Origin: a virus
DNA length: 64,000 nucleotides
IMG/VR virus record: IMGVR_UViG_3300025102_007089
Coordinates: 1-64,000 of that record
Direction: 5' to 3' (one strand)
Part shown: in pieces, positions 1 through 64,000 of the stretch
Layout of the letters: the number at the start of each line of letters is the position of its first letter
Numbering within the stretch: position 1 is the stretch's first letter
Notes under the pieces: generated by a model
The model's database searches: none
What the model was told of the DNA's origin: nothing
Seen by the model: only the letters and a program-made list of their open reading frames with translations
Translations under genes and position numbers: made by a program

Positions 1-674
1 TTAGATCCAGGTTTAGGCTTTGGTTTTGGAGGACTTGGAGGTGGGGTCGCGACACCATCTCTACCATCTCTACCATCTCTACCGTCACGTCCTGGTGCTG
101 GTGTAGGTGTAGGTTCCGGTGATGGTTTAGGTTCTGGGCCTGGCTTACCACCACCGGGATCAGGTGCAGGAGATTCAGGACCCGGGTCTGGTTTTGGAGC
201 TCCACCAGCTGGACCTATAGCTTTTCCATCTTTTGAAGTAACAGAAGTAAATTGGTATGTATTATCAGCTGATTGAAGAACTTTAATTGTACCACCGGTA
301 AGATCCCTAACCTCTTCTTTACCGCCCTTTTCATCTACAAAAGTACCTTGGTTTATAGGTATAATAAATATATTTTTATTATTTGGATCTTGGGTAGGGC
401 GTCCTAATGCATTTCTAGCTCGAATATCATCCTTATAATGCTCTCTTGCATAATCGTCATCTGTAAAATACTTTTGTACCGCCTTTAAAGGATCAGTAGC
501 ATTAATATCCTTTGCTATACCAGCTACACCCTTTGCAGCACCAACCAATGCTGGTGCATCTTTGGCTAACTGCTTTCCTACCTCACGCGTAGCAGCTCCA
601 AGACCAGCTCCTACCTTTTTCATAAATGAACCAAATCCTTCAGTTAAAACTTCTTTATGGGATAACTTTCTCAC
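1..674 (-). CDS. Partial: Pro-rich late protein with collagen-like Gly-Arg-Asp repeat
   Basis: The frame is open from a GTG at 674 to the left window edge, giving at least 224 residues; the C-terminus is outside. The start is fixed by an AATAAATA late promoter 5 bases upstream. Residues 1-15 (MRKLSHKEVLTEGFG) contain an L-x-E-G site like those cut by T4-type prohead protease. A glycine/alanine-rich amphipathic stretch follows, then a compact domain, a long Pro/Lys/Glu linker from about residue 145, and four consecutive Gly-Arg-Asp triplets, a short collagen-like segment. The family is not recognised. A packaged or head/tail structural protein is inferred from the promoter, leader and repeat. 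Confidence 0.75.
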   Translation of the reverse strand, partial: MRKLSHKEVLTEGFGSFMKKVGAGLGAATREVGKQLAKDAPALVGAAKGVAGIAKDINATDPLKAVQKYFTDDDYAREHYKDDIRARNALGRPTQDPNNKNIFIIPINQGTFVDEKGGKEEVRDLTGGTIKVLQSADNTYQFTSVTSKDGKAIGPAGGAPKPDPGPESPAPDPGGGKPGPEPKPSPEPTPTPAPGRDGRDGRDGRDGVATPPPSPPKPKPKPGS

Positions 675-679
675 ATTGA

Positions 680-687
680 TATTTATT
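680..687 (-). promoter_or_regulatory. Late promoter AATAAATA
   Basis: T4-type late -10 element on the minus strand, 5 bases before the GTG at 674; a start of transcription about 6 bases downstream would fall on or next to the start codon. Confidence 0.65.
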
Positions 688-688
688 C

Positions 689-716
689 TTGATTACCTAA
701 AATATGTAAATATAAT
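689..716 (+). promoter_or_regulatory. Sigma70-like early promoter (TTGATT-16-TATAAT)
   Basis: TTGATT at 689-694 and TATAAT at 711-716 with 16 bp spacing; the ATG of the GTP cyclohydrolase gene is 10 bases after the -10 hexamer. Confidence 0.65.
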
Positions 717-726
717 AATCATATAA

Positions 727-1770
727 ATGAGTAAAAAAGATACTAATTATGAGTGGTTAGGTGATGATGATGAGCTAACCGGTGAAAAAGATGTTATTGC
801 TAAGAAGTTAATGGGTGAGGAATATAGTAAGAGTTATTTTCCCCCTATTAGAGTTTATGATGATAATGTTGATGCTAGTAAAGAATATATTTCTTCTTTA
901 CCTGATTTACAGAATGGACCTTCGAGTCTAATTCAAGGAGCTGCTGTACCTATTCAGCAAGTTGGTATTCATAACTTTAAACTGCCTCTTACTTATAAGA
1001 AACGTAATGGTAAAACTATTGAACTTGAAACTAGTGTTACCGGTAGTGTTAGTTTAGAAGCTCATAAGAAAGGTATTAATATGTCTCGTATTATGAGAAG
1101 CTTTTATGATCACAAAGACGAGACGTTTAGTATTGATAAGATTAAAGATGTTTTAGAAACTTATAAAAATAATCTTAAATGCTTTGACTCAAGAATAATG
1201 CTTAAGATTTCTTATCCTATCAAGCAGAATAGTTTACGTAGTGGTTTAGAAGGTTATCAATATTACGATGTTGTATTTGAAGGCGACTTAACTAAAGAAG
1301 GTGAGTTTAAGAAATATATTCATTTTGATTTTGTTTATTCTTCTGCCTGTCCTTGTAGCTTTGAGTTGAGTGAGCATGCTGAAAAGTATCGTAATAGAGC
1401 TACTGTACCTCATAGTCAAAGAAGTGTTGCTCGTGTAAGTGTTAGATTTGAGGATATGCTTTGGATTGAAGATATTCAAGAGTTATGTTTAGCAGCTTTA
1501 CAAACTGAAACGCAAGTTATGGTTAAGAGAGAAGATGAGCAAGCATTTGCTGAAAAGAACGGTGCTTACTTAAAGTTTGTTGAAGATGCTGTAAGATTGC
1601 TTTATGAAAAGCTTACTAATGAATCTCGTATCTTAGACTTTAAGATTGTTGCTTCTCATAATGAGAGTTTGCATAGTCATAATGCTGTATCAGTTATTGT
1701 AAAAGGTATTGAAGGAGGCTTTAAAGCTGGTGTTACTAGAGATGTTTTTGAATCTACTGGATTACGATAA
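727..1770 (+). CDS. folE2: GTP cyclohydrolase IB (FolE2 type)
   Basis: 347 residues. It opens the pterin ring path by converting GTP to dihydroneopterin triphosphate, the first step towards folate or 7-deazaguanine (preQ0) bases. FolE2 hallmarks are the VGIHNFKLPL segment near residue 79, KGINMSR near 115, and the S-A-C-P-C-S metal/catalytic motif with Cys208 and Cys210. The N-terminal ~60 residues are acidic and phage-specific. It has its own sigma70-like promoter, lies between two minus-strand late genes, and is followed 21 bases later by another plus-strand gene. With QueC at 22761 and an amidotransferase at 25176 it suggests base modification rather than folate supply. Assignment to FolE2 is firm; the pathway use is inferred. 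Confidence 0.9.
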   Translation: MSKKDTNYEWLGDDDELTGEKDVIAKKLMGEEYSKSYFPPIRVYDDNVDASKEYISSLPDLQNGPSSLIQGAAVPIQQVGIHNFKLPLTYKKRNGKTIELETSVTGSVSLEAHKKGINMSRIMRSFYDHKDETFSIDKIKDVLETYKNNLKCFDSRIMLKISYPIKQNSLRSGLEGYQYYDVVFEGDLTKEGEFKKYIHFDFVYSSACPCSFELSEHAEKYRNRATVPHSQRSVARVSVRFEDMLWIEDIQELCLAALQTETQVMVKREDEQAFAEKNGAYLKFVEDAVRLLYEKLTNESRILDFKIVASHNESLHSHNAVSVIVKGIEGGFKAGVTRDVFESTGLR

Positions 1771-1780
1771 GGAACTACCT

Positions 1781-1786
1781 CATAAT
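1781..1786 (+). promoter_or_regulatory. -10-like CATAAT next to GTG start
   Basis: CATAAT followed by 5 bases and the GTG at 1792. A promoter here would give a leaderless message; readthrough from the upstream gene is the alternative. Confidence 0.4.
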
Positions 1787-1791
1787 AAGGT

Positions 1792-2322
1792 GTGAATATT
1801 TTTGTAACAGATCATGATCCAGCTTATTCTACAATTAATCTTTGCGATCAGCATGTAAGATCAAAGATGCAGATTGAAGGAGCTATTATGTTAGCTCATG
1901 CTTTTCCTCAAGAAGTATTAGATCATCCATCTACTCCTAGAACATCAACTGGAAAGCCTCGAAGAAGGGGTAAAGGTTATTTTAATCATCAATGTTCTAT
2001 ATGGGCGAGGGAAACAAAAGATAACTTTAAGTGGTTAGTTGATCATACGTTAGAAATGTTTACTGAACGTATGTATAGATGGCCGGACTCAAATGAGCAT
2101 TTTACTAAGACGTTTATTGAGTGGTGTGGTAAAAATATCCATAATACTATAATGGATAATTATGGTTTAACTAATTACGCTTTAGCTATTGGTAAGGATT
2201 GTGAGTGCAGAAAGGTAAAAGGTTTTGATAACCTTTCAACAATTGACAAATATAGAGAGTATATTCGTTGTGATAAACCTTTTGCTACCTGGACGCAGCG
2301 TCGTATACCAGCTTGGTATTAA
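1792..2322 (+). CDS. Conserved marine-myophage protein of unknown function
   Basis: 176 residues from a GTG start. It begins MNIFVTDHDP and carries H-Q-C-S-I-W-A-R near residue 65, a W-L-V-D-H-T-L-E-M segment, several paired cysteines (D-C-E-C near 144) and a C-terminal TPTWY-like ending (IPAWY). This arrangement matches, from memory, a family widespread in T4-like cyanophages whose role is unknown; conserved His, Cys and Trp suggest an enzyme or metal site. Its stop codon shares TTAA with the stop of the convergent gene at 2319. Placement after FolE2 makes a joint early transcript likely. I do not assign a function. Confidence 0.75.
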   Translation: MNIFVTDHDPAYSTINLCDQHVRSKMQIEGAIMLAHAFPQEVLDHPSTPRTSTGKPRRRGKGYFNHQCSIWARETKDNFKWLVDHTLEMFTERMYRWPDSNEHFTKTFIEWCGKNIHNTIMDNYGLTNYALAIGKDCECRKVKGFDNLSTIDKYREYIRCDKPFATWTQRRIPAWY

Positions 2323-2759
2323 ATATCAGCTTCAATATTTTTATGAGCTATATTTTCTGCACTTACGTCAATTAATGCATCGAGCTCATTTTCAATAAAA
2401 TCCTTACCTACAAGAATTTTATATATATTTGAAGTTCTATCTCCTATAGAAAAAGGTACATTTTTAAATTCCTTATTTCCTATTTTAAAGTCAAATTCTA
2501 CCACCGGTCTATCTTCAGTATTACCGGCACCTACGTTAATTGTAATATTATCTTTCTTATCTTTAGTTAATCTTTTATTGTTAACTGTCTTAAAAACTAC
2601 TTTGTTACCTTGTTCTTGTATATCTTCACCGTGAAGTACATTAAATGCTCCATTACCAGAATCTAATTTAGCAGGAATTTTACCTACACCATCTACATCG
2701 AAGAATTCTATTAATCCTACGACACTTTTTTCTTCAAAGTAGTTCTTAAAATTTTTCAT
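2319..2759 (-). CDS. Retropepsin-like aspartic protease (PF05618-like) with capsid-targeting-like leader
   Basis: 146 residues from the ATG at 2759, one base after the upstream stop; a longer in-frame start at 2783 would overlap the upstream gene and hide the MKNFKNYFEE leader shared with neighbours. The body reads like the retropepsin-type 'ATP-dependent zinc protease' family: I-P-A-K-L-D-S-G-N with presumed catalytic Asp33, a central R-P-V-V-E-F strand and a C-terminal Y-K-I-L-V-G-K-D motif. Members are single-domain and would act as dimers. The leader and late-gene setting suggest it is packaged or acts in prohead maturation, in addition to or in place of a gp21-type serine protease, which is not in this window. 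Confidence 0.75.
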   Translation of the reverse strand: MKNFKNYFEEKSVVGLIEFFDVDGVGKIPAKLDSGNGAFNVLHGEDIQEQGNKVVFKTVNNKRLTKDKKDNITINVGAGNTEDRPVVEFDFKIGNKEFKNVPFSIGDRTSNIYKILVGKDFIENELDALIDVSAENIAHKNIEADI

Positions 2760-2760
2760 A

Positions 2761-3138
2761 TTAATCATGTGGGCATTCTTCACCTTCTGGGCATCCGCAT
2801 CCTTTTAAACTTTCATGTCCCATATTATACATACTATCTCCTCCCATTTCTTTAGTATGTTCGTAATCTAACCAATGGTATACTGAGGATAAATAATCAG
2901 CTGCTTTAGTAATTTTTGAAGCAGTCCATCCTTCTAAATCAGGAATACCATCTAACATAGCAGATATTTTTTCTGCATATTTATGAGCTTTTAATAGATC
3001 AGACTTAGCCATATGAATCTCAGAATTATCATGTTCGTGTTCATGTTCAACAGGAGGCTCTTCCTCAACAGCCTGTACAACCACCATACCTGGAGTCATC
3101 ATTTCATTAAGTAAGTTATCGTCTCTTCTATATCTCAT
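2761..3138 (-). CDS. Conserved virion-type protein with His/Glu-rich linker and Cys tail
   Basis: 125 residues. The first 15 include L-L-N-E-M, resembling a prohead-protease site. A His/Glu run (E-H-E-H-E-H-D) near residue 35 precedes a helical domain (KSDLLKAHKYAEKI... then WTASKITKAADYLSSV) typical of a short protein common in marine T4-like phages. The C-terminus G-C-G-C-P-E-G-E-E-C-P-H-D could bind metal. A GATAAATA late promoter lies 5 bases upstream, inside the end of the next gene. Function is unknown; a packaged or head-associated role is inferred. Confidence 0.75.
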   Translation of the reverse strand: MRYRRDDNLLNEMMTPGMVVVQAVEEEPPVEHEHEHDNSEIHMAKSDLLKAHKYAEKISAMLDGIPDLEGWTASKITKAADYLSSVYHWLDYEHTKEMGGDSMYNMGHESLKGCGCPEGEECPHD

Positions 3139-3143
3139 ACTAT

Positions 3144-3151
3144 TATTTATC
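3144..3151 (-). promoter_or_regulatory. Late promoter GATAAATA
   Basis: Minus-strand element 5 bases before the ATG at 3138; it overlaps the stop region of the upstream gene (3147-3809), so it can only add transcription for the downstream genes. Confidence 0.6.
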
Positions 3152-3809
3152 TATTATTCCAGTCTTTCTGCAGAATATTAATAATTGCATCTTTATCTGT
3201 TTCGTTAAGATCTAAGGGCGTAAATCTTTCAACTGCCTCTTCAATGTTACCAACTTCAAGATATTCCTTCATATCTTTTGCTCTTACACCACCTCCTAAT
3301 GCTTTTTCTTGAGCTATAAGTGTTACATGAGGGTATTTATCTTTATTTTCAAAACTTTTGTTACGAGCTGCATCACCCGGTCCGGACCCTATAATAATTT
3401 TTTTATCTGTATTTTCATCTGCAAAGTCATATGAACTCTTTACAGGACTTATAGGAGCAATATTTACCTCTACCGGCTTCCCAGCTTGAGTATATATTTC
3501 CCAAATAGCTTTAGATGCATCTGGAGTTATCCACTCTCTACCTGGTCTGTTTTGTTTTTTACCAATAAATATAACACCTTTATCTGCATCCTTTAAAAGT
3601 TTATTAAACATTTCTAAGTGACCTTTATGTGGTGGCTTAAATCCTCCAGCAAGTAAAGCTACTGTTTCGTTAGCATTCTCTTCTTGCTCAACTCTATCCA
3701 TATACCGCTTAGCTTCCTTCTCTGCTTCCTTCATATGAAACTGAGATATTTCCTCAGACTCAAATCTGGAACTAGGCTGTTGTTCAAAATATTCTTTAAA
3801 TGTTTTCAT
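3147..3809 (-). CDS. Nucleotidylyltransferase-fold protein (HxGH) with capsid-targeting-like leader
   Basis: 220 residues from the ATG at 3809, which overlaps the previous stop as TAATG; a start at 3839 is possible but would bury the leader MKTFKEYFEQ. After a charged helical N-terminus, residues 49-64 (TVALLAGGFKPPHKGH) form the phosphate-binding motif of the cytidylyl/nicotinamide-mononucleotide adenylyl-transferase fold, with His61 and His64 as the HxGH pair. I-S-P-V-K-S-S-Y-D-F further on resembles the second conserved ISxT/R-like motif. Substrate is unknown; NMN, pantetheine phosphate or a cell-surface precursor are all possible. The leader suggests packaging into the head. Confidence 0.8.
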   Translation of the reverse strand: MKTFKEYFEQQPSSRFESEEISQFHMKEAEKEAKRYMDRVEQEENANETVALLAGGFKPPHKGHLEMFNKLLKDADKGVIFIGKKQNRPGREWITPDASKAIWEIYTQAGKPVEVNIAPISPVKSSYDFADENTDKKIIIGSGPGDAARNKSFENKDKYPHVTLIAQEKALGGGVRAKDMKEYLEVGNIEEAVERFTPLDLNETDKDAIINILQKDWNNR

Positions 3810-4309
3810 TATGCTTCTTCCATAGTATCGGGATACCAATCTGGTAAAGGTGCTTCTTGTATCCTATTAGCGTATTCTTTTTTAGCTTCTTCAAAATCTG
3901 TTGATACTTTACCATCAACCATATCTTTTACAAAGCCTAAAGTAGCAGCGTTAGCATAGAGATCACCGCACCTTGCTGTTACTTCTTTTTTAAGCCCATC
4001 ATATATAATACTACCAGTAACATGACCTAAAGTATCTAACATATCTGCAGGTACATCAATATTCATTGTTGAATATACATAATCCCTATGTGCAGCAGGA
4101 AACTCATGAGGTATACTCTCGTCTTTAATATATACAGTATCAAATGGAGGCTCTATATTATTCCAAAGTAACATATTTTCAGTTACCTCATCCGGTTCAC
4201 CAAATTTCTTTATGAGCTTTATTGCGTAATCTCTAGCATCATCAAACTCCCAGCCTTTGAGAGATTCAACTGCACTACCTTCTTCAAAATATTCTTTAAA
4301 TGTTCTCAT
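3809..4309 (-). CDS. Hypothetical protein with capsid-targeting-like leader
   Basis: 166 residues starting MRTFKEYFEEGSAVES, almost identical in its first ten residues to the leaders of the flanking genes. E-E-G at 9-11 and a second acidic C-terminus (DTMEEA) stand out. The body is mixed alpha/beta with W-E-F-D-D-A-R-D-Y-A and a conserved-looking centre (PHEFPAAHRDYVYSTMNIDV). No family is recognised. The gene overlaps both neighbours by a few bases, so it is translated as part of one late operon. Confidence 0.65.
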   Translation of the reverse strand: MRTFKEYFEEGSAVESLKGWEFDDARDYAIKLIKKFGEPDEVTENMLLWNNIEPPFDTVYIKDESIPHEFPAAHRDYVYSTMNIDVPADMLDTLGHVTGSIIYDGLKKEVTARCGDLYANAATLGFVKDMVDGKVSTDFEEAKKEYANRIQEAPLPDWYPDTMEEA

Positions 4310-5520
4310 CGTTTAGTACTTGTTTGACCTCCGCTAAAGTTAGCACGACTAAACTCTAATCTATCTACAAGCTTAACTGCATCACCAGCTTTAGATACAC
4401 TTACATAGCCTTCAGGAGATGTTACTTTTAACGTACCGTCCTCTGCATCTAAGAAATGCTTAGTGTTATATACGGCATTATTATACTTGTTAATAAAGAT
4501 CTGTTTAGCTTGAGAAAGCAGCTTACTTACCTTAAAAATATTTACTATATCATCTTTTTGCTGGTTGAATTCAGCCATTTTCTTCTTAAAACTCTCTTCA
4601 ACTTTAAGTTTACCAGCTTTAGACTTTCTCTTTTCAATTTCTTTAGTCATTCTACCTTTAAACCAATCAACAAAGTTATTAAAAGACTCTTCTGGATTCT
4701 CTAAGAATTTACCTTTTTGAATCTCAGAGTTAGCATATATGTTTAATAAATCAAGAGGTAGATCATTATAATCTACTTTAATAGAGTCAGCAGTTTTAAC
4801 AAAATCCTTAACTTGTTTTGCTTCATCTGTTGTTAGAGTAACTGTTCCAGTAGTATCAGTAAATATAGCATCATCAACCCATACTCCTGGCACTTTTTTA
4901 AGCCCTTTTACATTAATACCATATTGCGGGGGGCTATCTAAATCAGCATACCCTGTATGGAATACAATACCGAATACTGAATTTGCTATTTCACTGCCTA
5001 ATTTTGAATCTTTCTCTACAGCATACTTAATTGTATTAGGTTTAAAAGTAAAATGCTCTACACCATCAATATTTTCTTTGTTAACAGATGATGAATCAAA
5101 CATAAAATCACCTTGAAGAATACCTTTTATACCAAGCTTAGGAAGATACTTAAGAGCTTTCTTTAATTTATCAGCTAAACCTGGCGCATGCCCGTGATTC
5201 ATCTCTATATCATTATCAGTATAGTTAATTTTTGGACCAGTTTTATTAAAAACTGATTTAGTACCTACGAAAAATTTACCAGTATCAGGATGTTTACCAA
5301 CAAACATAGCTGGCGCACCATCCCATTTAACAGAAGTATTAACCTTTCTTTTACTCTTACCTTGTAAATGTGATAATAAGTCAGTTATAAATCCTCTTGC
5401 TGTCTTATAACCACCTTCGCCTTTAGTAAGTACCAGCTCTTCTAAATGAGTAAGGTGTGTATTAGCCTTAGCTTCATTAAGAAGTTCGTATTGTTCAAAA
5501 TATAGTTTAAAGTTTTTCAT
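4306..5520 (-). CDS. KxDG-motif nucleotidyltransferase-like phage protein with capsid-targeting-like leader
   Basis: 404 residues. The leader MKNFKLYFEQYELLNEAKAN has an L-N-E-A site typical of prohead-protease cleavage. Residues 61-75 (NTSVKWDGAPAMFVG) contain Lys65-x-Asp67-Gly68, the nucleotidyl-lysine motif of the DNA/RNA ligase and capping superfamily; F-F-V-G-T-K-S, G-I-L-Q-G-D-F-M-F and G-I-V-F-H-T-G-Y follow in the order expected of further ligase-like motifs. Homologs are common in marine T4-like phages, usually annotated only as hypothetical (DUF6267-type, from memory). A coiled, basic C-terminal half follows. Covalent lysine-AMP chemistry is plausible but unproven. Start and upstream stop overlap as ATGA. 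Confidence 0.75.
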   Translation of the reverse strand: MKNFKLYFEQYELLNEAKANTHLTHLEELVLTKGEGGYKTARGFITDLLSHLQGKSKRKVNTSVKWDGAPAMFVGKHPDTGKFFVGTKSVFNKTGPKINYTDNDIEMNHGHAPGLADKLKKALKYLPKLGIKGILQGDFMFDSSSVNKENIDGVEHFTFKPNTIKYAVEKDSKLGSEIANSVFGIVFHTGYADLDSPPQYGINVKGLKKVPGVWVDDAIFTDTTGTVTLTTDEAKQVKDFVKTADSIKVDYNDLPLDLLNIYANSEIQKGKFLENPEESFNNFVDWFKGRMTKEIEKRKSKAGKLKVEESFKKKMAEFNQQKDDIVNIFKVSKLLSQAKQIFINKYNNAVYNTKHFLDAEDGTLKVTSPEGYVSVSKAGDAVKLVDRLEFSRANFSGGQTSTKR

Positions 5521-6629
5521 ACTAAGAAAAATTCTTTTGCAAAGGCTACTGAGGTATTACTACCCGGGTAGTAAATATACACCCCTTCACCGTCAAATTT
5601 AAATTTAATCATACCTTTTTCAACTGCATTAATTACTGAGCTCAACTGCCCAACATTAACATAATTAGACTTAAAAAAGGTACCTTTGTCCAATTCATCG
5701 GGTTTTGTTTTTCTACCCTGAAATCCTTTTTGATATACAGCTAATAAAATATTAAATCCATGCTGTTCATCTGATTCTCCATCTTTATTACCCTGGTTGC
5801 CATACTGAAAGAGCAATAATGCACCTAAGTAGTCTTTTCTTAGTTCAGGGCTATCGTAATCATAAACCTTTTTAAACGCTTCCGTACTAAATGCTTCTTT
5901 ACATAACTTACTATTAAAATCTTGCGAAGGGTTTATTTGATCTAAATTAATTTCACCTTTAGCTATTCCATTAATTAATTTTCTATCATTAGCAAAACCA
6001 GCTCCTCTAGCACTAATAACCCTACCCATTCCGGTTTTTACTTCAATCTGTAAACCGCTTGGTAATTCTAAATCACCTACTTTACCCTTTCTTGCCTCTG
6101 TTAACACAGATAAAGCTAGTTCACCCGCACCTACACTCACTACTCCTTCTTCGAATTTTCTTACAAATAATTGATTATAAAATTTCTTTTTCTCTTCTTC
6201 TTTTTTCAAGAATGAAAGTTGCGGATAACACACCTTAAATAAATCGACCTCACCCATTAAACCTGATAAATTTTCTCCTAATACATTTAAACCATCCTTA
6301 TTAGATACAAACTCTTTTAATTTACTATAATCGACGCTATAATCTAAAAATAAAAAATATAAAAATTTATTCTGGGTATTAAATCCCGCTTTTGTAGCTA
6401 GTGTATTAATTATTTCAATATCCTCGTTAGACATAAACGAACCCTTTACATTACCTTTAAAATAACCAGCTATTTTTTCTATCTCATCTTTATCTACTTC
6501 TACTTCTTCTACAGTATCATCATCAAATGTAAGAGTTAATTTAGCCTCTCCTAATACCTGTAGATGCTTACGTGGAGGTATATTACCCCCTACTTTCTCT
6601 TTATAGATTTTTTCTAGTGACCACTGCAT
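5517..6629 (-). CDS. Possible PD-(D/E)XK-fold nuclease
   Basis: 370 residues. Residues 168-198 give a plausible nuclease core: G-A-G-E (Glu170), G-D-L-E-L (Asp186) and L-Q-I-E-V-K (Glu196, Lys198), the D-x(n)-E-x-K arrangement of restriction-type nucleases. The N-terminus has V-L-G-E-A near residue 25, a likely prohead-protease cut site. The C-terminal part is rich in aromatic residues and has no recognised domain. It lies in the operon of leader-bearing genes and overlaps the KxDG gene start. The nuclease call rests on the motif alone; an inactive structural relative cannot be excluded. Confidence 0.5.
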   Translation of the reverse strand: MQWSLEKIYKEKVGGNIPPRKHLQVLGEAKLTLTFDDDTVEEVEVDKDEIEKIAGYFKGNVKGSFMSNEDIEIINTLATKAGFNTQNKFLYFLFLDYSVDYSKLKEFVSNKDGLNVLGENLSGLMGEVDLFKVCYPQLSFLKKEEEKKKFYNQLFVRKFEEGVVSVGAGELALSVLTEARKGKVGDLELPSGLQIEVKTGMGRVISARGAGFANDRKLINGIAKGEINLDQINPSQDFNSKLCKEAFSTEAFKKVYDYDSPELRKDYLGALLLFQYGNQGNKDGESDEQHGFNILLAVYQKGFQGRKTKPDELDKGTFFKSNYVNVGQLSSVINAVEKGMIKFKFDGEGVYIYYPGSNTSVAFAKEFFLV

Positions 6630-6631
6630 GA

Positions 6632-6928
6632 TTAAATTTCTTGAAGTTCAGATGCAAATGATTTATTTGAAGATTGTAATATATCTTGTATAGCGTCAGT
6701 AACTTTTTTAGGGTCACTTTGAACAAATTCATTAGATAACGAATTAATCATATTTTCTTCTTCAATACTAGGACTATATGAAAAAGCGAGAGCAGCTAAC
6801 TTAGTAAGATAAATTTCTGCTTCTGCTGTCACCCTTTCAGGTGGTGATTCAACGTCGACTTCAGCATCTACTTCTTCCTGTTCATATAATTTACTGAACC
6901 TATCAAATAATTTAAGTGTTTTATTCAT
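6632..6928 (-). CDS. Small acidic late protein, leader-like N-terminus
   Basis: 98 residues. It starts MNKTLKLFDRFSKLYEQEE, an amphipathic basic-to-acidic leader like those of neighbouring packaged proteins, then a Glu/Val-rich stretch and two helices (EAEIYLTKLAALAF and KVTDAIQDIL). Overlaps the upstream gene by 8 bases. No family recognised; an internal head protein or a core component is inferred from location. Confidence 0.6.
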   Translation of the reverse strand: MNKTLKLFDRFSKLYEQEEVDAEVDVESPPERVTAEAEIYLTKLAALAFSYSPSIEEENMINSLSNEFVQSDPKKVTDAIQDILQSSNKSFASELQEI

Positions 6929-7274
6929 CTCTTTTAGCTAATTGTTGTTTTAATTCTTGAGTTTTATTAATAAATTTTCTAACTCTTTCTTGATCAACTT
7001 GGTTTCTATCCTCTACTGCCTTCTTAGCCTCATCCCCTTTAACATCGCTAATATCTTCAGCCTCTTGATCTTCTGCATCTTCTACATTATCAATACTTAC
7101 TTTATACTTATTACCTTCATCATCCATAATATGTAAAAAATTAGACATTGGTCTATTTTTAACTTTAACACCTTTATCCAATAAAACTCTTAATAGAGTT
7201 AATTTAGCTTTAGTGTTTCTATCTACAGAATCATCAGGGGTATGATCTTCTACTAAGTCAAGAAACTTATCCAT
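6921..7274 (-). CDS. Small charged late protein
   Basis: 117 residues starting MDKFLDLVEDH. The first half is basic (KAKLTLLRVLLDKGVKVKNR), the second is acidic with E-D-A-E-D-Q-E-A-E-D, and the C-terminus is a predicted helix rich in Lys and Gln. A CATAAATA late promoter lies exactly 5 bases before its ATG and overlaps the stop of the upstream gene. Function unknown; a prohead core or internal protein is possible. Confidence 0.65.
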   Translation of the reverse strand: MDKFLDLVEDHTPDDSVDRNTKAKLTLLRVLLDKGVKVKNRPMSNFLHIMDDEGNKYKVSIDNVEDAEDQEAEDISDVKGDEAKKAVEDRNQVDQERVRKFINKTQELKQQLAKRDE

Positions 7275-7279
7275 GAATA

Positions 7280-7287
7280 TATTTATG
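7280..7287 (-). promoter_or_regulatory. Late promoter CATAAATA
   Basis: Minus-strand element 5 bases before the ATG at 7274; it overlaps the TAA stop (7283-7285) of the upstream gene. Confidence 0.65.
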
Positions 7288-7792
7288 TCATAAGAGACAG
7301 TTTTACATTCATATCGTTAAGTAATTCAGCTTCTAAGTGCTTTAATTCGTACTTTTTAAGAAACTTACGAAATTTAGCTAAAGATATGTTAAATTTATCA
7401 GTTATAACGTGGTAATCAGATTCTCTATCACTTACAAACTCATCAAACGTATACTTATCGTATATAATATTAGGAGTTAATGAGTTAAATATTCGTTTTA
7501 CTAAAGATTCTTCTATAGTTTTTTCCGATTCAACCTTATAATAAAAATATTTTTTATACTTCGATGACTTGCAAGCACGTATAACCTCTTTTATTATAAA
7601 ATGAATACCTAATTTGTTCTTATCAGTACGCGAAAGTTTTAAATTATTTTCAGTTATATGAAAAATATACTCATTGAATGACTTAGTTAAGTAATAATTT
7701 AAATTAATTATATCTACATTCCGAACAGGATCATAGAAATTACTGTTTTCTTTTACCAATTCGGAGGTTGATAATTCCGTTATAGTAGTCAT
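7283..7792 (-). CDS. Hypothetical late-operon protein
   Basis: 169 residues, rich in Asn, Tyr, Lys and Ile, with helices typical of a small DNA- or protein-binding module (ITDKFNISLAKFRKFLKKY near residue 130 could be a helix-turn-helix, weakly). No leader-type N-terminus. Its first 53 bases overlap the end of the GIY-YIG gene in another frame, an unusually long overlap for this genome. No family recognised. Confidence 0.6.
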   Translation of the reverse strand: MTTITELSTSELVKENSNFYDPVRNVDIINLNYYLTKSFNEYIFHITENNLKLSRTDKNKLGIHFIIKEVIRACKSSKYKKYFYYKVESEKTIEESLVKRIFNSLTPNIIYDKYTFDEFVSDRESDYHVITDKFNISLAKFRKFLKKYELKHLEAELLNDMNVKLSLMT

Positions 7793-8141
7793 CTCGAGTT
7801 AATACTTCCTCTTCAAATTGTAACTTAGCTTCATAATAACTCAACTCCCATTTTGAATCACACCATCTAAGTATTTCAAACTTAAAACTATCCATACCTA
7901 ATGATTCAAGATCTTTATTAAGCTCATTTGATGAGGAAGTATAGGTTTTCCAATCTGTTTCTATTTTTTGATGGCGCTTATTCTTCTTACCCTTTAAAGG
8001 AGGACGCTTTCTAATAGATTGACATTGCTTCTTACCAATATACTTCTTATCATTAGTAAGATTAGTTATCTTATAAATGAAACCGTAAGGTAGGTCTGCG
8101 TTTTCTTCTAGAACCCCCTCCCAATGACCTAAATCTACCAC
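7740..8141 (-). CDS. GIY-YIG family nuclease
   Basis: 133 residues from GTG at 8141. Residues 20-37 (GFIYKITNLTNDKKYIGK) carry the G-[FI]-[IY]-Y ... K-Y-I-G core of GIY-YIG nucleases; a basic stretch (KRPPLKGKKNKRHQK) follows, and E-A-K-L-Q-F-E-E-E-V includes a candidate metal-binding Glu. Length fits a free-standing phage nuclease, either a homing-type enzyme or one degrading host DNA as T4 EndoII does. The gene is locked into the late operon by overlaps at both ends, which argues against a recently inserted homing gene. Confidence 0.8.
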   Translation of the reverse strand: MVDLGHWEGVLEENADLPYGFIYKITNLTNDKKYIGKKQCQSIRKRPPLKGKKNKRHQKIETDWKTYTSSSNELNKDLESLGMDSFKFEILRWCDSKWELSYYEAKLQFEEEVLTRDDYYNGIINLRIGKRKQ

Positions 8142-8602
8142 TTTCTACAAGACCAATACCTAGCTTTAGTCTTTGGCCCGGGATTATCGCAATTATGTCT
8201 AGCTCTGAATGATTTACGAGCTTTTGGATTACTCTTACGAATTTTCATAGTCTTCTCACCTTTTCTTTTAGCAGAAGTACCTCCATGACCGAAGTTTACC
8301 TTCTTTACATTACCAGTTTTAGGATCCTTAACGTATACTTTAAACTTCTTAACGTCACCTCTAGTAGGCTTGTTGAGCTTTACTTTTCTTCCTCTATATT
8401 CTGCATCTTCTTCTGGATCCTCTTCATCAGATCGTGCAGTATAATGTTTTGGATTCATTCGGAATTTAGGGCCCCCTGGTCCATCGGCACCAGCATCTCC
8501 TTTTCTTAACTTACCTTGTGAGTTATAATGCTTTCCTTTAGCAGCTTTTTGAGGATACTCAGTTCTTTCTAATAACTCTCTTACTAAATCATCAAATTCC
8601 AT
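8135..8602 (-). CDS. Basic phage protein with conserved ARHNCDNPGPKTKARYWSC tail
   Basis: 155 residues, highly basic. The N-terminus MEFDDLVRELLERTEY matches the short leader pattern M-x-F-D-x-L-V-x-x-L-L of the two genes downstream. The centre KKFKVYVKDPKTGNVKKVNFG and the C-terminus KSFRARHNCDNPGPKTKAR form a module I recall from many unrelated phages, often without function. The two cysteines and lysine-rich nature suggest a DNA-binding internal head protein. Late promoter CATAAATA is 5 bases upstream of the ATG. Confidence 0.75.
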   Translation of the reverse strand: MEFDDLVRELLERTEYPQKAAKGKHYNSQGKLRKGDAGADGPGGPKFRMNPKHYTARSDEEDPEEDAEYRGRKVKLNKPTRGDVKKFKVYVKDPKTGNVKKVNFGHGGTSAKRKGEKTMKIRKSNPKARKSFRARHNCDNPGPKTKARYWSCRKW

Positions 8603-8607
8603 AATAA

Positions 8608-8615
8608 TATTTATG
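8608..8615 (-). promoter_or_regulatory. Late promoter CATAAATA
   Basis: Minus-strand element 5 bases before the ATG at 8602. Confidence 0.65.
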
Positions 8616-8616
8616 C

Positions 8617-9141
8617 TTAACAGTGATAATTTAAATAACGTTGAAGAGCTTTAGCATAATGAGTGCCTTTATTTTTAAGCTTACCTTTAGCTCCTCGTAC
8701 CTTACTGCAAGAGAGACTACCTAGCCTACTTTTAAGTATACCAGGTTTTACTGGCTTATGAATATTTTTCTTCTCAGCATCTTCTTCCCTCATACGTTTT
8801 GTTTTTTTCTTACTAGCTTCTTTTTTCCTAGTAATATATTTAAAAGCAGCACTTAAACTCTTTTTCTTCTTAGGGTCCTTTACCCTGCCTTTAGCTGCTC
8901 TCACTCTTTGATGTATTAAATTAATTATTTGAGATTGTCTAGCATGCGACTTACTTTTAAATGAAGCTTTATTAAGAGTTTCTCTTATATCAGAAACAGA
9001 ACTAAATTTTACACTTACCGTATCACTTGGATTCTCATCAGTATATAATCTTCTACCCGATCCTTTCGGCTTTTTACCAGTACCTTTTTTAGGATCGCGC
9101 TTCTCTAAATATAAATTTACTAAATTATTAAACTCACTCAT
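8617..9141 (-). CDS. Lysine-rich internal-type protein
   Basis: 174 residues from the ATG at 9141, which overlaps the upstream stop as ATGA; a longer start at 9165 would lie inside the upstream gene. It opens MSEFNNLVNLYLEKRDP, paralogous to the leader of the next gene (MSEFDRLVEHYLNEA). The body is very basic (K-D-P-K-K-K-K-S-L-S-A-A-F-K and a KKEASKKKTKRMREED stretch) and ends with cysteines. It looks like a nucleic-acid-condensing head protein; function not known. Confidence 0.7.
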   Translation of the reverse strand: MSEFNNLVNLYLEKRDPKKGTGKKPKGSGRRLYTDENPSDTVSVKFSSVSDIRETLNKASFKSKSHARQSQIINLIHQRVRAAKGRVKDPKKKKSLSAAFKYITRKKEASKKKTKRMREEDAEKKNIHKPVKPGILKSRLGSLSCSKVRGAKGKLKNKGTHYAKALQRYLNYHC

Positions 9142-9422
9142 TTCTTTTTCTTTTTCTTCTTCCAACTAACACGCTTTGGACCCTTTTTCTTGTACATTTT
9201 TCCCTTTATACTCTTACAGGCTGCTTTAGTAGGTCGACATGCTGGGTAACTACCTCCAGATTTCTTAGATTTACGACCACAAGGACCACCAGTCTTACAA
9301 TTTACCCACCCCTTAAACTTCTTACCTGTTTTAGGGTCAGTACCACCTCTTTTAAACCATTGACGTAATGAGTCACTAGCTTCATTAAGATAGTGCTCTA
9401 CTAACCTATCAAACTCGCTCAT
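9138..9422 (-). CDS. Basic Cys-containing protein (DUF5872-like) with protease-site leader
   Basis: 94 residues from the ATG at 9422 (ATGA overlap with the upstream stop). The leader MSEFDRLVEHYLNEASD has an L-N-E-A cut site. The rest, SLRQWFKRGGTDPKTGKKF then G-W-V-N-C-K-T-G-G-P-C-G-R-K and Y-P-A-C-R-P-T-K-A-A-C, is a conserved module that I match from memory to DUF5872 in phages and giant viruses; four cysteines could bind zinc. Ends in seven lysines. A packaged DNA-associated protein is inferred. Confidence 0.7.
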   Translation of the reverse strand: MSEFDRLVEHYLNEASDSLRQWFKRGGTDPKTGKKFKGWVNCKTGGPCGRKSKKSGGSYPACRPTKAACKSIKGKMYKKKGPKRVSWKKKKKKK

Positions 9423-10150
9423 TTTTTCTTCCAAATTTTTCCTTTTCTACATCTAACTATAGCACCAGACTTATAAGCAGAAGTTTTTTTTCCATATACT
9501 GAATCAGCTTTCCTTTTACATCTATCCTCTGCTTCTTCTTCTTTATACCCCTTCTTCTTATAATCTTCAATTTCCTTTTTATTACCAGGAGGTAACTTTA
9601 CCCCTAACTTCCCATCTGGACTTCTTAACTTTACATGCTTTGCAAACTCTTTTTCAACTTTATCAGCATATTTTTTCGAAAACTTTTGCTTTACTTCATT
9701 ATTTTCTTCATCTTCAGCTTTATCAACATGCATAACAATCACTGTATCTTCATCTACTCCGTACTCTTTAGTACCATCACCCATATCATCCCACTCACCA
9801 GAGATACAATCTTGAACGTCAACTCCAGCATGATTACAAGCGTCTTCTAAAGAGTCAAACGTTTTGTCTGTATGCATAATTTGACCATGTTGTCCTCCTA
9901 CTGATCCTACGGAAAATTTAATGTTAGATTCTTCATTCTCCGGAAACATACGTTTTTGAACTCCTTTCTTCTTTTTCCCTAATGGCTTAGCTAGTCTAGC
10001 ATCTCCTGGTGTATTAGTATACTGCTTACCGCCACCCTCATCGTTCACATTCCGCATATGGGTTGATGGACCATCACCAAAAGCACCAGTACCTACATCC
10101 TCGTTAATTGATTTATAAAAATATTTAGCAAATTTTGAAGTAGAATTCAT
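9419..10150 (-). CDS. Late protein with basic KxGKIWK C-terminal module
   Basis: 243 residues. The N-terminus MNSTSKFAKYFYKSINEDVG is leader-like with I-N-E-D as a possible cut site. A Gly-rich stretch, an acidic beta domain (about residues 80-150) and a C-terminal basic module (CKRKADSVYGKKTSAYKSG ... V-R-C-R-K-G-K-I-W) follow; the last module recurs in small basic proteins of many marine phages. First gene of the late operon running to 8617, with a TATAAATA promoter 8 bases upstream. Packaged or structural role inferred. Confidence 0.7.
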   Translation of the reverse strand: MNSTSKFAKYFYKSINEDVGTGAFGDGPSTHMRNVNDEGGGKQYTNTPGDARLAKPLGKKKKGVQKRMFPENEESNIKFSVGSVGGQHGQIMHTDKTFDSLEDACNHAGVDVQDCISGEWDDMGDGTKEYGVDEDTVIVMHVDKAEDEENNEVKQKFSKKYADKVEKEFAKHVKLRSPDGKLGVKLPPGNKKEIEDYKKKGYKEEEAEDRCKRKADSVYGKKTSAYKSGAIVRCRKGKIWKKK

Positions 10151-10158
10151 ACTACTTA

Positions 10159-10168
10159 TATTTATAAT
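10159..10168. promoter_or_regulatory. Overlapping divergent promoters: late TATAAATA (-) and TATAAT (+)
   Basis: On the minus strand TATAAATA (10166-10159) precedes the ATG at 10150 by 8 bases; on the plus strand TATAAT (10163-10168) precedes the GTG at 10175 by 6 bases. The two elements share four base pairs, so late and early polymerase cannot occupy both at once. Confidence 0.6.
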
Positions 10169-10174
10169 ATATAT

Positions 10175-10570
10175 GTGGAATTACTTCAACAATACATAGA
10201 AGAAATAGGTAAAGATTTAGTTTTAGATGATTTTAACCTAAAAGAATCACAATTAAGACTTCCTTCTCGTAAGCATTACTGGGTAGCGAGACTTATTGAA
10301 GCTAAAGTTGATCGTAATAAATTACTAGCTAAAAAGAAATCTCTTAAAAAAGAAGTGGTTAAGCAAGTAGTACGTGATTCTCCTATAAAGATTACTCAAT
10401 CTGCCGCTGAATCAGCTGCTGAAAGTCATTCAAGTTTAACTAAGCTTAATGATGCTATAAAAGAAAGAGATATGATAATTGAATATCTTGAAAAGGTAGA
10501 GAAAATTATGTCTTCTATGGGATATGAAATAAAAAATATTGTTGAGATACAAAAAATGGAACAATTATAA
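10175..10570 (+). CDS. uvsY: UvsY-like recombination mediator
   Basis: 131 residues from GTG at 10175, close to T4 UvsY (137). It is predicted all-helical, with a conserved-looking W-V-A-R-L-I-E-A-K-V-D segment near residue 36, a Lys-rich stretch (NKLLAKKKSLKKEVVKQVV) and a C-terminal helix ending in the M-G-Y-E-I-K-N-I pattern like the SRGFAIKHIQ of T4. UvsY loads UvsX onto gp32-coated single strands. It is immediately upstream of UvsW, as in T4, which supports the call despite low sequence identity. Confidence 0.75.
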   Translation: MELLQQYIEEIGKDLVLDDFNLKESQLRLPSRKHYWVARLIEAKVDRNKLLAKKKSLKKEVVKQVVRDSPIKITQSAAESAAESHSSLTKLNDAIKERDMIIEYLEKVEKIMSSMGYEIKNIVEIQKMEQL

Positions 10571-11997
10571 TGATTGAGTTTAGTTATATTCGTGCTACAG
10601 GTAAGTTAAGAATAACTTGTTCTGATAGCTCTTTATTCGATAAAATTAGAGAGCATTTTTCTGTAGAAAATACAGGTGCAAGATTTGCAAGGAGATACTC
10701 TAGATTTGTACCGAGAAGAAAATATGCTATATCTAATACCGGGGTTTGTGAGTTAGGCATATATTGGGAAATAAGGCAGTACTTAATTAAAGAGCAAATT
10801 ACTGTAGATGTTGAAGTACAAGAAGAGTTACAAAACGAATTGAATGCAGGTACAACGAAAGAACTTTATGAGGATTTTGAATTTGAATTAAGAGAATATC
10901 AAAAAGAAGTAATTAAAAAAGCTTTAAAAATAGGTAGAGGTACTTGTGTTCTAGGTACTGGTGCTGGTAAGACTTTCACTACTGCAGCCCTTATTGAGAA
11001 TTATTTTAGAAATAGTGATAATAAAGATGTTTTTAAATGTGTAGTATTGGTACCTGATTTGGGATTAGTTACACAAACTTATGATGAGTTTTTAAATTGT
11101 GGTACATCATTTAAATTAACTAAATGGACGGGTAAAAATAAACCCGACTTAACTGCTAATGTAGTTATATGTAACATAGGTATAATACAGAGTCAGTTTA
11201 AAGATAATGACTGGATGAAATATATTGATTTACTTATAGTAGATGAGTGTCATAAGGTTAAAGCTACAAATAAAATAAGTAAAATTATATCTAAGATTAA
11301 AACCAAAAATAAGTATGGATTTACTGGTACGTTGCCAGAGGATCAATTAGATAAGTGGTCTATTATTGGTAAGCTAGGACCTGTTATATATGAAAAATCA
11401 AGTTATGAGCTTAGACTAGAAGATTACTTAGCTAACGTAGTTGTAAAGGTAGTCAATATTGAATATCAAAACCATCCAATATATCAAGGGGTAGATGGTT
11501 ACAGGGCTGAATTAGATTATATCTATGAAAGTGATAGAAGAAATACGTTTTTAACACAGTTATGTAGCAAGTTAGAGAACAATACTCTTATACTAGTTAA
11601 CCACATTTCTCATGGTGTAAATTTATCCGAATACCTTACACAGTGTGAAGATAAGCAAGTTTATTTTATTAGAGGTGAAGTAGAAGTAGATACTAGAGAA
11701 GATATAAAGAGAATAATGGAGAAAGAAACCAACGTTATATGTGTTGCTATGAGTTCTATCTTCTCTACCGGTGTCAATATCAAGAATATACATAATATTA
11801 TCTTCGCCGCGGGGGGTAAATCATTTGTAAGAACAGTACAGTCTATCGGAAGAGGTCTTAGAAAACATGATTCTAAAGATAAGCTAGTTATATTTGATAT
11901 TTGCGATAGACTTCGCTATGGTATACGTCATAGTGAAAAAAGAAAAGAAATTTATGAACGGGAGAAGATCAAGTATGTTGAGAAGAACATTAGTTGA
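10570..11997 (+). CDS. uvsW: UvsW-like SF2 DNA helicase
   Basis: 475 residues. An N-terminal double-stranded-DNA-binding domain (about 1-100) precedes helicase motifs: Q-K-E-V, Walker A GTGAGKT at 129-135, DECH at 225-228, Y-G-F-T-G-T-L-P near 265, and Q-S-I-G-R-G-L-R in the C-terminal RecA domain. It unwinds branched recombination intermediates and R-loops and helps the switch from origin- to recombination-dependent replication. Translation is coupled to uvsY (stop and start overlap by one base). Stop codon is TGA, showing that TGA terminates in this genome. Confidence 0.92.
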   Translation: MIEFSYIRATGKLRITCSDSSLFDKIREHFSVENTGARFARRYSRFVPRRKYAISNTGVCELGIYWEIRQYLIKEQITVDVEVQEELQNELNAGTTKELYEDFEFELREYQKEVIKKALKIGRGTCVLGTGAGKTFTTAALIENYFRNSDNKDVFKCVVLVPDLGLVTQTYDEFLNCGTSFKLTKWTGKNKPDLTANVVICNIGIIQSQFKDNDWMKYIDLLIVDECHKVKATNKISKIISKIKTKNKYGFTGTLPEDQLDKWSIIGKLGPVIYEKSSYELRLEDYLANVVVKVVNIEYQNHPIYQGVDGYRAELDYIYESDRRNTFLTQLCSKLENNTLILVNHISHGVNLSEYLTQCEDKQVYFIRGEVEVDTREDIKRIMEKETNVICVAMSSIFSTGVNIKNIHNIIFAAGGKSFVRTVQSIGRGLRKHDSKDKLVIFDICDRLRYGIRHSEKRKEIYEREKIKYVEKNIS

Positions 11998-12015
11998 AAA
12001 ACATTAAATTTAACC

Positions 12016-12021
12016 TATAAT
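12016..12021 (+). promoter_or_regulatory. -10 element TATAAT of gp55 gene
   Basis: TATAAT 8 bases before the ATG at 12030; predicted leader of about two bases. TTAAAT at 12005 is a poor -35, so an activator may be needed. Confidence 0.55.
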
Positions 12022-12029
12022 TATACCAT

Positions 12030-12476
12030 ATGGCCAAATCCAAAAAGAAGACAGAATATTATATAGAACCTAAAGTATTTAAAGCTTCGCTAAAAAAATA
12101 TTATGATTCAGATATACTTACTGATGACTTAGCAGAAAATATTAAAAAAATTGCTTATGGTTTAAGCTATAACTCTAATTTTATTAACTATACTTATAAA
12201 GATGATATGATCGGCGATGCATTAGTAAAAATGTATGCTGCTTTAAAGCATAAAAAATACAAGTTTGAAAGTAATTCTAATCCATTTTCTTACTTTACTA
12301 CTATAGCATTTAACGCATTTATTAATAGAATTAAGAAAGAGAAAAAACATCACGAAGCTATCTCTAATTACAAAGAAAAAGTTTACGAGGAATATATGTC
12401 TAATCCTGAGTATACCGGTGGAGGTGTTGTTTACGTCAAACCGGTAGATGAAGAAGATGACTTGTACAATCAGTAA
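12030..12476 (+). CDS. 55: Late-promoter sigma factor gp55
   Basis: 148 residues, shorter than T4 gp55 (185) but with the sigma region 2 core: D-D-M-I-G-D-A-L-V-K-M-Y near residue 63, then NPFSYFTTIAFNAFINRIKKE near 92, the segment that contacts core polymerase and reads the -10 DNA. The N-terminal NLS-like KSKKKTEYY matches the gp55 style. It redirects host polymerase, with the sliding clamp, to ATAAATA late promoters such as those before the minus-strand genes here. It overlaps gp47 by 29 bases. Confidence 0.9.
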   Translation: MAKSKKKTEYYIEPKVFKASLKKYYDSDILTDDLAENIKKIAYGLSYNSNFINYTYKDDMIGDALVKMYAALKHKKYKFESNSNPFSYFTTIAFNAFINRIKKEKKHHEAISNYKEKVYEEYMSNPEYTGGGVVYVKPVDEEDDLYNQ

Positions 12477-13512
12477 GCCTAGGTTCGCTATATTTTCAGA
12501 TCTTCATTTAGGCGTTCATTCCAATAGTACAGAATGGCATACGTATGCTGTAGAATGGGCTAATTGGTTTAAAGATGAATGTAAAAAGAAGAATATTAAA
12601 GACTTAATCTTTTGTGGTGACTGGCATCATAATAGAAGCGAAATATCAGTTAATACATTACAAGTTTCAGCCGATATTTTAGATATCTTATCAGGCTTTA
12701 ATATTATAGCTATTACCGGTAATCATGATATCTACTATAAACATCGTACTGATGTAAATTCGCTATCGATCTTTAAAAGACGTAAAAATGTAACTATTTT
12801 GGATAAGCCAGTTACTATAGAATCTTTTGATAAAACGATTACATTTTGTCCATGGAATACTAACCCTAAAGATATACCTGAGAGTGACGTCATATTCGGT
12901 CATTTTGAAATTGAAACCTTTAAAATGAATACTTATAAAGTATGCGAAGAGGGTGTTAAAGTAAAAGACTTATTAAAGAAAGGTGAACTTATTATATCGG
13001 GTCATTTTCATACTAGACATGAAAAGAGGTTTGGTAAGGGTACTATTCTATATTGTGGTAATCCATTTCAAATGGACTTTGGTGATGCAGGAAATCAAAA
13101 AGGGTTTTATACTTTAGATTTAGATAGAATGGAGTATGATTTTACTCCTAATAATATTTCACCTAATTATATGAAAATTACATTAGGGGAATTAGTAAGA
13201 GAAGGAAGCTTTACTAAAAGAATTATTGATATCATATCAAATAATATTGTAAAGCTAAAAGTTGATATGAATATATCTCAAGAAGATATGGATATTCTTC
13301 TTAAGAAGTTAAATTTACTTAAACCTAAAAACCTTACAGTAGATTATGATATAAATTTTAATCGATTGATAGATAACGTTGAAGATAAAGAAGATCTATC
13401 AGGCATTGATATTCCACAAGCCATTGAAGAATTTATTAATTTACTTGAAATTAACAATAAAAAGGATATCATAGATTATACCTTATCGCTGTATGAAAAG
13501 AGTAGACTTTAA
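12448..13512 (+). CDS. 47: gp47 recombination nuclease subunit (Mre11-like)
   Basis: 354 residues. Calcineurin-like phosphoesterase motifs are in order: F-S-D-L-H-L-G (D19, H21), G-D-W-H-H-N-R near residue 55, T-G-N-H-D near 90 and S-G-H-F-H-T-R-H near 185. It pairs with gp46 to resect double-strand ends for recombination and host DNA degradation. The start could be the ATG at 12448 or the one at 12457; both lie inside gp55 in another frame. It overlaps gp46 by 20 bases, matching the T4 47-46 order. Confidence 0.92.
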   Translation: MKKMTCTISKPRFAIFSDLHLGVHSNSTEWHTYAVEWANWFKDECKKKNIKDLIFCGDWHHNRSEISVNTLQVSADILDILSGFNIIAITGNHDIYYKHRTDVNSLSIFKRRKNVTILDKPVTIESFDKTITFCPWNTNPKDIPESDVIFGHFEIETFKMNTYKVCEEGVKVKDLLKKGELIISGHFHTRHEKRFGKGTILYCGNPFQMDFGDAGNQKGFYTLDLDRMEYDFTPNNISPNYMKITLGELVREGSFTKRIIDIISNNIVKLKVDMNISQEDMDILLKKLNLLKPKNLTVDYDINFNRLIDNVEDKEDLSGIDIPQAIEEFINLLEINNKKDIIDYTLSLYEKSRL

Positions 13513-15298
13513 AAAAGTATCGATAGTAAATTTCTTATCTGTAGGAGATGAACCGGTTACAGTTGAGTTTAAAAAAGGTTTGCATGTTATAACTGGTAAA
13601 AATAGAGATAAACCTGATAGAAGAAATGCTATTGGTAAAAGTACTATTGCTGATTCGATCTATTTTGCTATATTTGGCGAGACTTTAAGAGAGATTAAAA
13701 AAGATCTTATACCTAATAATCTTACTAACGGTAAAACTCATGTAGAGTTAGATTTTGAAGTAACTACAACTAGTGGTACTAATGAATATAAGATAATTAG
13801 AAACTTATCTCCATCAAAAGCATACATCTTTAAAGATGGTATTGATAAAACTAGAGACAGTATTAGCAATACTACAAAATATATTGCACAAATTTTAAGT
13901 GCATCGCAAGCTATTTTTCAAAACTGTGTTATTATGACAGTTAATAATGCAGTGCCTTTTATGGCTAAAAATAAAATCGAAAAGCGTAAGTTTATTGAAG
14001 ATATTTTTGGAATGGAGATTTTTAGTACTATGCTCTCTACATTGCGAAATGAATATAATGAAATTAAGAGAGAACATGATACAGAAACAACTAAACTAGA
14101 TGAGGTATCTAAAAGTCTTAATAATTACTCTAATCAAAAAGATAAACTATTACAAAAACGTAAAGAGAAAAAAGAGTTATATTTAGAAAGGGAAGCAAAT
14201 AATAATCAAGAATTAGAAAAGCTACTTGACGACATTAAAAATTACGAAGATGTAAATGTTGAAAATATACAAAACTCTATTGATAGTTTAAATGAAAGGC
14301 TTGAAGAGTGTGAATTAAAAATTAATAATGATATTGAGCAGATTAGTACTGAAAAAGCAAAAGTTAAATATAAAAAAGAACAATATCAAAAAATGGGTAC
14401 TGATGAAGAAATATGCCCAGTTTGTTTAAGGAGTATTGAAGAGCATGATCAAGATGTTATTAGTAAAGAAAGAGAAAAGCTTAAAGATACTATCGAGCGA
14501 ATGGTTGAATCAATAAAGGTTATTGGTACTGATTTAGATGAGTTAAAATTGCGTAAGGTAAAAATTTTAAAAGCTATTACATCCTGTCATAATAAAATTG
14601 CTGAAGCAAAGGTTACATTACAAAAACGAAAAGGTACTAAAGAGCGTGTAGGTCAATTACAAGAATGGTTAGAAGAATTAAAAATAGACTTAGAAGCAGT
14701 TGAATCTACTGAAACTGATTTTGATGAGCTTATAGTAGAAACGAAAAAGCGCTTTGATAGTTTAGATTCTGTAGTAAAAGATTTTAGAGATCAAATATCT
14801 ACTTTAGATATAGTTAAGTTTGTAGTTTCTGAAGAGGGTGTAAAGTCATATATTGTAAATAAACTACTAGAGCTTCTTAACGGTAAACTACTACACTATC
14901 TTAAACGTTTAGACTCAAATTCAATTTGCATATTTAACGAATATTTTGAAGAAGAGATTTTAAACGAAAAAAATAAAATTTGCTCTTACTTTAACTTTTC
15001 AGGCGCTGAAAGAAAATCTATAGACCTAGCTTGCTTGTTTACGTTTTCAGATATTAGACGTCTACAAGGTGGTGTACAGTATAATATAGCTATATACGAT
15101 GAATTATTTGACTCTTCGTTTGATGAAAAGGGTATCGAATTAATTACCGAAATCTTGCAAGATAGAGTAGAAGAGCTTAATGAATGCTCGATTGTTATTT
15201 CTCATAGAAAAGAATCTATAAAAGCTGTTACTGGTGATGTTATATATCTTGAAAAAGAAAATGGTATAACTCGCCGTGTAGATTATAAAGAAATGTAA
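13493..15298 (+). CDS. 46: gp46 recombination nuclease ATPase (Rad50-like)
   Basis: 601 residues. The split Walker A reads G-K-N near 35 and A-I-G-K-S-T near 46-51. Long coiled coils flank a zinc-hook C-P-V-C at 308-311. The C-terminal lobe holds the F-S-G-A-E-R-K signature and Walker B I-A-I-Y-D-E-L-F-D-S. SMC-type ATPase that works with gp47 on DNA ends. The Ser of the usual L-S-G-G signature is retained as S-G-A. Confidence 0.93.
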   Translation: MKRVDFKKVSIVNFLSVGDEPVTVEFKKGLHVITGKNRDKPDRRNAIGKSTIADSIYFAIFGETLREIKKDLIPNNLTNGKTHVELDFEVTTTSGTNEYKIIRNLSPSKAYIFKDGIDKTRDSISNTTKYIAQILSASQAIFQNCVIMTVNNAVPFMAKNKIEKRKFIEDIFGMEIFSTMLSTLRNEYNEIKREHDTETTKLDEVSKSLNNYSNQKDKLLQKRKEKKELYLEREANNNQELEKLLDDIKNYEDVNVENIQNSIDSLNERLEECELKINNDIEQISTEKAKVKYKKEQYQKMGTDEEICPVCLRSIEEHDQDVISKEREKLKDTIERMVESIKVIGTDLDELKLRKVKILKAITSCHNKIAEAKVTLQKRKGTKERVGQLQEWLEELKIDLEAVESTETDFDELIVETKKRFDSLDSVVKDFRDQISTLDIVKFVVSEEGVKSYIVNKLLELLNGKLLHYLKRLDSNSICIFNEYFEEEILNEKNKICSYFNFSGAERKSIDLACLFTFSDIRRLQGGVQYNIAIYDELFDSSFDEKGIELITEILQDRVEELNECSIVISHRKESIKAVTGDVIYLEKENGITRRVDYKEM

Positions 15299-15312
15299 CT
15301 TAAATATGCACG

Positions 15313-16533
15313 ATGTTAAATCCTAATCCTTCACCATGGCAGCCTTCTCCAATCGCTAGTCCATTTGCTCCTTTACCTATACAAGTAGAAAAACAGCCTG
15401 AACAACCTCAACCTAAAGAAGCTGATCTACCTAGATTTGTAAATTTTTTAGCTGATTATTCAGGCTGTGGTCATTGGAGGATAATATGGCCTGAATATGT
15501 TATAAATATGACTGGGGTAGGAATGTCTCAATCTACTACAGCTATGGTTGCAGATCCTAGATGGTATCAAAATGTAAAATGTGTTAAGGTACAGCGACAG
15601 GCTTCAAACTCACAAAAAGAATTTATTAAACATCTTAAGAAAATACAACAAGAAGCTGGGTTCAAAATTATATATGAAGTTGATGATGTTGTATTTAAAG
15701 AAGATATACCCGACTATAATAAATTTAAATTTGCTTTTGATACAGAGGAAGTAAGAAATAATTGCATTGAAATTATTAATATGGTAGATGAAGTTACAGT
15801 AACTTGCGACTTTATGAGAAGGTTATACCAAGAAAAGACAGGTAAACAAGAAATTACAGTAATACCAAACTTTATGCCTAATTTTTGGATGGGTAATATC
15901 TTTAATAAGAAAAAAGTACAGCGTGACTTTACAAGAAATAAACAACGCCCACGTATATTGTATACTGGCTCCGGAGCTCATTATGACGTAGATAACAAAG
16001 TAGGTGGTAAAGATGACATGTACGGTGTACGAGATATTATACGTAAGACGGTAAACAAATATCAGTGGGTGTTTGTTGGAGCTTTCCCTCCTCAGTTAGT
16101 TGATTTAGTTCAGTCTGGTAAAATAGAATTTCATCCATGGCGAGATTTGCTATCTTATCCTGCTTTTATTAGTAGTCTTAACGTACAATTAATGGTTGCA
16201 CCTTTACAAGTAAATAATTTTAATAATGCAAAGTCAGACATTAAATTTTTAGAAGCGTGTACATTAGGTATACCTTGTTTATGCCAAGATATGGAAACTT
16301 ATAATACAGCACCAAGTTACTTAAAGTTTTCTACCCCTGAAGAATTTGAACATAAGATACGAACTATACTTCACTCTAAAAATAGAGCTAAATATTTCGG
16401 TAACATCGAGAAATTAAGATCTATTGCCGAAAAACGAACTTTAGAATTACCTCAAAATATTGGAGCACACGTAGAAGCGCTTACTACTCCTTATGGTTCT
16501 AGTGAAAGAAAGTATTTAAGAGAATGGAATTAG
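15313..16533 (+). CDS. GT-B fold glycosyltransferase (family 4-like)
   Basis: 406 residues. A Pro-rich N-terminus (about 40 residues, PSPWQPSPIASPFAPLPIQ) precedes a core with Y-S-G-C-G-H-W-R near 57, Y-E-V-D-D-V near 122, T-V-I-P-N-F-M-P near 190, R-I-L-Y-T-G-S-G-A and a C-terminal D-I-K-F-L-E-A-C-T-L-G-I-P-C, the nucleotide-sugar-binding E-A motif of GT4-like enzymes. Acceptor unknown: virion protein, modified DNA base or cell surface are all possible. It sits between gp46 and a methyltransferase-like gene with a 10-base overlap. Confidence 0.8.
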   Translation: MLNPNPSPWQPSPIASPFAPLPIQVEKQPEQPQPKEADLPRFVNFLADYSGCGHWRIIWPEYVINMTGVGMSQSTTAMVADPRWYQNVKCVKVQRQASNSQKEFIKHLKKIQQEAGFKIIYEVDDVVFKEDIPDYNKFKFAFDTEEVRNNCIEIINMVDEVTVTCDFMRRLYQEKTGKQEITVIPNFMPNFWMGNIFNKKKVQRDFTRNKQRPRILYTGSGAHYDVDNKVGGKDDMYGVRDIIRKTVNKYQWVFVGAFPPQLVDLVQSGKIEFHPWRDLLSYPAFISSLNVQLMVAPLQVNNFNNAKSDIKFLEACTLGIPCLCQDMETYNTAPSYLKFSTPEEFEHKIRTILHSKNRAKYFGNIEKLRSIAEKRTLELPQNIGAHVEALTTPYGSSERKYLREWN

Positions 16534-17303
16534 AGACTTTTAGAAAAAACGTATTTTCGCAATATGGTGAAGACGGGGTAATAGAAAGAATATTTGAAGT
16601 ATTAGATATTACTAGTGGCTATGTATGTGAGTTTGGAGCTTGGGATGGCATTCATTGCAGTAATACATACAACCTTTATTCAGATGATTCTGATTTTATA
16701 CCTATACTAATAGAGAGTGATAAGGAAAAATATAAAGATCTAGAAGTTAATTTACAAGATATAAAACAAAAATATATAGCTAATAAGTTTTTAAATAAAG
16801 AATCTAATCATAAAGATTCACTTAGTAATATAATTAAAGATTTTAAGATAAATGATATAAACAATAATAACTTTGTACTTTTAAGTATCGATGTTGATGG
16901 ACCTGATTATGAGATTTGGAAAAATTTTACTGATTATAGGCCACGCGTAGTAGTTATAGAAGCTTCGAAGTTATTACACCCTGAAGAATTAGTTTACCCT
17001 ACTGAAGATGGTGGTGCTTCAGCAGGTATACTAGTACAATTAGGAAAAGAAAAGGGGTATGAATTAGTTTGTCATACAGGATCAAATTGTATTTTTGTAC
17101 TTAATGAAGATTTTCCAAAATTTAAAATAGAAGATAATTCCTTATCAAAATTATACATTTATACACAAAGTACAGCAGTATTAAGATTGGTTGAAAAGGG
17201 TGTTTATACTGAAGAGCAGGGAGAGTATTGGATTGAATATATGTCAGCTATGGGCCAGGTGATACAACACTCAGATGGTTTTACACCTACTAAAATTTTC
17301 TAG
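16524..17303 (+). CDS. FkbM-like SAM-dependent methyltransferase
   Basis: 259 residues. It begins with S-Q-Y-G-E-D-G-V-I-E near residue 12 and Y-V-C-E-F-G-A-W-D-G near 33, the SAM-binding loop of the FkbM-like family; S-I-D-V-D-G-P-D-Y-E-I-W near 118 and R-P-R-V-V-V-I-E-A complete the core. Such enzymes methylate sugar or lipid-sugar hydroxyls. Its overlap with the upstream glycosyltransferase suggests they modify the same product. Confidence 0.75.
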   Translation: MELETFRKNVFSQYGEDGVIERIFEVLDITSGYVCEFGAWDGIHCSNTYNLYSDDSDFIPILIESDKEKYKDLEVNLQDIKQKYIANKFLNKESNHKDSLSNIIKDFKINDINNNNFVLLSIDVDGPDYEIWKNFTDYRPRVVVIEASKLLHPEELVYPTEDGGASAGILVQLGKEKGYELVCHTGSNCIFVLNEDFPKFKIEDNSLSKLYIYTQSTAVLRLVEKGVYTEEQGEYWIEYMSAMGQVIQHSDGFTPTKIF

Positions 17304-17322
17304 CATTTAGGAACTTCATTAT

Positions 17323-17328
17323 TATAAT
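17323..17328 (+). promoter_or_regulatory. -10 element TATAAT of DNA polymerase gene
   Basis: TATAAT 6 bases before the ATG at 17335; predicted leaderless message. Confidence 0.6.
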
Positions 17329-17334
17329 AAGACG

Positions 17335-19902
17335 ATGTCTTATAGAAATGTAGTATATGATGGCCGGAGAGGCTGCGTTAATTTGTTTACTTGGGATGGT
17401 GAAGGTAAGCGAGTTATGCATGAGTGTTCTTTCGAGCCTTATCTATACGTTGAAGATAATAGAGGGGATAAGACGTCAATATTTGGAACTAAAGTTAAAA
17501 AGAAGTCATTTCACAATGCTTATAATAGATCTAGATTTGTAAATGATGCAGGTATAAAACGAGTTTTTGAAAACTGTCCTCCTGCACAGCAATTTTTGCT
17601 AGATATGTATTGGCAGCAAAATGAAAATGAAGAATTTTCGAGTAAGCCTCTTAAGTATTGTTTTTTAGATATTGAGACTTATAGCGTTGATCATTTTCCT
17701 GATATTGAAAATCCTACTCATGTTGTTAATGTTATAACTTGTTGGGATAATTTTAGTAAGAAGTTTCATACGTTTGGTATCAAGCCGTATACTGGTAAAG
17801 GAAGAGACGATCTTAATTATGTTTATTGTAAAGATGAAAGAGAGATGTTTATTAAGTTTCTTGAATATCTTGAAAATGACTTCCCGGATATCTTAAGTGG
17901 TTGGAACTCCGAATTTTTCGATATACCTTATATTGTAAATAGAATGGAAAGGGTGTTAGGTCAAGAATTTGTAAATAGACTCTCCCCGCTTAAAAGAGTT
18001 CATTTTAGAGTTATTAAAGGTAAGTTCGGTAGAGAACAAAAACGCTATTATATTGATGGTGTTGCATGTTTAGACTACCTCGATGTTTATAAACGATTTT
18101 GTTTGAAGTTAAGAGAGTCGTATAAGTTAGATGCTATTGGTCAAGTAGAACTAGGGGATAGAAAAATTGATTACGGAGGGGTAAGCTTAGCTACTCTATC
18201 AGATGAAGATTGGAATACCTTTATTGATTATAATATTCAAGACGTTAATTTGTTAGTACGTCTAGAAGAAAAATTACAGTATATACCTTTACTAAGAACC
18301 CTATCTTACGTAGGGTTAACTACTCTTGAAGGTGCAATGGGTACTATTCAAGTTATTAATGGTGCTCTAACTATTAGAGCTCGTAAGCGTAATGAGATTA
18401 TTTCGACGTTTATTCGTAATGCTGATACTGGTAAAAATCCTGGAGCGTATGTAGCTGAACCTAAAAGAGGGTTTAAGAAAAATGTAGTCTCTTTTGATGC
18501 TAACTCTCTATACCCGAATGTGATGATCTCTTTGAATACTTCACCGGAAACTAAAGTGGGTAAAATAGAGAGAACCACTGATAAAAATGTAACGATACAG
18601 CATGTTACCGGTAAATTATTCGAACTTAGTAAACCTGACTTTGTAAAGTTTCTAAAAAATGAGCAATGCTCTATATCTAAAGCTGGATTTCTATTCAGTC
18701 AAAAGAAGAAGGGTATCATACCTGAATTCTTGGAATACTATTATAATAAACGGGTTGAGATAAAGAAAAAACTATTTAAGACTAAGCAAAAATTTAAGAA
18801 AGAACCTAATAATTTAGATCTTAAATATGAAGTTGAGAGGCTTAATACTTCGCAGATGGTTATTAAGATTCTTATTAACTCTTGTTATGGATATATGGGC
18901 AATAAAAATGCCCCTATTGGTGATGATGATATTGCATCTTCAGTAACGTTAACCGGTCAAGCTGTAATTAAGTATTCGAATGAATTAATTAAAGAGTTTC
19001 TTAAGAAAGAAGTAGCAGATATATCTGATAGAGAGCTTGAAGAATGTGTTATTTATAATGATACTGATTCGTCATATATTTCGATCTCTCCTCTAGTAGA
19101 TAAAGGTATTGTAAAATTTTGGGATAATGATATGGTCCACGAGGAGACGTATAGCAAGATTCAAGAGATTGAAGACTATCTAAATGAGGGTATAAGTAAA
19201 TGGGCTGAAAAAGCTATTCTTACTAATAATAGTAGGTTTGTATTTAAGCGTGAATGTATAGCTGATATCGGTGTTTTCTTACAGAAAAAACGTTATGTTA
19301 TGCATATACTTGACGATGAGGGTATTAAGGAAAATAAATTTAAGTATACTGGTGTTGAAGTAGTTCGAACTACTATGCCTAATGCTATTAAACCTTATGC
19401 TAAAAAGATAATTGAAACTATGCTTTCAACTCAGTCTTTGAAAGAAACTAATAGTATACTTAATGAAACTTATGAGGTCTTTAAGAGCTTATCACCGGAA
19501 GAACTTGCTTTTGTAATGGGTGTAAAGGGATACGAAAAATACGCTTCGCAGAGTAATGAGTTTAATACTTGTAAGGGTATGCCTATACATGTAAAATCTG
19601 CTTATTACTATAATGAGCTTCTAGATAAATTAAATACTGGTAACAAATATGAATCGATTAGTACGGGAGATAAAGTCCGTTATATGTATGTTGAGCAGCC
19701 TAATAAGTTTGGTCTGGATAGTATTGGCTTTAAATATGAGTATCCTGAGGAGTTTAATAGTATCTTTAAACCGGATTATGATAAGATGTTTCAAAAAATC
19801 TTATTTCAAGCTATCGAACGTTTTTACGAAAATGTAAATTGGACTATTCGTAAGCCTTCAGAAAATGTTCAAGTTGAACTCTTTGACCTATTTGCTAAAT
19901 AA
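17335..19902 (+). CDS. 43: Family B DNA polymerase gp43
   Basis: 855 residues, near T4 gp43 (898). The 3'-5' exonuclease is shown by F-L-D-I-E-T near 110, S-G-W-N-S-E-F-F-D-I-P-Y near 190 and Y-N-I-Q-D-V-N-L-L near 301. Polymerase motifs are F-D-A-N-S-L-Y-P-N-V-M near 386, K-I-L-I-N-S-C-Y-G-Y near 510 and Y-N-D-T-D-S-S near 574. The C-terminus ends V-Q-V-E-L-F-D-L-F-A-K, a clamp-binding-peptide style tail. It is the replicative polymerase working with gp45, gp44 and gp32. No intein or intron is visible. Confidence 0.96.
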   Translation: MSYRNVVYDGRRGCVNLFTWDGEGKRVMHECSFEPYLYVEDNRGDKTSIFGTKVKKKSFHNAYNRSRFVNDAGIKRVFENCPPAQQFLLDMYWQQNENEEFSSKPLKYCFLDIETYSVDHFPDIENPTHVVNVITCWDNFSKKFHTFGIKPYTGKGRDDLNYVYCKDEREMFIKFLEYLENDFPDILSGWNSEFFDIPYIVNRMERVLGQEFVNRLSPLKRVHFRVIKGKFGREQKRYYIDGVACLDYLDVYKRFCLKLRESYKLDAIGQVELGDRKIDYGGVSLATLSDEDWNTFIDYNIQDVNLLVRLEEKLQYIPLLRTLSYVGLTTLEGAMGTIQVINGALTIRARKRNEIISTFIRNADTGKNPGAYVAEPKRGFKKNVVSFDANSLYPNVMISLNTSPETKVGKIERTTDKNVTIQHVTGKLFELSKPDFVKFLKNEQCSISKAGFLFSQKKKGIIPEFLEYYYNKRVEIKKKLFKTKQKFKKEPNNLDLKYEVERLNTSQMVIKILINSCYGYMGNKNAPIGDDDIASSVTLTGQAVIKYSNELIKEFLKKEVADISDRELEECVIYNDTDSSYISISPLVDKGIVKFWDNDMVHEETYSKIQEIEDYLNEGISKWAEKAILTNNSRFVFKRECIADIGVFLQKKRYVMHILDDEGIKENKFKYTGVEVVRTTMPNAIKPYAKKIIETMLSTQSLKETNSILNETYEVFKSLSPEELAFVMGVKGYEKYASQSNEFNTCKGMPIHVKSAYYYNELLDKLNTGNKYESISTGDKVRYMYVEQPNKFGLDSIGFKYEYPEEFNSIFKPDYDKMFQKILFQAIERFYENVNWTIRKPSENVQVELFDLFAK

Positions 19903-19906
19903 AAAC

Positions 19907-20218
19907 ATGGCAGTACAACCAGGTGGTTACTTAGATAAACCAGAAGATGATAATACCTCTAAAGCGCACCCAGCTTTTAATAGAGGTAAAATAAAAGGAA
20001 TCCTTGAAACGTTAGCAATCTTACGTAAGGTAATTAACGGGGAGGATGACGGATCTGGTGTGATTAATTCACCAGAAATTGAAAAAATACGAAAATCTGT
20101 TTTTGTTATGAGAGACACTTTAGAGCATGCATCTGATAAATCTACTTATCTATCAAAACAGGCCAAAGAAGCTCTCGATACAGCTATTGAACATGCCAAC
20201 TCTTTGAGATATCAGTAG
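19907..20218 (+). CDS. Small conserved-looking protein downstream of gp43
   Basis: 103 residues from the ATG at 19907, four bases after the polymerase stop; the longer upstream reading frame overlaps gp43 and is unlikely. N-terminus Q-P-G-G-Y-L-D-K-P-E-D; the rest is helical (GKIKGILETLAILRKVI and LSKQAKEALDTAIEHAN). No family recognised. Confidence 0.65.
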   Translation: MAVQPGGYLDKPEDDNTSKAHPAFNRGKIKGILETLAILRKVINGEDDGSGVINSPEIEKIRKSVFVMRDTLEHASDKSTYLSKQAKEALDTAIEHANSLRYQ

Positions 20219-20240
20219 TTGCTTTTTAAAATTTTTTACT

Positions 20241-20246
20241 TAATAT
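20241..20246 (+). promoter_or_regulatory. -10-like TAATAT
   Basis: TAATAT 7 bases before the ATG at 20254, in a T-rich 35-base gap; same geometry as the other early starts, weaker hexamer. Confidence 0.4.
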
Positions 20247-20253
20247 TATTATT

Positions 20254-20604
20254 ATGTCAGACATTAAAACTATCTCAGATCACATCGGTCGTACTGTTGT
20301 AGGCGTTGTAACAAAAGAAGATGACGAGACTATTACTATTAATAATCCTGTTATTATTCACGTGCAACCTAACCCGCAAAACGGTCAACTCCAAGTTCAG
20401 TCCTTTCCATACTTGTTTATGGAATTTATTAAAGGAGACAAAACACAAAATAATTGGACTTTTAATAAATCAGTTATCTCTATCTCTGATGTAGAGTTAG
20501 ATGATAGAATTGTACAGCAATACGAGAATATTAATTCTCCACAAGCTGCTGAAGGGGAAGCTGCTGAAGAAGATCCAGAAGTAATTAAGTTGTTCGATGA
20601 TTAA
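20254..20604 (+). CDS. Conserved phage protein, possible small beta-barrel
   Basis: 116 residues. A beta-rich first half (IGRTVVGVVTKEDDETITINN then Q-V-Q-S-F-P-Y-L-F-M-E-F) resembles short proteins next to gp43 and hsp20 in marine T4-like phages and could be an Sm-like barrel; the C-terminus is acidic (G-E-A-A-E-E-D-P-E-V-I-K-L-F-D-D). The F-D-D ending may be a partner-binding peptide. Followed by a strong terminator at 20628. Confidence 0.65.
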   Translation: MSDIKTISDHIGRTVVGVVTKEDDETITINNPVIIHVQPNPQNGQLQVQSFPYLFMEFIKGDKTQNNWTFNKSVISISDVELDDRIVQQYENINSPQAAEGEAAEEDPEVIKLFDD

Positions 20605-20627
20605 AATCGACGATAAGCAAAAATAGT

Positions 20628-20662
20628 AAAAACTCCCCTTCGGAAGTTGGGGAGTTTTTTTT
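20628..20662 (+). terminator. Rho-independent terminator
   Basis: CTCCCC (20633-20638) pairs with GGGGAG (20649-20654), extended by A-rich and T-rich flanks; loop contains TTCGG; eight T follow. It closes the gp43 downstream unit before hsp20. Confidence 0.9.
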
Positions 20663-20681
20663 GGTTTTTTTAACACTATAC

Positions 20682-20689
20682 TATAAATA
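20682..20689 (+). promoter_or_regulatory. TATAAATA promoter of hsp20
   Basis: TATAAATA 8 bases before the ATG at 20698; perfect late consensus on the plus strand, so hsp20 is predicted to be expressed late. Confidence 0.6.
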
Positions 20690-20697
20690 CTATTACT

Positions 20698-21108
20698 ATG
20701 AAACTAACTAAATATACACATAACCCAATTGCTGAAATCGAAAGAGCCTTTGATGGCTTCTTTAACCTAACACCTGTCTTTCATCAATTGGAAGAAGTTT
20801 ACAAGACAGGTGATCAAGTTCGTTTTTCGCAAGATGAAAACACGCTAAGCGTGCAAATTGACCTACCAGGTGTTGCAAAAGATGATCTAGATCTTTCTAC
20901 AGATACAGATCAACGTGAAGTTTATATAAAAGCTAAGCGAAAAATTAAAACTAATGACGGAGAAAAAGAACAGACTTACAATAGATCATTCTCCGTAGGT
21001 AGAGAGTTTGATTTGAATAAAATTAAGTTTACTTATATTAACGGGGTACTAGAGGTAGATGTACCAAGAAGAAAAAAGGAAGAATATATAAAAACATATA
21101 CAGTCTAA
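20698..21108 (+). CDS. hsp20: Small heat shock protein (Hsp20/alpha-crystallin)
   Basis: 136 residues, the usual length. The alpha-crystallin domain spans about residues 45-128, with V-Q-I-D-L-P-G-V-A-K-D-D-L near 54 and Y-I-N-G-V-L-E-V-D-V-P near 113, the A/N-G-V-L signature. The C-terminal tail K-K-E-E-Y-I-K-T-Y-T-V replaces the common I-x-I. It is an ATP-independent holdase, frequent in marine T4-like phages, likely aiding capsid or replication proteins. It lies alone between two terminators with a late-type promoter. Confidence 0.93.
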   Translation: MKLTKYTHNPIAEIERAFDGFFNLTPVFHQLEEVYKTGDQVRFSQDENTLSVQIDLPGVAKDDLDLSTDTDQREVYIKAKRKIKTNDGEKEQTYNRSFSVGREFDLNKIKFTYINGVLEVDVPRRKKEEYIKTYTV

Positions 21109-21336
21109 AATTTAAATGGGCCTAGCTAGCCCAAACCCGGGTGTGCCTGAATAAACATTTTAAGCAAGAGTGTTAAAGGGACTGCTGACTTACATGGAGG
21201 GTCGACTGACTATTAAATGTATAATGCGGGGTACAAGTAGGTAAAAAGATGAAACTGCATCTTGCCTAACTGAAAGTTGGAGGTAACCAGAAAATCCTCT
21301 CACCCACCTTAAAGCCCCCGAAAGGGGGCTTTTTTT
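21109..21336 (+). ncRNA. Candidate structured RNA in hsp20 downstream region
   Basis: This 200-base gap has no reading frame of note, a visibly higher G+C content than its surroundings, and ends in a strong terminator. Visible pairings are GGGC/GCCC (21118-21132), AAGATG/CATCTT (21246-21263) extended by AGG/CCT (21239-21241 with 21265-21267), AACT/AGTT (21268-21278), GAGG/CCTC before 21300, and a long-range GGGTG (21139-21143) with CACCC (21301-21305). It could be a separate RNA or the 3' part of the hsp20 message. It does not fold as a tRNA and matches no RNA family I know. Confidence 0.45.
21311..21336 (+). terminator. Rho-independent terminator with GAAA loop
   Basis: AAAGCCCCC (21311-21319), GAAA loop, then GGGGGCTTT and a T run. 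It ends the candidate RNA. Confidence 0.92.
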
Positions 21337-21350
21337 ATCTAAATAATTAG

Positions 21351-21668
21351 GTGAATATAATTGTTATAGCTGATTTAACTACTAATGAAGGGCTATACTT
21401 TAGATATCTATCAATGATGGTTCAAGCTGATGTTGTAGTGGAAACAAGCAAACCTTTAATTGATTATCATTATAGAAATCTTAAAAGCCAAGGTCTCTAT
21501 GACTGTGTGTATGATATGGTTACACCAGAATGTGGTGTAGAGGGTATTCGAATTGATACTGAATTGAATTACCCTATGACAATACAAACTGATACAATTA
21601 AAGGGGCTAATGTTTTGCATCTACTTAAACAAATAGAACAGTTGAAAAGTATAAAGAACTCTATATAA
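21351..21668 (+). CDS. Conserved phage protein upstream of UvsX
   Basis: 105 residues from GTG at 21351. MNIIVIADLTTNEGLYFRYL starts a Rossmann-like strand-helix; L-Y-D-C-V-Y-D-M-V and G-V-E-G-I-R-I-D-T-E-L-N-Y-P correspond to the pattern of a short protein found near recombination genes in marine T4-like phages. TCTAAATA lies 5 bases upstream of the start, just after the terminator. Function unknown. Confidence 0.65.
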   Translation: MNIIVIADLTTNEGLYFRYLSMMVQADVVVETSKPLIDYHYRNLKSQGLYDCVYDMVTPECGVEGIRIDTELNYPMTIQTDTIKGANVLHLLKQIEQLKSIKNSI

Positions 21669-21669
21669 T
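21664..21669 (+). promoter_or_regulatory. -10 element TATAAT of uvsX
   Basis: TATAAT overlapping the end of the upstream gene, 7 bases before the ATG at 21677; predicted leaderless. Confidence 0.6.
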
Positions 21670-21676
21670 TGTTTAT

Positions 21677-22786
21677 ATGGATAAAGATGTTTTAAAAGCT
21701 TTAGATGATATTGATAAGGTTAATCCTTTTGCTACGTATCTAAGTGATAGTACTTTAAGTAGAGTTGGTACTTGGATTGATACCGGATCCTACGTATTAA
21801 ATGCTATTATTTCTGGATCAATTCACGGTGGTATACCTAAAGGTCGTGTAACTATGCTAGCAGGAGAATCTATGACGGGTAAGTCGTTATTCGTTCAAAA
21901 GATTCTAGCTAAAGCTCAAGAAGAAGGTTTAATTCCAGTAATTTTTGATACTGAAAATGCTATCGACCCTGAAGGTGCTGAAAGACTTGGCTTAGATATT
22001 AGTAAAGTAAAGTATGTACCTTGTACTAGTATCGAGCAAGCTAGAAACTCTCTATATAAGTTCCTTATGTCTGTTAAAGAAAAGGGTCTTGAAGGTAAAT
22101 TTATTGTAGCTATTGATTCTTTAGCTAACTTGCAATCTGAATTGGAACTTTCTCGTATGAGCAAAGATAGTACTTCATCAGATATGGGTACTAAAGCTCG
22201 AGCTATGAAAACATTAATGCAAACTTGTACTAATTTAGGTTCAGTAACTCAAACAACTATTCTTTGTACTAATCATGTTTATGATGATCCTACTGCTCTC
22301 TTTCCTTCTATTGAAAAGAATATGCCTGGTGGAAAGTCATGTATCTATTTACCTTCTGTAACTGTTCAACTAGCTCGTAAGCCTATTAAAGATGACGGAG
22401 GTAAAACTGTAGATGGCGAACTAGCTGTAGGTCAGAAAAAGTACTCAGGTATTATTATTAGAGCCTTAACTCGTAAGAATAGATTTATTAAGCAATATTT
22501 AGAAGGTGAAATGTACTTATCATTTTCTTCTGGTCTAGATAGGTATTATGGATTAGTTGATTTAGCTGTTGGTGTTGGTGCTGTAATTCAAACTGGAGCT
22601 ACTTATCAGCTTGAAGATGGTACTAAGTTAGGCTATTATAAGAATTGGAGAAAAGATACTAAGCTTTGGGAAGAGACTATCTTACCTAAAGTAGAAGAAC
22701 GTATTAAAAATGAATGGTCTTATAGTAATAACGAAGATGAAATCCCCGAAGAAGTAGAAGATGAAGAAATTAGTATTGACGCTTAG
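21677..22786 (+). CDS. uvsX: UvsX RecA-like strand-exchange protein
   Basis: 369 residues (T4 UvsX 391). Walker A is G-E-S-M-T-G-K-S at 64-71; V-I-F-D-T-E-N-A near 92, F-I-V-A-I-D-S-L-A-N-L (Walker B) near 141, and the DNA-binding loop region with Q-T-T-I-L-C-T-N-H near 190. The C-terminus is acidic (NNEDEIPEEVEDEE), as in UvsX. It catalyses homologous pairing with UvsY and gp32. Its last 26 bases overlap the queC start, tying 7-deazaguanine synthesis to recombination gene expression. Confidence 0.95.
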   Translation: MDKDVLKALDDIDKVNPFATYLSDSTLSRVGTWIDTGSYVLNAIISGSIHGGIPKGRVTMLAGESMTGKSLFVQKILAKAQEEGLIPVIFDTENAIDPEGAERLGLDISKVKYVPCTSIEQARNSLYKFLMSVKEKGLEGKFIVAIDSLANLQSELELSRMSKDSTSSDMGTKARAMKTLMQTCTNLGSVTQTTILCTNHVYDDPTALFPSIEKNMPGGKSCIYLPSVTVQLARKPIKDDGGKTVDGELAVGQKKYSGIIIRALTRKNRFIKQYLEGEMYLSFSSGLDRYYGLVDLAVGVGAVIQTGATYQLEDGTKLGYYKNWRKDTKLWEETILPKVEERIKNEWSYSNNEDEIPEEVEDEEISIDA

Positions 22787-23516
22787 TGGCGGAATGGACT
22801 CGTCTGTGCTGTTGTATATGGCGCAGGATAGAGGTTTTGAAGAAGTACATACAGTAACTTTTGATTATGGTCAAAGGCATAAACGTGAACTTAGTTGTGT
22901 TGATAAACAACTACATAACTTTGCTGAACGTTATGGTGATTGGGTAAACTTGAAAGTAACTAATAAAGTACTTGATGTAAAATATATTAAAGATATTGCA
23001 CCTACTTCTTCTTTAACTAATAAGGATATAGATAATCCTGATATTAGTAAAATGGCAGGAGATGCGCAGCCCGTCTCATATGTACCGTTTAGAAACTTAA
23101 TGTTTCTATCTATTTGCTCTGCTTATGCAGAAAGCGTTGGTGCAGATACAGTATGGTATGGAGCTGCTCTGGTAGATTCTCTAGCTGGTTACTGGGATGG
23201 GAGTGAAGAGTTTGTTGATATGGTAAACAAAGTAACCGATCTTAATAGAGAGAATAGGATCAACATAGAAGCTCCTTTACTTGAAATGACAAAACCTGAT
23301 ATTATTAAAGAAGGTATTAGACTTGGTGTTAAGTATAAAGATACTTGGACTTGTTACTCTGATAGAGAGGATGGTTTAGCTGATGCTACTACACCTTCAA
23401 GTAGTATGAGAGTAAAAGGATTTGTAGACGCAGGTTATAAAGATCCTATTACTTACATTCAACAAGATAAGTTGAATAAGCTCTATGACGAGAATAATTG
23501 CAGAGAATGTGCTTAA
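22761..23516 (+). CDS. queC: QueC-family 7-deazaguanine enzyme lacking zinc cysteines
   Basis: 251 residues. The PP-loop S-G-G-M-D-S-S at 9-15 and F-D-Y-G-Q-R-H at 34-40 are diagnostic; V-P-F-R-N-L-M-F-L near 108 is standard. QueC makes preQ0 from 7-carboxy-7-deazaguanine using ATP and ammonia. The usual C-terminal zinc site (one Cys in T-C-Y, then C-x2-C-x2-C) keeps only Cys198; positions 206-215 read LADATTPSSS instead. The Y-P-D-C-R substrate loop is Y-W-D-G-S. Two cysteines at 247 and 250 might form another site. Either an altered reaction or a zinc-free fold is implied. Confidence 0.88.
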   Translation: MKKLVLTLSGGMDSSVLLYMAQDRGFEEVHTVTFDYGQRHKRELSCVDKQLHNFAERYGDWVNLKVTNKVLDVKYIKDIAPTSSLTNKDIDNPDISKMAGDAQPVSYVPFRNLMFLSICSAYAESVGADTVWYGAALVDSLAGYWDGSEEFVDMVNKVTDLNRENRINIEAPLLEMTKPDIIKEGIRLGVKYKDTWTCYSDREDGLADATTPSSSMRVKGFVDAGYKDPITYIQQDKLNKLYDENNCRECA

Positions 23517-24676
23517 AGACCGTAACGTCTAAGTTCCTCTAACTGCCATTGAGTTTTAGGCTTATATCTTTCTTTAAAGGATTGATTTTTGACTTCAGTC
23601 TTTTTATTTCTTTTGTCTGAAGCTGTCTGCTCAGTCAAATAAGCAGCAGTTGAGGTTTCGGAAACTTCTAAATGGGGTTGAGCTACGTACTCTTTACTTT
23701 CTTTATTCATAGCTTGTTTAATTTTCTTTCTCCTATTTAAAAGGTATTCATCAGTCTTATCTTCATCTCCATCATTATCAATATCTCCGTCTTCTTTACC
23801 TACAGGATCCATTTCATCTTCTGCTACCGCGGCAGCAGCTAAAGCTTTTTGCTGCTCTTCATAATCATCACCCGTCACATCACTAGCATCTCTTGCCATG
23901 GCGGCAATATGTGGATCTTCTTGATCAGACTTTACAGCAACTTGCGCTTTTGCTGGTTTGATGATAGTTGATAAATAAGCTGCAATTTTTTCATAACCTG
24001 GCTCATTTGCTATTTGTCTTACAAAACTCTCAAGCTGTTTAACTGTGTTAATTTTTTCTGCGTAATCAACAACTTGATCTAAAGCTTGATCACTAATATC
24101 AAATCCTTCATCTCCTAAGTTTTGCTTAATATCATTTAAAACTCTATTCATTAATCCCTTAACAAGCATTACTTCATCTATATCAGCACCAATTTCATCT
24201 GATAACTTATCCGCAAGTTCATCAGGATCAGCTGCTTTAATTTGCTCTACTTCTTGTGGAGTAAACTCCCCTCTCTTTTGATCGTTTTTTAATGCAAAGG
24301 CAATTAGAGCATCGCTTTCAGCTTCAATATACTTATCAAGCTTTTCAGCTCTATCATCTAAAAAATAATCCGGATCCTTATCACTTAAATATTTTATAAT
24401 TTGAGTAGAAGAAGTACTCATACGATATAATTTTTCTGCTTCTGCATCATTTATAACATCTAAATTATATAACGCTCTAATCATCATACGATTTTTTAAT
24501 CTTGACTGTGAAGGAGCTGGTCTACCCTCAGGGTCACGGTATGCTTTTAATTTAGGGCCTAACCCTTTACGCACCATTTGCTTATATCGAGAAAGAGCAT
24601 CTTTTTCTTCGAGAATTTCTGCTCTGTTGATTAAATCATTAAAGCTATTAATATTAGTTATATCAAAGGAACTCAT
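23513..24676 (-). CDS. Large acidic virion-type protein with Asp-rich repeat
   Basis: 387 residues, mostly helical and acidic. Residues near 300-330 (KEDGDIDNDGDEDKTDEYL followed by LNRRKKIKQAM) form a D-x-D-x-D-G calcium-binding-like motif plus basic helix that recurs in marine T4-like phage virion proteins. The N-terminus ends E-I-L-E-E, a possible prohead-protease site, and the C-terminal quarter again has L-T-E-Q. TATAAATA late promoter 6 bases upstream. Its stop shares TTAA with the queC stop. It is a lone late gene inside the early block; internal head or core role inferred. Confidence 0.7.
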   Translation of the reverse strand: MSSFDITNINSFNDLINRAEILEEKDALSRYKQMVRKGLGPKLKAYRDPEGRPAPSQSRLKNRMMIRALYNLDVINDAEAEKLYRMSTSSTQIIKYLSDKDPDYFLDDRAEKLDKYIEAESDALIAFALKNDQKRGEFTPQEVEQIKAADPDELADKLSDEIGADIDEVMLVKGLMNRVLNDIKQNLGDEGFDISDQALDQVVDYAEKINTVKQLESFVRQIANEPGYEKIAAYLSTIIKPAKAQVAVKSDQEDPHIAAMARDASDVTGDDYEEQQKALAAAAVAEDEMDPVGKEDGDIDNDGDEDKTDEYLLNRRKKIKQAMNKESKEYVAQPHLEVSETSTAAYLTEQTASDKRNKKTEVKNQSFKERYKPKTQWQLEELRRYGL

Positions 24677-24690
24677 ATAATATATTTATA
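24676..24690. promoter_or_regulatory. Overlapping divergent promoters
   Basis: Minus-strand TATAAATA (24690-24683) lies 6 bases before the ATG at 24676. The plus strand carries TATAAT (24676-24681), 12 bases before the ATG at 24694. Late and early promoters face apart within 15 bp. Confidence 0.55.
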
Positions 24691-24693
24691 CCT

Positions 24694-25146
24694 ATGAAGC
24701 TGAATTATAAGGATTTTAATAAAATGACTGATAGGGAGTTGTTCAAACTTCCTGGAGTTGGTAGAACTACAGCTAAACGGATTATTGGTTTTAGACCGTT
24801 TAGAAATAATAACGATTTATTCAAGGTTAAGGGGTTGGGTAAGAAGACCTTAAAGCAATTAGGTATTGAAAAAGCTAAGAAAAAGCAGAAAAAGTGGTAT
24901 ACAATTGATGGGGTTGAATATCCAGATAATGCTTTAGCTAAAGATAAAAGATTTGGAACTATTGATTTATTTTGGCGCATCCCTAAAGCTCATAGAGAGA
25001 GTATTAGTGAGCCATCTCCTTGGATATTACGTATGCGAAGAATTAGTGAACGTATCAGAGATGAAGGACCTGAAGGTACTATGAGTAGATATGTTGATAA
25101 TTCGTATATGTGGGAGCCAGGTTTCAAGTTTCCGTGGGAAGATTGA
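24694..25146 (+). CDS. Helix-hairpin-helix DNA-binding protein
   Basis: 150 residues. Two HhH motifs in the ComEA style: L-P-G-V-G-R-T-T-A-K-R-I-I near 19 and V-K-G-L-G-K-K-T-L-K-Q-L near 44, each with the G-x-G hairpin that binds the DNA backbone. A Lys-rich linker (KAKKKQKKW) and a Trp/Pro-rich C-terminal half (EPSPWILRMRRISERIRDE, MWEPGFKFPWED) of unknown fold follow. Likely acts on branched or nicked DNA in replication or repair. Stop is TGA. Confidence 0.75.
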   Translation: MKLNYKDFNKMTDRELFKLPGVGRTTAKRIIGFRPFRNNNDLFKVKGLGKKTLKQLGIEKAKKKQKKWYTIDGVEYPDNALAKDKRFGTIDLFWRIPKAHRESISEPSPWILRMRRISERIRDEGPEGTMSRYVDNSYMWEPGFKFPWED

Positions 25147-25162
25147 AAAAGTAAAACCTTAC

Positions 25163-25168
25163 TATAAT
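25163..25168 (+). promoter_or_regulatory. -10 element TATAAT
   Basis: TATAAT 7 bases before the ATG at 25176; predicted leaderless. Confidence 0.6.
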
Positions 25169-25175
25169 TATTTTT

Positions 25176-25844
25176 ATGTGTGCAATTTTCGGATCTCCTG
25201 ATACTACAATGGTAGAAATACTGTATCAAGCTAATAAAGAACGAGGCAATTTTGCTAGTAGTATAGTTCAATTAACAGATTTCGAGCAACATGTACTTAA
25301 GAAAGAAGGTGATATAGACTTTGAACAGGTTACATTAGATGAAAAAAATAATTATTATCTAGGACATGTCCAGGCTCCTACTTCATCACAAAGAAAATGG
25401 CATTACGATACGTCGCATCCGTTTGAGACTATGTCATGGATGGTATTTCATAATGGAGTTATAACAAATGAAGAATCTATTAGAAATAAAAAACTATCTC
25501 ATATCTTAAATCCTGTAGATACTGCTTTAATAGTAAATCTTATACAACAATATATGGAAAGAGATAAGTCAAGTAAACCTAACCCTATAAAATATATTAA
25601 AAAAGCGCTTGAGGATCTCGATGGATCATTTGCATTATCAATATTAGATTGTGATACTAATGAACTATACTTAGCAAGAGTAGGCTCAGCTCTACACTAT
25701 AATAATGATGGTTGTTTTTCTACTATGCCGGGTAATAATTATAAAGAAGTACCTGAGGGAGTTATTTTAAGACTCAATAGAAAGACTAACAACTTTAATA
25801 AAGTAGGTACGTTTAAACATACTTCACCCTTTTTGTTTATATGA
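25176..25844 (+). CDS. Class II glutamine amidotransferase (Ntn-hydrolase)
   Basis: 222 residues. Met-Cys2-Ala-Ile-Phe-Gly exposes the catalytic cysteine after Met removal. V-F-H-N-G-V-I-T-N near 89 and the L-G-H-V-Q-A-P segment match the GlmS/PurF/AsnB glutaminase fold; D-G-S-F-A-L-S-I-L follows. There is no synthetase domain, so ammonia must go to a partner protein. In Crenarchaeota and some phages a GAT domain is fused to QueC for archaeosine-type bases, so the QueC here is a candidate partner. Its start is only 4 bases from the overlap with the next gene at its end. Confidence 0.85.
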   Translation: MCAIFGSPDTTMVEILYQANKERGNFASSIVQLTDFEQHVLKKEGDIDFEQVTLDEKNNYYLGHVQAPTSSQRKWHYDTSHPFETMSWMVFHNGVITNEESIRNKKLSHILNPVDTALIVNLIQQYMERDKSSKPNPIKYIKKALEDLDGSFALSILDCDTNELYLARVGSALHYNNDGCFSTMPGNNYKEVPEGVILRLNRKTNNFNKVGTFKHTSPFLFI

Positions 25845-26494
25845 GCGATTTATTTATATTTTCTGCTACTAAAGGTAAAAAAGAAGACACTCTACTATAT
25901 CAAACATCTGATTATAGAGATGAAATTTTCTTTAAGGAACATAATACAGATTCTTTACAATCTCTTTATAACAAAGCTATAGAATTTTCTATAAAAGAAA
26001 ATATCGAATATATAGTACTTGCTCACGACGATGTAATTTTAGAAAACTTTTCACATGAAAGAATGCTTGAAAATTTTGAGAATTATGATGTACTTGGTGT
26101 AGCAGGAGCTGCAGAAGTTAAACTTCAAGAACCCGCTCTTTGGCACTTAATGGGAGGAGGATTAGGTAGCGATAAACTACATGGGGCAGTTGCTCATCTA
26201 CACGGCAAAGAAAAATTTATGACAAGTTTTGGCTCTTACCCTCATAGAGCTATTTTACTTGATGGTGTTTTCTTAGCTATAAAGAGAGAAGTATTTAAAA
26301 AGGTAAGATTTGATGAAAAATGCCCTTCTAAATTTCACTTTTATGATTTAGATTATACTATATCTTCTCATAAAGCGGGGTTTAGAAATGGAGTTTCCGA
26401 TATATACGTTACTCATGCTTCACCTGGTTTAACTAATTTTTCCGAAGAGTTTAAAGAGGGTCAAAAATGGTTCTTGAATAAGTGGAAGAAGTAA
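25841..26494 (+). CDS. GT-A glycosyltransferase-like protein (PF13712 type)
   Basis: 217 residues. Y-I-V-L-A-H-D-D-V near 65 gives the D-x-D-like metal site; D-V-L-G-V-A-G-A near 85, D-G-V-F-L-A-I-K-R near 148 and F-H-F-Y-D-L-D-Y near 168 complete the pattern of the short glycosyltransferase-like family typified by StrF C-terminal domains. Stop and start overlap by 4 bases with the amidotransferase. Acceptor unknown; DNA base decoration or virion glycosylation are possible. Confidence 0.75.
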   Translation: MSDLFIFSATKGKKEDTLLYQTSDYRDEIFFKEHNTDSLQSLYNKAIEFSIKENIEYIVLAHDDVILENFSHERMLENFENYDVLGVAGAAEVKLQEPALWHLMGGGLGSDKLHGAVAHLHGKEKFMTSFGSYPHRAILLDGVFLAIKREVFKKVRFDEKCPSKFHFYDLDYTISSHKAGFRNGVSDIYVTHASPGLTNFSEEFKEGQKWFLNKWKK

Positions 26495-26495
26495 C

Positions 26496-26501
26496 TATAC
26501 T
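26496..26501 (+). promoter_or_regulatory. -10 element TATACT of gp41 gene
   Basis: TATACT 6 bases before the GTG at 26508; predicted leaderless. Confidence 0.5.
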
Positions 26502-26507
26502 ACAGTT

Positions 26508-27815
26508 GTGAGTAAATTAGACTTAGATTATTTCGAAAATATTCTAATCTTTAAGTCTCTTACTGATAGTGGGTATCTAGCGAGTATAGCAGATATAGTA
26601 CAACCGGCTTACTTTAAAAATAAAGCTATAGCTGATGTATTTTCTATTATTAAAGACTTTAGTGAGAAGCGAAATAAATTACCTACTACGACTGAGCTAA
26701 AGTCTTATTTAGTTACAGATGATCAAAAAGATTCATTTAAAGAGTTAGTTGGCTCTTTTTCTGATATAGATAAAAATTTAGATAAAGATGAGCTTTATGA
26801 TAATACTGAGCAGTTCTTAAAAGAGAAAGCAGTATATCATACTATGCTTGATGTAGCAGAAGATGTTGCGAAAGGTACTGTAGATACTTCGATAGTATTA
26901 GATAAGTTTGAAAAATCTTGTAATATTAACTTAGTAACCGATTTAGGGTTAGATGTACAACAAGATATTGATAGTATTATTAATGATATTACATCTGTAC
27001 AGAGACATATTCCTAGTAACTGGGAATGGTTAGATAATAACTTAGATGGTGGCTTCTTAGAAGCGGGTAAATCCTTATATGTATTTGCTGGTGAAACTAA
27101 TATTGGTAAGTCAATATTTTTAGGTAATATAGCGAGAAATATAGCAAGTCAAGGTAAGAATGTTCTTTTAGTAACTTTAGAGATGTCAGAGTTATTATAT
27201 GCTCGACGTATATGTACTAATATATCAAAGATTCCTATTAAAGAGATGAGTACTAATACTGCTTTGTTAAAGCAGGCTGTTGAAGAAGAACCAGGTAAAA
27301 TCTTTATTAAAGAGTTTCCGCCTTCTACTATTACAGCTAATCAACTTAAAGCTTTTGTAAAGAAGTTTTCCGAGAAAGGTATTAAACTTGATGCTATAGT
27401 ATTAGACTATCTTAATTTAATGCATTCTTCTATAGGTAATAATTCATATGAAAGAATAAAGCATGTAACGGAGCAAGTAAGAGCTATGAGTTATCTTTTT
27501 GAATGTCCTATTATATCAGCAACGCAACTTAATAGAGCCGGATTCGATCAAGATAATCCTGACCTTGCTACTATATCTGAATCTATTGGTCTAGCTGCTA
27601 CTGCTGATGTAATTGCTTCTATATATCAAAATGAAGAAGATAGAGAGCTAGGTATTATTCGATTAGGTATGATGAAAAATCGTTATGGTCCTCGAGGTAC
27701 TACTCAAGCTATGAGAATTGATTATTCTACTCTAACTATTGAGCAAGCAGATGATATAGAGCTAGAAGATGAAAGTAGCGAGACTCTAGGGGCTTTAGCC
27801 GCTCTTGCAAATTAA
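26508..27815 (+). CDS. 41: Replicative DNA helicase gp41 (DnaB family)
   Basis: 435 residues from GTG at 26508 (T4 gp41 475). The N-terminal helical domain ends near 150; then G-E-T-N-I-G-K-S Walker A near 196-203, L-L-V-T-L-E-M-S near 222, A-I-V-L-D-Y-L-N-L Walker B near 295 and S-A-T-Q-L-N-R near 335. The C-terminal R-L-G-M-M-K-N-R-Y-G-P-R-G is the arginine-finger region. It unwinds 5'-3' at the fork with primase gp61. Confidence 0.95.
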   Translation: MSKLDLDYFENILIFKSLTDSGYLASIADIVQPAYFKNKAIADVFSIIKDFSEKRNKLPTTTELKSYLVTDDQKDSFKELVGSFSDIDKNLDKDELYDNTEQFLKEKAVYHTMLDVAEDVAKGTVDTSIVLDKFEKSCNINLVTDLGLDVQQDIDSIINDITSVQRHIPSNWEWLDNNLDGGFLEAGKSLYVFAGETNIGKSIFLGNIARNIASQGKNVLLVTLEMSELLYARRICTNISKIPIKEMSTNTALLKQAVEEEPGKIFIKEFPPSTITANQLKAFVKKFSEKGIKLDAIVLDYLNLMHSSIGNNSYERIKHVTEQVRAMSYLFECPIISATQLNRAGFDQDNPDLATISESIGLAATADVIASIYQNEEDRELGIIRLGMMKNRYGPRGTTQAMRIDYSTLTIEQADDIELEDESSETLGALAALAN

Positions 27816-27837
27816 CAAAAGGAACTAAATAGTTTGA

Positions 27838-28707
27838 GTGAATGTACTTATATACACTGATAGTGATCTAGATGGAGCTGGCTCTGCACTGTTGTTAAAG
27901 TGGTATTTTAAAGATGCAAAAGACATAGTTATTGTTGAAACTGGAGAGTCTATTTTAACTTCTAATTTTAAAAGTAGAGAAGGTACGTTTGATCATTTTG
28001 ATAAAATTTTTATTTTAGATCTCTCTCTAACTAAAGATATAATTCCTTATATAGATAGAGAAAAAGTAATAGTTATAGACCATCACGCTGATCACTATGA
28101 TTTAAAAGATTATTATAAGAATGCTAAAGCTATTATCGAGCCAGGTTCTTCATGTGTAAAACTAATTAGTAAGATATTTAGTAAAAAACTTAATCTGACT
28201 GAAGATCAACAGACTTTAATAGATCATATTGATAGCTACGATAGTTTTAATTTTAAAAGCAAAGACCCTCTTAAACTCAATGCGATTTTTAACTGTTATA
28301 ACAGACCTAAGGTTGAGCAGTTTATAACTGCATTTTATGATGGGTTTAGAGAATATAGTATATATGAAAAAAATGCTATTAATTTACACTTTAAAAAATT
28401 AAAAGAACAAATAAAAAATGCTGAAATTTTTAAAGGTAAAATAAAGGAGTATGATGTGATAGCAACTTTTGCTGATTATGCTATAAATGAAGTAGCGCGT
28501 TATTTCATCAACATACATAAAGCTGAGATTGGTATTGTTGTTAATAAAAAGGCTAAAGTAGTATCGTTTAGAAGAGCTAAAGAATCGAAAGTAGATGTAA
28601 GTATATTAGCTAAAACTTTATGTGAAGGAGGGGGATCGGTTGCAGCAGCTGGTGGCAAGCTCACAGAAAAATTCGGAGAACTAACCAAACAATTTAAACC
28701 ATGCTAA
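27838..28707 (+). CDS. DHH-family phosphoesterase
   Basis: 289 residues from GTG at 27838. Y-T-D-S-D-L-D-G-A-G-S at 6-16 and V-I-D-H-H-A-D-H near 80 are the metal motifs of RecJ/NrnA-type DHH enzymes; the C-terminal DHHA1 motif is G-G-G-S-V-A-A-A-G-G. Length and domain pair fit a nanoRNase/pAp or cyclic-dinucleotide phosphodiesterase rather than full RecJ. It lies between gp41 and the gp59-like gene, so a role in recycling short oligonucleotides, for example Okazaki RNA primers, or cleaving a host signal is possible. TAAATA is 6 bases before the start. Confidence 0.85.
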   Translation: MNVLIYTDSDLDGAGSALLLKWYFKDAKDIVIVETGESILTSNFKSREGTFDHFDKIFILDLSLTKDIIPYIDREKVIVIDHHADHYDLKDYYKNAKAIIEPGSSCVKLISKIFSKKLNLTEDQQTLIDHIDSYDSFNFKSKDPLKLNAIFNCYNRPKVEQFITAFYDGFREYSIYEKNAINLHFKKLKEQIKNAEIFKGKIKEYDVIATFADYAINEVARYFINIHKAEIGIVVNKKAKVVSFRRAKESKVDVSILAKTLCEGGGSVAAAGGKLTEKFGELTKQFKPC

Positions 28708-28997
28708 AACCAGGAGGCGAATTAGGGCCATTTCATACAATACAAGGCAAAGAAACAGAACATCTTTTATTATGTTTTTGCACCTTTTGCTCACTTTTAA
28801 AAGGAAAGAAGCTATCATATCAGAATATATTCTTACTGCTATTGAAAGAAAAAAGATTAAGGGAGTTATTTAAAGATCTTTTAACAGTTGATACTAATTT
28901 TGAAATGGTTAAAATGTTTATAGATTTTGACCCGTTAATTACTAAATCAAAATACGTAACAAAGTTCCTTAACAATAATAAAAATTTAAAATTATGA
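28701..28997 (+). CDS. Hypothetical small protein
   Basis: 98 residues, overlapping the DHH stop (7 bases) and the next start (4 bases), so translated as part of the operon. It has C-F-C-T-F-C near 30 and a hydrophobic, basic helix Q-N-I-F-L-L-L-L-K-E-K-R-L-R-E-L. No family seen; too short for clamp-loader gp62. Confidence 0.55.
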   Translation: MLKPGGELGPFHTIQGKETEHLLLCFCTFCSLLKGKKLSYQNIFLLLLKEKRLRELFKDLLTVDTNFEMVKMFIDFDPLITKSKYVTKFLNNNKNLKL

Positions 28998-29647
28998 TTA
29001 CAGAAAAAGAGAAGCAAATTTACAATAGTTATTTGTATGCTTCTCGATCTGTTAAAAATCAACCGGTTAAGTTAAGGCAAAATTTTGATAAAATAGATAG
29101 CAAGACTGAAGTAGCTCTTAAAAAATTATCTATATTCTTATCAAAATATAATTATATTAATTATAACGATTATTTTATATCTCCATATAAAGTGTATGGA
29201 TCGGATAACTATTTCGATTTACAATTCTTTAATACCAGAAAAGCAATAAAATGCTATTCATTATATTGCAAAGAAAGGGAAGTTCAAAATCCTGATAGTG
29301 AAAATAGTATTGAAGCTCTTAAGGAGTGTTTAAGATTTGTATACAACTATTGTTGTGAACATAAGATAACTTTAAGTAAATACAAATCAAATATTGATAC
29401 AGAGACTATACCTGTAGTATTCAAGCATCTTAAAAATCATAAGGTTAATTTCTATACCCTGCATGCTCTAAAGATGGATTCTATAATTAAAGAGCAAGAT
29501 AAAGAGGTTATAGACTGGCTTATAAACGATTTTACTCAACTCTATTCGAATACCCGTTTAAAGTATATCGCTTCAAAAGTGTTGAAGGATAAAGCTAGAA
29601 AGGGAATTAAATTAATAGAAGAACAGTTGAATAATAGATATCAGTAA
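28994..29647 (+). CDS. 59: Probable gp59-like helicase loader
   Basis: 217 residues, the same length as T4 gp59, and directly upstream of gp32 as in T4. Residue-level similarity is weak, but the order of features agrees: N-terminal helix I-Y-N-S-Y-L-Y, L-K-K-L-S-I-F-L-S-K-Y, F-Q/F-F-N-T-R-K-A-I-K-C-Y-S-L-Y near 75, E-A-L-K-E-C-L-R-F-V-Y-N near 103, V-F-K-H-L-K-N-H-K-V-N-F-Y-T-L near 140, and a basic C-terminal helix. It would load gp41 onto gp32-coated forks. Based on synteny plus pattern; an unrelated helical protein cannot be excluded. Confidence 0.55.
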   Translation: MITEKEKQIYNSYLYASRSVKNQPVKLRQNFDKIDSKTEVALKKLSIFLSKYNYINYNDYFISPYKVYGSDNYFDLQFFNTRKAIKCYSLYCKEREVQNPDSENSIEALKECLRFVYNYCCEHKITLSKYKSNIDTETIPVVFKHLKNHKVNFYTLHALKMDSIIKEQDKEVIDWLINDFTQLYSNTRLKYIASKVLKDKARKGIKLIEEQLNNRYQ

Positions 29648-29651
29648 CTAA

Positions 29652-29657
29652 TATAAA
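29652..29657 (+). promoter_or_regulatory. -10-like TATAAA of gp32 gene
   Basis: TATAAA 5 bases before the ATG at 29663; predicted leaderless. Confidence 0.5.
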
Positions 29658-29662
29658 GATAT

Positions 29663-30508
29663 ATGAGTACATTTAATTCATCGATGTTTCAATCAATAAA
29701 AGACGCTCTAGTAAGCGATACACAAAAAAGTAATACAAGTTACAATGAAATCATGTCTTGCCGACCTGGCAATACATATACGGTAAGGCTTTTGCCTTAT
29801 GGTCCCGAACCGTCTAAGACGTTCTTCCATTATTATAATCACGGATGGACTTCTTTTGCGACTGGTCAGTATGTTCAAGCTCTTAGTCCTCAAACTTTCG
29901 GGGAACGAGATCCTATTGCTGAGGAACGATATAAAGTTCTAAGAACTGGAAATCAAGAAGAGAAAGAGAAGATGCAAGCTGTAAAGCGCTTAGAGAAATG
30001 GCTCGTTAATGTTTATGTTATTGACGATCCTACTAATCCAGATAATAATGGTAAAGTAAAAATGCTTAGATATGGTAAGCAGCTTCATAAGATTGTTACC
30101 GAAGCTATTGAAGGTGAGGATGCTGAAGAGTTTGGTCCTCGTATCTTTGATTTAGGTTCCGATGGAGCTAGTTTAAAGATTAAAGTAGAAGATCAAGGTG
30201 GATATCCTACTTACGTATCTTCTAGATTTACTACTGTAGGTGCTCTTGATCTAAATGAAGACGAGCAGAAAGATATTTACGATAACGTATTTAAACTTGA
30301 CGAAGTATTTACTCTTAAATCTAATGATGATTTAAAAGCTATGCTTAATGAGCATTACTATTGTAAAACTGAAGAAGATGCTGCTGAGGTAGTTAATACA
30401 CAATCTGTAACTAATGTAGTAGCTGAGCCTGCTACTGCTTCTGTTAGTACTGCTACGGAAGAGACTACTACAGAAGATGATATTGACGAACTCTTAAAAG
30501 ATCTCTAA
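29663..30508 (+). CDS. 32: Single-stranded DNA-binding protein gp32
   Basis: 281 residues (T4 301). N-terminal basic segment, an OB-fold core with P-G-N-T-Y-T-V-R-L-L-P-Y near 35, W-L-V-N-V-Y-V-I-D-D-P-T-N-P-D-N-N-G-K-V near 113 and the acidic tail E-D-D-I-D-E-L-L-K-D-L that binds gp43, gp59 and UvsY. The T4 zinc ribbon (His-Cys3) is not conserved: where it should lie the sequence reads HYYNHGWTSFATGQYVQALS without cysteines. Confidence 0.93.
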   Translation: MSTFNSSMFQSIKDALVSDTQKSNTSYNEIMSCRPGNTYTVRLLPYGPEPSKTFFHYYNHGWTSFATGQYVQALSPQTFGERDPIAEERYKVLRTGNQEEKEKMQAVKRLEKWLVNVYVIDDPTNPDNNGKVKMLRYGKQLHKIVTEAIEGEDAEEFGPRIFDLGSDGASLKIKVEDQGGYPTYVSSRFTTVGALDLNEDEQKDIYDNVFKLDEVFTLKSNDDLKAMLNEHYYCKTEEDAAEVVNTQSVTNVVAEPATASVSTATEETTTEDDIDELLKDL

Positions 30509-30509
30509 A

Positions 30510-30974
30510 ATGACTGAAGAGGAAAAAGCATTAATTATGAATTTTGTGGGACAGACTTATGGTCAATCCCACAAAAATGATCAAATGATAGTTGGTCAAT
30601 CAAATAGCTTAGCTCCGCAATCTGAGGCAGTAAAACAACAGTTTGAAAATATAGCTCGAGCCCCTACACGACAGCAAATGCAGCATATGCAGCAACAACC
30701 GCCTGCTCCACCGCAAGAGCCGCAACCACAACCTGTACAAGAAGCTCCGCCTGTCTCTTATGAGCAAGCGGTAAAAGAATTACAAGAAGTAGAGCCGGCT
30801 CCTGCTGTTGTAGAGCAGGATAATAATCAGCTAGAATTTAATTTAAAAGATCCAGAAAAAATTGATATGCTTATTGATGCTATCAAGAGTAATGGGTTGC
30901 TATTAAAAGAAATTATATTACTCTTAGAAAAGAATGGAAGAAGAAAGAAGCCTTCAGATAAAAAACCGGGATGA
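30510..30974 (+). CDS. Gln/Pro-rich hypothetical protein
   Basis: 154 residues, one base after the gp32 stop. The centre (about 48-80) is a Gln/Pro-rich low-complexity linker; the C-terminal part (PEKIDMLIDAIKSNGLLLKE) is helical and ends K-N-G-R-R-K-K-P-S-D-K-K-P-G. Its last 41 bases overlap the gp45 gene. Function unknown. Confidence 0.6.
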   Translation: MTEEEKALIMNFVGQTYGQSHKNDQMIVGQSNSLAPQSEAVKQQFENIARAPTRQQMQHMQQQPPAPPQEPQPQPVQEAPPVSYEQAVKELQEVEPAPAVVEQDNNQLEFNLKDPEKIDMLIDAIKSNGLLLKEIILLLEKNGRRKKPSDKKPG

Positions 30975-31659
30975 ATTTTTAAAGTACTTAGATTCTTTAT
31001 CAAAGATTAACGAAAGTGCTATTCTAACTATTAAAAAAGATAAGATTGAGAGTCTGGTAGCAAGCCCGGATAATACTCTTATATTATATTCCGAATATAA
31101 TTCTAAATCAGATTTTGAAGATAGTATCAATATCCCGGACTTAAAAAAGTTAGCTAGAGTAATAGATACTATTCCAACTAATGATATTAAGTTTAAAGTT
31201 AACTCTAATAATTTAGAATATAAGGGTAACGGTATTAAGTTTAAATACCATTTATTTGAAGAGGGGTTTCTAACTAAACCTAATCTTAATTTAGATAAAA
31301 TTAATTCCTTTGAGTTTGATATTAAATTTAATTTAGATAAAAATCTTTTAAATCAAATTTTTAAAGGTAGTACTTTTGCTTCAGAAACTAATAAGATATA
31401 TTTTTATACAGAAAATGATCAATTAATGGCTGAACTTACTGATAGAGCAAGACATAATACAGATAATTTTGCTCTTACATTGCAACCAGCTAAATTTGAG
31501 TTAAAGCCTACCCCTGTTAACTTTGATAATATAAGACTTCTTACTAATGTAAGTGATAGCTTTGCTGTAAAGATTAATACTCAATTTGGTGTTGTGGTAT
31601 TTGATAATTCTTTAAACAATATTAAATTAAAGTATATTATATCTTCTTTAACGCAATGA
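30934..31659 (+). CDS. 45: Sliding clamp gp45-like
   Basis: 241 residues (T4 228). Two alpha/beta clamp repeats are visible in pattern: F-L-K-Y-L-D-S-L-S-K-I near 15, I-P-D-L-K-K-L-A-R-V-I near 68, and in the second half L-L-N-Q-I-F-K-G-S-T-F-A near 148 with final strands F-A-V-K-I-N-T-Q-F-G-V-V-V-F. It would be the processivity clamp for gp43 and the coactivator of gp55 late transcription. Identity to T4 is low; position among gp32, RNase H and gp61 supports it. Confidence 0.75.
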   Translation: MEEERSLQIKNRDEFLKYLDSLSKINESAILTIKKDKIESLVASPDNTLILYSEYNSKSDFEDSINIPDLKKLARVIDTIPTNDIKFKVNSNNLEYKGNGIKFKYHLFEEGFLTKPNLNLDKINSFEFDIKFNLDKNLLNQIFKGSTFASETNKIYFYTENDQLMAELTDRARHNTDNFALTLQPAKFELKPTPVNFDNIRLLTNVSDSFAVKINTQFGVVVFDNSLNNIKLKYIISSLTQ

Positions 31660-31991
31660 ACAAACAAACTAAGAACAAATTACAGACAGCTAGTTATTTT
31701 ATTAAACGTCTTAAAGATTCAGGCTTCGAAACATGGAAAATTTATAATGGGTACGAGGAACATGATCCAAGAAAATGGACTGTATTAGTAGATCCAGGTG
31801 GTAAGTCAGTTTTTATTACATGTTTCGAAAATACACCATTCAAAGGCGAGTATTTATTTTCCTTTGATGATGGTAACCGTGATTTTAGACCAGGTTTTAG
31901 TTTAAAGACCTTCTCTATCGAGGTTGTAGTTAGAAAATTAATCGAAAACGGTGTCAAACAAAGAGAAGATAAAGTAGATTTACATAAATAA
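31656..31991 (+). CDS. Hypothetical protein downstream of clamp
   Basis: 111 residues with ATGA coupling to gp45. Helix Q-T-A-S-Y-F-I-K-R-L-K-D-S-G-F and a beta portion (RKWTVLVDPGGKSVFITCFE) resemble a small alpha/beta protein; F-D-D-G-N-R-D-F-R-P is distinctive. No family recognised. Confidence 0.6.
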   Translation: MNKQTKNKLQTASYFIKRLKDSGFETWKIYNGYEEHDPRKWTVLVDPGGKSVFITCFENTPFKGEYLFSFDDGNRDFRPGFSLKTFSIEVVVRKLIENGVKQREDKVDLHK

Positions 31992-31995
31992 CGTT

Positions 31996-32271
31996 ATGGA
32001 TGCTGAAGACCCTAGAGATAAAGAACTAAGAGAGCTAATTGAAGAAGCTCTTAAGCTTAATGTAGGGGAAAGAAAGAAAATTAAAGGTCAGCGTGATATT
32101 GCAGATAGAGTTGTAGCTATATTACAGGAATATCTAGATAGTTTTATATTATTAGGGTATGATATGGAAGGTAACGCATTGCAACTTAAATCAGCTAGCT
32201 CATCACAACAGCACGAAGCTTTAAACTCCATACTTATTAAGTACTTTTCTTCCGAAATAGGGAGAATGTAA
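31996..32271 (+). CDS. Hypothetical helical protein
   Basis: 91 residues, acidic N-terminus (M-D-A-E-D-P-R-D-K-E-L-R-E-L) and amphipathic helices; overlaps the next start by one base. No family recognised. Confidence 0.55.
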   Translation: MDAEDPRDKELRELIEEALKLNVGERKKIKGQRDIADRVVAILQEYLDSFILLGYDMEGNALQLKSASSSQQHEALNSILIKYFSSEIGRM

Positions 32272-32534
32272 TGATTCGTAAAAAAATTCAAAAAAGAGAC
32301 GTATACGCGTGCAAAACCGGTGATTACGCCGGACAAATGTTCATAATTATTAAAGAATCTAAGAATTCTATTGAATGTTTAAGTATTCCAGAAGTTAAAA
32401 ACATTAAAATACCTATAGATTCGTTTGAAACCGGAAGGAACAGTAATATAATTGAATATGTAGAGACTATTCCTAAGTCTGTATATAAAATTAGTAAAGC
32501 GCAATACGAAAAAAATGAAAACTCTAATAATTGA
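32271..32534 (+). CDS. Hypothetical small beta protein
   Basis: 87 residues. V-Y-A-C-K-T-G-D-Y-A-G-Q-M-F-I-I-I-K-E near 11-29 looks like a KOW/SH3-style small barrel; the end overlaps the RNase H gene by 20 bases. Function unknown. Confidence 0.55.
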   Translation: MIRKKIQKRDVYACKTGDYAGQMFIIIKESKNSIECLSIPEVKNIKIPIDSFETGRNSNIIEYVETIPKSVYKISKAQYEKNENSNN

Positions 32535-33378
32535 TGGTAATAATCTTATTCACCGTACTTTTCATACTGCTAATTTACAAAAAAAGCGATACGAAAATGC
32601 AGATGTAGCCGGTCTTCATATATATTTTAGTATAAATGCTATATATTCTTATGTAAAGCGTTTTTTACCTGAGAAAACTATCATTGTTTGGGATGAGAAG
32701 ATAGATTATCAAAAGAATAAACGAAAAGAACTATCTAGTGAGTATAAAGGTAATAGATCAAGTGATAGTACCCCGCATCAAAATAATGAAGATATAAAGC
32801 TTATATGTAAAACTCTTGGTATACCTTCTATATTCCCTAGAGAGCTGGAAGCTGATGATATAGTTGCTTATATTTGTAGAGAAACTAAGGGTAAAAAGGT
32901 AATTGTATCTGTAGATAGAGATTTTCTTCAACTAATTAATGAAGATACTATTTTATTTGATCCTATTAGAAAAAAATACTTTGAAAAAGAAAATTTCGAA
33001 GAAAATACCGGGTTTAAAGATATATATGATTGGTTTACAGCAAAATGCTTAACCGGAGATAAGTCAGATAATGTATCTGGTATACCTGGATTCGGTAAAG
33101 TCAAAGTTAAAAAGTTTCTTAGCGGAGAACTTAAACTTACTACTGAGCAGGAAGAGAAATACTTTAGTAATCGCGATTTATTTAGATTAGATCTATATGA
33201 AGACTTTATTAATGAAAAAACTTATTATAAAAATCAATTAGATAGTACTGAACCCGGGGATTATAAGCTTTTTTTGAGTCTAGTTGAAAAATATAATATG
33301 GTTAATATTATAAAACGTAAAGATCATTGGTATGAAACGTTCTTTTTAAATACCTTTTTAGATTCTATAAATGATTAA
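32515..33378 (+). CDS. rnh: RNase H / 5'-3' exonuclease (FEN-like)
   Basis: 287 residues (T4 RNase H 305). PIN-type acidic motifs: I-I-D-G-N-N-L-I-H-R near 5-13, R-E-L-E-A-D-D-I-V near 115, S-V-D-R-D-F-L-Q near 138, and the helix-hairpin-helix G-D-K-S-D-N-V-S-G-I-P-G-F-G-K near 182. It removes RNA primers from lagging-strand fragments. Directly precedes the primase gp61. Confidence 0.92.
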   Translation: MKTLIIDGNNLIHRTFHTANLQKKRYENADVAGLHIYFSINAIYSYVKRFLPEKTIIVWDEKIDYQKNKRKELSSEYKGNRSSDSTPHQNNEDIKLICKTLGIPSIFPRELEADDIVAYICRETKGKKVIVSVDRDFLQLINEDTILFDPIRKKYFEKENFEENTGFKDIYDWFTAKCLTGDKSDNVSGIPGFGKVKVKKFLSGELKLTTEQEEKYFSNRDLFRLDLYEDFINEKTYYKNQLDSTEPGDYKLFLSLVEKYNMVNIIKRKDHWYETFFLNTFLDSIND

Positions 33379-34420
33379 TCTACCTAGAGAATACGTTATA
33401 CAAAAGTTTTATGAATATTCATTTAGCCCATTGTATAACAAGTTTAATAATGTATATCAAGGTGGGTGTTTTATTTGTAAAGAAGGTGGGTCATTTGGTA
33501 AAAAGCGACGGTTTTACTATATACCTGAAAATGATAACCTGTTTTGTCATAACTGCGGCTGGTCTAGTAGACCGTTAAAGTGGGTTAAGAAGGTTACCGG
33601 GTGTTCCGATACTGAAATAATTGAAGAGCTTAAAAATTACTCGGTTGAAGTAAAGATTGAAGATGAGGAAGCTAAGCCAACTATTAAAGTCGAGACCTTA
33701 CCTACAGATAGTATTAATCTGTTTGATGAGCTTCAGCGCGACTTTTATAATAGCAATGATATTGTTAGATCTGTTAGACATCTTATTAAAGAACGTAGAT
33801 TAGACACTGCTGTAAATAGACCTGATAGTTTATATTTGTCTTTAACTGATAGAGTACATAAAAATAGATTGGTAATACCTTTTGTTAACGAGAAAAATAG
33901 TATAGAATTCTATCAAACGAGAACTGTACTTAATCGTGATAATAAAATAAAGCCTAAGTATCTCGGTAAGGTTGGTTCAGAAAAAACTTTATTTAATATT
34001 GATAGAGTAACTAATGATCATGATAAAGTTTATGTATTTGAAGGCCCTATCAACGCTTTCTTTACTAAAAATTCAATAGCCGTAGCAGGTATTACTGAAA
34101 GAGGTAAGTCTTTTACTCAACGACAGCAACAACAGTTTGATAATGTCTTAAAATTCTTTGAAAGAGTATGGATATTAGACTCTCAATGGATTGATAGAGC
34201 TTCTCTGATAAAATCCGAAGTATTGCTTAAACAAATGGAGAAAGTCTTTATATGGCCGGAAAAATTTGGTAAAAGATTTAAAGACTTCAATGATATTGTT
34301 ATGGCATGTAAGCTTGACGAGATAAAATGGGACTTTATACAAAATAATACCTTCGAGGGTATCGAAGGTATTATTAAATTGACAGAGATAAAAAAATACT
34401 CTAATCTTAAACGTACTTAA
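33371..34420 (+). CDS. 61: DNA primase gp61
   Basis: 349 residues (T4 342). Zinc ribbon G-G-C-F-I-C-K near 31-37 paired with L-F-C-H-N-C-G-W near 57-64; TOPRIM core V-Y-V-F-E-G-P-I-N-A near 222 and the acidic W-I-L-D-S-Q-W near 270 (a variant of D-x-D). It makes pentaribonucleotide primers with gp41. Start overlaps RNase H by 8 bases; the end overlaps the convergent late gene by 14 bases. Confidence 0.92.
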   Translation: MINLPREYVIQKFYEYSFSPLYNKFNNVYQGGCFICKEGGSFGKKRRFYYIPENDNLFCHNCGWSSRPLKWVKKVTGCSDTEIIEELKNYSVEVKIEDEEAKPTIKVETLPTDSINLFDELQRDFYNSNDIVRSVRHLIKERRLDTAVNRPDSLYLSLTDRVHKNRLVIPFVNEKNSIEFYQTRTVLNRDNKIKPKYLGKVGSEKTLFNIDRVTNDHDKVYVFEGPINAFFTKNSIAVAGITERGKSFTQRQQQQFDNVLKFFERVWILDSQWIDRASLIKSEVLLKQMEKVFIWPEKFGKRFKDFNDIVMACKLDEIKWDFIQNNTFEGIEGIIKLTEIKKYSNLKRT

Positions 34421-34838
34421 ATTGAGGATTACCTGTCTGTGCTAAATACCCCTTAAAAGATTCTGTAACACCTGCAAGTTCAGTAGCTACCCTTGAAATT
34501 TTTCTCTGTTCTGATTGTTTCATTCTATCAAAGACAGTATCTGGCTCTGCATTAGCTAATTTCTGTTGAATTGAATCAGGCTCTTCACCATTAAGATAAT
34601 CTAAGAATTCTTCCATCTTACCAATCCATCCTCTCAATTCGTCCTTCATAGCCTCATTTCTCTCAGCTACAGCTGATGCTGCTCTTACAGAAGGATCATC
34701 TTCACTTACCTCTACATCTAGATCAACGTCAAATTCTTCAGGGTTAGTATCCTGATCTAACGAATTTTCAAAAGCTTCTTTTTCATCATCATCTTGTTCT
34801 TTTAGTACAGTAAAAAATCTCTTTTCAAATTTAGTCAT
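34407..34838 (-). CDS. Acidic late protein with leader-like N-terminus
   Basis: 143 residues: MTKFEKRFFTVLKEQDDDE, basic then acidic, like the leaders of the 2-10 kb genes, with L-K-E as a possible protease site. Acidic middle (N-P-E-E-F-D-V-D-L-D-V-E-V-S-E-D-D) and a helical C-terminal half. CATAAATA lies 5 bases upstream. Likely internal head or scaffold component; family not recognised. Confidence 0.65.
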   Translation of the reverse strand: MTKFEKRFFTVLKEQDDDEKEAFENSLDQDTNPEEFDVDLDVEVSEDDPSVRAASAVAERNEAMKDELRGWIGKMEEFLDYLNGEEPDSIQQKLANAEPDTVFDRMKQSEQRKISRVATELAGVTESFKGYLAQTGNPQFKYV

Positions 34839-34842
34839 ACAT

Positions 34843-34866
34843 TTATTTATGCTCGAGCATAAATAA
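34843..34866. promoter_or_regulatory. Perfect 24-bp palindrome forming two divergent late promoters
   Basis: Each arm is TTATTTAT/ATAAATAA around GCTCGAGC. Minus-strand CATAAATA (34851-34844) is 5 bases from the ATG at 34838; plus-strand CATAAATA (34858-34865) is 6 bases from the GTG at 34872. Confidence 0.75.
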
Positions 34867-34871
34867 TTTAT

Positions 34872-35204
34872 GTGGCTAACAACGGATATTACCCTTATTT
34901 TACAGGAATTGCTGATAAACAGTATTCACCTAACTTAAACACTGATGCACAAGTAAACAAGTATAAGGAGGATGAAGCTAATCAAAAAGCACCGCCCATA
35001 CTTCCTTATGAATTACAGCAGATACAGCAACTCATAGGAGATACCTTTGTCTCCCTAGCGGAACTAAGGGCTATGCTTACAGCAGCGTCTGATAAAAACG
35101 GTATAGATAGCAGTGTTATTGATAGTATTAATCAGAAAATAGATAAAGTTAATGAAATATTAACACTTGAAATTCCTGAAGATCTATCTAAAATATCTAT
35201 ATGA
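34872..35204 (+). CDS. Late hypothetical protein
   Basis: 110 residues from GTG at 34872, chosen by the late promoter 6 bases upstream. Tyr/Asn-rich N-terminus (NNGYYPYFTGIADKQYSPN), helical middle (ELQQIQQLIGDTFVSLAELR) and end (VIDSINQKIDKVNEIL). Virion or assembly role inferred from late expression. ATGA overlap with the next gene. Confidence 0.65.
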   Translation: MANNGYYPYFTGIADKQYSPNLNTDAQVNKYKEDEANQKAPPILPYELQQIQQLIGDTFVSLAELRAMLTAASDKNGIDSSVIDSINQKIDKVNEILTLEIPEDLSKISI

Positions 35205-35608
35205 GAATAGGTATCTCTCTTTTAATAGTTTTAATAATATCAGCAGCATTAGGCTATGCTTTTAGAAACGTACTAGGATTTTTTGAAACTGCTATATTAG
35301 CAGCATTTTTACAACTAATAGCTCCTTCAGTCTGGAATGCTATTTTTAAGCATAAAGAAAAAGTACTTCAATTAGAGAGTGAAATTAATTACTTGGTAGA
35401 ACTTAACACAGCAGAAGTCGACTGTCCTTGCGGTAATTACAAATTTAATGAAATTGTAGTTATAACAGATAGTACAGTTGAAAGTAAATGTCCTAAATGC
35501 GGAGGAGTTTATAGATTAGTACCTTCAGTTAAAGCAATACTTACTACTGAAGTGGTAGATGTAAATAAAAAGCCTTTCGATGATATAAAAATTGGAAAGG
35601 AAATATAA
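35201..35608 (+). CDS. Membrane-anchored protein with zinc ribbon
   Basis: 135 residues. Two hydrophobic segments (about 3-21 and 28-47) form a hairpin anchor; a linker helix then carries a C-P-C-G-N ... C-P-K-C-G-G four-cysteine ribbon (residues about 75-107). Topology predicts the ribbon on one side of the inner membrane. Late-transcribed with its upstream neighbour. No family recognised; holin activity is not obvious because of the large soluble domain. Confidence 0.65.
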   Translation: MRIGISLLIVLIISAALGYAFRNVLGFFETAILAAFLQLIAPSVWNAIFKHKEKVLQLESEINYLVELNTAEVDCPCGNYKFNEIVVITDSTVESKCPKCGGVYRLVPSVKAILTTEVVDVNKKPFDDIKIGKEI

Positions 35609-35614
35609 TATAAT
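35609..35614 (+). promoter_or_regulatory. -10 element TATAAT
   Basis: TATAAT, preceded by an overlapping copy at 35604-35609, 6 bases before the ATG at 35621. Confidence 0.55.
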
Positions 35615-35620
35615 ATATAT

Positions 35621-35866
35621 ATGGAACGAGAATTTACTTTTAACTTAAAAGATGGTACTACTAAAAAAATGTTATTTAATGAGTTCGTTAGATGGGCTTG
35701 TTTGATAGAAGGCGTTGAAAAAGTTTCTGAGAAACTTGAAGAGGCTGGTGTTGATATGAATAAGAATGATTGGGTAAAACCTTTAGCTTTTCAAAAATAT
35801 GTTGAAGAACGATATCATTCAATGAGGCATGATCTTACTGTTGAAGCTGGCTTAGGTAATATATAA
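35621..35866 (+). CDS. Hypothetical small protein
   Basis: 81 residues. F-T-F-N-L-K-D-G-T-T-K-K then a helical acid/base stretch and Y-V-E-E-R-Y-H-S-M-R-H-D-L-T-V. Starts with its own TATAAT promoter; one-base gap to the glycosyltransferase gene. Function unknown. Confidence 0.6.
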   Translation: MEREFTFNLKDGTTKKMLFNEFVRWACLIEGVEKVSEKLEEAGVDMNKNDWVKPLAFQKYVEERYHSMRHDLTVEAGLGNI

Positions 35867-35867
35867 G

Positions 35868-36707
35868 ATGAAAAAGCTTACCATAGGGTTATGTGTATAC
35901 GATGATTTTGATGGTATATATTTTACATTACAATCTCTAAGACTTCATCATTCAGAGGTAATGAATGAGGTTGAATTTATTATTATAAATAATAATCCTA
36001 AATCTCATCAAGGGGGTGAAATTCAAAAGTATACTAGACATATTACTGAGCCTTTAACCTATGTTGAGTACAGCTCTTACAGTTCAACTGCATTAAGAGA
36101 TAAAATTTTTACCTTAGCTAACACACCTTATGTACTGGTAATGGACTGTCATGTTCTGCTAGAAGGTGGTATTTTAAAAAAGCTTATTGAATTTTATGAT
36201 CAAGAAGAAGATAAAGGTAATCTATTACAAGGTCCTTTAATTTATGATGATTTGAATAATTTAAGCACTCATTATGATCTAGATACTTGGGGAGCCTATA
36301 TGTGGGGTACCTGGGGCACTGATAAAAGAGGAGAAAAAAGAGAAAATAAACCTTTTGAGATTCCAGCGCAAGGACTCGGTTTATTTAGTTGTCGTAAAGA
36401 TGCTTGGTTAGGTTTTAACAATCAATTTAGAGGCTTTGGTGGGGAAGAAGGTTACATTCACGAAAAATTTAGACAAAATGGTAAAGTTACATTGTGCCTA
36501 CCCTGGCTTAGATGGTTACATCGGTTCCAACGACCGCATGGAGTACCATATAACTGCGATTTAAAAGATAGATTTAGAAATTATATGATAGGCTTTACTG
36601 AACTTAAGTTAGATACTAGTGAAGTAATCAAACAATTTCAAGAAGTTATCTCTTCTAAGTATATAGCTCAAGTTAAAAAGGAGCTTGGTATTACTAAGAA
36701 AAAATAG
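35868..36707 (+). CDS. GT-A (family 2-like) glycosyltransferase
   Basis: 279 residues. L-T-I-G-L-C-V-Y-D-D-F-D-G near 4-16 begins the nucleotide-sugar fold; Y-V-L-V-M-D-C-H-V near 89 replaces D-x-D by D-C-H; R-G-F-G-G-E-E-G-Y-I near 188 fits the acceptor/E-D motif. The acceptor is unknown. The gene converges on the tail protein gene with a 14-base overlap. Confidence 0.8.
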   Translation: MKKLTIGLCVYDDFDGIYFTLQSLRLHHSEVMNEVEFIIINNNPKSHQGGEIQKYTRHITEPLTYVEYSSYSSTALRDKIFTLANTPYVLVMDCHVLLEGGILKKLIEFYDQEEDKGNLLQGPLIYDDLNNLSTHYDLDTWGAYMWGTWGTDKRGEKRENKPFEIPAQGLGLFSCRKDAWLGFNNQFRGFGGEEGYIHEKFRQNGKVTLCLPWLRWLHRFQRPHGVPYNCDLKDRFRNYMIGFTELKLDTSEVIKQFQEVISSKYIAQVKKELGITKKK

Positions 36708-37824
36708 ATAGGCTATTATCAGGTATTAAGAAAGGAAGGCCTCTATAGTCCCCTTCTATAGTAATATTATTATCGATAGCAAAATCATCCGCTCTTTCTT
36801 TAGGTATAATACCAATAGTTTGAATATTTAACCCTGTATCAACTAATATACCTTTAAATCTTATTGGTGTATCAACAGAAATATTGTTATCAGTTCTAAA
36901 TATGGTAATATTTTGTTTAGCTGTTTCTAATAAACTAATATTAGCTTGATCAGCAATTGCTGAAATACCTACCGCGGTAGTAATGTTACTATTAGGGTTG
37001 AAACTATTACCTCTTGTAGTTAGAGTTTCAGTTATCACACTATCAGTAACTAAACCTTCAATATGTGGGTCTTTTAAGAAGAATTTACCTACTGATAAGG
37101 CGGGGCTTGATGTTGAGACTGGTGTAGTAAACGAATAACCTACAAAAACGTCTAAATTATCAAAGTTATCTAATTCTAAAGGTAAACTAACAGTAGTAAG
37201 TGTTTCAAATTTAGAGTTTACATTTCTATCTATAGATATTTTAGTACCTAAATTAGCGTATCTAAACCTTAAAGTTGTAAAATCGTCCGAAGTTAAAGGT
37301 ATAGTAGGTGAAAAAGTAGATAACTCTTCATAAAAAACTAAGCTCTTATTAAAATCTCTAATACAGAGGGAATTTCTTCTTACTTCATGAGGTTTAACCC
37401 CGTCTCTACCATCTCTACCTGATAAACCATAAAGTCCAGTAGTATCAAAAACTATTTTAACTAGTTGACCGCTTAAGCTAGTAGAATCAATTACTAAATT
37501 TTCACTACTTTCAGTAAGAAGAGGTAAAGCTGCTTCAGAAAGCAATGAAACAGCTGATAAAGCAACACTAGGGTCTTGATCTCCGACATATTGACCCGGT
37601 AAAGAAGAAATTTCTGAGGTTAATGTAGTTAAGAACGTACCAAAAGCGTATTCAACAGCAGATTCAGGAGCTTGCCATGAATTACCTTCTAGACCTAGAT
37701 CTCCAGGTACTTTAAAATCAAACGACCATACAATATCATAATTAGAATTATATCTAAAATCTTTTTCTACAAATTGATACGACCTCTCACCGGGTGGTAG
37801 CTTTATTTCGTTAGGTAGAGCCAT
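36694..37824 (-). CDS. Virion adhesin/fibre-type protein with Gly-Arg-Asp repeat
   Basis: 376 residues. Beta-rich throughout, with L-S-G-R-D-G-R-D-G near 135, a collagen-like triplet shared with the partial protein at the left window edge. A beta-sandwich-like domain follows (SLCIRDFNKSLVFYEELS ... ISIDRNVNSKFETL). No enzymatic motif. Late promoter AATAAATA lies 6 bases upstream. It is the last gene of the fibre block; receptor-binding or decoration role inferred. Confidence 0.7.
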   Translation of the reverse strand: MALPNEIKLPPGERSYQFVEKDFRYNSNYDIVWSFDFKVPGDLGLEGNSWQAPESAVEYAFGTFLTTLTSEISSLPGQYVGDQDPSVALSAVSLLSEAALPLLTESSENLVIDSTSLSGQLVKIVFDTTGLYGLSGRDGRDGVKPHEVRRNSLCIRDFNKSLVFYEELSTFSPTIPLTSDDFTTLRFRYANLGTKISIDRNVNSKFETLTTVSLPLELDNFDNLDVFVGYSFTTPVSTSSPALSVGKFFLKDPHIEGLVTDSVITETLTTRGNSFNPNSNITTAVGISAIADQANISLLETAKQNITIFRTDNNISVDTPIRFKGILVDTGLNIQTIGIIPKERADDFAIDNNITIEGDYRGLPFLIPDNSLSIFS

Positions 37825-37830
37825 TATACA

Positions 37831-37838
37831 TATTTATT
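37831..37838 (-). promoter_or_regulatory. Late promoter AATAAATA
   Basis: Minus-strand element 6 bases before the ATG at 37824. Confidence 0.65.
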
Positions 37839-37849
37839 CCTGTATAATG

Positions 37850-38008
37850 TTAATCAAAAGCTTTTAAAATTTCATTTACCTTCTCAATTAAAATTTTACA
37901 GCTTCTGAAATCTTTTTCTTCTCCAGGTTTAAAAGAGGATTGCTCAGCTAGCTTTTTTATAAAGACAAAATCTTGGTAATCTAATCCCTCTACAACAATT
38001 TCTTTCAT
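37850..38008 (-). CDS. Small protein between tail fibre genes (52 aa)
   Basis: 52 residues: M-K-E-I-V-V-E-G-L-D-Y-Q-D-F, then I-K-K-L-A-E-Q and a C-terminal helix I-L-I-E-K-V-N-E-I-L-K-A-F-D. The ATG at 38008 is 8 bases after the upstream stop, in the same direction, so it is probably cotranscribed with the collar protein. Size and place fit a fibre chaperone or connector; function unknown. Confidence 0.6.
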   Translation of the reverse strand: MKEIVVEGLDYQDFVFIKKLAEQSSFKPGEEKDFRSCKILIEKVNEILKAFD

Positions 38009-38016
38009 ATATTTAA

Positions 38017-39567
38017 TTATTCGCCGTAACCAATTATATCAACAAATACATTTGGTTGTAACCCAGGAGCTGTTCTATTTCCGTCGAGAGCAACAAATAG
38101 CTTTCTGGAAGTTCTGTTAAATCTAGCTGTAAATTGGCCTCCGTCTCCTTGTTGCGATCTACCTTGTACTGTACCACCACCGGCATCACCTAAAACAAAC
38201 TTTTTAGAAGTAGCTGCAGGTAAGGCTGAATTATCAAAAGTAAAGTAGAAAGCAGCTCTATTAGGTATAGTATACTGACAATGAATAACCTTAGCAGCTA
38301 CTGGTACTATGGTAGGTAAGTCAAAACCAGTCCATGAATTAACAACAAAATCAGTACCATCATTAATTAACTCTACCGGGGAGTCAAGGTAAACGTTTTT
38401 ATAAATAGTAGCTTTAGAATCTGCGGGATATCCATCGTTATTTGATGAAAGACCTACCTCAATAGTACCACTTAAGAATTGAGTAGCTGTATTGTCTATA
38501 CGTACTCCATTTTTAGCAGCAGAAAGTGGTGTATTAAATGATATAGTTGGAGCGCTTACCTTATCATCAACAGCTTTTATAATAAACGTGGTTGCTAAGG
38601 CAGATAATGGACTTGAACTTAAAGCACCACTAACACTAGCATTACCTTGCCCTAATCCTGAAACTACGTGGTACTCAGTACCTAAAAACGGGTCAGCTAC
38701 TGCTGATCCGTATAAAGTAGCTCTCGTAAAATCTGGAAGCACAAAATTATCACCAGTACCTCCATATCTATTTCCTATAACACCAGATAAATCAGGATAA
38801 TTAGTACCTGTTACAGTTGAACCATCACATTTTAACCACCCATATGGTACATCAGCAACTGCAGATATAAATGGTACTATTGATCCTACTGGTACTGCTC
38901 CAGCAGATGTATTTGGTACGATAGTTTCTACCACAGTAGGTAAAGCCCACCTTAATTGACCTGTAGGATCAGAAATTAATTGACTGTTATTAACTGAAGG
39001 CTTTACCGACGGAAAGTCATAATCAATTGCATTTATCTTTAACTTACTTGGTATCTCTAAATAACTTCCTGCATCTACTGTTCTTTGAGAAATACCATCT
39101 ATATTAATAAAACTACTTAATGCTACTTTTTGCGAACCATCAAGCTCTATACTACTACCTAAAGCATTTAAATCTATATTGCCAGCTGATAACTTACCTA
39201 TAGTTATTCTTTGTGATGCATCAATGCTAATAGTATTATCTCCAGCTGAAGCTAAATTAGAAATAGTAACCCAGTCGTTAATACTACCACCGTTATTTTC
39301 GTTAATAAACTGTAATATATTATTGTCACTATCAAAAGCAATATCACCTATTACTCCTGTTTTATCAGTAATAGTTTCTGCTGTACCTAAAAACTTATTA
39401 CCAACTAAAGTACCACCTGGTGTAGTACCATCTCCAATAAAAACTCTTTTTGTATCTGTTGTATATCCAAATTCACCCTCATCAAGAGTTACTTCTTTTC
39501 TTTCTATATCAGTACCTCTCCTTACAAGAAGTTTTAAAAGAGTATTTTCTAAAATTTCAATGGACAT
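38017..39567 (-). CDS. Tail fibre/collar protein, Mtd-N-like plus tail-collar domain
   Basis: 516 residues. N-terminal V-R-R-G-T-D-I-E-R-K-E-V-T-L-D-E-G-E near 16-33 and T-K-R-V-F-I-G-D-G near 40 are the phage tropism-determinant N-terminal module. A beta-helical shaft precedes a tail-collar domain (V-P-V-G-S-I-V-P-F, V-P-Y-G-W-L-K-C-D-G near 240). The C-terminal ~170 residues form a jelly-roll-like, Gly-rich tip. It is paralogous to 39576-41018. ATTAAATA late-like promoter overlaps the upstream stop, 5 bases before the ATG. Receptor binding inferred. Confidence 0.85.
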   Translation of the reverse strand: MSIEILENTLLKLLVRRGTDIERKEVTLDEGEFGYTTDTKRVFIGDGTTPGGTLVGNKFLGTAETITDKTGVIGDIAFDSDNNILQFINENNGGSINDWVTISNLASAGDNTISIDASQRITIGKLSAGNIDLNALGSSIELDGSQKVALSSFINIDGISQRTVDAGSYLEIPSKLKINAIDYDFPSVKPSVNNSQLISDPTGQLRWALPTVVETIVPNTSAGAVPVGSIVPFISAVADVPYGWLKCDGSTVTGTNYPDLSGVIGNRYGGTGDNFVLPDFTRATLYGSAVADPFLGTEYHVVSGLGQGNASVSGALSSSPLSALATTFIIKAVDDKVSAPTISFNTPLSAAKNGVRIDNTATQFLSGTIEVGLSSNNDGYPADSKATIYKNVYLDSPVELINDGTDFVVNSWTGFDLPTIVPVAAKVIHCQYTIPNRAAFYFTFDNSALPAATSKKFVLGDAGGGTVQGRSQQGDGGQFTARFNRTSRKLFVALDGNRTAPGLQPNVFVDIIGYGE

Positions 39568-39572
39568 ATTTT

Positions 39573-39580
39573 TATTTAAT
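39573..39580 (-). promoter_or_regulatory. Late-like promoter ATTAAATA
   Basis: Minus-strand variant 5 bases before the ATG at 39567, overlapping the stop of the paralogous upstream gene. Confidence 0.45.
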
Positions 39581-41018
39581 AGTTAAAAATAGGTATGGCG
39601 TACCTATCGAATGTTTGTGAATTATTTCTCGTTGTACCAGATAAAGCTAAAGTTAAAAATCCTGCTGAACTAAGTGTATTTATATTTCCGCTTGAATCTT
39701 TTGCTGTATATGTACTGCCATCGTGTTGATAACTGTTACTAACTTGATTAGGCGCACCAGTAAATACACCTTTTACAACGCTAGTAGCTTTAATAATGAA
39801 AGTAGTATCAACTGCACTTAAATTAACAAATGCTGAATCATGTTGTCTAGCAGATAAGTAGTAGACTTTAGAACCAGCAGTACCAAAATCAGGATTCTGA
39901 TTATTACCATATAAAAACTGCCCTCCGGTTAAATTAGGTACTCTAAAGTCTGTACCTCCCTCACCACCAGTATTATAATTAGTACCTATAGCATTATATA
40001 GATCACTATATTGACCTGTTTGTGAATAAACAGCGCCATCACATAAAACAAACCCGTGGGGAACAGCTCCAATAGCCCGAGCATGAGGTAGTATCGTACC
40101 AACTGGTACAAAATCAGCTCCAGTTAAGGATGTAGCTGTCATAGTATCAAAGAAAGTAGATTGAACATTTTCAACTATACCTTTACCATTAAGAGATAAA
40201 AATGGTGCTTCATAATTACCAGATACAGGTTTATTAACTAAAGAAATAGTACTATTATTAACATTGAAACTCTCCCCATCTACTGAGCATAGAGTTGTAT
40301 TAATTGTTTGTGTTTCTAAATTAACATTTAAACCGTCGCCAAATATATTTAAATCTAACGCACTAAATAAAACTGAAGAAGAATCAGCAGGGCCTGCAGC
40401 TAAACGATTCCCTTCAAATATTAATCCGGAGCCAATATTTACTTGAATTGGCTCTCCATTACCACCCGATAACCCAGCTGATAAAGCTGTATTTTTAATC
40501 TCTCTTTCAGTAATTGAGTTACTTACAGGTGTTAAAAATCCTCCCGATAGTTCAAAATAATCAGTACTAAAATTAACATCTATAGCTTGCCCGTTTCTTA
40601 CTAAAGCTTTACCAAAAGCTTCATTCATTAAATCATTACCATCTATAGAACTGAGTTTTATTGTAAGATGGTTACTACCATTAAATTCAATATTAGCATC
40701 ATCAGGCACGGCACCTATATAAGACCAACCAGAAAGAGCATTAGTATATTGTTCAGCTGATAAAGCATATAATTTATTATTTGCATAGCCAAAATCACCT
40801 ATTTGTGCACCAACATTACCACCTAATCCAGATTCAACATTAAAAGATCCAAAGTTTTTACTTCCTACAACATTACCACCTGAAAGAGCGCCATCCCCTA
40901 CAAATAGTCTCTTTGTATCAATAGTATAACCTACTTCTCCTTGATCTAAAACTACACGCTCTCTTTCAGAGTCGGTTCCTCGTCTTACTTTAAATTTTAC
41001 TATAGTAATATCTGCCAT
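39576..41018 (-). CDS. Tail fibre/collar protein, paralog of 38017-39567
   Basis: 480 residues. V-R-R-G-T-D-S-E-R-E-R-V-V-L-D-Q-G-E near 11-28 and D-T-K-R-L-F-V-G-D-G near 34 repeat the neighbour's N-terminal module with clear similarity; the collar reads V-P-V-G-T-I-L-P then V-P-H-G-F-V-L-C-D-G near 315. The shaft and tip differ, so the two proteins may present different receptor tips on a common base. Tandem duplication. Confidence 0.85.
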   Translation of the reverse strand: MADITIVKFKVRRGTDSERERVVLDQGEVGYTIDTKRLFVGDGALSGGNVVGSKNFGSFNVESGLGGNVGAQIGDFGYANNKLYALSAEQYTNALSGWSYIGAVPDDANIEFNGSNHLTIKLSSIDGNDLMNEAFGKALVRNGQAIDVNFSTDYFELSGGFLTPVSNSITEREIKNTALSAGLSGGNGEPIQVNIGSGLIFEGNRLAAGPADSSSVLFSALDLNIFGDGLNVNLETQTINTTLCSVDGESFNVNNSTISLVNKPVSGNYEAPFLSLNGKGIVENVQSTFFDTMTATSLTGADFVPVGTILPHARAIGAVPHGFVLCDGAVYSQTGQYSDLYNAIGTNYNTGGEGGTDFRVPNLTGGQFLYGNNQNPDFGTAGSKVYYLSARQHDSAFVNLSAVDTTFIIKATSVVKGVFTGAPNQVSNSYQHDGSTYTAKDSSGNINTLSSAGFLTLALSGTTRNNSQTFDRYAIPIFNY

Positions 41019-41025
41019 AATTTAA

Positions 41026-41652
41026 TTAACTTATTCGTTTCCATACATATACCCCATAATATGGAGGTATATTATTATGTGCTTGGTTATCACCAACAAA
41101 TGTTGTATCAGCTCTCAATTCTCTTGATGTATCAAAACCTGCACTATCTTTATTCGCACCATTCGTTCGTCCAAATCTATTTTTTCTTCCATGTACGTCA
41201 TGCTGGTGGCTAGGCATTTCATCTATTGTTAATTCATGCTTATACTCACCTTCAGTACCTACATTTTCAGCTTCAATAATTTGAACATTGCCGTTTTTAT
41301 CTGTACCAGTTCCAGCTCCTGCAAGAAAAAGTCCCTCAGAAACTAATTCCCATTCTGATCCAACCAATCTAGTACCAGGATTAACATTTTCAATTGATAA
41401 GAAAATACTATTAATTGGATATATTAAATCTAACAGTGTAGTATCTGTCGAAGATTTAAGCATAGTTACATTATGAATTGAAACATCGCTTGTCGAAATT
41501 TCTATACCTGTATAATTACCTTTACCGTCATATACACCATCAAAATCTTCAGTGAGATTATTACCACTTAAATGTATTAACGAAGTATACCTATCAGAAA
41601 TAAACTGATTAGTAAAATCAGCGCCTGTTGAGGTAGAAGGTGGTGTCGACAT
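41026..41652 (-). CDS. Short tail/baseplate protein with gp10-like C-terminus
   Basis: 208 residues. The final third carries T-I-D-E-M-P-S-H-Q-H-D-V-H-G near 145 and H-N-N-I-P-P-Y-Y-G-V-Y-V-W-K-R at the end, the P-S-H-x-H ... N-N-x-P-P-Y hallmark of phage tail-fibre/collar and gp10-type tips (metal-binding His). N-terminus is Ser/Thr-rich. Late promoter ACTAAATA 6 bases upstream. Confidence 0.8.
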   Translation of the reverse strand: MSTPPSTSTGADFTNQFISDRYTSLIHLSGNNLTEDFDGVYDGKGNYTGIEISTSDVSIHNVTMLKSSTDTTLLDLIYPINSIFLSIENVNPGTRLVGSEWELVSEGLFLAGAGTGTDKNGNVQIIEAENVGTEGEYKHELTIDEMPSHQHDVHGRKNRFGRTNGANKDSAGFDTSRELRADTTFVGDNQAHNNIPPYYGVYVWKRIS

Positions 41653-41658
41653 ATAATA

Positions 41659-41666
41659 TATTTAGT
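41659..41666 (-). promoter_or_regulatory. Late-like promoter ACTAAATA
   Basis: Minus-strand variant 6 bases before the ATG at 41652. Confidence 0.5.
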
Positions 41667-43715
41667 TTAGGATGTTAAAATGCTATCATAAATTGCTTTC
41701 TGTAATTCAAATAATTTAGAAAATACTCTATTTATTGAAAGATAATTAACACTTTCATTACTATGAAAGTAAAAATCACGTACATTAACGTCAATACTTT
41801 CAGGAAGCTTAGAATCTAATAATAACTCTGTACCGTAAAACTTTTTACCCTTAGGTATCTTAGTGAAACCGTTATATATATTGAGAGTATCTCTTAGGAT
41901 ATCCTGTATAAGGGTGTTTAAATTAATACCTATTCCAGTTTCACATATATTATCAAATAAAGTTTCATCAAAAAGACATTCTAAATCCTTTTTTACTAAA
42001 CTATCTGTTTTATCTTTTAATTTTGTGTAATATAATCTACCCACATTATGAAGATATAGTATCACTTCATTTTTTATTGAATCAACTAATACATTTTTAT
42101 ATGCTACTCTATTAGATTCAAGTAAATTTGTATTCCACTTCCATTGATTATTATCAAATAGATACTCTGTATTATCAAATAGTAAATCCGGAGGTAGATT
42201 TAAATCATTTCTATTTAAAACTGAAATAGTTGGATCAGGATTAGATAGTAAGCGTTGGGAAATATTAGAATTATCATTAATAGTAAATAAATTACTATCA
42301 AACTCTGAAAATATTACATCTAAATCAACTGTAGTATCAGTATCTCTATATATAAAGTAACCTACAGGTCTATTTTCTTTAAAAAATAGGTAATCAGGAG
42401 TAAAATAAAAAACAGTATTAGGAAATTCTGGAAAAGTAAGCGTACTTATAGCTCCACTTTTACTTATTTTTTGAGCATCATCTTTTTCTTTAAAAAGTGG
42501 GTAAAAGAACCCTGTTCTGTTATTATTTGTACCAAAAACTGTATAAGATGAATTAGTTTTTTTAGGTGATTTATATCTAAATTGATTATCGTAATTTATT
42601 CTAGTACTTTTTTGAGGATCAGGTATAATATTAGTTTCAAAATAATTTTCTAAATCAATTTTATAAATTAAAAATTCAGATACATTACTTACTGGCTTAG
42701 TTACTATTAAAAGTAAGTCGTCATGACCTCTTAATGCAATTTTTACATACTCTGGCTCATTTAAATCAGATAATTGTATAGTTTTCAACACCTCAGTCTC
42801 ATTTTTTAAGGATAACTCAATTAATATATCACCTGCATTATTAGAAACTAATGCTCCTTTATATTTTTTACTATAACCTATATTATTATTAACTAATTTA
42901 TTATCTGATACTTTTATTCTATCAATTAATTTAAGAGTTTGGCATGATCGGTATATACTTTCATCAAATATATTAACAAATGGTACAGAACTTTCTATAT
43001 CTAAAGAATATATTAAATGATTTGCTTTATCTACATAAATGTCTAAAAGTCTATTGTTGTTATCAAAAGTAACTAAGCTTAAATTTTTAATATCACTACC
43101 AAATGCACCTGAAAATGCTAGAGTTTTTGAATCTGTACTTATAGTATATATAAATCCATCTTCGTAAGTTTCAACAAAACTCTCCGTAGTGTTATCTAAT
43201 TCAAAAAGTTCAGGAAATGTATTTTTATCTGCACCAGCAAATGGATCAATTTGATAGGGCTCTTGTAAGTTCTTTATAGTAACCCTATCATCATTACGAC
43301 TATCTATTGTTGTTGATGATAATCCAAAAAATGCACATGAGCTTAAGTTATCACTACTAGTAGCCGAATTATATAAAGAAGGATTATATACTTGACTTAA
43401 ACTAAAAAGAGATAAATTATTTTCAAATAATGTTCTAAAGTTTCTCTTTAAAAAATCATTACTTAATATATTTCTAGGTGAATAATTTAAACTGCTAACT
43501 AAATTTGTAGTTGTTGATGTAACATTATTGTCGAATTCTCTCTTATCTAAAAAAGCAAAAGTAATAAAATTATTTTTAGCGCTTAGCGCTTGCGAGGTTT
43601 CAGTTTTAGTTCTACCGGTATACGCTTCACCTTCTTCTACATTAAAAAAGCCTTCATAATCTTTTCCATCTAATGTAAAAGCATTACCGTCAGTAAATTT
43701 ATAATAGGATATCAT
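41667..43715 (-). CDS. Large baseplate/tail-associated protein
   Basis: 682 residues. Beta-rich, Asn/Asp/Ser-rich with repeated Y-x-F/F-x-N strands and a repeat-like section (FDNNNRLLDIYVDKANHLI, I-E-L-S-L-K-N-E-T-E-V-L) reminiscent of a beta-propeller, followed by a helical C-terminal region. No catalytic motif. Coupled to the upstream gene by a 4-base overlap. Unrecognised family; structural role from location between collar and gp6 genes. Confidence 0.65.
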   Translation of the reverse strand: MISYYKFTDGNAFTLDGKDYEGFFNVEEGEAYTGRTKTETSQALSAKNNFITFAFLDKREFDNNVTSTTTNLVSSLNYSPRNILSNDFLKRNFRTLFENNLSLFSLSQVYNPSLYNSATSSDNLSSCAFFGLSSTTIDSRNDDRVTIKNLQEPYQIDPFAGADKNTFPELFELDNTTESFVETYEDGFIYTISTDSKTLAFSGAFGSDIKNLSLVTFDNNNRLLDIYVDKANHLIYSLDIESSVPFVNIFDESIYRSCQTLKLIDRIKVSDNKLVNNNIGYSKKYKGALVSNNAGDILIELSLKNETEVLKTIQLSDLNEPEYVKIALRGHDDLLLIVTKPVSNVSEFLIYKIDLENYFETNIIPDPQKSTRINYDNQFRYKSPKKTNSSYTVFGTNNNRTGFFYPLFKEKDDAQKISKSGAISTLTFPEFPNTVFYFTPDYLFFKENRPVGYFIYRDTDTTVDLDVIFSEFDSNLFTINDNSNISQRLLSNPDPTISVLNRNDLNLPPDLLFDNTEYLFDNNQWKWNTNLLESNRVAYKNVLVDSIKNEVILYLHNVGRLYYTKLKDKTDSLVKKDLECLFDETLFDNICETGIGINLNTLIQDILRDTLNIYNGFTKIPKGKKFYGTELLLDSKLPESIDVNVRDFYFHSNESVNYLSINRVFSKLFELQKAIYDSILTS

Positions 43716-46030
43716 AGGTAGTTCTTAAAGTTTAGCTTGTTAATTACAGTAGTAGCGGGTAAGTCTTTTGATAACACGGCTATTAAATTATCTTTAACAT
43801 CATTTAAAATATCAGTGTTACTTATATTTAAATTATTAACATTTATATCAACTACATTTGATTTTGACTTTAAGTTTGTAGCGAGTGTATTAAGCACCTC
43901 AATATTATCAGTATAATTCTTCATACCGCAAGGTAAACTTACAATTAAATCGTCAATCTTAGTTATAGCTCTACTAAAAACAGTTAGTAGTTCATCTTCT
44001 TGTGAAAGAGGCTTAAGAGATAAAAATATATTAGTAAGAGTATCAAGTCTATCTAAAGAAGCTCTTAATATATCACCTTTAAATTCACTGCTTTCTAACT
44101 TTATATTACCAAAAATAATTTGTTTATTCGAATATCTAAAGCTGTTAGTATTAAAAGAAAATATTTTTACTGAATTTAAATATACATTACCCTTACCTAT
44201 TTGATTATTAAATGAAACTACTAAATCATTATCATTAGTTTCAGTCAAGGTATGGTCTGTATTAAAAAATTCGTATGTTTCATTAGCATTATCAAAAAAA
44301 GTAAAGTTTAACGATAAATTATTTTTACTTTTAACTATACTAAAACCTGCTTCAATTTCATTAAAATGTGAAAAAACTTTAAAATCTTTATCAAAAAACT
44401 TAAACGCGATGGCGTAACCACCATTATTATTAATATCTTTATAATATGTAGGTGTTTCTCTTTCCGCTTTAGGTAAATCGCAAAATCTTACCCGTATATC
44501 TTCTTTTACTTTATCTATATCTATTCTCTCGTAAGTATATTCTTTTTTAGGTTCGAAGGTTAAGTCACTTTTTTTATCAAAGAAGAATTCTTTTTTAACA
44601 TCATTTTTTAGAGCAGTATTATCGTTAATAAGTTTTTCAATAGCATCTAAGTAGGTAACTTGATATATCGGCTTACCGTTTAGCGCATCTTCTTTAGTAG
44701 TGTAATCAGGATAATAATATCTATCAACCCATAATCCCTCTTCTCCTGGAGCTCCTGATAACCAAGTACACAAATATTGCTCTTCTGTATCAGGCATATT
44801 TTTTATTTTTTTATAAACACGATCAGAAAAATATGGATATGGGTAAGCAAATGACCCACTCTCTGTAAACTTTGTATCATTAATGTTAAGCTTTGTAAAT
44901 GGATCTAATGATGATGGTGCTGTAAAAATATTTGTACCTGGGGTAAATTTATAATTTATATTATAAGTTACATAGTTAAGCTCTAATGTAGAATCTCTTT
45001 CAGATGGAATATCGTTAAATATACTAGTATAGTTTCTAATTTTTCTAGCAAAAACAGCATTATCTTCTGAACTAATTAAACTATTAGATGAAGTAAAGGT
45101 GTCAAAGTTATCACTTATGTTTTTAAGATTTAATATATTAAAGCTATTTTGTGATAAATTACCAGACTTGTAAAATAGATAATTAGAATCTAAATTAAAG
45201 GCGCTTCTATCATTATTAATAAGATAATCTGTATCAGTATACTCTACAAACGATGTGTCTAGAGGATCTGATATAGTAGTAGAAAGATTAAACGTAATTT
45301 TAGCTGATATAGAGTTTATAAAAAACTCATTTGTATTTTTATCTGAAATATCTTCACCTATTAATTTAGTATCTTCAGGTTTTATAGCATACTTTTTATT
45401 ATTCTTTCTAGTAAAAAAAGCTAAAAACTGATTATTGCTATGCTTAGTTAATATGTACTCTATTTTTTTACCTTCCTCGGTTAAAGTATTTTCTGCTGCA
45501 AAAAATACTTCTATCTTACCATCCACTTCTTCGTTATCTGAACCTACTAAATAATATCTTATGTTATTATCTACGTAAGATAAAGTACAGTAAAAATCAT
45601 CTATAAACTCAACTAAAAATAATTCCTTAGAAGAGGTTTGAAAGTTAGTAATACCAGTAGCTCCATAATTTTGATAGTTGTTATAGTTAAGTGTATCCTT
45701 AAAAAACTCTCTCTTAATCTCTTTTACAAATTTTAAAAAAGTACCCTTCTTTCCTGGTAGGCGTGAAAAATTTAGCGATGTATAAATACTCGGTGGTTTT
45801 ATATTTGTAGAGTTAAATTTAACAATTTTAGTTAAATCTGTTCTTTTTGTAAGATAAAAATTACTAAAGTTTTTATTTTTAAAATCTCTTGAACCAGATA
45901 GAGCATCAATAAAGTTAAACGAATAACCACCTGCGTATGTTCTAGAAAATTGTTCTAGATTTAAAGAATCTATGCATAAAGAACCCTCATTGAATTTAAG
46001 GGTACTTAAACTAGGAATACGACTACTCAT
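43712..46030 (-). CDS. Large tail/baseplate protein with jelly-roll-like C-terminal region
   Basis: 772 residues. The N-terminal half is Asn/Tyr/Phe-rich without a known domain. Around residues 590-690 the pattern G-G-Y-A-I-A-F-K-F-F ... I-F-S-F-N-T-N-S-F-R-Y-S-N-K-Q-I-I-F-G-N-I resembles a LamG/concanavalin-type beta sandwich. A helical tail follows (K-S-N-V-V-D-I-N-V-N-N-L). CTTAAATA lies 9 bases upstream, a weak late promoter. Structural, perhaps adhesive; not recognised. Confidence 0.65.
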   Translation of the reverse strand: MSSRIPSLSTLKFNEGSLCIDSLNLEQFSRTYAGGYSFNFIDALSGSRDFKNKNFSNFYLTKRTDLTKIVKFNSTNIKPPSIYTSLNFSRLPGKKGTFLKFVKEIKREFFKDTLNYNNYQNYGATGITNFQTSSKELFLVEFIDDFYCTLSYVDNNIRYYLVGSDNEEVDGKIEVFFAAENTLTEEGKKIEYILTKHSNNQFLAFFTRKNNKKYAIKPEDTKLIGEDISDKNTNEFFINSISAKITFNLSTTISDPLDTSFVEYTDTDYLINNDRSAFNLDSNYLFYKSGNLSQNSFNILNLKNISDNFDTFTSSNSLISSEDNAVFARKIRNYTSIFNDIPSERDSTLELNYVTYNINYKFTPGTNIFTAPSSLDPFTKLNINDTKFTESGSFAYPYPYFSDRVYKKIKNMPDTEEQYLCTWLSGAPGEEGLWVDRYYYPDYTTKEDALNGKPIYQVTYLDAIEKLINDNTALKNDVKKEFFFDKKSDLTFEPKKEYTYERIDIDKVKEDIRVRFCDLPKAERETPTYYKDINNNGGYAIAFKFFDKDFKVFSHFNEIEAGFSIVKSKNNLSLNFTFFDNANETYEFFNTDHTLTETNDNDLVVSFNNQIGKGNVYLNSVKIFSFNTNSFRYSNKQIIFGNIKLESSEFKGDILRASLDRLDTLTNIFLSLKPLSQEDELLTVFSRAITKIDDLIVSLPCGMKNYTDNIEVLNTLATNLKSKSNVVDINVNNLNISNTDILNDVKDNLIAVLSKDLPATTVINKLNFKNYL

Positions 46031-46060
46031 TTACATATATATTTAAGCTGTAAATTAAAT

Positions 46061-46699
46061 TCACTTTACAATTTTTATAATATCATCTTCCTTATCAATA
46101 ATTACATCACCACCACCTTCTTCTGCTTTTTCGAAGTTTTTACCTACATCATTTACAATAAAAGATATTTCTTCATCTCCTTCTGTTTGGTTATTAACTT
46201 CTAAAACATAATCATCAACCTCACCTCTAAATACAAAATTTGAAGAGTAATTTACATCTTGTAATATATTACTGTCTATTAATTCTAAGTCACCAATATT
46301 TTCATAGTAACCTTCAGTTCTTACTTTTATAGGGTATGTTATTTCGGTAATATTCCCATTTATATACTGAATACCTATTTTTAAATCCATGGATTTTATT
46401 AACGCAGTAGCAGAAGGTTTGTAGACATGTTTGTATGTTTTAGATAAAAATACTGGTGCTAACCCTTTAGTAATTTCATCAAAAATACTATCAGTTCTAT
46501 AAGTTCTAAAGGTAGTCAATTCAGGTTCTTCAATATCAGTACCATCACCCCAATCAATACTTATATACGAGGGAAAAATATTTTTATAGATGTTTACAAT
46601 ATCTAAACTTACTTCAGTTAAATCAAATAAATTTAACTGCTCACCTGTTGCAGTTAGTGCAGATTGCGATGTAGATAATGCAAGAGAAAACGTATTCAT
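46061..46699 (-). CDS. PKD-like structural protein
   Basis: 212 residues. Y-I-S-I-D-W-G-D-G-T near 47 and K-T-Y-K-H-V-Y-K-P near 92 are the W-G-D-G and Y-x-H/Y motifs of the PKD beta sandwich. The second half is strand-rich and acidic at its end. Overlaps the upstream gene by 4 bases. Part of the baseplate/fibre operon; likely an accessory structural subunit. Confidence 0.7.
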   Translation of the reverse strand: MNTFSLALSTSQSALTATGEQLNLFDLTEVSLDIVNIYKNIFPSYISIDWGDGTDIEEPELTTFRTYRTDSIFDEITKGLAPVFLSKTYKHVYKPSATALIKSMDLKIGIQYINGNITEITYPIKVRTEGYYENIGDLELIDSNILQDVNYSSNFVFRGEVDDYVLEVNNQTEGDEEISFIVNDVGKNFEKAEEGGGDVIIDKEDDIIKIVK

Positions 46700-49506
46700 A
46701 ATATAAGTGAGTTGCTTTCACTTCCCGGAGGAACTGAACTAATGTTAAAGTTAAAAGATGTTAAGGTTCTAGATATGTTTTCAAAGGTATAAGTCTTATT
46801 ATCATATACAGCTCGTAAATTTTCATCTCTCATAAACAATACATTATCGTTAGAGTCTATATTAACTATATAATTTACTAGCAGTGGCGACTTATTTTGA
46901 TCTTTTAACAGGTAACTAATATTAAACATATCAATATCACTACGATATGAAATAACAGGTGTATCTGCTTCATTGTATCTAATATCTATTCCCGATAAAA
47001 CAAAAAGATTTCTTCGTTCAACTAATTCAGAAGTACTTTTTGGAAATATTTTATTTGTCTTTTTATCAGTATAGCTATATTTGTAAATTTCTGGATATAC
47101 AGATAACGCTTTTGTATCTGTACTGTTTGATAAAGATTTTAATTGATAGTAGTATACGCTATTATTAGTTGAATATCTATTACTAATCTTATCAAAACTA
47201 TCAGTATTAATTGAAAGTGAAATATTATTAGTAAACGGGTCAACATATTTATTGTTTTCAAATCTTAAAGGCTCAATAACAAAAAATGAACTAGTCTCAA
47301 TAAACAATGTATCATATAATAGATCAAAATTAACAACTCTACTACTTAAATCATTTTTAATATTAGGCGAATGCTTTGAACTTAAGTAGTTAACAGCAGT
47401 AAATAAATGGGAACCAACATTTGTTGATTTGTTATTAACAAATATTTGACCTGATAATTTTTCTGCATTATATCTACCTTCTTTAGATGATATGTCTGAT
47501 AAAAGAATTGAAGGTTCTAGAACTGTACTATCATAAAAATATTCTTCTTTTTGTGGTGAATAATCAAACAATAATGTATCAGTAAATTTACCTCCTTCCA
47601 TTCTAGTAAAGTCATCTTGTATACCAGATAAAAAGTAGTTAACAAAAAACGTACCTGATGTTGTAGGTACAGCACTATCGCAGAGTGCTCGCTGCAGCGT
47701 GTTCCAGTTTGTAGGGTTATATCGACCGCTTACCCCAGCTATACCAGCATCAATTAACTCAGAATAATAATATTGTAATCCACTATCAAAAGCAGCGCTT
47801 AAATCCGATGATCTCGGTTCCGGTAAAAACTCATCACACCTTTTCATGAAAAAGGCACCATCTTTAACGCTAGCTGTCTCTACATTATTATCGATTATAT
47901 CAGTATTATTAGTAGTAGGCTTTATTAGTTCTTCATAGGGGGCAAAATATCTAAAGAATATATTATAAGCTGAACTTGGTAACTGTGGTGAGTTGTCGCC
48001 TATAGTAGTTAATCCATTTGTAAAAGAAGTAATCCCTGACCTCTTTGTTTCTAAAAATGTTGTTTTATCAGTTACTGAATAATCAAAACTAAATTCAGAA
48101 TCAAAAAGAGAATCATAGAATTGATAACCATTTAAAACTAAATTAAGAATTTTTTTAGTTTCAATAGTAGTTAGATTTTCTCTAAATAAATTATCGTCTT
48201 TTACTAGTCCAAAAGTATTACTATATATGTCAGTTTTGCTATCAAAAATATATCCTTTATTAAAAAGAAACGACATGTCTGCATCTTCATCTCTCTCAAA
48301 AAAAGTTGAACTATATCCAAGATAAGAAGTATCGTCTTTATCAGTTAGTGGCTGTAATTTAGCTAATCCACTAGTAAGATTTTTTACAAATTCTGCTGGT
48401 TCAATATTAAAGACAAGAATATTTTGATTATTGGTATATATACTTGGATCGGGAAAAATATATAAACTATCTGGCTCATATGATTCTTTAAACCCAAACT
48501 CTATAGCGTTGGCTTGTATTACATTAATTCCAGTTTTAGTAGGTTTAAAGAAGCCGGCCTCTCTTTCAGTTTCAATAGAGTTAGCAAACACCGACGCAGT
48601 AGTAGGGTAATCTTGATTTAAAAAATTACGGTAAGGCGCTTCTGCTTCTATTAATTTTTCATATACAAACTCACCTGTACTATTAGAAGATATATAGTAA
48701 AAATCTGTACCAATATATTTTTCAGTTAAATCTTTTTTATTTTTAAAAAGTTCATTTACTTCTAATATATCTCTTAACTCATCTCCTAACCCTTGAAAAA
48801 CTTCTTCTATTAATTTTGTATTATTACTTAGAAATATATTATCAGTAGGGAGCTCACTAGGATCATAGCTTTTAAAATGCTTACCATACTCTTCTACATC
48901 TGGCTCTTGATTAAAATAAGAAGTAAAAGTATCAAAATACTCAGTTAGATCGACTTGTATATTACTTTTTATAGTTTCTATATCGTAAGTAAATTTAGCA
49001 TCTTCTCTATTTTCTAAAAAATCTAATATTATCTCAGTAGATCTTTTTTTAATGTTAAAATTACTACCCTTAGTCTTATACTTAATAGCTACATTTTGTA
49101 AATTTTCTCTTTCACCTTTATAGTAACTAGCTACTTCTCTAAGTTTTTTACTATAGAACGAAATAGCAATAGATAAATCATTCGGATCATTAAAATCAAT
49201 TACTGATAAAAACTTTTTCTCTGTTTCATTACTATAAAAAATTGAAAGTTCTTTTAAGAAGTCTCTATATCTATCTATAATTATTTTTTTATTATCTGCA
49301 CTCTTATCGTTAGTGGCTCTATTCCAATTATTAAGATAATGCGTATAGTAATTCTGTAAGGTATCCGGTTCAAACGAAACCTTAACAACTTTCATAAAAT
49401 CTATAAAAGATAAAGCTTGATTTCTATCTAACGCATTTTCCCTCTCAACATTAGGATTAGTAATAGATTGAGGTACTGGCGGAAATCCTTTCTGAACACT
49501 TTCCAT
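46696..49506 (-). CDS. Large baseplate-associated protein (936 aa)
   Basis: 936 residues. The N-terminal ~200 residues are helical (NALDRNQALSFIDFMKVVKV), the remainder is Asn/Ser/Tyr-rich beta with many Y-x-N/F-x-N segments. No enzymatic motif. Size and place downstream of gp6 are those of gp7, gp8 and gp10 in T4, but no sequence signature lets me choose between them. Late promoter AATAAATA is 6 bases upstream, overlapping the upstream stop. Confidence 0.65.
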   Translation of the reverse strand: MESVQKGFPPVPQSITNPNVERENALDRNQALSFIDFMKVVKVSFEPDTLQNYYTHYLNNWNRATNDKSADNKKIIIDRYRDFLKELSIFYSNETEKKFLSVIDFNDPNDLSIAISFYSKKLREVASYYKGERENLQNVAIKYKTKGSNFNIKKRSTEIILDFLENREDAKFTYDIETIKSNIQVDLTEYFDTFTSYFNQEPDVEEYGKHFKSYDPSELPTDNIFLSNNTKLIEEVFQGLGDELRDILEVNELFKNKKDLTEKYIGTDFYYISSNSTGEFVYEKLIEAEAPYRNFLNQDYPTTASVFANSIETEREAGFFKPTKTGINVIQANAIEFGFKESYEPDSLYIFPDPSIYTNNQNILVFNIEPAEFVKNLTSGLAKLQPLTDKDDTSYLGYSSTFFERDEDADMSFLFNKGYIFDSKTDIYSNTFGLVKDDNLFRENLTTIETKKILNLVLNGYQFYDSLFDSEFSFDYSVTDKTTFLETKRSGITSFTNGLTTIGDNSPQLPSSAYNIFFRYFAPYEELIKPTTNNTDIIDNNVETASVKDGAFFMKRCDEFLPEPRSSDLSAAFDSGLQYYYSELIDAGIAGVSGRYNPTNWNTLQRALCDSAVPTTSGTFFVNYFLSGIQDDFTRMEGGKFTDTLLFDYSPQKEEYFYDSTVLEPSILLSDISSKEGRYNAEKLSGQIFVNNKSTNVGSHLFTAVNYLSSKHSPNIKNDLSSRVVNFDLLYDTLFIETSSFFVIEPLRFENNKYVDPFTNNISLSINTDSFDKISNRYSTNNSVYYYQLKSLSNSTDTKALSVYPEIYKYSYTDKKTNKIFPKSTSELVERRNLFVLSGIDIRYNEADTPVISYRSDIDMFNISYLLKDQNKSPLLVNYIVNIDSNDNVLFMRDENLRAVYDNKTYTFENISRTLTSFNFNISSVPPGSESNSLIL

Positions 49507-49512
49507 TTAATA

Positions 49513-49520
49513 TATTTATT
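49513..49520 (-). promoter_or_regulatory. Late promoter AATAAATA
   Basis: Minus-strand element 6 bases before the ATG at 49506; overlaps the stop of the upstream gene. Confidence 0.65.
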
Positions 49521-51645
49521 AGTCAAACAGAGATAGACTACTAAATAAAGAATTACGAAATACTATATCTTCTATTTTATTATCTCCAGAGAACGCACTT
49601 AACGGGGTATCAAAATCAAACGTGTTTTTAGGATCAGTAAAGTCAAGTAATCCGTCAGTTACAGAACCTTCTACACCTGATGTATAGCTATAAAAAGTAT
49701 AAAAACTAGTTAAATCTTCAGTAGAAAAACTTTCAGGTAATACTAAAGGCCAAGCCCAATTAGTACTATAGGTACTTAAACTATATTCAGTAGTAGTACC
49801 ATTTAAAAATGATACAGCGCACAATGGTTGAAAGGAATTTAAAAGTATACACTGCTTACTAAATTTTTCTTTAGCAACTATATCTGTACCAGCTGTAACT
49901 ATATATGAAAGTGTATCAATTTTATCACCAAGATTAGTACCATATACTGTTGGATTACCACCTCCTTTATCATCTAAATTTTGACTAAATTTATTTCTTG
50001 TACCCTTTAATTTATTATATTCAGTAGAGAATAAAGAAATAAATCTAGCTACACTAGGTGGAAAATTAAAAAGTGATTGATCGTATATATTAGCTTCTTC
50101 ATTAACTAACTTACTTAAAGATATAATTGATCTTATATCACATGAATCAAGATCAATTTTATTATCTACAAAATTAAAAATTTTAGAATTGATAGTTTTG
50201 CCTAATGAAGAAGAAGAACTACTTAAATCACCAAAAATAGAACCTATAAAATCATCAAATAAAACATTTTTATCTAATAAAATTTCTTGAAATCTTAAAC
50301 TTTTAAAAATATCTGTATAATCAACATTTTCGTTTTGCTTTGAAAATCCATAAAAATCTTTAGGAAATGCAGTCAGTGGGACTGCATTACTTGTCAAAGC
50401 TAAGTTAACAGAGCCATTAGTAAATAAACTGCTTACTGTAAGGGTTAAAGAAGTTGTTTCAGTAGAAAGACTGTCATTAAAAGTAAGACCCCCATAATAC
50501 CAAAAATTAGTATCTACACCATCAATAGATCCTGATAAGCTTTCAATAGTAAAGTTACTACTACTTACATTTACACCGTCTTTTTGTAAGGTAAATGTTG
50601 GGGTTCCTATAGCAGATAAATTTTTAACTGTAAAATTTTGTATACTTTTAGGTTTTACTAAAAATGGTATCTGAACACCTTTGAATTGAACTGGGCTTAT
50701 ACCAAATATAGTTGCTTCTTCTAATCCTTCACTATCTAATCCATTTGAAGTAGCATTTAAACTTGATATTTTAAATGTTGATGAAGCTACGGCATCTACA
50801 TTAGCAGTTAAAGTTATACCTAAATTATTATTATTATCGTTTACTGAAAAATTACCAGACTTATCTCTACTAAAAATCTTTTTTCTATCTTTAAATAATT
50901 CTATACTTATAGGGCTACTTACTGAATTATCAGTACTAAAATAAAAATTATTAATACCGGATGAACCTACATATAAACTACCTTTATCAGTACTTTTAGC
51001 TGGTACTATTATAGGAGGATTTACTCCAGAAAGTTTAACATAAACATTTTCCGAGCTTAATGTTAATTTAGATACTTCATTGTATTCATGAGCACTTAAA
51101 TTATCAATAAAGGCTCTTTCATAAAAAGAATGATACCGTTTTAAGTGATTAAATTTATATGGTAGTAAGTCAAAATAGTTAGGTAGTCCTGTTCCGGAAA
51201 TACTAAAAAATATATCATTGTTAGTATTATAAAAAGGAGAATTATTTGTAATAGTAATAGCTTCTGAAAAATGACCTGCAGATAGAGTTAAAGTATTGTT
51301 TGGTATACTTATAGAAAAAGTATTTTCTATATAATCTTTAATATCAACGTTAGCAGAGTAGGAACCTAATACATTGTTATTTTGACAATCTCTTAATACC
51401 ATTCTCACCTTATACCTACCAGGTAGTTCATAAGTATGAACAGCAGTAGTTGAATGAATTATTGTACCATCTCCTAAATCAAAAGTAGCAGTAGTGTTAT
51501 TTAGATCTTGTAAAATTGTACAACCTGCTGGAATGTCTGCTACAAATGTTAAAGGAGTAAGAGATAGATTATAGGAAGATAAAACGTTATCTTGTTTATA
51601 ATCTTCTACTCTAAATAAGGCATAGGTTGTATTAATATTACTCAT
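49519..51645 (-). CDS. Tail/baseplate protein with N-terminal PKD domain
   Basis: 708 residues. A-T-F-D-L-G-D-G-T-I-I-H near 48 and H-T-Y-E-L-P-G-R-Y-K-V near 65 form a PKD domain, as in the 212-residue protein downstream. A series of Ser/Asn-rich beta repeats follows and a helical region near 470-560 includes I-R-S-I-I-S-L-S-K-L-V-N-E. Overlaps the gp6 gene by 8 bases. Structural protein attached to the baseplate wedge; exact counterpart in T4 unclear. Confidence 0.7.
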   Translation of the reverse strand: MSNINTTYALFRVEDYKQDNVLSSYNLSLTPLTFVADIPAGCTILQDLNNTTATFDLGDGTIIHSTTAVHTYELPGRYKVRMVLRDCQNNNVLGSYSANVDIKDYIENTFSISIPNNTLTLSAGHFSEAITITNNSPFYNTNNDIFFSISGTGLPNYFDLLPYKFNHLKRYHSFYERAFIDNLSAHEYNEVSKLTLSSENVYVKLSGVNPPIIVPAKSTDKGSLYVGSSGINNFYFSTDNSVSSPISIELFKDRKKIFSRDKSGNFSVNDNNNNLGITLTANVDAVASSTFKISSLNATSNGLDSEGLEEATIFGISPVQFKGVQIPFLVKPKSIQNFTVKNLSAIGTPTFTLQKDGVNVSSSNFTIESLSGSIDGVDTNFWYYGGLTFNDSLSTETTSLTLTVSSLFTNGSVNLALTSNAVPLTAFPKDFYGFSKQNENVDYTDIFKSLRFQEILLDKNVLFDDFIGSIFGDLSSSSSSLGKTINSKIFNFVDNKIDLDSCDIRSIISLSKLVNEEANIYDQSLFNFPPSVARFISLFSTEYNKLKGTRNKFSQNLDDKGGGNPTVYGTNLGDKIDTLSYIVTAGTDIVAKEKFSKQCILLNSFQPLCAVSFLNGTTTEYSLSTYSTNWAWPLVLPESFSTEDLTSFYTFYSYTSGVEGSVTDGLLDFTDPKNTFDFDTPLSAFSGDNKIEDIVFRNSLFSSLSLFD

Positions 51646-53470
51646 CTATTACTGTTAATTTAGCAGCTAACGAATTAGGGTTTATTAAGAACGGAAATTT
51701 AAAAAATGGTAAAGATACGTCTTGGTTAACTAAACTTATATCAGCAGATGGATAAAGAGGATTATAAGATATAAATGATATGCCACTAAAAGATATATTT
51801 TCGTTATTATTTCTAGTTTCTATTCTTTTTACACCTTCAACACTTAGTATTTCAGATACAAGAGTAGAGAGAGATAATTGCTGACCTAAGTTATTATTAG
51901 TAGGACCAAAAAACTTTGTTATAATAGCTAAAATTCTTGATTTTAAAATTTCTTTATTAATTTTATTATTAGATTCTCTAACTATAACTAACTTTGTATT
52001 TTTAGATACTTCAGGTTCTAAGTCAACTTGATTAGAAAATCCTAAATCAAAAGCCATATAAATAGGGTCTCTTGGAACTACTTCATGACTAATAGTTTTT
52101 CTTTCTAAAGAAGAATCAACTATAAGCTTTTTAATTGAATTACTTAAAAATGGAGGATAGTCACCGTCTTTAGCTATATTAAATCTAGGTACTGTAAATA
52201 TATTAATATTATTAAAATCACAACTATCAGAAAAGTTGACTTGATTAAGTAATACTCGATTTGATTTATCAGGATCTACACATATATTATAAAAATACTG
52301 TATATAATCATTAATAAAGGTCTGATTACTAACAACTTTATTATCTATTAATATATTAGAGAAATTTTTACTTATAAAACCTTCGTAATCAGTTACACTA
52401 ACAAGTCTTTGTTGAGAGCTAAATAATTTAGGTGCGTTTTCTCTTATTTCATCTACTGTTTCTTCTGTAGTTATAGGAGAAGACGGTTGTGGATTTTTAA
52501 AAGTTAAATTAGAATTATTTGCTGATGATATAAATGTCGTAGAATCTTTGTTGGTATATGTATCATCAAATATTTCTCTTTGTCTAGAGCTATCATAAAC
52601 GAAAAGCTTATTACCGTTTATAGCATTTGTACTTACTATACCCCTTTGCCCGTCTGATAAAATATAATTTATAGATACAACGTCGCCCTTTGAAAGCTTT
52701 CTACCTGAAGTACCATCACCAAATTTTATTTCAAAGTGACCATTTTCGTTCAACCGTTTTTCATAACACCTTGAATTATTATCTTTAATATATAAACTAT
52801 CTACTTCGCTATATTCATAATATAAACCAGAACTAGCTTCTTTAACATAAACACTAACAGTATCATCTGCTATAAATCTCCCACTATCTCCAGGGTCTAG
52901 AATATTATCAACAACAAGAGTAACCTTTTCAAAATCAGTACCCTGTGCAGTATAATCAGGATATTCACTTACAGATCCTTGATATAGTATTACATTGTTA
53001 TCAAGTTCAGTTAATTTTTGCTCTTTTTGATCAGCTATAGTAAAGCTATAATCACTATTAAAGGTAAAAGGAATACTATCTACTAAGAAGAAAGAATATT
53101 TTTTAATAGTATAATTACCTACTGCTAAGTCTGCATTTGCAGTAGCGTTTATTGAAGCGAGAGAAGTTTTTTTTCCAACAGGTTTATATCCTATAACCTT
53201 AACAATTTTATTCATGTTTTCGTATAAGGTCGCCTGGTCGAAAGTAGATTCGGAAGCTGTATTATTTAAATAAAATAACAAAACATGATATGAATAAGCA
53301 ATTATATCTATAATAGCAGCTAAATTACTACCTTCAAAATTTTGATCAGTAAATTTTTCATTTTCATTTAAACGTTGAATAATGAAATCTTTCAAACTTA
53401 CCGCGTCAAATGCTGCATATGCATCTTGCGGTAAGTTAAAATCTAAAAAATTATTGTTTTTATCAGCCAT
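51638..53470 (-). CDS. 6: Baseplate wedge protein gp6
   Basis: 610 residues (T4 gp6 660). N-terminal N-F-L-D-F-N-L-P-Q-D and F-E-G-S-N-L-A-A-I-I-D-I-I-A-Y near 45, then N-K-I-V-K-V-I-G-Y-K-P near 85, are typical of T4-like gp6; F-E-I-K-F-G-D-G-T-S-G near 247 matches the baseplate-J-like core and S-V-T-D-Y-E near 355 the wedge domain. It forms the ring that joins wedges around the hub. Two bases separate it from gp25, as expected for wedge genes. Confidence 0.88.
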   Translation of the reverse strand: MADKNNNFLDFNLPQDAYAAFDAVSLKDFIIQRLNENEKFTDQNFEGSNLAAIIDIIAYSYHVLLFYLNNTASESTFDQATLYENMNKIVKVIGYKPVGKKTSLASINATANADLAVGNYTIKKYSFFLVDSIPFTFNSDYSFTIADQKEQKLTELDNNVILYQGSVSEYPDYTAQGTDFEKVTLVVDNILDPGDSGRFIADDTVSVYVKEASSGLYYEYSEVDSLYIKDNNSRCYEKRLNENGHFEIKFGDGTSGRKLSKGDVVSINYILSDGQRGIVSTNAINGNKLFVYDSSRQREIFDDTYTNKDSTTFISSANNSNLTFKNPQPSSPITTEETVDEIRENAPKLFSSQQRLVSVTDYEGFISKNFSNILIDNKVVSNQTFINDYIQYFYNICVDPDKSNRVLLNQVNFSDSCDFNNINIFTVPRFNIAKDGDYPPFLSNSIKKLIVDSSLERKTISHEVVPRDPIYMAFDLGFSNQVDLEPEVSKNTKLVIVRESNNKINKEILKSRILAIITKFFGPTNNNLGQQLSLSTLVSEILSVEGVKRIETRNNNENISFSGISFISYNPLYPSADISLVNQDVSLPFFKFPFLINPNSLAAKLTVIDE

Positions 53471-53472
53471 TT

Positions 53473-53961
53473 TTATATAAAGTTATATCCATTACTATTT
53501 AATACAGATCTAAGTGATAGTCCATATACATTAAGAGACGGTACGTTTATTTGTAGTGTAATATTATATTCCTGTTGATCCTCATTAGCACTTACTTCTA
53601 CTTTTTCTAATTCTATTCGTGGTTCGAAGTTAGGTAAATTTTCTTCTATATCAGATTGTATCTCTAATTCAGTAAAAGGACTTACAGGATCGAAAATAAA
53701 TCTTCTTAAATCTATTCCAAATTCAGGGTTTAGAATTTTTTCTCCTGGTGATGTAAGTAAAGCATTTGCTATACTATTTTGTATTGACTCTATATCGTAT
53801 AAACCTTGTACGTCTTTAAGCTCCTCTTTACGATTTAACTGACGATTAAAGGAGACTCTATTCTCAATATCAAGAAATAAGTCTTTATATAGATATTGCT
53901 GCTTAAGAGCTGCGTCTTCTGCCTCAGTAACTGATACTGAATCTATCTTAATTAAAGCCAT
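53473..53961 (-). CDS. 25: Baseplate wedge protein gp25
   Basis: 162 residues (T4 132). The lysozyme-like GPW/gp25 fold shows as I-Q-N-S-I-A-N-A-L-L-T-S-P-G-E near 61-75 and N-P-E-F-G-I-D-L-R-R-F near 79, then the I-E-x-V strand E-L-E-K-V-E-V near 118. It holds gp6 and gp53 and contacts the sheath. ATTAAATA lies 8 bases upstream. N-terminal 40 residues extend the T4 version. Confidence 0.9.
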   Translation of the reverse strand: MALIKIDSVSVTEAEDAALKQQYLYKDLFLDIENRVSFNRQLNRKEELKDVQGLYDIESIQNSIANALLTSPGEKILNPEFGIDLRRFIFDPVSPFTELEIQSDIEENLPNFEPRIELEKVEVSANEDQQEYNITLQINVPSLNVYGLSLRSVLNSNGYNFI

Positions 53962-53989
53962 TACTTATATATTTAATAAGAAACCTCTT

Positions 53990-54220
53990 TTAGACTTCCT
54001 CTTCATATTTTAACTCTCTCTCACTATCATCTTGATATATATTTTTTAATATTTCAGCAGCTAAATCATCAAAGCTTTCTTCTTCCTCTTCCTTATCTGC
54101 TATATGTAATGCTGCAAGATATTTATTTTTAGCATCCTTTGTACCTTTTGTGCACCCAACCTTCTTTGTACCCTTATATACACAATACTTATTACCTTCT
54201 TTTTTAGCTTTATATGGCAT
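53990..54220 (-). CDS. Small basic-then-acidic late protein
   Basis: 76 residues. The first half (MPYKAKKEGNKYCVYKGTKK, then V-G-C-T-K-G-T-K-D-A-K-N-K-Y-L-A-A-L) is a short module common in phage and also present in host-like small proteins; the second half is very acidic (E-E-E-E-E-S and D-D-S-E-R-E). TATAAATA is 12 bases upstream. Function unknown. Confidence 0.65.
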   Translation of the reverse strand: MPYKAKKEGNKYCVYKGTKKVGCTKGTKDAKNKYLAALHIADKEEEEESFDDLAAEILKNIYQDDSERELKYEEEV

Positions 54221-54232
54221 TTTTACTGTAAA

Positions 54233-54253
54233 TATTTATAGATTTAATAAATA
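54233..54253. promoter_or_regulatory. Divergent late promoters TATAAATA (-) and AATAAATA (+)
   Basis: Minus-strand TATAAATA (54240-54233) is 12 bases from the ATG at 54220; plus-strand AATAAATA (54246-54253) is 5 bases from the ATG at 54259. Confidence 0.6.
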
Positions 54254-54258
54254 ATTAT

Positions 54259-54789
54259 ATGTCTAAACAACACAGAAATTTCGGTAAAGATATTCACCAA
54301 CTAAACGAGACGTACAACGAGATGTTGAACGGAGCGCATATGTTTCAAAATACAGGTAATCCTCAAGCTGCAGCTGATAGTATGAAGGAAGAAGATAGAC
54401 CATTTTCTCCTAGTCACGGTGCACAAGATAAGATTCCATTTGAAGATAACGAAGATGATAAAGGTATTGATCATCTTAAGCATGCTTTAAAGATGCTCGG
54501 TAAGGCTAAGCTTATGAAGCATCTCGAAGAGATGGAAGAGGATATCGAAGATGAAGAGTTTAATTTTAAAGGTGGTGATATTGAACACGACTGAGCTTCT
54601 CACATTAAACATCCTCAGTTTGGGGAGTCAGTCAAGAAAGTCCTTCACCATAGCTTAACTTCAGCAGGCGTTATTGAAGAATATTATGTTGAACATAACG
54701 GTAAATTAGCAAAAGTACTTGCTGAAGAAGTTACAGTAGTTCAATTAAATGAGCATGGTGGTAGCGGTAAGAAGAAGAAAAAGAAATAG
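54259..54789 (+). CDS. Late virion-type protein interrupted by in-frame TGA (54592-54594)
   Basis: The frame opens at the ATG at 54259 and meets TGA after 111 residues (end ...G-D-I-E-H-D). The same frame then continues without a stop for 64 more codons, A-S-H-I-K-H-P-Q-F-G-E-S to a Lys-rich end and TAG at 54789. The second part holds no ATG, GTG or TTG in frame. The first part is acidic and helical (HLKHALKMLGKAKLMKHLEE), the second has V-K-K-V-L-H-H-S-L and E-Y-Y-V-E-H. The stretch is coding-like throughout, so stop-codon readthrough, a recent nonsense mutation or a sequence error must explain it. Confidence 0.65.
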
Positions 54790-54809
54790 CGCAATTACGG
54801 CCGATCTGG

Positions 54810-54817
54810 CATAAATA
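54810..54817 (+). promoter_or_regulatory. Late promoter CATAAATA
   Basis: Plus-strand element 5 bases before the ATG at 54823. Confidence 0.65.
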
Positions 54818-54822
54818 AATAT

Positions 54823-55401
54823 ATGGCTAAAGAAAAGAAGTTTGTAAAGCTCTTTGAAAATTATATGCGTAGATTTGAACGCGGCGGCTTTTTAGTAGGC
54901 GACGTTTTTAAGTTTAATGATGACTTTAAGAGTCATGACGCATATAAAGGTTTAGGAGATAACATTAAAGAGCTTATAGATGACATGATTGAATCAGGTC
55001 TTCATATTAGAGTTGTTAATATAAAAGATACAGACCCAGCTCGTTATCCTTCAAATGATCAAACTTCTTCTCTTAAAACAGTTTTAGACATAGCCTTAGA
55101 TACCGGTGGAGGTCGTTTTTCTCATTATTGTTCTGTACCCTGTGGGTTAGGTCAACCTGTTCAATATGCTCCAAATTTATTACCTATTCCTGACGCTATG
55201 AGACGTAAGGATAATGTTAATATTAAACCTGAAGAAGCAGAAGAGGATAAAGATAATATTCAAAATAAGACAGACAGGGGTAATGGTGAGCTGAGTAATA
55301 CTGAAAGATCTTTACCTAAGGACAATACCCAAATTCCATCACAGCCAGCTACCCCATCTCAAGAAGTAAATTCTTATACTAAGCAGTATATCCCTAGTTA
55401 G
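54823..55401 (+). CDS. Conserved marine T4-like virion protein
   Basis: 192 residues. K-K-F-V-K-L-F-E-N-Y-M-R-R-F-E-R-G-G-F-L-V-G-D near 5-27, then L-G-D-N-I-K-E-L and D-T-G-G-G-R-F-S-H near 92 and L-P-I-P-D-A-M-R-R-K near 118, is the pattern of a protein I recall as conserved in cyanophage T4-like genomes. The C-terminal 60 residues are a disordered, charged Gln/Thr/Ser/Pro tail. Late promoter at 54810. Structural role inferred. Confidence 0.7.
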   Translation: MAKEKKFVKLFENYMRRFERGGFLVGDVFKFNDDFKSHDAYKGLGDNIKELIDDMIESGLHIRVVNIKDTDPARYPSNDQTSSLKTVLDIALDTGGGRFSHYCSVPCGLGQPVQYAPNLLPIPDAMRRKDNVNIKPEEAEEDKDNIQNKTDRGNGELSNTERSLPKDNTQIPSQPATPSQEVNSYTKQYIPS

Positions 55402-56491
55402 ACCAGTTAGAGGTAACTCTAGCTACTCCCCATGGTAGATTATTAACTACAGCATAATTAAAGAGTAATTCTGGACCTCCTGTCCCTTCTCTAGTTGCTA
55501 AGACATTCCAGCCAGTGAATGTATCATAATACTCAGATGTATAGCTTATACCGGCTTTACCAGGCCATGTAATTACAAAATAGAGATTATTTAGATTTTG
55601 CCCAAATCCCCATTCAAGCATATTGTTGACCATAGCTGCTGGAGGTTCATTAGGATCAGTCGCTTTTTTAATTCTCTTAAATCCCGCAGGAGGCCAGGTA
55701 GTTATTATGCGCTGCGCCGGTAGCATATTGTTTGTAACAGACCATTTAGGAGCTTGTAAAAAGATAGCAGAAGATGATATTAACGTATAGCTATGATCTG
55801 TATTACCATCGCCTACCTTCTTCCACCCTTCAGTTAAAGGAGGAAATTGTTGCTTTAAAGTATAATAATATCCTTCCCATTTGCCTTCTCTTTGTATCCA
55901 AAATATATCACCCCTCGACTCATCTCCTTTTAACAGACCAGGTGAACTACTAATGTTAGCTTCAGCAAATGAAATCGGCACAGGTGTTCCTCTGTTTATA
56001 AGAGTCCAACTCTTATTTGAAATAATATTATTGTTTGCTCTATTTACGAAGCCTCCTATAGCTAATCCCCAATCTTCATTTCTTTTTGATTCATAAAAGA
56101 ATCCTCGTTTTACCATTGTTCCAGAGACGTCTTGGTCGCCATAACCTACAGCTCTCCAACCTCGAGTTATAGGAGGAAATACATCTCCTCCCGGACTCCA
56201 AAAAATTTGTAACCATGTACCGTCTTCATTTGGCACCCATATAATGTCAGCATTTGCTGGGTTAGTATTACCTAGTACATAAGCAGCAGAAGATGGTCCA
56301 AATATTTTACCTATTGATCTAGATACACTTCCATTAGGATTGACTGATGTGTTAAGGCCTATAAGTGTTAAAGAGTTAGCTCTTATTCTCTCAACTTCAA
56401 AACCTGATAAGTTAGAGACAGTCTGGGCTCCTAAAGGGGATACTATTGCTAATAATAATATTAAGAGCCTTATTAATAATAAAGGCTTCAT
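55394..56491 (-). CDS. Secreted protein with Sec signal peptide, host-like accessory gene
   Basis: 365 residues. MKPLLLIRLLILLLAIVSPLGAQ is a clear signal peptide (A-Q about residue 23). The mature part is Trp/Gly/Asn-rich with three internal repeats: a D-I-I-W-V or D-I-F-W-I strand followed by the P-P-I-T-R-G-W and P-P-L-T-E-G-W turn segments. This style recalls uncharacterised secreted proteins of Verrucomicrobiota-type bacteria (TIGR02597-like), weakly. The CATAAATA late promoter 6 bases upstream makes it a bona fide phage late gene. Convergent 8-base overlap with the virion gene. It could be a lysis, adhesion or surface-exclusion protein; function unknown. Confidence 0.7.
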   Translation of the reverse strand: MKPLLLIRLLILLLAIVSPLGAQTVSNLSGFEVERIRANSLTLIGLNTSVNPNGSVSRSIGKIFGPSSAAYVLGNTNPANADIIWVPNEDGTWLQIFWSPGGDVFPPITRGWRAVGYGDQDVSGTMVKRGFFYESKRNEDWGLAIGGFVNRANNNIISNKSWTLINRGTPVPISFAEANISSSPGLLKGDESRGDIFWIQREGKWEGYYYTLKQQFPPLTEGWKKVGDGNTDHSYTLISSSAIFLQAPKWSVTNNMLPAQRIITTWPPAGFKRIKKATDPNEPPAAMVNNMLEWGFGQNLNNLYFVITWPGKAGISYTSEYYDTFTGWNVLATREGTGGPELLFNYAVVNNLPWGVARVTSNWSN

Positions 56492-56497
56492 ATATTA

Positions 56498-56505
56498 TAT
56501 TTATG
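56498..56505 (-). promoter_or_regulatory. Late promoter CATAAATA
   Basis: Minus-strand element 6 bases before the ATG at 56491. It overlaps the stop region of the clamp-loader gene. Confidence 0.65.
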
Positions 56506-57421
56506 CTTTTTCTAAATTTATTAAACAGGCAAATGCATTAATTTCTTTATCTACAACGAAAGCGCTCTTATAAAGATGATCTGCTATAGTAGCTATCATA
56601 GCTTTCTTTTTAATATCTTCCATTTTTTGATCATAGATATAATCTAAAAGATTCGCTAACAACGTATCATAATCACCTTGAAATCTATCTTCATTTTCTA
56701 TCAAGTACTTTCTTAATTCGAGAGACTTACCCGCGGCTAGTCCTTCGAAGCACTTAGATAACAACTCGTTATCAGACACGTTACTATCAATAGAGAGGAC
56801 TGAATCAATAACGCTTTTTTGAAGCTCGTTAATCGTTTTCCGTAGATCGGGGAAGTAACGCTTGACGAGTTGTATAAACTTTTTCTTTTGCTCATCACTT
56901 ATATTTACATTTTCTTGTTTTAGAATACTATAACATCTTTTAACAGCTTGCTCAAGAACAGGTTTAAGATCTAATGACTGACATCTTGATTGTATAGCAG
57001 GTATAATTTTATGCTTATAATTAGCTGTAATAATGAATCTACAATACTTAGCATACGTTTCCATAGTATTACGTAACGCAGCTTGTGCTTGTGCTGTTAA
57101 TCCATCTCCCTCATCTAATATAACTACTTTTACACCACCATCAAATGACTTAGTTTGAGCAAAATTAGTGATATTATGTCTAATAGTATCGATACCAGAC
57201 TCATCAGAAGCATTAATATAAAGGTAATTACATCCGAGAATATCGTTAACAATAACTCTAGCAAGGGTGGTCTTACCAGTACCAGGATTACCAACAAAAA
57301 GAAGATTAGGTATTTCATTTTTAAACCCTTTAATAATATTAAGAGTACGCTCATCTAGAATAATATCATCTAGCTTAGAAGGTCGATATTTTTCGACCCA
57401 TATTTTATCAAATTCAATCAT
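56501..57421 (-). CDS. 44: Clamp-loader large subunit gp44
   Basis: 306 residues (T4 319). AAA+ motifs: G-N-P-G-T-G-K-T-T at 44-52, I-L-D-E-G-D near 101-106 (Walker B D-E-G-D instead of D-E-A-D), R-N-T-M-E-T near 117, and S-R-C-Q-S-L-D near 144, the arginine finger. It opens and loads gp45 with gp62; the small subunit is not recognisable in this window. Downstream of and coupled to dut. Confidence 0.9.
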   Translation of the reverse strand: MIEFDKIWVEKYRPSKLDDIILDERTLNIIKGFKNEIPNLLFVGNPGTGKTTLARVIVNDILGCNYLYINASDESGIDTIRHNITNFAQTKSFDGGVKVVILDEGDGLTAQAQAALRNTMETYAKYCRFIITANYKHKIIPAIQSRCQSLDLKPVLEQAVKRCYSILKQENVNISDEQKKKFIQLVKRYFPDLRKTINELQKSVIDSVLSIDSNVSDNELLSKCFEGLAAGKSLELRKYLIENEDRFQGDYDTLLANLLDYIYDQKMEDIKKKAMIATIADHLYKSAFVVDKEINAFACLINLEKA

Positions 57422-57423
57422 AA

Positions 57424-57852
57424 TTAACGACCAGATGAACCAAATCCTTTTTCACCTCTCTGACTTTCAATAATTTCACTTTCACTAGTCTCTACAGTAT
57501 AGTTTCTATACACAACAAATTGAGCAATACGATCACCTGCCTTAACCTCATAATCTTTATCAGTAAAATTATATAATTTAATTCCAGCATCTCCACGGTA
57601 GCCTTGATCTATAATACCGGGATGAGGAAAGATACCATGCTTAAATCCTAAACCCGATCTACCTTCAACCTTTACCCAAAATCCAAAAGATATATAAGCA
57701 AATTTTAAACCTACATCTACTACAGCAGAGCCTTTAGCAGGAATAGTAATATCCACTACCGAAGAAACATCTAATCCAGTATCGTTATCATGATTCTTAC
57801 GGGGTAGAACTGCTTTATCGTTCGTTTTCTTAAACTTAAGTTCCATACTCAT
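57424..57852 (-). CDS. dut: dUTP pyrophosphatase (trimeric)
   Basis: 142 residues. All five motifs: D-T-G-L-D-V-S near 25, G-R-S-G-L-G-F near 65, G-I-I-D-Q-G-Y-R-G near 79, G-D-R-I-A-Q-F near 106 and R-G-E-K-G-F-G-S-S-G near 132. It hydrolyses dUTP to dUMP to keep uracil out of DNA and feed dTMP synthesis. Start at 57852 (ATG), with another ATG two codons later. Cotranscribed with gp44. Confidence 0.95.
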   Translation of the reverse strand: MSMELKFKKTNDKAVLPRKNHDNDTGLDVSSVVDITIPAKGSAVVDVGLKFAYISFGFWVKVEGRSGLGFKHGIFPHPGIIDQGYRGDAGIKLYNFTDKDYEVKAGDRIAQFVVYRNYTVETSESEIIESQRGEKGFGSSGR

Positions 57853-57883
57853 ATTATATAAATACTAAAAAATATATCAACTG

Positions 57884-57891
57884 AATAAATA
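57884..57891 (+). promoter_or_regulatory. Late promoter AATAAATA
   Basis: Plus-strand element 5 bases before the GTG at 57897. Confidence 0.65.
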
Positions 57892-57896
57892 TATAC

Positions 57897-58340
57897 GTGG
57901 ACGAAGATCTTAATGATGCTGTTGATGATATTATTACCCAGTTAAAGGGTAATAAAAAGGTATCTCATAAGATTGAGGAGGAAGTTTTAAGTAAAGAAGA
58001 TTTAGAGGATTTTTTAATTGAAAAGAGTAGTAAACTTATTAATAAATCTCTTAATATAGTGGATAATGTAAACGATTATATTAGTTCTGCTCCAGAAAAT
58101 CGTGATGTTGCAGCTATGGCTGAACTTATTAAAGCTACTTCTTCTTCTATAGAAACATTAAACAAGTTACATACTGCTAAAGAGCGAAATGAGACTCAAT
58201 TAGAAGTTAAAAAGATAGATGTTCAGAGTAAAGAACGAATTAGTATAGCAGACAATCAAACTAAAGTTCTACTTTCTAGAGAAGATATTATGTCAGCTCT
58301 AATAGAGGGCGATGATAAGAGCGATGTTATAGATGTTTAA
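57897..58340 (+). CDS. 16: Small terminase subunit gp16-like
   Basis: 147 residues from GTG at 57897 (T4 gp16 164). The all-helical pattern with the N-R-D-V-A-A-M-A-E-L-I-K-A-T-S-S-S-I-E-T-L core near 80-100 matches the central coiled helix of T4-like gp16, which also reads 'pairs with the large terminase to start packaging'. The charged N- and C-termini are expected. Late promoter 5 bases upstream fits. The large subunit gp17 is not seen in this window. Confidence is moderate because the N-terminal helix-turn-helix is not evident. Confidence 0.6.
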   Translation: MDEDLNDAVDDIITQLKGNKKVSHKIEEEVLSKEDLEDFLIEKSSKLINKSLNIVDNVNDYISSAPENRDVAAMAELIKATSSSIETLNKLHTAKERNETQLEVKKIDVQSKERISIADNQTKVLLSREDIMSALIEGDDKSDVIDV

Positions 58341-59362
58341 TCGGTAATAGGTTCTTCTTTAACTTCTTCCCCACTACCTAATTGACCTTCAACAGTGTTA
58401 ACTGTAAATATCTTATCATCATCACCTTCTATCTTAAACGTAAACTCCTTACGCTTATCTGATTCATATTGATTACCTATAAGATCAGTCTCTATTTCTG
58501 TTTCTTTAATTTCAATCTCTTCTATACCCTCTTCAGTATAAGATCTAGACATATAAATTAATTTTTTATCTACTGCAGCTCTTCTTGATTTAGCTTTATT
58601 CTTTTCGCTATCAAAATAATTTATTAAGCGATAAAACTTATAAACTTCAAAATCTTCTTCTCCTAAAAATTCTTTAACCTTATCAAAAATATCCTCACTT
58701 ATTTCTTGGGCTACTTTAAAGAATTCTACATCTGCTACCCCATAACACCCATGTGATCTAGTATTAAAACCATCAACTTGTTCTTCTTCTTTTCTTAAAT
58801 CTTGAGATTTATCAATAAATGGTAAAGTATTATCAATATCAGTTAAATGTAAAGATGCATTATTAACTACATCTGATGTACTAGCAGTAGCAATACTTAT
58901 TAAACCGTTTATAAAGGAAGTAGATTTATTAGAAGTTAAAAGGGCGTTATTAAAAGCTACCCCACCATCTTTAAAAAGTGGAACTGTAGTATTAGATCTT
59001 GCAAGATTACCATTAGTACCTAAGGTATCGCTGTTTACCTTAAAGAACCTTTTTACTTCTCCAGGAGGCCTAGCTAACGAAATAGCATTAGCTGCTAAAG
59101 GTCCTGTAAAGAGTAATGATTTGTAATATTCAATAGATTCTATACTTATTTCTTTACCCTCTTTATCTATTTTATTAATAAATTTTTCTAATTGACTAAT
59201 ACCTATGTGATAGATTTTTTTAAACTCTTCCATGAATTCCTTATCTTTATCTGAAAAAGCTTCTACTACTTCTTTCTCAATAAGTTCATCAAATTGTTCC
59301 TTAGTTCTTAATAAAGCTCTAAGAATTTCTACATTTTTAGTTATTTGTGGTTCGTCAGCCAT
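58337..59362 (-). CDS. Baseplate/tail-associated hypothetical protein
   Basis: 341 residues. Helical and acidic N-terminal part (residues 1-90), a Asn/Ser/Thr-rich central section with G-A-V-A-F-N-N-A-L-L-T-S, and G-C-Y-G-V-A near 205, then a C-terminal acidic beta region. No family recognised. Overlaps the hub-like gene by one base and shares TTAA stop bases with the convergent terminase gene. Confidence 0.6.
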   Translation of the reverse strand: MADEPQITKNVEILRALLRTKEQFDELIEKEVVEAFSDKDKEFMEEFKKIYHIGISQLEKFINKIDKEGKEISIESIEYYKSLLFTGPLAANAISLARPPGEVKRFFKVNSDTLGTNGNLARSNTTVPLFKDGGVAFNNALLTSNKSTSFINGLISIATASTSDVVNNASLHLTDIDNTLPFIDKSQDLRKEEEQVDGFNTRSHGCYGVADVEFFKVAQEISEDIFDKVKEFLGEEDFEVYKFYRLINYFDSEKNKAKSRRAAVDKKLIYMSRSYTEEGIEEIEIKETEIETDLIGNQYESDKRKEFTFKIEGDDDKIFTVNTVEGQLGSGEEVKEEPITD

Positions 59363-60687
59363 TAGTCTATATCATCATCTATTTCAGTTCCAGGTCCTAC
59401 ATAAGTCTTTACACATTGTATACTATTATGATATGTATCTCCTAAAAATTTATGCCTACACTTAGTAACTAGCCACCGACCAAGTAATTTTTTATCTACA
59501 TCTACAGGATCATCTGTTCTATAAATATCAATAAATTTACCAGCCGATCTATCAGTATCACCTAAAACTCCTATATTAAGAGTTAAATTATAAAATACTA
59601 AATTTGAAGTCATTTCTGCTTCTGAAAGATTAGAAGTTTTTTGAAGAGAAAAAGGAGTACTTATAGTTCTAAACATTTCTTCTTTCTTATGCTTGTTTAA
59701 AGGTAAGAAAGGTTTGGGCTTACCACCTGTACTCTTAAAAACATCTACAAAGCTCTTAGTCCATTTCTCTTTTACCTCTTTTATTCTTTTTTCTCTCATT
59801 CCATGTTCTCCTAAAATTGGATCATAGCCTACAGATAAAAAATTCATAAAAAATTCATTGCTATAATCAAGCATAGGTGTAGTAAAATTTGTTTGAGGTA
59901 ACTGAGTTTTATATACATTTACCTCTGCGTCTGGAGGGGGATTATTCTTGTTAGGTTTTATCTTATCAACTAAGTCATTAGCTGCAAACCCTTCTAAAAT
60001 ATTGTCTTTATTTTCTTTAAATATTTTCGTTAACGGAGTTAAATTATATTTTTTAGCTTCTCTATCGAATCGTAAAAAAGATCTTGTAACTATATCTTCA
60101 TCTTCAAAGTAATAAATTTGAAGAAGATATTTTATAAGATCTGAATATCTAAAAGATGTAGGGGGTAAAATATGCTCAGGGAATATATCAATAGAATGAG
60201 AGCCTGGTTCAAAGTTTTCTTCATCTATTATATCTTCCCCTAAAATATCTTTTAATATTTGTTTAATTATATCACCTACCAATCCTCTAAATCTAGTACC
60301 ATAAGGTATAACTTCATTTAGTTTAAAATACTTATCATCTAACAAGCTATATATTTTATAATTACCACCTCTATCTCTCTTAGCTGGGCTATTAACTTCA
60401 TCGTTTAAAACAAAATTATATTCGAGCTTTTTACCACCCTGTTTATTTTTGAGTGAAAATGTAAACGTATCACGCCCATCACCTCTTGTTACTATATTAT
60501 TATCAATAAAATCGTAAGGATTATTAATCATAATTTGAGCATTTTGAAAAGGCTCAAGTAAATTCTCACTCAAATCAAGAAGCTTTATCGCTGATTTAGT
60601 AAAACTTTGCTTAGTTTCTCCTTCAGCATCCTTTAAAAGAAACTCACACTCATAATCAGCTCCATTAATTTTAAAAACTTCACTCAT
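59362..60687 (-). CDS. 27: Probable baseplate hub protein gp27-like
   Basis: 441 residues (T4 gp27 391). L-L-D-L-S-E-N-L-L-E-P-F-Q-N-A-Q-I-M near 34-51 and the C-terminal I-D-I-Y-R-T-D-D ... G-R-W-L-V-T-K-C-R-H-K-F near 400-425 match the style of T4-like and P2-gpD-like hub proteins. gp27 forms the trimer that carries gp5 and joins the tube. The neighbouring gp53, gp48/54-like and gp29 genes support the call. gp5 is not seen here. Confidence 0.6.
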   Translation of the reverse strand: MSEVFKINGADYECEFLLKDAEGETKQSFTKSAIKLLDLSENLLEPFQNAQIMINNPYDFIDNNIVTRGDGRDTFTFSLKNKQGGKKLEYNFVLNDEVNSPAKRDRGGNYKIYSLLDDKYFKLNEVIPYGTRFRGLVGDIIKQILKDILGEDIIDEENFEPGSHSIDIFPEHILPPTSFRYSDLIKYLLQIYYFEDEDIVTRSFLRFDREAKKYNLTPLTKIFKENKDNILEGFAANDLVDKIKPNKNNPPPDAEVNVYKTQLPQTNFTTPMLDYSNEFFMNFLSVGYDPILGEHGMREKRIKEVKEKWTKSFVDVFKSTGGKPKPFLPLNKHKKEEMFRTISTPFSLQKTSNLSEAEMTSNLVFYNLTLNIGVLGDTDRSAGKFIDIYRTDDPVDVDKKLLGRWLVTKCRHKFLGDTYHNSIQCVKTYVGPGTEIDDDID

Positions 60688-61097
60688 TAGAAATGTCTAT
60701 TATCGAAGACAGTACTTTCAGTAATATTATTATACACTAGTGTTCTGAATTCTGGTTTAATAAATGATACTTGTGTACCTCCTTTTAGAAAGAAACTCTT
60801 ACCTATAGTTTTCTTATTCACGAGATATATTAACCACCAGCTATCTATATCACCGTAAATATTAAAGGAAGCAGTAGTAAGAGGTTCATTAGACTTAGCT
60901 GTATAAAGATCGAGTAAATCAGCTTGAAGATTTTCAGGAAATTCTATCTTATTTAAAATATTATAAAAATAAAATTGTTTATCTTTTGAAGCAGCAGTAT
61001 GAACTTTGAATATACGCTCGTACCTTTCGATTGGTAAGCTAGATAAAGCTGGTATATCTTCTTGATACTCTCCTAATTTTCCAGTTAATTTTTTCAT
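60687..61097 (-). CDS. 53: Baseplate wedge protein gp53
   Basis: 136 residues (T4 gp53 196). S-F-N-I-Y-G-D-I-D-S-W-W-L-I-Y-L-V-N near 73-90 is the diagnostic gp53 motif. It binds gp25 and gp6 to clamp wedges together. Four-base overlap with the upstream gene, one with the downstream gene. Confidence 0.75.
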   Translation of the reverse strand: MKKLTGKLGEYQEDIPALSSLPIERYERIFKVHTAASKDKQFYFYNILNKIEFPENLQADLLDLYTAKSNEPLTTASFNIYGDIDSWWLIYLVNKKTIGKSFFLKGGTQVSFIKPEFRTLVYNNITESTVFDNRHF

Positions 61098-61882
61098 ACT
61101 TTTTCTAAGAAGTTTGCAACTTCCACGGTTAGTGATCTAAATGTCATGCTACAATTAAAACCTTCAGGTACTATTTCATCTCCTATTTTTCTTCTAGTAC
61201 CCAATAAATCAAATGATAAATCTTGTAAATAAGCCCATTCTATGAATCTTAACCCTGGTACTTTTATTTTATAAATAGCTGGAAAACTCATAGCAATAGC
61301 ATTTTCTCTCTCAGGTCTATTTATTTCTATAAATTTTTTAATAAACTCTATATTCTTATCTTTATCTCCTTCATCTATAGTATTAAGTAAGGGGAATTGA
61401 ATTTGAAGTGGTGCATCAGTATTAGCGTACTGGTAAAATTTAGGCGTTTCAATATACGAGCCCGGTGTTTCAGACTGTCCTCCTTCAAGTGTACCTTGAA
61501 GCTCTCTTATAGTAGCTGCTACACCCATTATGTTTTCCGCTACATCCTTAAGTTTTTCTAGAGCGGCTCTTCCAACAGTAGCTTGCCCTCTATCAGTAAC
61601 GTTAGATAATGTATCAGCGTACTCATTACTAAAAGATCTAAAATTATCATTAAAGTAAGGGAAGTGATAGTCTTCTAATTTTTCTCCTTTGTATAAATTT
61701 TTATAAAACTCATCAGCACTACCACCTTTCTTTACAACATTCATATAACCATCTACAGTTTGTTTGAGCTGTGAAGTTTTAAGTTTGTAAGCCCTAACAT
61801 AAGCTAACGGGGCTTCATTACGAAGCTGTGAACCTTTAGGTGACGAGGTCCACGAGTAATCCTTTACTATATTAACGGCCAT
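61094..61882 (-). CDS. Baseplate/tube-cap protein, gp48/gp54-like
   Basis: 262 residues. The final section I-V-P-E-G-F-N-C-S-M-T-F-R-S-L-T-V-E-V near 238-256 resembles the C-terminus of T4 gp54 and gp48, and the G-L-R-F-I-E-W-A-Y-L-Q-D near 209 is typical of tube-initiator proteins. T4 gp48 (364) and gp54 (320) are longer; which one this is cannot be decided. AATAAATA lies 5 bases upstream. Confidence 0.6.
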   Translation of the reverse strand: MAVNIVKDYSWTSSPKGSQLRNEAPLAYVRAYKLKTSQLKQTVDGYMNVVKKGGSADEFYKNLYKGEKLEDYHFPYFNDNFRSFSNEYADTLSNVTDRGQATVGRAALEKLKDVAENIMGVAATIRELQGTLEGGQSETPGSYIETPKFYQYANTDAPLQIQFPLLNTIDEGDKDKNIEFIKKFIEINRPERENAIAMSFPAIYKIKVPGLRFIEWAYLQDLSFDLLGTRRKIGDEIVPEGFNCSMTFRSLTVEVANFLEKV

Positions 61883-61887
61883 ATATA

Positions 61888-61895
61888 TATTTATT
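61888..61895 (-). promoter_or_regulatory. Late promoter AATAAATA
   Basis: Minus-strand element 5 bases before the ATG at 61882, overlapping the end of the tape-measure gene. Confidence 0.65.
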
Positions 61896-63711
61896 ACGCG
61901 ACGCTAATACTATACGGAGATAAACTGTAATCTGCTCGAGAATCAGGTATTTCTCCATCGTTATTAATAGGTGATCTATTATTACCCGAATTCATAGTCA
62001 TCGGCGAAGAGGATTGTGTTTGTTTTTTAGCTGTTTCTAAATTTAAAATTTTCATTTCTGAATGAATAGCTTTTAAAAATGAGGCTTGCTGCTTATTAAC
62101 TGACAACATTAGTTCATTAACGTGAACTAGTTTTTCCATTAACTTAGTTGAAAAATCAGGTAAAGTAATCTCTCGCGTTATATTAATATCCTTACCTTCT
62201 ATTTCTACTGCATCACTCTCATCATCATCTCCCTTAAAGAAATCAACTATACCACCTATAAACTTCTTTGCTCCACCTGCTATACCTTTTGCTATATCTA
62301 GAATTTTTCCAGGTATACCAAAAAGCATATCTTTAACAAAACCAAATATATTTTTTATTGTATCGAACGACGGAAAAGGTATATTTTCTCCTAGCCACGA
62401 ACCTAAGTTTTTTACAGCATTAAATACACCGTCAATGACACTTGTTATAGCGTTACCTACAAAACTAAAAGCATTTTTAGCAGTTTCTAGTATTTTTTCA
62501 AAACTAAAATTACTAAACCATTCTTCAAAGAATTCAAAGATTGAATCTTTTATATTAATAAAAAACTGACCTATTTTGGATCCTATATCACTAATAAATT
62601 TCTTGATAGTACCAAAGCTTGGAAAGCTTATATTTGGTGGTTTTTCTACACCCTTTAAAAAATCAATTATAAATCCTACGCCATTAATCACCATATCAGC
62701 GCCTTTAGCTCCTAACCCGTATGCTAAAATAGATCTACCGAATAAAGTAAATCCTTCCTTAAAGTCACCTCTAAAAAAGGCTTGTAAAGACTCGTAACCT
62801 AATACTAAACCTCCAAATATTGGTAAGTTTCTTAAATTTTTGCTTATAAAGCCCCCTATCTTACTCGCTATATCTTTTAAGAACCCGCCTACCCCTTTTA
62901 TTTTATTATCGAATTTTTTACTACCATCTTCTTCAGTACCCATCAAATCTCTTGCAAGAATAATACCTTCTAGAGCCATACCTATTAAGAAGAATGGTGG
63001 TGGTAATATTCCCCCTAATCCTGCAAGTATCTCTAAAATACCTCCAAAGATATCACCCTCTTTAAACCGCATTATTGCAAAACCAAAGTTTATTAAAGAG
63101 CCTATAAAAGGAATAAATTTTAAAACTTTAAATATTTTACCACCAACTTTACCAGCTATACCCATTAAAAATTTAGCTCCAGGCATTTTAGCTATTAATT
63201 TAGCTATTTTACCTTTACTAAAAAACTTGACTATATCATCTCCAACTTTAAACAGAAAATCAAAAACCGGTCCTAAAAATTTAAATGCTGCTAAAAGACG
63301 TTCTTGTAAAGGAGATAATTTATCTTTTAAGAACATAGCTAATGCTATAACTCCTGCTATTATTAATCCTATAGTACCTATTAAACCTAAACTAGCCTTT
63401 TTACCTGCTTTAGTCTGAGCTGCAGCTTTACCTGCAGGTGTGGAAGCATCTTGTTGAACATCTGTCTTTAAAGCGGTATCATCTTCATTAGCTTCTTTTA
63501 CCTTCTGAAAAGTTTCGGCAAATATAGTAGCTACTTTTGTATAAAAAATCTTGTTAGTACCGGAATTTGGATCAGGTCTTTTTTGCCTTTTCCCGAAAGT
63601 AGATGCTTCACTTCTTATAACTTTTTCGCTAGTTTCCTCACCACTAACTTTAGCTGCGTCGTTTAAAGCACCTATTGCATCTCCTAAAAGCTCGTCATCG
63701 ATTTCTGCCAT
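61894..63711 (-). CDS. 29: Tape measure / tail length protein gp29
   Basis: 605 residues, nearly the length of T4 gp29 (590). A hydrophobic segment (I-G-T-I-G-L-I-I-A-G-V-I-A-L-A near 110) and a long Gly/Phe/Ile-rich central part with repeated amphipathic F-F-x-G/I-G-x-F units fit a tape measure that also may insert in the membrane; an acidic and Ser/Asn-rich C-terminus follows. It fixes tail length and sits in the hub. CCTAAATA is 11 bases upstream, a weak late promoter. The antisense open frame from 62840 is a composition effect. Confidence 0.8.
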   Translation of the reverse strand: MAEIDDELLGDAIGALNDAAKVSGEETSEKVIRSEASTFGKRQKRPDPNSGTNKIFYTKVATIFAETFQKVKEANEDDTALKTDVQQDASTPAGKAAAQTKAGKKASLGLIGTIGLIIAGVIALAMFLKDKLSPLQERLLAAFKFLGPVFDFLFKVGDDIVKFFSKGKIAKLIAKMPGAKFLMGIAGKVGGKIFKVLKFIPFIGSLINFGFAIMRFKEGDIFGGILEILAGLGGILPPPFFLIGMALEGIILARDLMGTEEDGSKKFDNKIKGVGGFLKDIASKIGGFISKNLRNLPIFGGLVLGYESLQAFFRGDFKEGFTLFGRSILAYGLGAKGADMVINGVGFIIDFLKGVEKPPNISFPSFGTIKKFISDIGSKIGQFFINIKDSIFEFFEEWFSNFSFEKILETAKNAFSFVGNAITSVIDGVFNAVKNLGSWLGENIPFPSFDTIKNIFGFVKDMLFGIPGKILDIAKGIAGGAKKFIGGIVDFFKGDDDESDAVEIEGKDINITREITLPDFSTKLMEKLVHVNELMLSVNKQQASFLKAIHSEMKILNLETAKKQTQSSSPMTMNSGNNRSPINNDGEIPDSRADYSLSPYSISVA

Positions 63712-63725
63712 TTACCTACATATAT

Positions 63726-64000
63726 TTAGGTAGTAGCATCGAAAAAGGAGGGGTCTAAGGTAATAGTTTTATCGTTAACAGTTAATACACTCTTAATGTA
63801 GCTATCGATACTGTTAAAAAATTTAGATAATTCTTTATAAACTGAAAGGGGTAAATTTTCCACCACTTTAGTTCTATCAGCTATTTTTAAATCTTCAAAT
63901 TTTAATGAATAGTCTTCTCCAATATCTACTTCTTCAATATACTTTATAAGTTCAAAGAGATAAATTATACCGAAACTATCACTAGTAGAGGCGGTTTTTT
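63726..64000 (-). CDS. 26: Partial: baseplate hub assembly protein, gp26-like
   Basis: Only the last 90 codons are in the window. The readable part includes F-E-L-I-K-Y-I-E-E-V-D, N-L-P-L-S-V-Y-K-E-L-S-K-F near the middle and I-T-L-D-P-S-F-F-D at the end, a pattern of gp26/gp28-type hub assembly proteins in marine T4-like phages. Next to gp29, as in T4. The N-terminus lies beyond 64000. Confidence 0.5.
   Translation of the reverse strand, partial: KTASTSDSFGIIYLFELIKYIEEVDIGEDYSLKFEDLKIADRTKVVENLPLSVYKELSKFFNSIDSYIKSVLTVNDKTITLDPSFFDATT

Follow-up and report, generated by a model that had tools for sequence, protein, structure and literature searches.

The late operon and its N-terminal leaders

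The stretch of DNA analysed here (the window, 64,000 nt) forms part of a T4-like virus record of 80.6 kb in which head genes are encoded too. The virus is an uncultured, marine, distant relative of T4; a megablast search of cultured phages with the first 25 kb gave no match. Most of the 13 genes of a minus-strand operon open with N-termini that resemble packaging leaders. The operon and the leaders found in it and elsewhere in the window are as follows.

2319–10150, minus: operon of 13 close-set or overlapping genes (ORF map; orthologous clusters in relatives)
10159–10166, minus: TATAAATA, T4-type late promoter box, 8 bp upstream of the operon's first gene
10100–10150, minus: leader MNSTSKFAKYFYKSINE, class A', of the 9419–10150 protein (orthologues MESRGRFEQLFFKVLKEN, MESMGKFEKIFYKLLEN)
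9381–9422, minus: leader MSEFDRLVEHYLNE, class B, followed by ASDSLRQWFKRGG, of a very basic protein
9103–9141, minus: leader MSEFNNLVNLYLE, class B; the protein is basic (pI 10.5)
8567–8602, minus: leader MEFDDLVRELLE, class B; elsewhere the same mature domain has a class A (L005) or class C (G001:167166) leader
7740–8141, minus: SegE-like GIY-YIG endonuclease (Pfam PF19835, E = 2.4e-33), N-terminus MVDLGHWEGVLEEN, leader uncertain
7248–7274, minus: leader-like MDKFLDLVE of the 6921–7274 protein, moderate confidence (orthologues M[SN][KR]FL.L[VIL]E[ED]N)
6881–6928, minus: leader MNKTLKLFDRFSKLYE of the 6632–6928 protein (orthologues MKTLKLIEQYKALLEQ and alike)
6546–6629, minus: long leader MQWSLEKIYKEKVGGNIPPRKHLQVLGE; the protein is nuclease-like, and E28 lies in one of 12 invariant columns
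5473–5520, minus: leader MKNFKLYFEQYELLNE, class A, on the DUF6267 protein; all 41 distinct leaders close with [LI]xE
4306–5520, minus: DUF6267 protein (PF19782, E = 2.7e-97) with ligase-like KxDG and EGxV motifs in invariant columns
4280–4309, minus: leader MRTFKEYFEE, class A
3780–3809, minus: leader MKTFKEYFEQ, class A; the protein is cytidylyltransferase-like (PF01467 just under cut-off; PHROG cytidyltransferase)
3103–3138, minus: degenerate class C leader MRYRRDDNLLNE, gene 2761–3138 (orthologues [LM].EAY..)
2730–2759, minus: leader MKNFKNYFEE, class A, of an aspartyl-protease-like protein; T4 IPIII register with E10
639–674, minus: leader MRKLSHKEVLTE; the protein extends past the window's left end
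24605–24676, minus: leader-like MSSFDITNINSFNDLINRAEILEE, with TATAAATA 6 bp upstream
34797–34838, minus: leader MTKFEKRFFTVLKE, class A'
54259–54309, plus: class C leader MSKQHRNFGKDIHQLNE, then TYNEML

The late promoter is conserved in three genomes, the 8-bp spacing being kept before the orthologues in G001 and G002. Chance occurrence of TATAAATA sites was rejected on position; their number is not raised above chance.

The original prediction held that unrelated proteins here share two types of short leader, and both types are present on the minus strand where they had been placed: MKNFKNYFEE (2759), MKTFKEYFEQ (3809), MRTFKEYFEE (4309) and MKNFKLYFEQ (5520), and then MEFDDLVREL (8602), MSEFNNLVNL (9141) and MSEFDRLVEH (9422). 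The further leader-like N-termini at 674, 6928, 10150 and 34838 were likewise found, as were strings resembling T4 cut sites (LLNEA at 5520, VLGEA at 6629, YLNEA at 9422, LTEG at 674). Leaders at 24676, 54259 and G000:71281 are additional. In the cyanophage S-SCSM1, one virion protein matches residues 277–343 of the 24676 protein, and the G002 orthologue of 34838 resembles the leader of an orthologue of the 10150 gene (score 39).

These propeptide-like N-termini span ∼10–19 residues and are common to unrelated proteins. When 87 proteins, with starts taken at the first ATG, were compared all against all, six pairs of N-terminal 10-mers scored at least 32, compared with two and two in internal windows; five of the six are type-A pairs between otherwise unrelated proteins. 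Under column permutation that preserves N-terminal composition, the stricter type-A motif gave p = 0.0008 in the window and 0.0002 and 0.0042 in two relatives; for aromatics at positions 4 and 7 taken alone, the value in the window was no better than p = 0.11. Four leader-class patterns, partly fitted to the same sequences, matched 12 times among 91 proteins (one match, UvsY at 10175, looks false) against ∼0.5 after shuffling.

The T4 leader cited in the original prediction is correct, IPII and IPIII reading MKTYQEFIAEA (cut at E|A), and IPI (MKTFKEFTST...) is closer still: the type A pattern, MK[TN]FK.YFE, is almost its MKTFKEF. In the T4 capsid-targeting sequence, mutagenesis links residues 4 and 7 to targeting, and residues 8 and 10 serve processing (PMC9026906). 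Aromatics occupy positions 4 and 7 in the class A leaders at 2759, 3809, 4309 and 5520; classes B and C are off this register.

Cleavage motif, prohead protease and proposed cargo

A T4-type prohead protease is encoded in the same record (Peptidase_S77, PF03420, E = 1.5e-32) and shares the GEL.HP and SSR motifs with T4 gp21; a search for Peptidase_S78 gave no match. Cleavage by gp21 in T4 follows L/I-x-E (PMC9026906), and the DUF6267 leaders end by this rule. Among the 41 distinct leaders that precede KANTHLTHLEE, P1 is Glu and P3 is Leu or Ile in all 41, and P1′ is Ala in 30. P1 Glu is also kept in 9 of 10 sequences of the nuclease-like protein, in 24 of 24 distinct in-frame orthologues of the protease-like protein (E10), and before ASDSL in 9 of 9 distinct orthologues of the 9422 protein, though their leaders are unlike. 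E9 of the cytidylyltransferase-like protein (3809) is retained in 20 of 21 orthologues, and [LIM]x[EA][AS]Y occurs in 25 of 31 distinct relatives of the 2761–3138 protein. More broadly, [LI]xE[AGSN] falls within residues 6–29 in 29.1 of 253 families, as against 12–19 in internal windows, and an unbiased homology-boundary test gave a modest excess (44 versus 30.6 expected). At 3809 and 4309 the type-A leaders have x-F-E only; because they lack a canonical L/I-x-E, they may stay uncleaved or use a relaxed site.

In the structure model of the nuclease-like protein, residues 18–28 are unordered and order begins at E28; in that of the DUF6267 protein, pLDDT is below 50 at residues 1–23. Invariant DUF6267 columns include K65, D67, G68, E370, G371, V373 and K383, which could represent motif I KxDG and the downstream EGxV plus Lys of the covalent nucleotidyltransferase/ligase superfamily. 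Its best Foldseek match was not significant (E = 0.35), nor was hhalign against T4 RnlB. Fold searches with the nuclease-like protein and PDB sequence searches gave no significant match, and the aspartyl-protease-like assignment (2759) rests on a weak PF05618 match (E = 4.9e-05). PADLOC found no relation to defence systems except weak matches of the GIY-YIG protein.

Exchange of leaders and virion proteomes of relatives

Leaders are modular. One mature domain bears a class A, B or C leader depending on the phage, and the first ∼36 residues of this domain are identical in L005 and G001. Where DUF6267 occurs in fusions, its own leader is lost and a leader sits at the N-terminus of the fusion. 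These natural swaps and fusions point towards a leader that would suffice to package the protein fused to it.

In cyanophages, similar leaders occur on virion-detected proteins. By published mass spectrometry, the virion proteins of S-CREM2 include gp6 (MKDFDSFLEE), gp13 (MKDLHSFLTE), gp14 (MKRFDAFLTE), gp154 (MKNFSSFLTEA) and gp12 (RFASFMAEA); those of S-SCSM1 include proteins with MKSFLQFLKEA and the class C LSEAYAAVY, and those of S-SZBM1 a cytidylyltransferase with MRFRQFIIEA. The virion-detected cytidylyltransferases of all three phages carry such leaders. Among S-CREM2 non-structural proteins, a T4-register leader, by a motif widened after viewing, marks 4 of 13 virion-detected but 0 of 165 undetected proteins (p = 1.8e-5); with the motif fixed beforehand the counts are 3 of 13 and 4 of 165 (p = 0.009), and the stricter pre-set type-A motif has no match in this phage. 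On some of the non-structural proteins detected in S-CREM2 and S-SCSM1 virions no leader can be recognised, and a leader-bearing S-SCSM1 ORF (MKTFKQFMSE) went undetected. Virion-detected examples number one for class C and none for class B. These proteomes inform on presence in the virion, not on cleavage, and the S-CREM2 authors allow for contaminants in CsCl-purified virions.

Could the likeness reflect only descent or composition, through N-termini that AT-rich early codons make rich in Lys, Phe and Glu, or through recent copying of leader DNA from one gene to its neighbour, with no targeting role? Identical leader residues use identical codons in 74 of 94 cases against 61.4 expected, and some leader DNA is therefore common by descent. 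Yet the motif exceeds a composition-preserving permutation, the terminal Glu stays fixed while leader sequence and length vary, leaders are swapped, and leaders occur in virion proteins of distant cyanophages, so that this explanation appears extremely improbable. Nor is it at all likely that the leaders dock proteins to another late-stage complex (tail, baseplate, membrane or replisome) outside the head. Amphipathic short N-termini can suit many partners, but the leader ends fit the prohead-protease rule, the T4 IPI leader is nearly the same, and leader-bearing S-CREM2 enzymes were detected in virions.

A predicted packaged proteome in marine T4-like phages

The shared N-termini are thus very probably T4-like capsid-targeting propeptides, best read as forming several classes that can replace one another and that carry a cargo rich in enzymes. 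The original prediction of capsid targeting gains from the protease, the terminal Glu of the cleavage motif, the modularity of the leaders and the late promoter, all observed at the sequence level, and from the link to S-CREM2 virions; for this phage we infer docking, cleavage, packaging and injection. Late transcription of the operon would start from the TATAAATA promoter. A short, aromatic, probably helical leader would dock each cargo onto the prohead core, the gp21-type protease would cut after the leader-ending Glu to free the mature protein in the head, and the cargo would then be injected with the DNA. Proposed cargoes are very basic proteins, the GIY-YIG nuclease, and nucleotidyltransferase-like, nuclease-like and protease-like proteins. 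Taken together, the sequence evidence strongly suggests that the operon proteins enter the virus head and reach the host together with the DNA.

A related but unlikely reading accepts targeting to the prohead core and takes the cargo to be scaffold or core components with a role in assembly only and no injection. In T4, gp21 also cuts gp22, gp67 and gp68, which belong to the core (PMC9026906), and the set here includes some small, acidic proteins of unknown function. Several mature parts are instead enzyme-like (GIY-YIG, cytidylyltransferase-like, protease-like), and T4 internal proteins are injected (PMC9026906, PMC12373910).

The system resembles T4 IPI, IPII and IPIII in its leader (MKTFKEY against MKTFKEF of IPI), the 4/7/10 register, the length of 10–19 residues and the L/I-x-E end, in unrelated mature parts and in the presence of a prohead protease (gp21, Peptidase_S77). 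Unlike the single T4 class, several leader classes exist here and are exchanged on one cargo domain, and the predicted cargoes are far more numerous and mostly enzyme-like or very basic. S-CREM2, S-SCSM1 and S-SZBM1 (PMC10665884, PMC9602691, PMC9146016) similarly have leaders of the MKxFxxFLxE type on enzymes, cytidylyltransferases among them, there in purified virions; the accessible text of these papers gives no mention of the leaders. DUF6267 has no report as a virion protein: unlike the protein here, its homologues S-CREM2 gp87 and S-SZBM1 141 are leaderless and, in the same text, not reported in the virion. The T-even ip loci, as summarised in a later paper, also hold genes recognised by a common signal with diverse mature parts, whose products are injected anti-restriction proteins (Repoila et al. 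1994, cited in PMC12373910); those coliphages are near T4, unlike this distant, uncultured marine phage. In the giant phages SPN3US and phiKZ, propeptides of head ejection proteins are removed by a gp21-related protease (PMC9026906), but cleavage motifs and cargo differ.

It is an evenly balanced prospect that marine T4-like phages use several interchangeable packaging tags (classes A, A', B and C, besides a long MQWSLE form), which different prohead-core partners might read, so that N-termini alone would predict a large injected enzyme arsenal. With such a rule, the unexplained non-structural proteins seen in virion proteomes of cyanophages would become predicted cargo, and naturally swapped tags offer material to study how proteins are addressed to the virus head. 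The rule would also allow a test, from sequence, for proteins that may be delivered by marine T4-like phages as infection begins, a class that in T4 disarms restriction.

Leader signal in the genome and its relatives

The original prediction held that unrelated proteins of this T4-like virus open with capsid-targeting-like leaders, and every leader that it named is present in the sequence. Among 87 proteins compared, the top N-terminal likenesses between unrelated proteins were type-A leaders; such high-scoring pairs were fewer when internal windows of these proteins were compared. A stricter type-A motif was seen three times against 0.20 expected (p=0.0008, column permutation preserving N-terminal composition), and the aromatic pair alone (positions 4 and 7) fell short of significance within the window (p=0.11, column permutation). 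Patterns for four leader classes, partly derived from the same sequences on which they were counted, matched the N-termini of 12 of 91 proteins here, 13/187 in G001 and 14/238 in G002, with roughly 0.5 to 1 matches after shuffling. One match, the UvsY gene at 10175, is likely false. The protein at 54823-55401 has MAKEKKFVKLFENY, with L.E kept there in relatives (KFVKLHESY), and by its sequence is perhaps one further leader protein.

G001 (170.9 kb) and G002 (196.9 kb) are long relatives that were read in stretches; 80 additional DUF6267 loci were also retrieved. The IMG/VR record totals 80,613 bases, and the part beyond bases 1-64000, read as L001, encodes a T4-like terminase, portal (Portal_T4, E=7e-105), head maturation protease (Peptidase_S77, E=1.5e-32), putative scaffold protein and the beginning of gp23 (Gp23, E=9e-32). 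Megablast of the window's first 25 kb found zero matches to cultured phages. A GTP cyclohydrolase, folE2 by Pfam (727-1770), and a QueC-like protein (22761-23516) suggest 7-deazaguanine metabolism.

Predicted cargo and late expression

Predicted cargo in this phage
4306-5520 (-): DUF6267 protein
leader 2730-2759: aspartyl-protease-like protein, weak family match
leader 3780-3809: cytidylyltransferase-like protein, weak family match
leader 6546-6629: nuclease-like protein, named only from an invariant E-x-K motif
also: GIY-YIG nuclease, SegE-like
also: basic proteins, pI 10-10.5

In the DUF6267 protein, which also has a helical insert, KxDG, EGxV and K are invariant and resemble covalent-nucleotidyltransferase motifs I, IV and V; fold and profile searches gave no significant match to back these ligase-like motifs. 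In Pelagibacter phage HTVC008M, a zeta-toxin-like kinase lies two genes past DUF6267 (L105:13673-14335), and further N-termini of that cluster look leader-like, e.g. MLSFTGYSNLSEA.

The T4 late-promoter box TATAAATA is not raised in total number. It lies ≤40 bp upstream of a start codon in 7/18 cases here (0.4 expected), 12/27 in G002 and 7/28 in G001. A box stands 8 bp upstream of the first gene (10150) of the 13-gene operon, and both orthologues of that gene are preceded by one too; others lie upstream of leader genes at 24676 and G000:71281 in the same phage.

TATAAATA boxes lying 5-12 bp upstream of a start codon
Phage under study (G000): 10159-10166, 24683-24690, 20682-20689, 54233-54240
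L001: 8469-8476, 9437-9444

Such spacing, seen in all three genomes, implies that late mRNAs have hardly any 5′ untranslated region. A late-sigma-factor homologue is encoded in the window, and late expression would be in keeping with head assembly.

Leader ends and exchange

T4 IPIII begins MKTYQEFIAEA and is cut after E10; IPI begins MKTFKEFTSTTTPVSTITEA and is cut after E19. T4 internal-protein propeptides are 10-19 residues long (PMC9026906). DUF6267 leaders vary in sequence and length, and all 41 distinct forms end in L/I-any residue-Glu, usually followed by Ala, immediately N-terminal to an invariant KANTHLTHLEE. In the protease-like family E10, the IPIII register, is kept in 24/24 orthologues in frame. 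A leader-end Glu occurs in 9/9 ASDSL and 9/10 nuclease-like proteins, and E9 in 20/21 of the cytidylyltransferase-like family, whose leader end is without canonical L/I-x-E. Family-weighted, [LI]xE[AGSN] within residues 6-29 occurs in 29.1 of 253 families versus 12.0-18.7 in internal windows; an unbiased homology-boundary test gave a modest excess (44 sites, 30.6 expected).

Locus L005 and G001:167166 share an identical mature domain, EAKEAPKGKHYDSAGRLRSGDADADGRGGPKYRSDP, with different leaders: MKSFKYYFF precedes it in one, MNKNAKEKELLEEAYASIYL in the other. A near-identical version in L061 follows MQFDELVKQIL. At least four dissimilar leaders, each ending in Glu, precede the ASDSLRQWFKRGG domain. 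In fusions that carry DUF6267 at their C-terminal end (e.g. L071, L075-L081), the DUF6267 part lacks its own leader, and a leader stands at the N-terminus of the whole fusion, e.g. MKTLGHDIIEQMLTE before S. Low-confidence AlphaFold stretches hold the leaders (DUF6267 residues 1-23; nuclease-like protein 18-28). Identical codons at shared leader residues are in slight excess over expectation, so leaders probably spread partly via DNA copying between genes.

Virion proteomes and proposed loading

Table 3 of the S-CREM2 virion proteome (PMC10665884) gives 13 detected non-structural or unknown proteins outside the structural block, 5 with leader-like N-termini.

S-CREM2 virion-protein N-termini
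MKDFDSFLEE: SAM lyase
MKDLHSFLTE
MKRFDAFLTE: kinase
MKNFSSFLTEA: cytidylyltransferase
...RFASFMAEA: gp12 (L108:7704-10313), annotated Cas9-like nuclease, reported from purified virions

A T4-register motif, widened after viewing of these sequences, matched 4/13 detected versus 0/165 undetected proteins (p=1.8e-5); a looser motif set in advance matched 3/13 versus 4/165 (p=0.009), and a stricter pre-set motif had zero matches in S-CREM2. S-SCSM1 virion proteins with leaders include NMNAT (MKSFLQFLKEA) and MDSKTFNSLSEAYAAVY, the sole class C match among 282 S-SCSM1 ORFs, and the S-SZBM1 virion cytidylyltransferase begins MRFRQFIIEA. A leader-bearing 106-aa ORF of S-SCSM1 at 44215 is undetected, and the leaderless DUF6267 proteins S-CREM2 gp87 and S-SZBM1 141 are unreported in virions. 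The proteome papers warn that such proteins are possibly purification carry-over.

CTS loading of varied proteins by T4-like phages has already been proposed (PMC9026906), and in T-even phages the CTS signal has served to find ip genes (PMC12373910). Judged against open-licence papers, and as far as those searched show, several exchangeable leader classes, the enzyme-rich cargo of uncultured marine phages and the tie to cyanophage virion proteomes are new. IPI-IPIII have only the leader in common, and the type IV restriction enzyme blocked differs from one to the next (PMC12373910); they are the T4 precedent for the leader-directed docking, cleavage and injection proposed here. Most likely, leaders in this phage would attach cargo to the prohead core, the prohead protease gp21 would then remove them by cutting, and the freed cargo would be packaged and then injected.

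Follow-up and report, generated by a model that had tools for sequence, protein, structure and literature searches.

Leader-bearing enzymes, probably head-packaged, in a cassette of a T4-like marine phage

Several described systems are close to the locus reported here. The internal proteins of phage T4 are strongly variable according to the available part of the literature, and residues 4 and 7 of the leader are important in T4 capsid targeting (PMC9026906). HxGH nucleotidyltransferase homologues are listed among the virion proteins of the cyanophages S-CREM2, S-SZBM1 and S-SCSM1 (S-CREM2: PMC10665884), in papers whose available sections themselves admit contamination as an explanation for virion detections, and make no mention of a targeting leader or a protease site. 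RimB is reported to cleave polyglutamate stretches (PMC11957791). In the marine-phage literature, the term "capsid targeting sequence" was absent among the matches listed, which does not establish its absence from print.

The DNA analyzed here (the window, 64,000 nucleotides of a viral record) comes from an 80.6-kb T4-like contig, on which a gp21-type prohead protease, Gp23 and the portal protein are encoded. In our interpretation, the cassette at positions 2319-6629 encodes enzymes that would be packaged in the head of a T4-like marine phage, targeted by their leaders, cut, and released from the head with the DNA (probability of about 0.78). Its genes (Table 1) are adjacent and all located on the minus strand, several of them overlapping by a few bases, and their order is kept across related loci. 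A previous sequence-only reading had described four proteins in one operon, which are indeed present with their motifs in place (D33-S-G, HKGH 61-64, K65-x-D-G and D186/E196-x-K198), and had missed a fifth leader-bearing gene coding for the 166-aa protein; the gene of the 125-aa protein, which lies between, is leaderless. All four catalytic motifs exceed chance, being conserved in 30/30 (D33-S-G), 22/22 (G63 H64), 28/28 (K65-x-D-G) and 17/17 (nuclease core) homologues. The leader of the 166-aa protein was found in 13 of 13 relatives among the fetched loci. The protein itself had no match in Pfam and PHROG searches, and PHROGs, Pfam and PADLOC searches with this protein, the nuclease and their relatives gave nothing above chance.

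Table 1. Coordinates of the cassette genes, of their leaders and of the prohead protease (window positions, except where the contig is named).
Feature	Position	Strand	Basis or remark
RimB-like retropepsin-type aspartic protease, 146 aa, D33-S-G-N, starts MKNFKNYFEE	2319..2759	-	PF05618, PDB 9g58
Protease leader, 10 residues (F4, Y7, E10), capsid-targeting type	2730..2759	-	Alignment; T4 IPII/IPIII leaders
125-aa protein	2761..3138	-	Same row; without MKxFKxYFE-type leader
HxGH (cytidylyltransferase-like / NMNAT-like) nucleotidyltransferase, 220 aa, HKGH 61-64	3147..3809	-	PF01467, PDB profile
HxGH leader MKTFKEYFEQ	3780-3809	-	T4-like pattern
166-aa protein, leader MRTFKEYFEE at 4280-4309	3809..4309	-	Leader of same type as neighbours
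DUF6267 protein, 404 aa, predicted RNA-ligase-type covalent nucleotidyltransferase (K65xDG, G137-D138, E370-G, K383)	4306..5520	-	PF19782
DUF6267 leader MKNFKLYFEQYELLNE, 16 residues, candidate prohead-protease site LNE|A	5473..5520	-	Alignment
PD-(D/E)XK-type nuclease, hypervariable, 370 aa, E170, D186, E196-x-K198	5517..6629	-	Conserved catalytic set
Nuclease leader MQWSLEKIYKEKVGGNIPPRKHLQVLGE, 28 residues, candidate site LGE|A, MQWSLEKIY..LGE type	6546..6629	-	Conservation
gp21-type prohead protease	contig 78017-78682		PF03420 Peptidase_S77, 113.2 bits; PHROG head maturation protease

Four proteins of the cassette (the protease, the HxGH and DUF6267 proteins and the 166-aa protein) start with M[KR]xFKxYFE, which is close to the capsid-targeting sequence of the internal proteins in the T4 record (MKTYQEFIAE|A; MKTFKEF). 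The leader of the nuclease is of another type and does not match the looser M[KR].[FY]..[FY] pattern. Leaders were found on 4 of the 108 window ORFs of at least 60 aa (shuffle mean 0.014), and the same looser pattern was matched by all four leader proteins, 4 being found against 0.218 expected. A regular expression derived from the T4 IPI, IPII and IPIII leaders matched 3 of 30 tested T4 CDS, which are the three annotated internal virion proteins. At the IMG/VR loci, the leader was present in 193 of 3095 distinct ORF sequences versus 0.2 in shuffles, a count that does not represent independent events as loci of one contig can overlap and the phages are related. The equivalent DNA pattern occurred in at least 120 IMG/VR stretches versus 1 for a reordered control, and its matches sit on 63 body clusters, i.e., on unrelated bodies (13 of 125 frames, shorter than 60 aa, were excluded from the clustering, and the Pfam scan covered the 46 of 63 representatives that were complete and at least 90 aa long). 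In the corresponding alignment (A5), the invariant M1, K2, F4, K5 and E10 are imposed by the search pattern and have no evidential value. Candidate Glu cleavage sites are seen in the sequences of the protease (E10), the DUF6267 protein and the nuclease, and no clear LxE or Glu site follows the leader in the window HxGH protein or in the 166-aa protein.

The protease sequence alone scored 23.5 bits against PF05618, under the cut-off of 27, and its alignment profile matched PDB 9g58, an ATP-dependent zinc protease domain, with an E-value of 8.8e-7. D33, S34, G35 and N36 are invariant in the 30 aligned homologues, as are M1 and F4 of the leader, and E10 is found in at least 90% of these sequences. 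The 154-aa ORF corresponds to the 146-aa form with 8 additional N-terminal residues. A conserved GLIE was also considered as a cleavage site and dropped, as it looks domain-internal and the leader already ends at E10.

The KxDG protein matched PF19782 (DUF6267) with 326.9 bits, a domain found in 461 phage records and for which our literature search returned no publication. K65, D67 and G68, E370 and G371, and K383 are invariant in 28 of 28 relatives, and [LIVF]xE is clearly placed directly before the domain in 26 of the 28. Its structure model (pLDDT 78) has a predicted ligase-type nucleotidyltransferase fold: in the VIA comparison, the 50 listed PDB matches were all polynucleotide ligases, RNA ligases being the best of them, with Z 9.1 and an rmsd of 3.6 over 182 residues for the top match. 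Foldseek alone gave weak matches to this model (best E 0.12, none below 0.1), and the profile gave chance-level matches only against PDB sequences. The description of the cassette products as enzymes is thus backed by this fold as well as by the conserved catalytic residues.

ISGTxxR is the nucleotide-binding motif of NMNAT-type HxGH adenylyltransferases. The window HxGH protein scored 20.2 bits against PF01467 (cut-off 21), and its profile matched phosphopantetheine and NMN adenylyltransferases in the PDB (best E 2.2e-4). G63 and H64 are kept in 22 of 22 homologues, the first H being frequently replaced by T. Many relatives have ISGTxTR, which is degenerate in the window copy (GGGVRAKDMK); adenylylation of NMN by this copy is therefore doubtful, and we did not file it as an NMNAT. 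Also, HxGH and DUF6267 domains are found joined in one protein, with either of them first and with LxE sites close to the points of fusion, and five loci (L071, L076, L079, L080 and L081) encode HxGH-middle-DUF6267 polyproteins.

The leader of the nuclease showed a mean pairwise identity of 79.3%, versus 16.1% in the linker that follows it, and the bodies of relatives sharing this leader are only 16-19% identical. The idea that unrelated domains are swapped behind this fixed leader was rejected, the full alignment showing one diverged family. The structure model gave weak matches to restriction enzymes among 9 VIA rows (Eco15I, Z 3.5; NhoI and PvuII, 3.2; DpnI, 2.4) and none below E 0.4 in Foldseek, the profile had chance-level matches only against PDB sequences, and the phages collection contained no close relatives. 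Unrelated folds, or catalytic residues lost in homologues, would have refuted the sequence-only reading; it survived both checks, apart from the weak fold matches of the nuclease and the changed residues described below.

Such strong variability, also known for T4 internal proteins, would also fit a packaged protein at the nuclease position that has kept a nuclease-like scaffold and serves against defence as a decoy or inhibitor, in a role like that of T4 IPI-III, instead of an active nuclease. In relative L183, a canonical leader replaces the nuclease leader and EVG is read instead of ExK, and S-SCSM1 ORF90, which lies at the corresponding position and is annotated as a virion protein, also has a changed catalytic residue. 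However, G167, E170, G185, D186, E196 and K198 are invariant in 17 of 17 divergent relatives (19-53% identity to the window protein), and GD..ExK is present in 62 of 68 distinct IMG/VR ORFs at this position versus 0.56 in shuffles (115 loci gave 72 distinct upstream ORFs, minus 4 from named phage records), although these are not independent events, given overlapping loci and related phages. We consider this decoy role unlikely. Over the whole cassette, catalytic residues are kept in most homologues, the exceptions being L183, the 6 of 68 ORFs in which GD..ExK is missing, and the ISGTxTR of the window HxGH copy.

A structural or assembly role is quite improbable. The proteins would then be prohead-core parts for head maturation, for example a second protease for acidic core peptides and a nuclease for the packaged DNA. 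The polyglutamate cleavage reported for RimB would fit, the phage encodes acidic core-like proteins (e.g., contig 71281-72180), and packaging by itself does not prove delivery; but it is hard to see what a ligase or an HxGH enzyme would do in assembly, and the nuclease bodies vary strongly, unlike conserved head-assembly parts.

The published cyanophage virions provide a further comparison. Their HxGH homologues carry the leaders MKNFSSFLTE|A (S-CREM2), MRFRQFIIE|A (S-SZBM1) and MKSFLQFLKE|A (S-SCSM1). In S-CREM2, the 10-residue expression, fixed from T4 and the window after the S-CREM2 N-termini had been seen, matched 3 of 52 virion-detected versus 0 of 167 undetected proteins (P 0.013; detections from PMC10665884, Table 3). 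With the same detections, a looser expression, shaped by that prior look at N-termini, matched 5 of 52 versus 1 of 167, and the leader-plus-site pattern is missing in 23 of the 26 detected non-structural proteins. The DUF6267 homologues of S-SZBM1 and Syn1 are leaderless, and neither SSZBM1_141 (DUF6267) nor SSZBM1_142 is in the virion table (Table 1) of the S-SZBM1 paper. The least probable explanation, that these are auxiliary enzymes of the usual intracellular kind (NAD salvage, nucleic-acid repair), expressed during infection, with a helix that serves for core binding or solubility and with virion detections due to carry-over of abundant proteins, agrees with the contamination admitted in the cyanophage papers, with these leaderless homologues and with the replication genes that adjoin the cassette-gene homologues in HTVC008M, Syn1 and S-SZBM1, but it is opposed by a leader that is that of T4 internal proteins on unrelated bodies, by the restriction of the 10-residue form to virion-detected proteins in S-CREM2 and by the neighbours in S-SZBM1, of which the leader-bearing one is listed in the virion and the leaderless one is not. 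The earlier suggestion of packaged proteins is well supported by the T4-like leaders, the prohead protease of the contig and the leader-bearing HxGH homologues of published virions. Packaging of the cassette enzymes is well supported by inference, and they probably enter the bacterium along with the viral DNA. That their combined delivery would act on host NAD, RNA/DNA ends or defence, as the sequence-only reading proposed, is more speculative, given the degenerate ISGTxTR of the window HxGH copy and the cyanophage DUF6267 homologues that lack a leader.

We hypothesize that a short N-terminal targeting helix, of the MKxFKxYFE or MQWSLEKIY..LGE type, would take each protein into the prohead core, that the gp21-type protease would remove the leader after Glu, and that, on infection, the mature enzymes would be released from the head along with the DNA. 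Nucleic acid of the host or of a competitor might then be cut by the nuclease. The HxGH transferase and the RNA-ligase-like DUF6267 enzyme could work as partners, with cofactors or the ends of nucleic acids as targets of their adenylate or nucleotide chemistry, and the RimB-like protease may cleave an acidic or polyglutamylated protein, all of these substrates being guesses. More tentatively, and with somewhat less than even confidence, T4-like environmental phages may run a general modular head delivery, in which interchangeable leaders of at least two types precede dozens of unrelated enzyme domains (including the DUF6267 enzyme with its HxGH partner, the RimB-like protease and the hypervariable nuclease), some of them in polyproteins cut by the prohead protease, and which would inject a nucleic-acid attack-and-repair kit active before phage gene expression. 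From the leader, one could predict by sequence which proteins are loaded into the heads of such phages, and whether the cyanophage NMNAT is real cargo or contamination becomes directly testable. Also, DUF6267, a domain of unknown function, gains a predicted fold and chemistry, and a rapidly diversifying nuclease entering with the DNA would be a natural place to seek phage-host or phage-phage conflict.

Compared with known systems, the cassette shares with T4 IPI, IPII and IPIII the position, length and pattern of the leader (M-K-x-aromatic4-x-x-aromatic7, Glu10), a gp21-type protease in the genome and variable bodies behind a conserved leader. It differs in that the T4 cargo consists, in the available descriptions, of small restriction inhibitors, whereas the window encodes enzyme domains in one operon, one of which, the nuclease, has another type of leader. 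The cyanophage virion NMNAT/cytidylyltransferase of S-CREM2, S-SZBM1 and S-SCSM1 shares the HxGH enzyme and the leader, the window protein belonging to a different, shorter subfamily. The window protease resembles RimB by its profile match and its DxG aspartate motif, and differs by having DSG and not DTG, by its score below the Pfam cut-off and by its phage head leader. The DUF6267 protein shares with RNA ligases (Naegleria RNA ligase, T4 Rnl1/Rnl2) the KxDG lysine and a Glu before the C-terminal Lys motif, and its model resembles the RNA ligase / covalent nucleotidyltransferase superfamily fold with Z 7-9. Unlike these ligases, it is catalogued as DUF6267 only, has GD (D138) instead of GE at what we take to be motif III, and has about 120 residues of helical structure ahead of the presumed motif IV. 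Finally, the polyvalent proteins known from phages and conjugative elements likewise combine several enzymes in a packaged cargo that is thought to act early; a text search of the available part of the polyvalent-protein paper found no retropepsin. The fused polyproteins of the five related loci resemble them, whereas in the window each enzyme is encoded by a separate gene and preceded by a leader of its own.

Four proteins of the gene row start with a leader of about ten residues, M[KR]xFKxYFE (table), which resembles that of T4, where internal proteins II and III start MKTYQEFIAE/A (the slash marks a candidate prohead-protease cut) and internal protein I starts MKTFKEF. The best-supported explanation, to which we give a probability of about 0.8, is that a T4-type capsid-targeting leader packages these enzymes; what they might do together in the host is a guess. 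According to the accessible part of the review PMC9026906, the first 10 residues of internal protein III are enough for packaging; residues 4 and 7 serve targeting, and processing depends on residues 8 and 10. Across the protease family the leader always has M1 and F4, and E10 is conserved to at least 90%. Of 30 coding sequences in the tested stretch of T4, a T4-derived regular expression matched 3, and these are precisely the annotated internal proteins. The strict leader was present on 4 of the 108 window ORFs (0.014 in shuffles) and, among fetched loci, on 193 of 3095 distinct ORF sequences (0.2 expected), including several unrelated bodies.

In IMG/VR, one degenerate DNA pattern of the leader matched at least 120 stretches, against 1 match for a control with the same codons reordered. 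Among the matches listed, 112 reading frames of at least 60 aa behind the pattern formed 63 similarity clusters. These include the same protease, 166-aa protein, HxGH protein, DUF6267 and nuclease, and also a polyvalent-type ADP-ribosyltransferase, a zeta-toxin-like kinase and an acetyltransferase.

Features in the window, in the contig beyond it and in related loci (L numbers). S-CREM2 virion reports are from the accessible part of its proteome.
Source	Position (strand)	Feature	N-terminus
Window	1-674 (-)	ORF running past contig end	short segment up to LTEG, which may also be a prohead-protease site
Window	727-1770 (+)	FolE2-type GTP cyclohydrolase (PF02649, 244 bits)
Window	2319-2759 (-)	Putative RimB-like protease	MKNFKNYFEE
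Window	2761-3138 (-)	p125
Window	3147-3809 (-)	HxGH protein	MKTFKEYFEQ
Window	3809-4309 (-)	166-aa protein	MRTFKEYFEE
Window	4306-5520 (-)	DUF6267 (KxDG)	MKNFKLYFEQ
Window	5517-6629 (-)	Nuclease	MQWSLEKIY
Window	7740-8141 (-)	SegE-like GIY-YIG endonuclease (PF19835, 115 bits)
Window	8135-10150 (-)	Small, very basic proteins	MSEFxxLVxxYLNEA, MEFDDLVRELLE, MNSTSKFAKYF
Window	22761-23516 (+)	Presumed QueC-like protein
Contig beyond window	72252-73292 (+)	Polymerase-beta-like nucleotidyltransferase
L091	8186-8920	Relative of the preceding	MKxFKLFFES
L035	3151-3885	Same	MKxFKLFFES
L041	9491-10222	Same	MKxFKLFFES
L149 (HTVC008M)	7673-8335	Zeta-toxin/P-loop kinase near DUF6267	LxE-like (MIPFILKEG..)
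L149 (HTVC008M)	12239-12829	NT5C-like phosphatase near DUF6267	LxE-like (..LVQEQ..)
L264	5994-6659	Polyvalent-type ADP-ribosyltransferase	canonical leader
L192	12943-13677	Zeta-toxin-like kinase	canonical leader
Probably L160 (tentative)	6886-7389	Acetyltransferase	leader-tagged
S-CREM2	3837-5081	SAM hydrolase, reported in virions	MKDFDSFLEE
S-CREM2	10579-12846	Kinase-like protein, reported in virions	MKRFDAFLTE
S-CREM2	7704-10313	Cas9-like nuclease, reported in virions	RFASFMAEA near start

The window spans bases 1-64000 of an 80,613-base IMG/VR record. In the remainder of this contig lie genes for a T4-like portal, a prohead protease (PF03420, 113 bits), gp23 and a terminase, which makes the virus a T4-like myovirus. 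The best phage records among the matches listed for its DNA polymerase, mostly of Synechococcus phages, share at most about 33% identity with that polymerase. The sequence-only reading had proposed a packaged kit of four enzymes; all four proteins and their motifs lie where it placed them, each motif being backed by conservation in relatives, but it overlooked a fifth gene with the same leader, that of the 166-aa protein. Most of the 31 loci listed share, with gaps, the gene order GIY-YIG, p169, p117, p98, nuclease, DUF6267, HxGH, p125, protease. The GIY-YIG gene is kept near the start of the row in most relatives. DUF6267 was matched in 461 of 50,697 phage records, mainly cyanophages. In HTVC008M (a Pelagibacter phage), DLP6, Syn1 and S-SZBM1 the gene before it codes for a protein of 305-499 aa; none of these proteins matched the window nuclease profile. 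The next gene after DUF6267 is HxGH in two of these phages, Syn1 and S-SZBM1.

The protease appears RimB-like, with D33, S34, G35 and N36 kept in 30/30 relatives; RimB cleaves polyglutamate, as the accessible part of PMC11957791 describes. The HxGH protein, which looks adenylyltransferase-like, keeps G63 and H64 in 22/22 relatives, the first H often being T, but ISGTxTR is lost in the window copy. In DUF6267, K65, D67 and G68 are conserved in 28/28 relatives. An AlphaFold2 model from 28 sequences (mean pLDDT 78.4) was compared with the PDB: Foldseek matches were weak, with RNA ligase, capping enzyme and T4 Rnl1 at the top (best E 0.12), and all 50 rows listed by a second comparison were polynucleotide ligases, the best at Z 9.1 with an rmsd of 3.6 across 182 residues. 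Together with the K, E and K motifs, all of them invariant, these matches lead us to read the KxDG protein as a predicted covalent nucleotidyltransferase of the RNA-ligase type with a helical insert. An [LIVF]xE site is clearly placed just before the domain in 26/28 relatives (28/28 in a broader scripted count, the last two less clear). Five long fused relatives, examined over their full length (L071, L076, L079, L080, L081), carry HxGH, a middle domain and DUF6267 in succession, with [LI]xE sites near the junctions, and L069 and L073 carry the HxGH/DUF6267 fusion in reverse order; that the two are found fused either way round suggests that HxGH and DUF6267 work as partners.

The gene immediately before DUF6267 in the examined loci is nearly always the nuclease; GD..ExK was found at this position in 62 of 68 distinct IMG/VR ORFs (0.56 in shuffles). 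G167, E170, G185, D186, E196 and K198 are kept in 17/17 nuclease sequences, 19-53% identical to the window protein. The predicted nuclease gave weak fold matches, though restriction enzymes made up 5/9 rows (Eco15I, NhoI, PvuII twice, DpnI; Z 2.4-3.5), in agreement with the motif. Its 28-residue leader is 79.3% identical between relatives, the following linker 16.1% and the C-terminal part 18.7%. In L183, a nuclease relative (E 3e-12, single comparison) has the canonical leader replacing MQWSLEKIY, and L254 has it on a DUF6267 protein; this exchange argues that both leaders do the same job.

According to the accessible parts of their proteomes, virions of the cyanophages S-CREM2 (PMC10665884), S-SZBM1 (PMC9146016) and S-SCSM1 (PMC9602691) contained detectable HxGH homologues, whose records start MKNFSSFLTE/A, MRFRQFIIE/A and MKSFLQFLKE/A. 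By contrast, the accessible published list of proteins detected in S-SZBM1 does not include its DUF6267 homologue, which lacks a leader. For S-CREM2, within the same limits of the source, the 10-residue T4 expression matched 3/52 detected vs 0/167 undetected proteins (P 0.013), namely the SAM hydrolase, the kinase-like protein and the HxGH enzyme. The leader-plus-site pattern is absent from 23 of the 26 detected non-structural proteins. The leader thus seems to be enough for virion presence but not a requirement. ORF156 (NTP_transf_2) is also reported in S-CREM2 virions in that part. S-SCSM1 ORF90, just before HxGH, is an annotated virion protein that has lost the Glu of ExK and is tied to the window nuclease by position alone.

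Also, the small basic proteins have a different N-terminal pattern, possibly a further leader type on DNA-condensing head proteins. The FolE2-type gene and the presumed QueC-like gene may belong to a 7-deazaguanine pathway that modifies DNA or tRNA.

T4 is the known source of the leader system. In the searched literature, as far as its text was accessible, we found no description of leader use for this conserved enzyme set, of a ligase-type DUF6267 or of a hypervariable leader-tagged nuclease.
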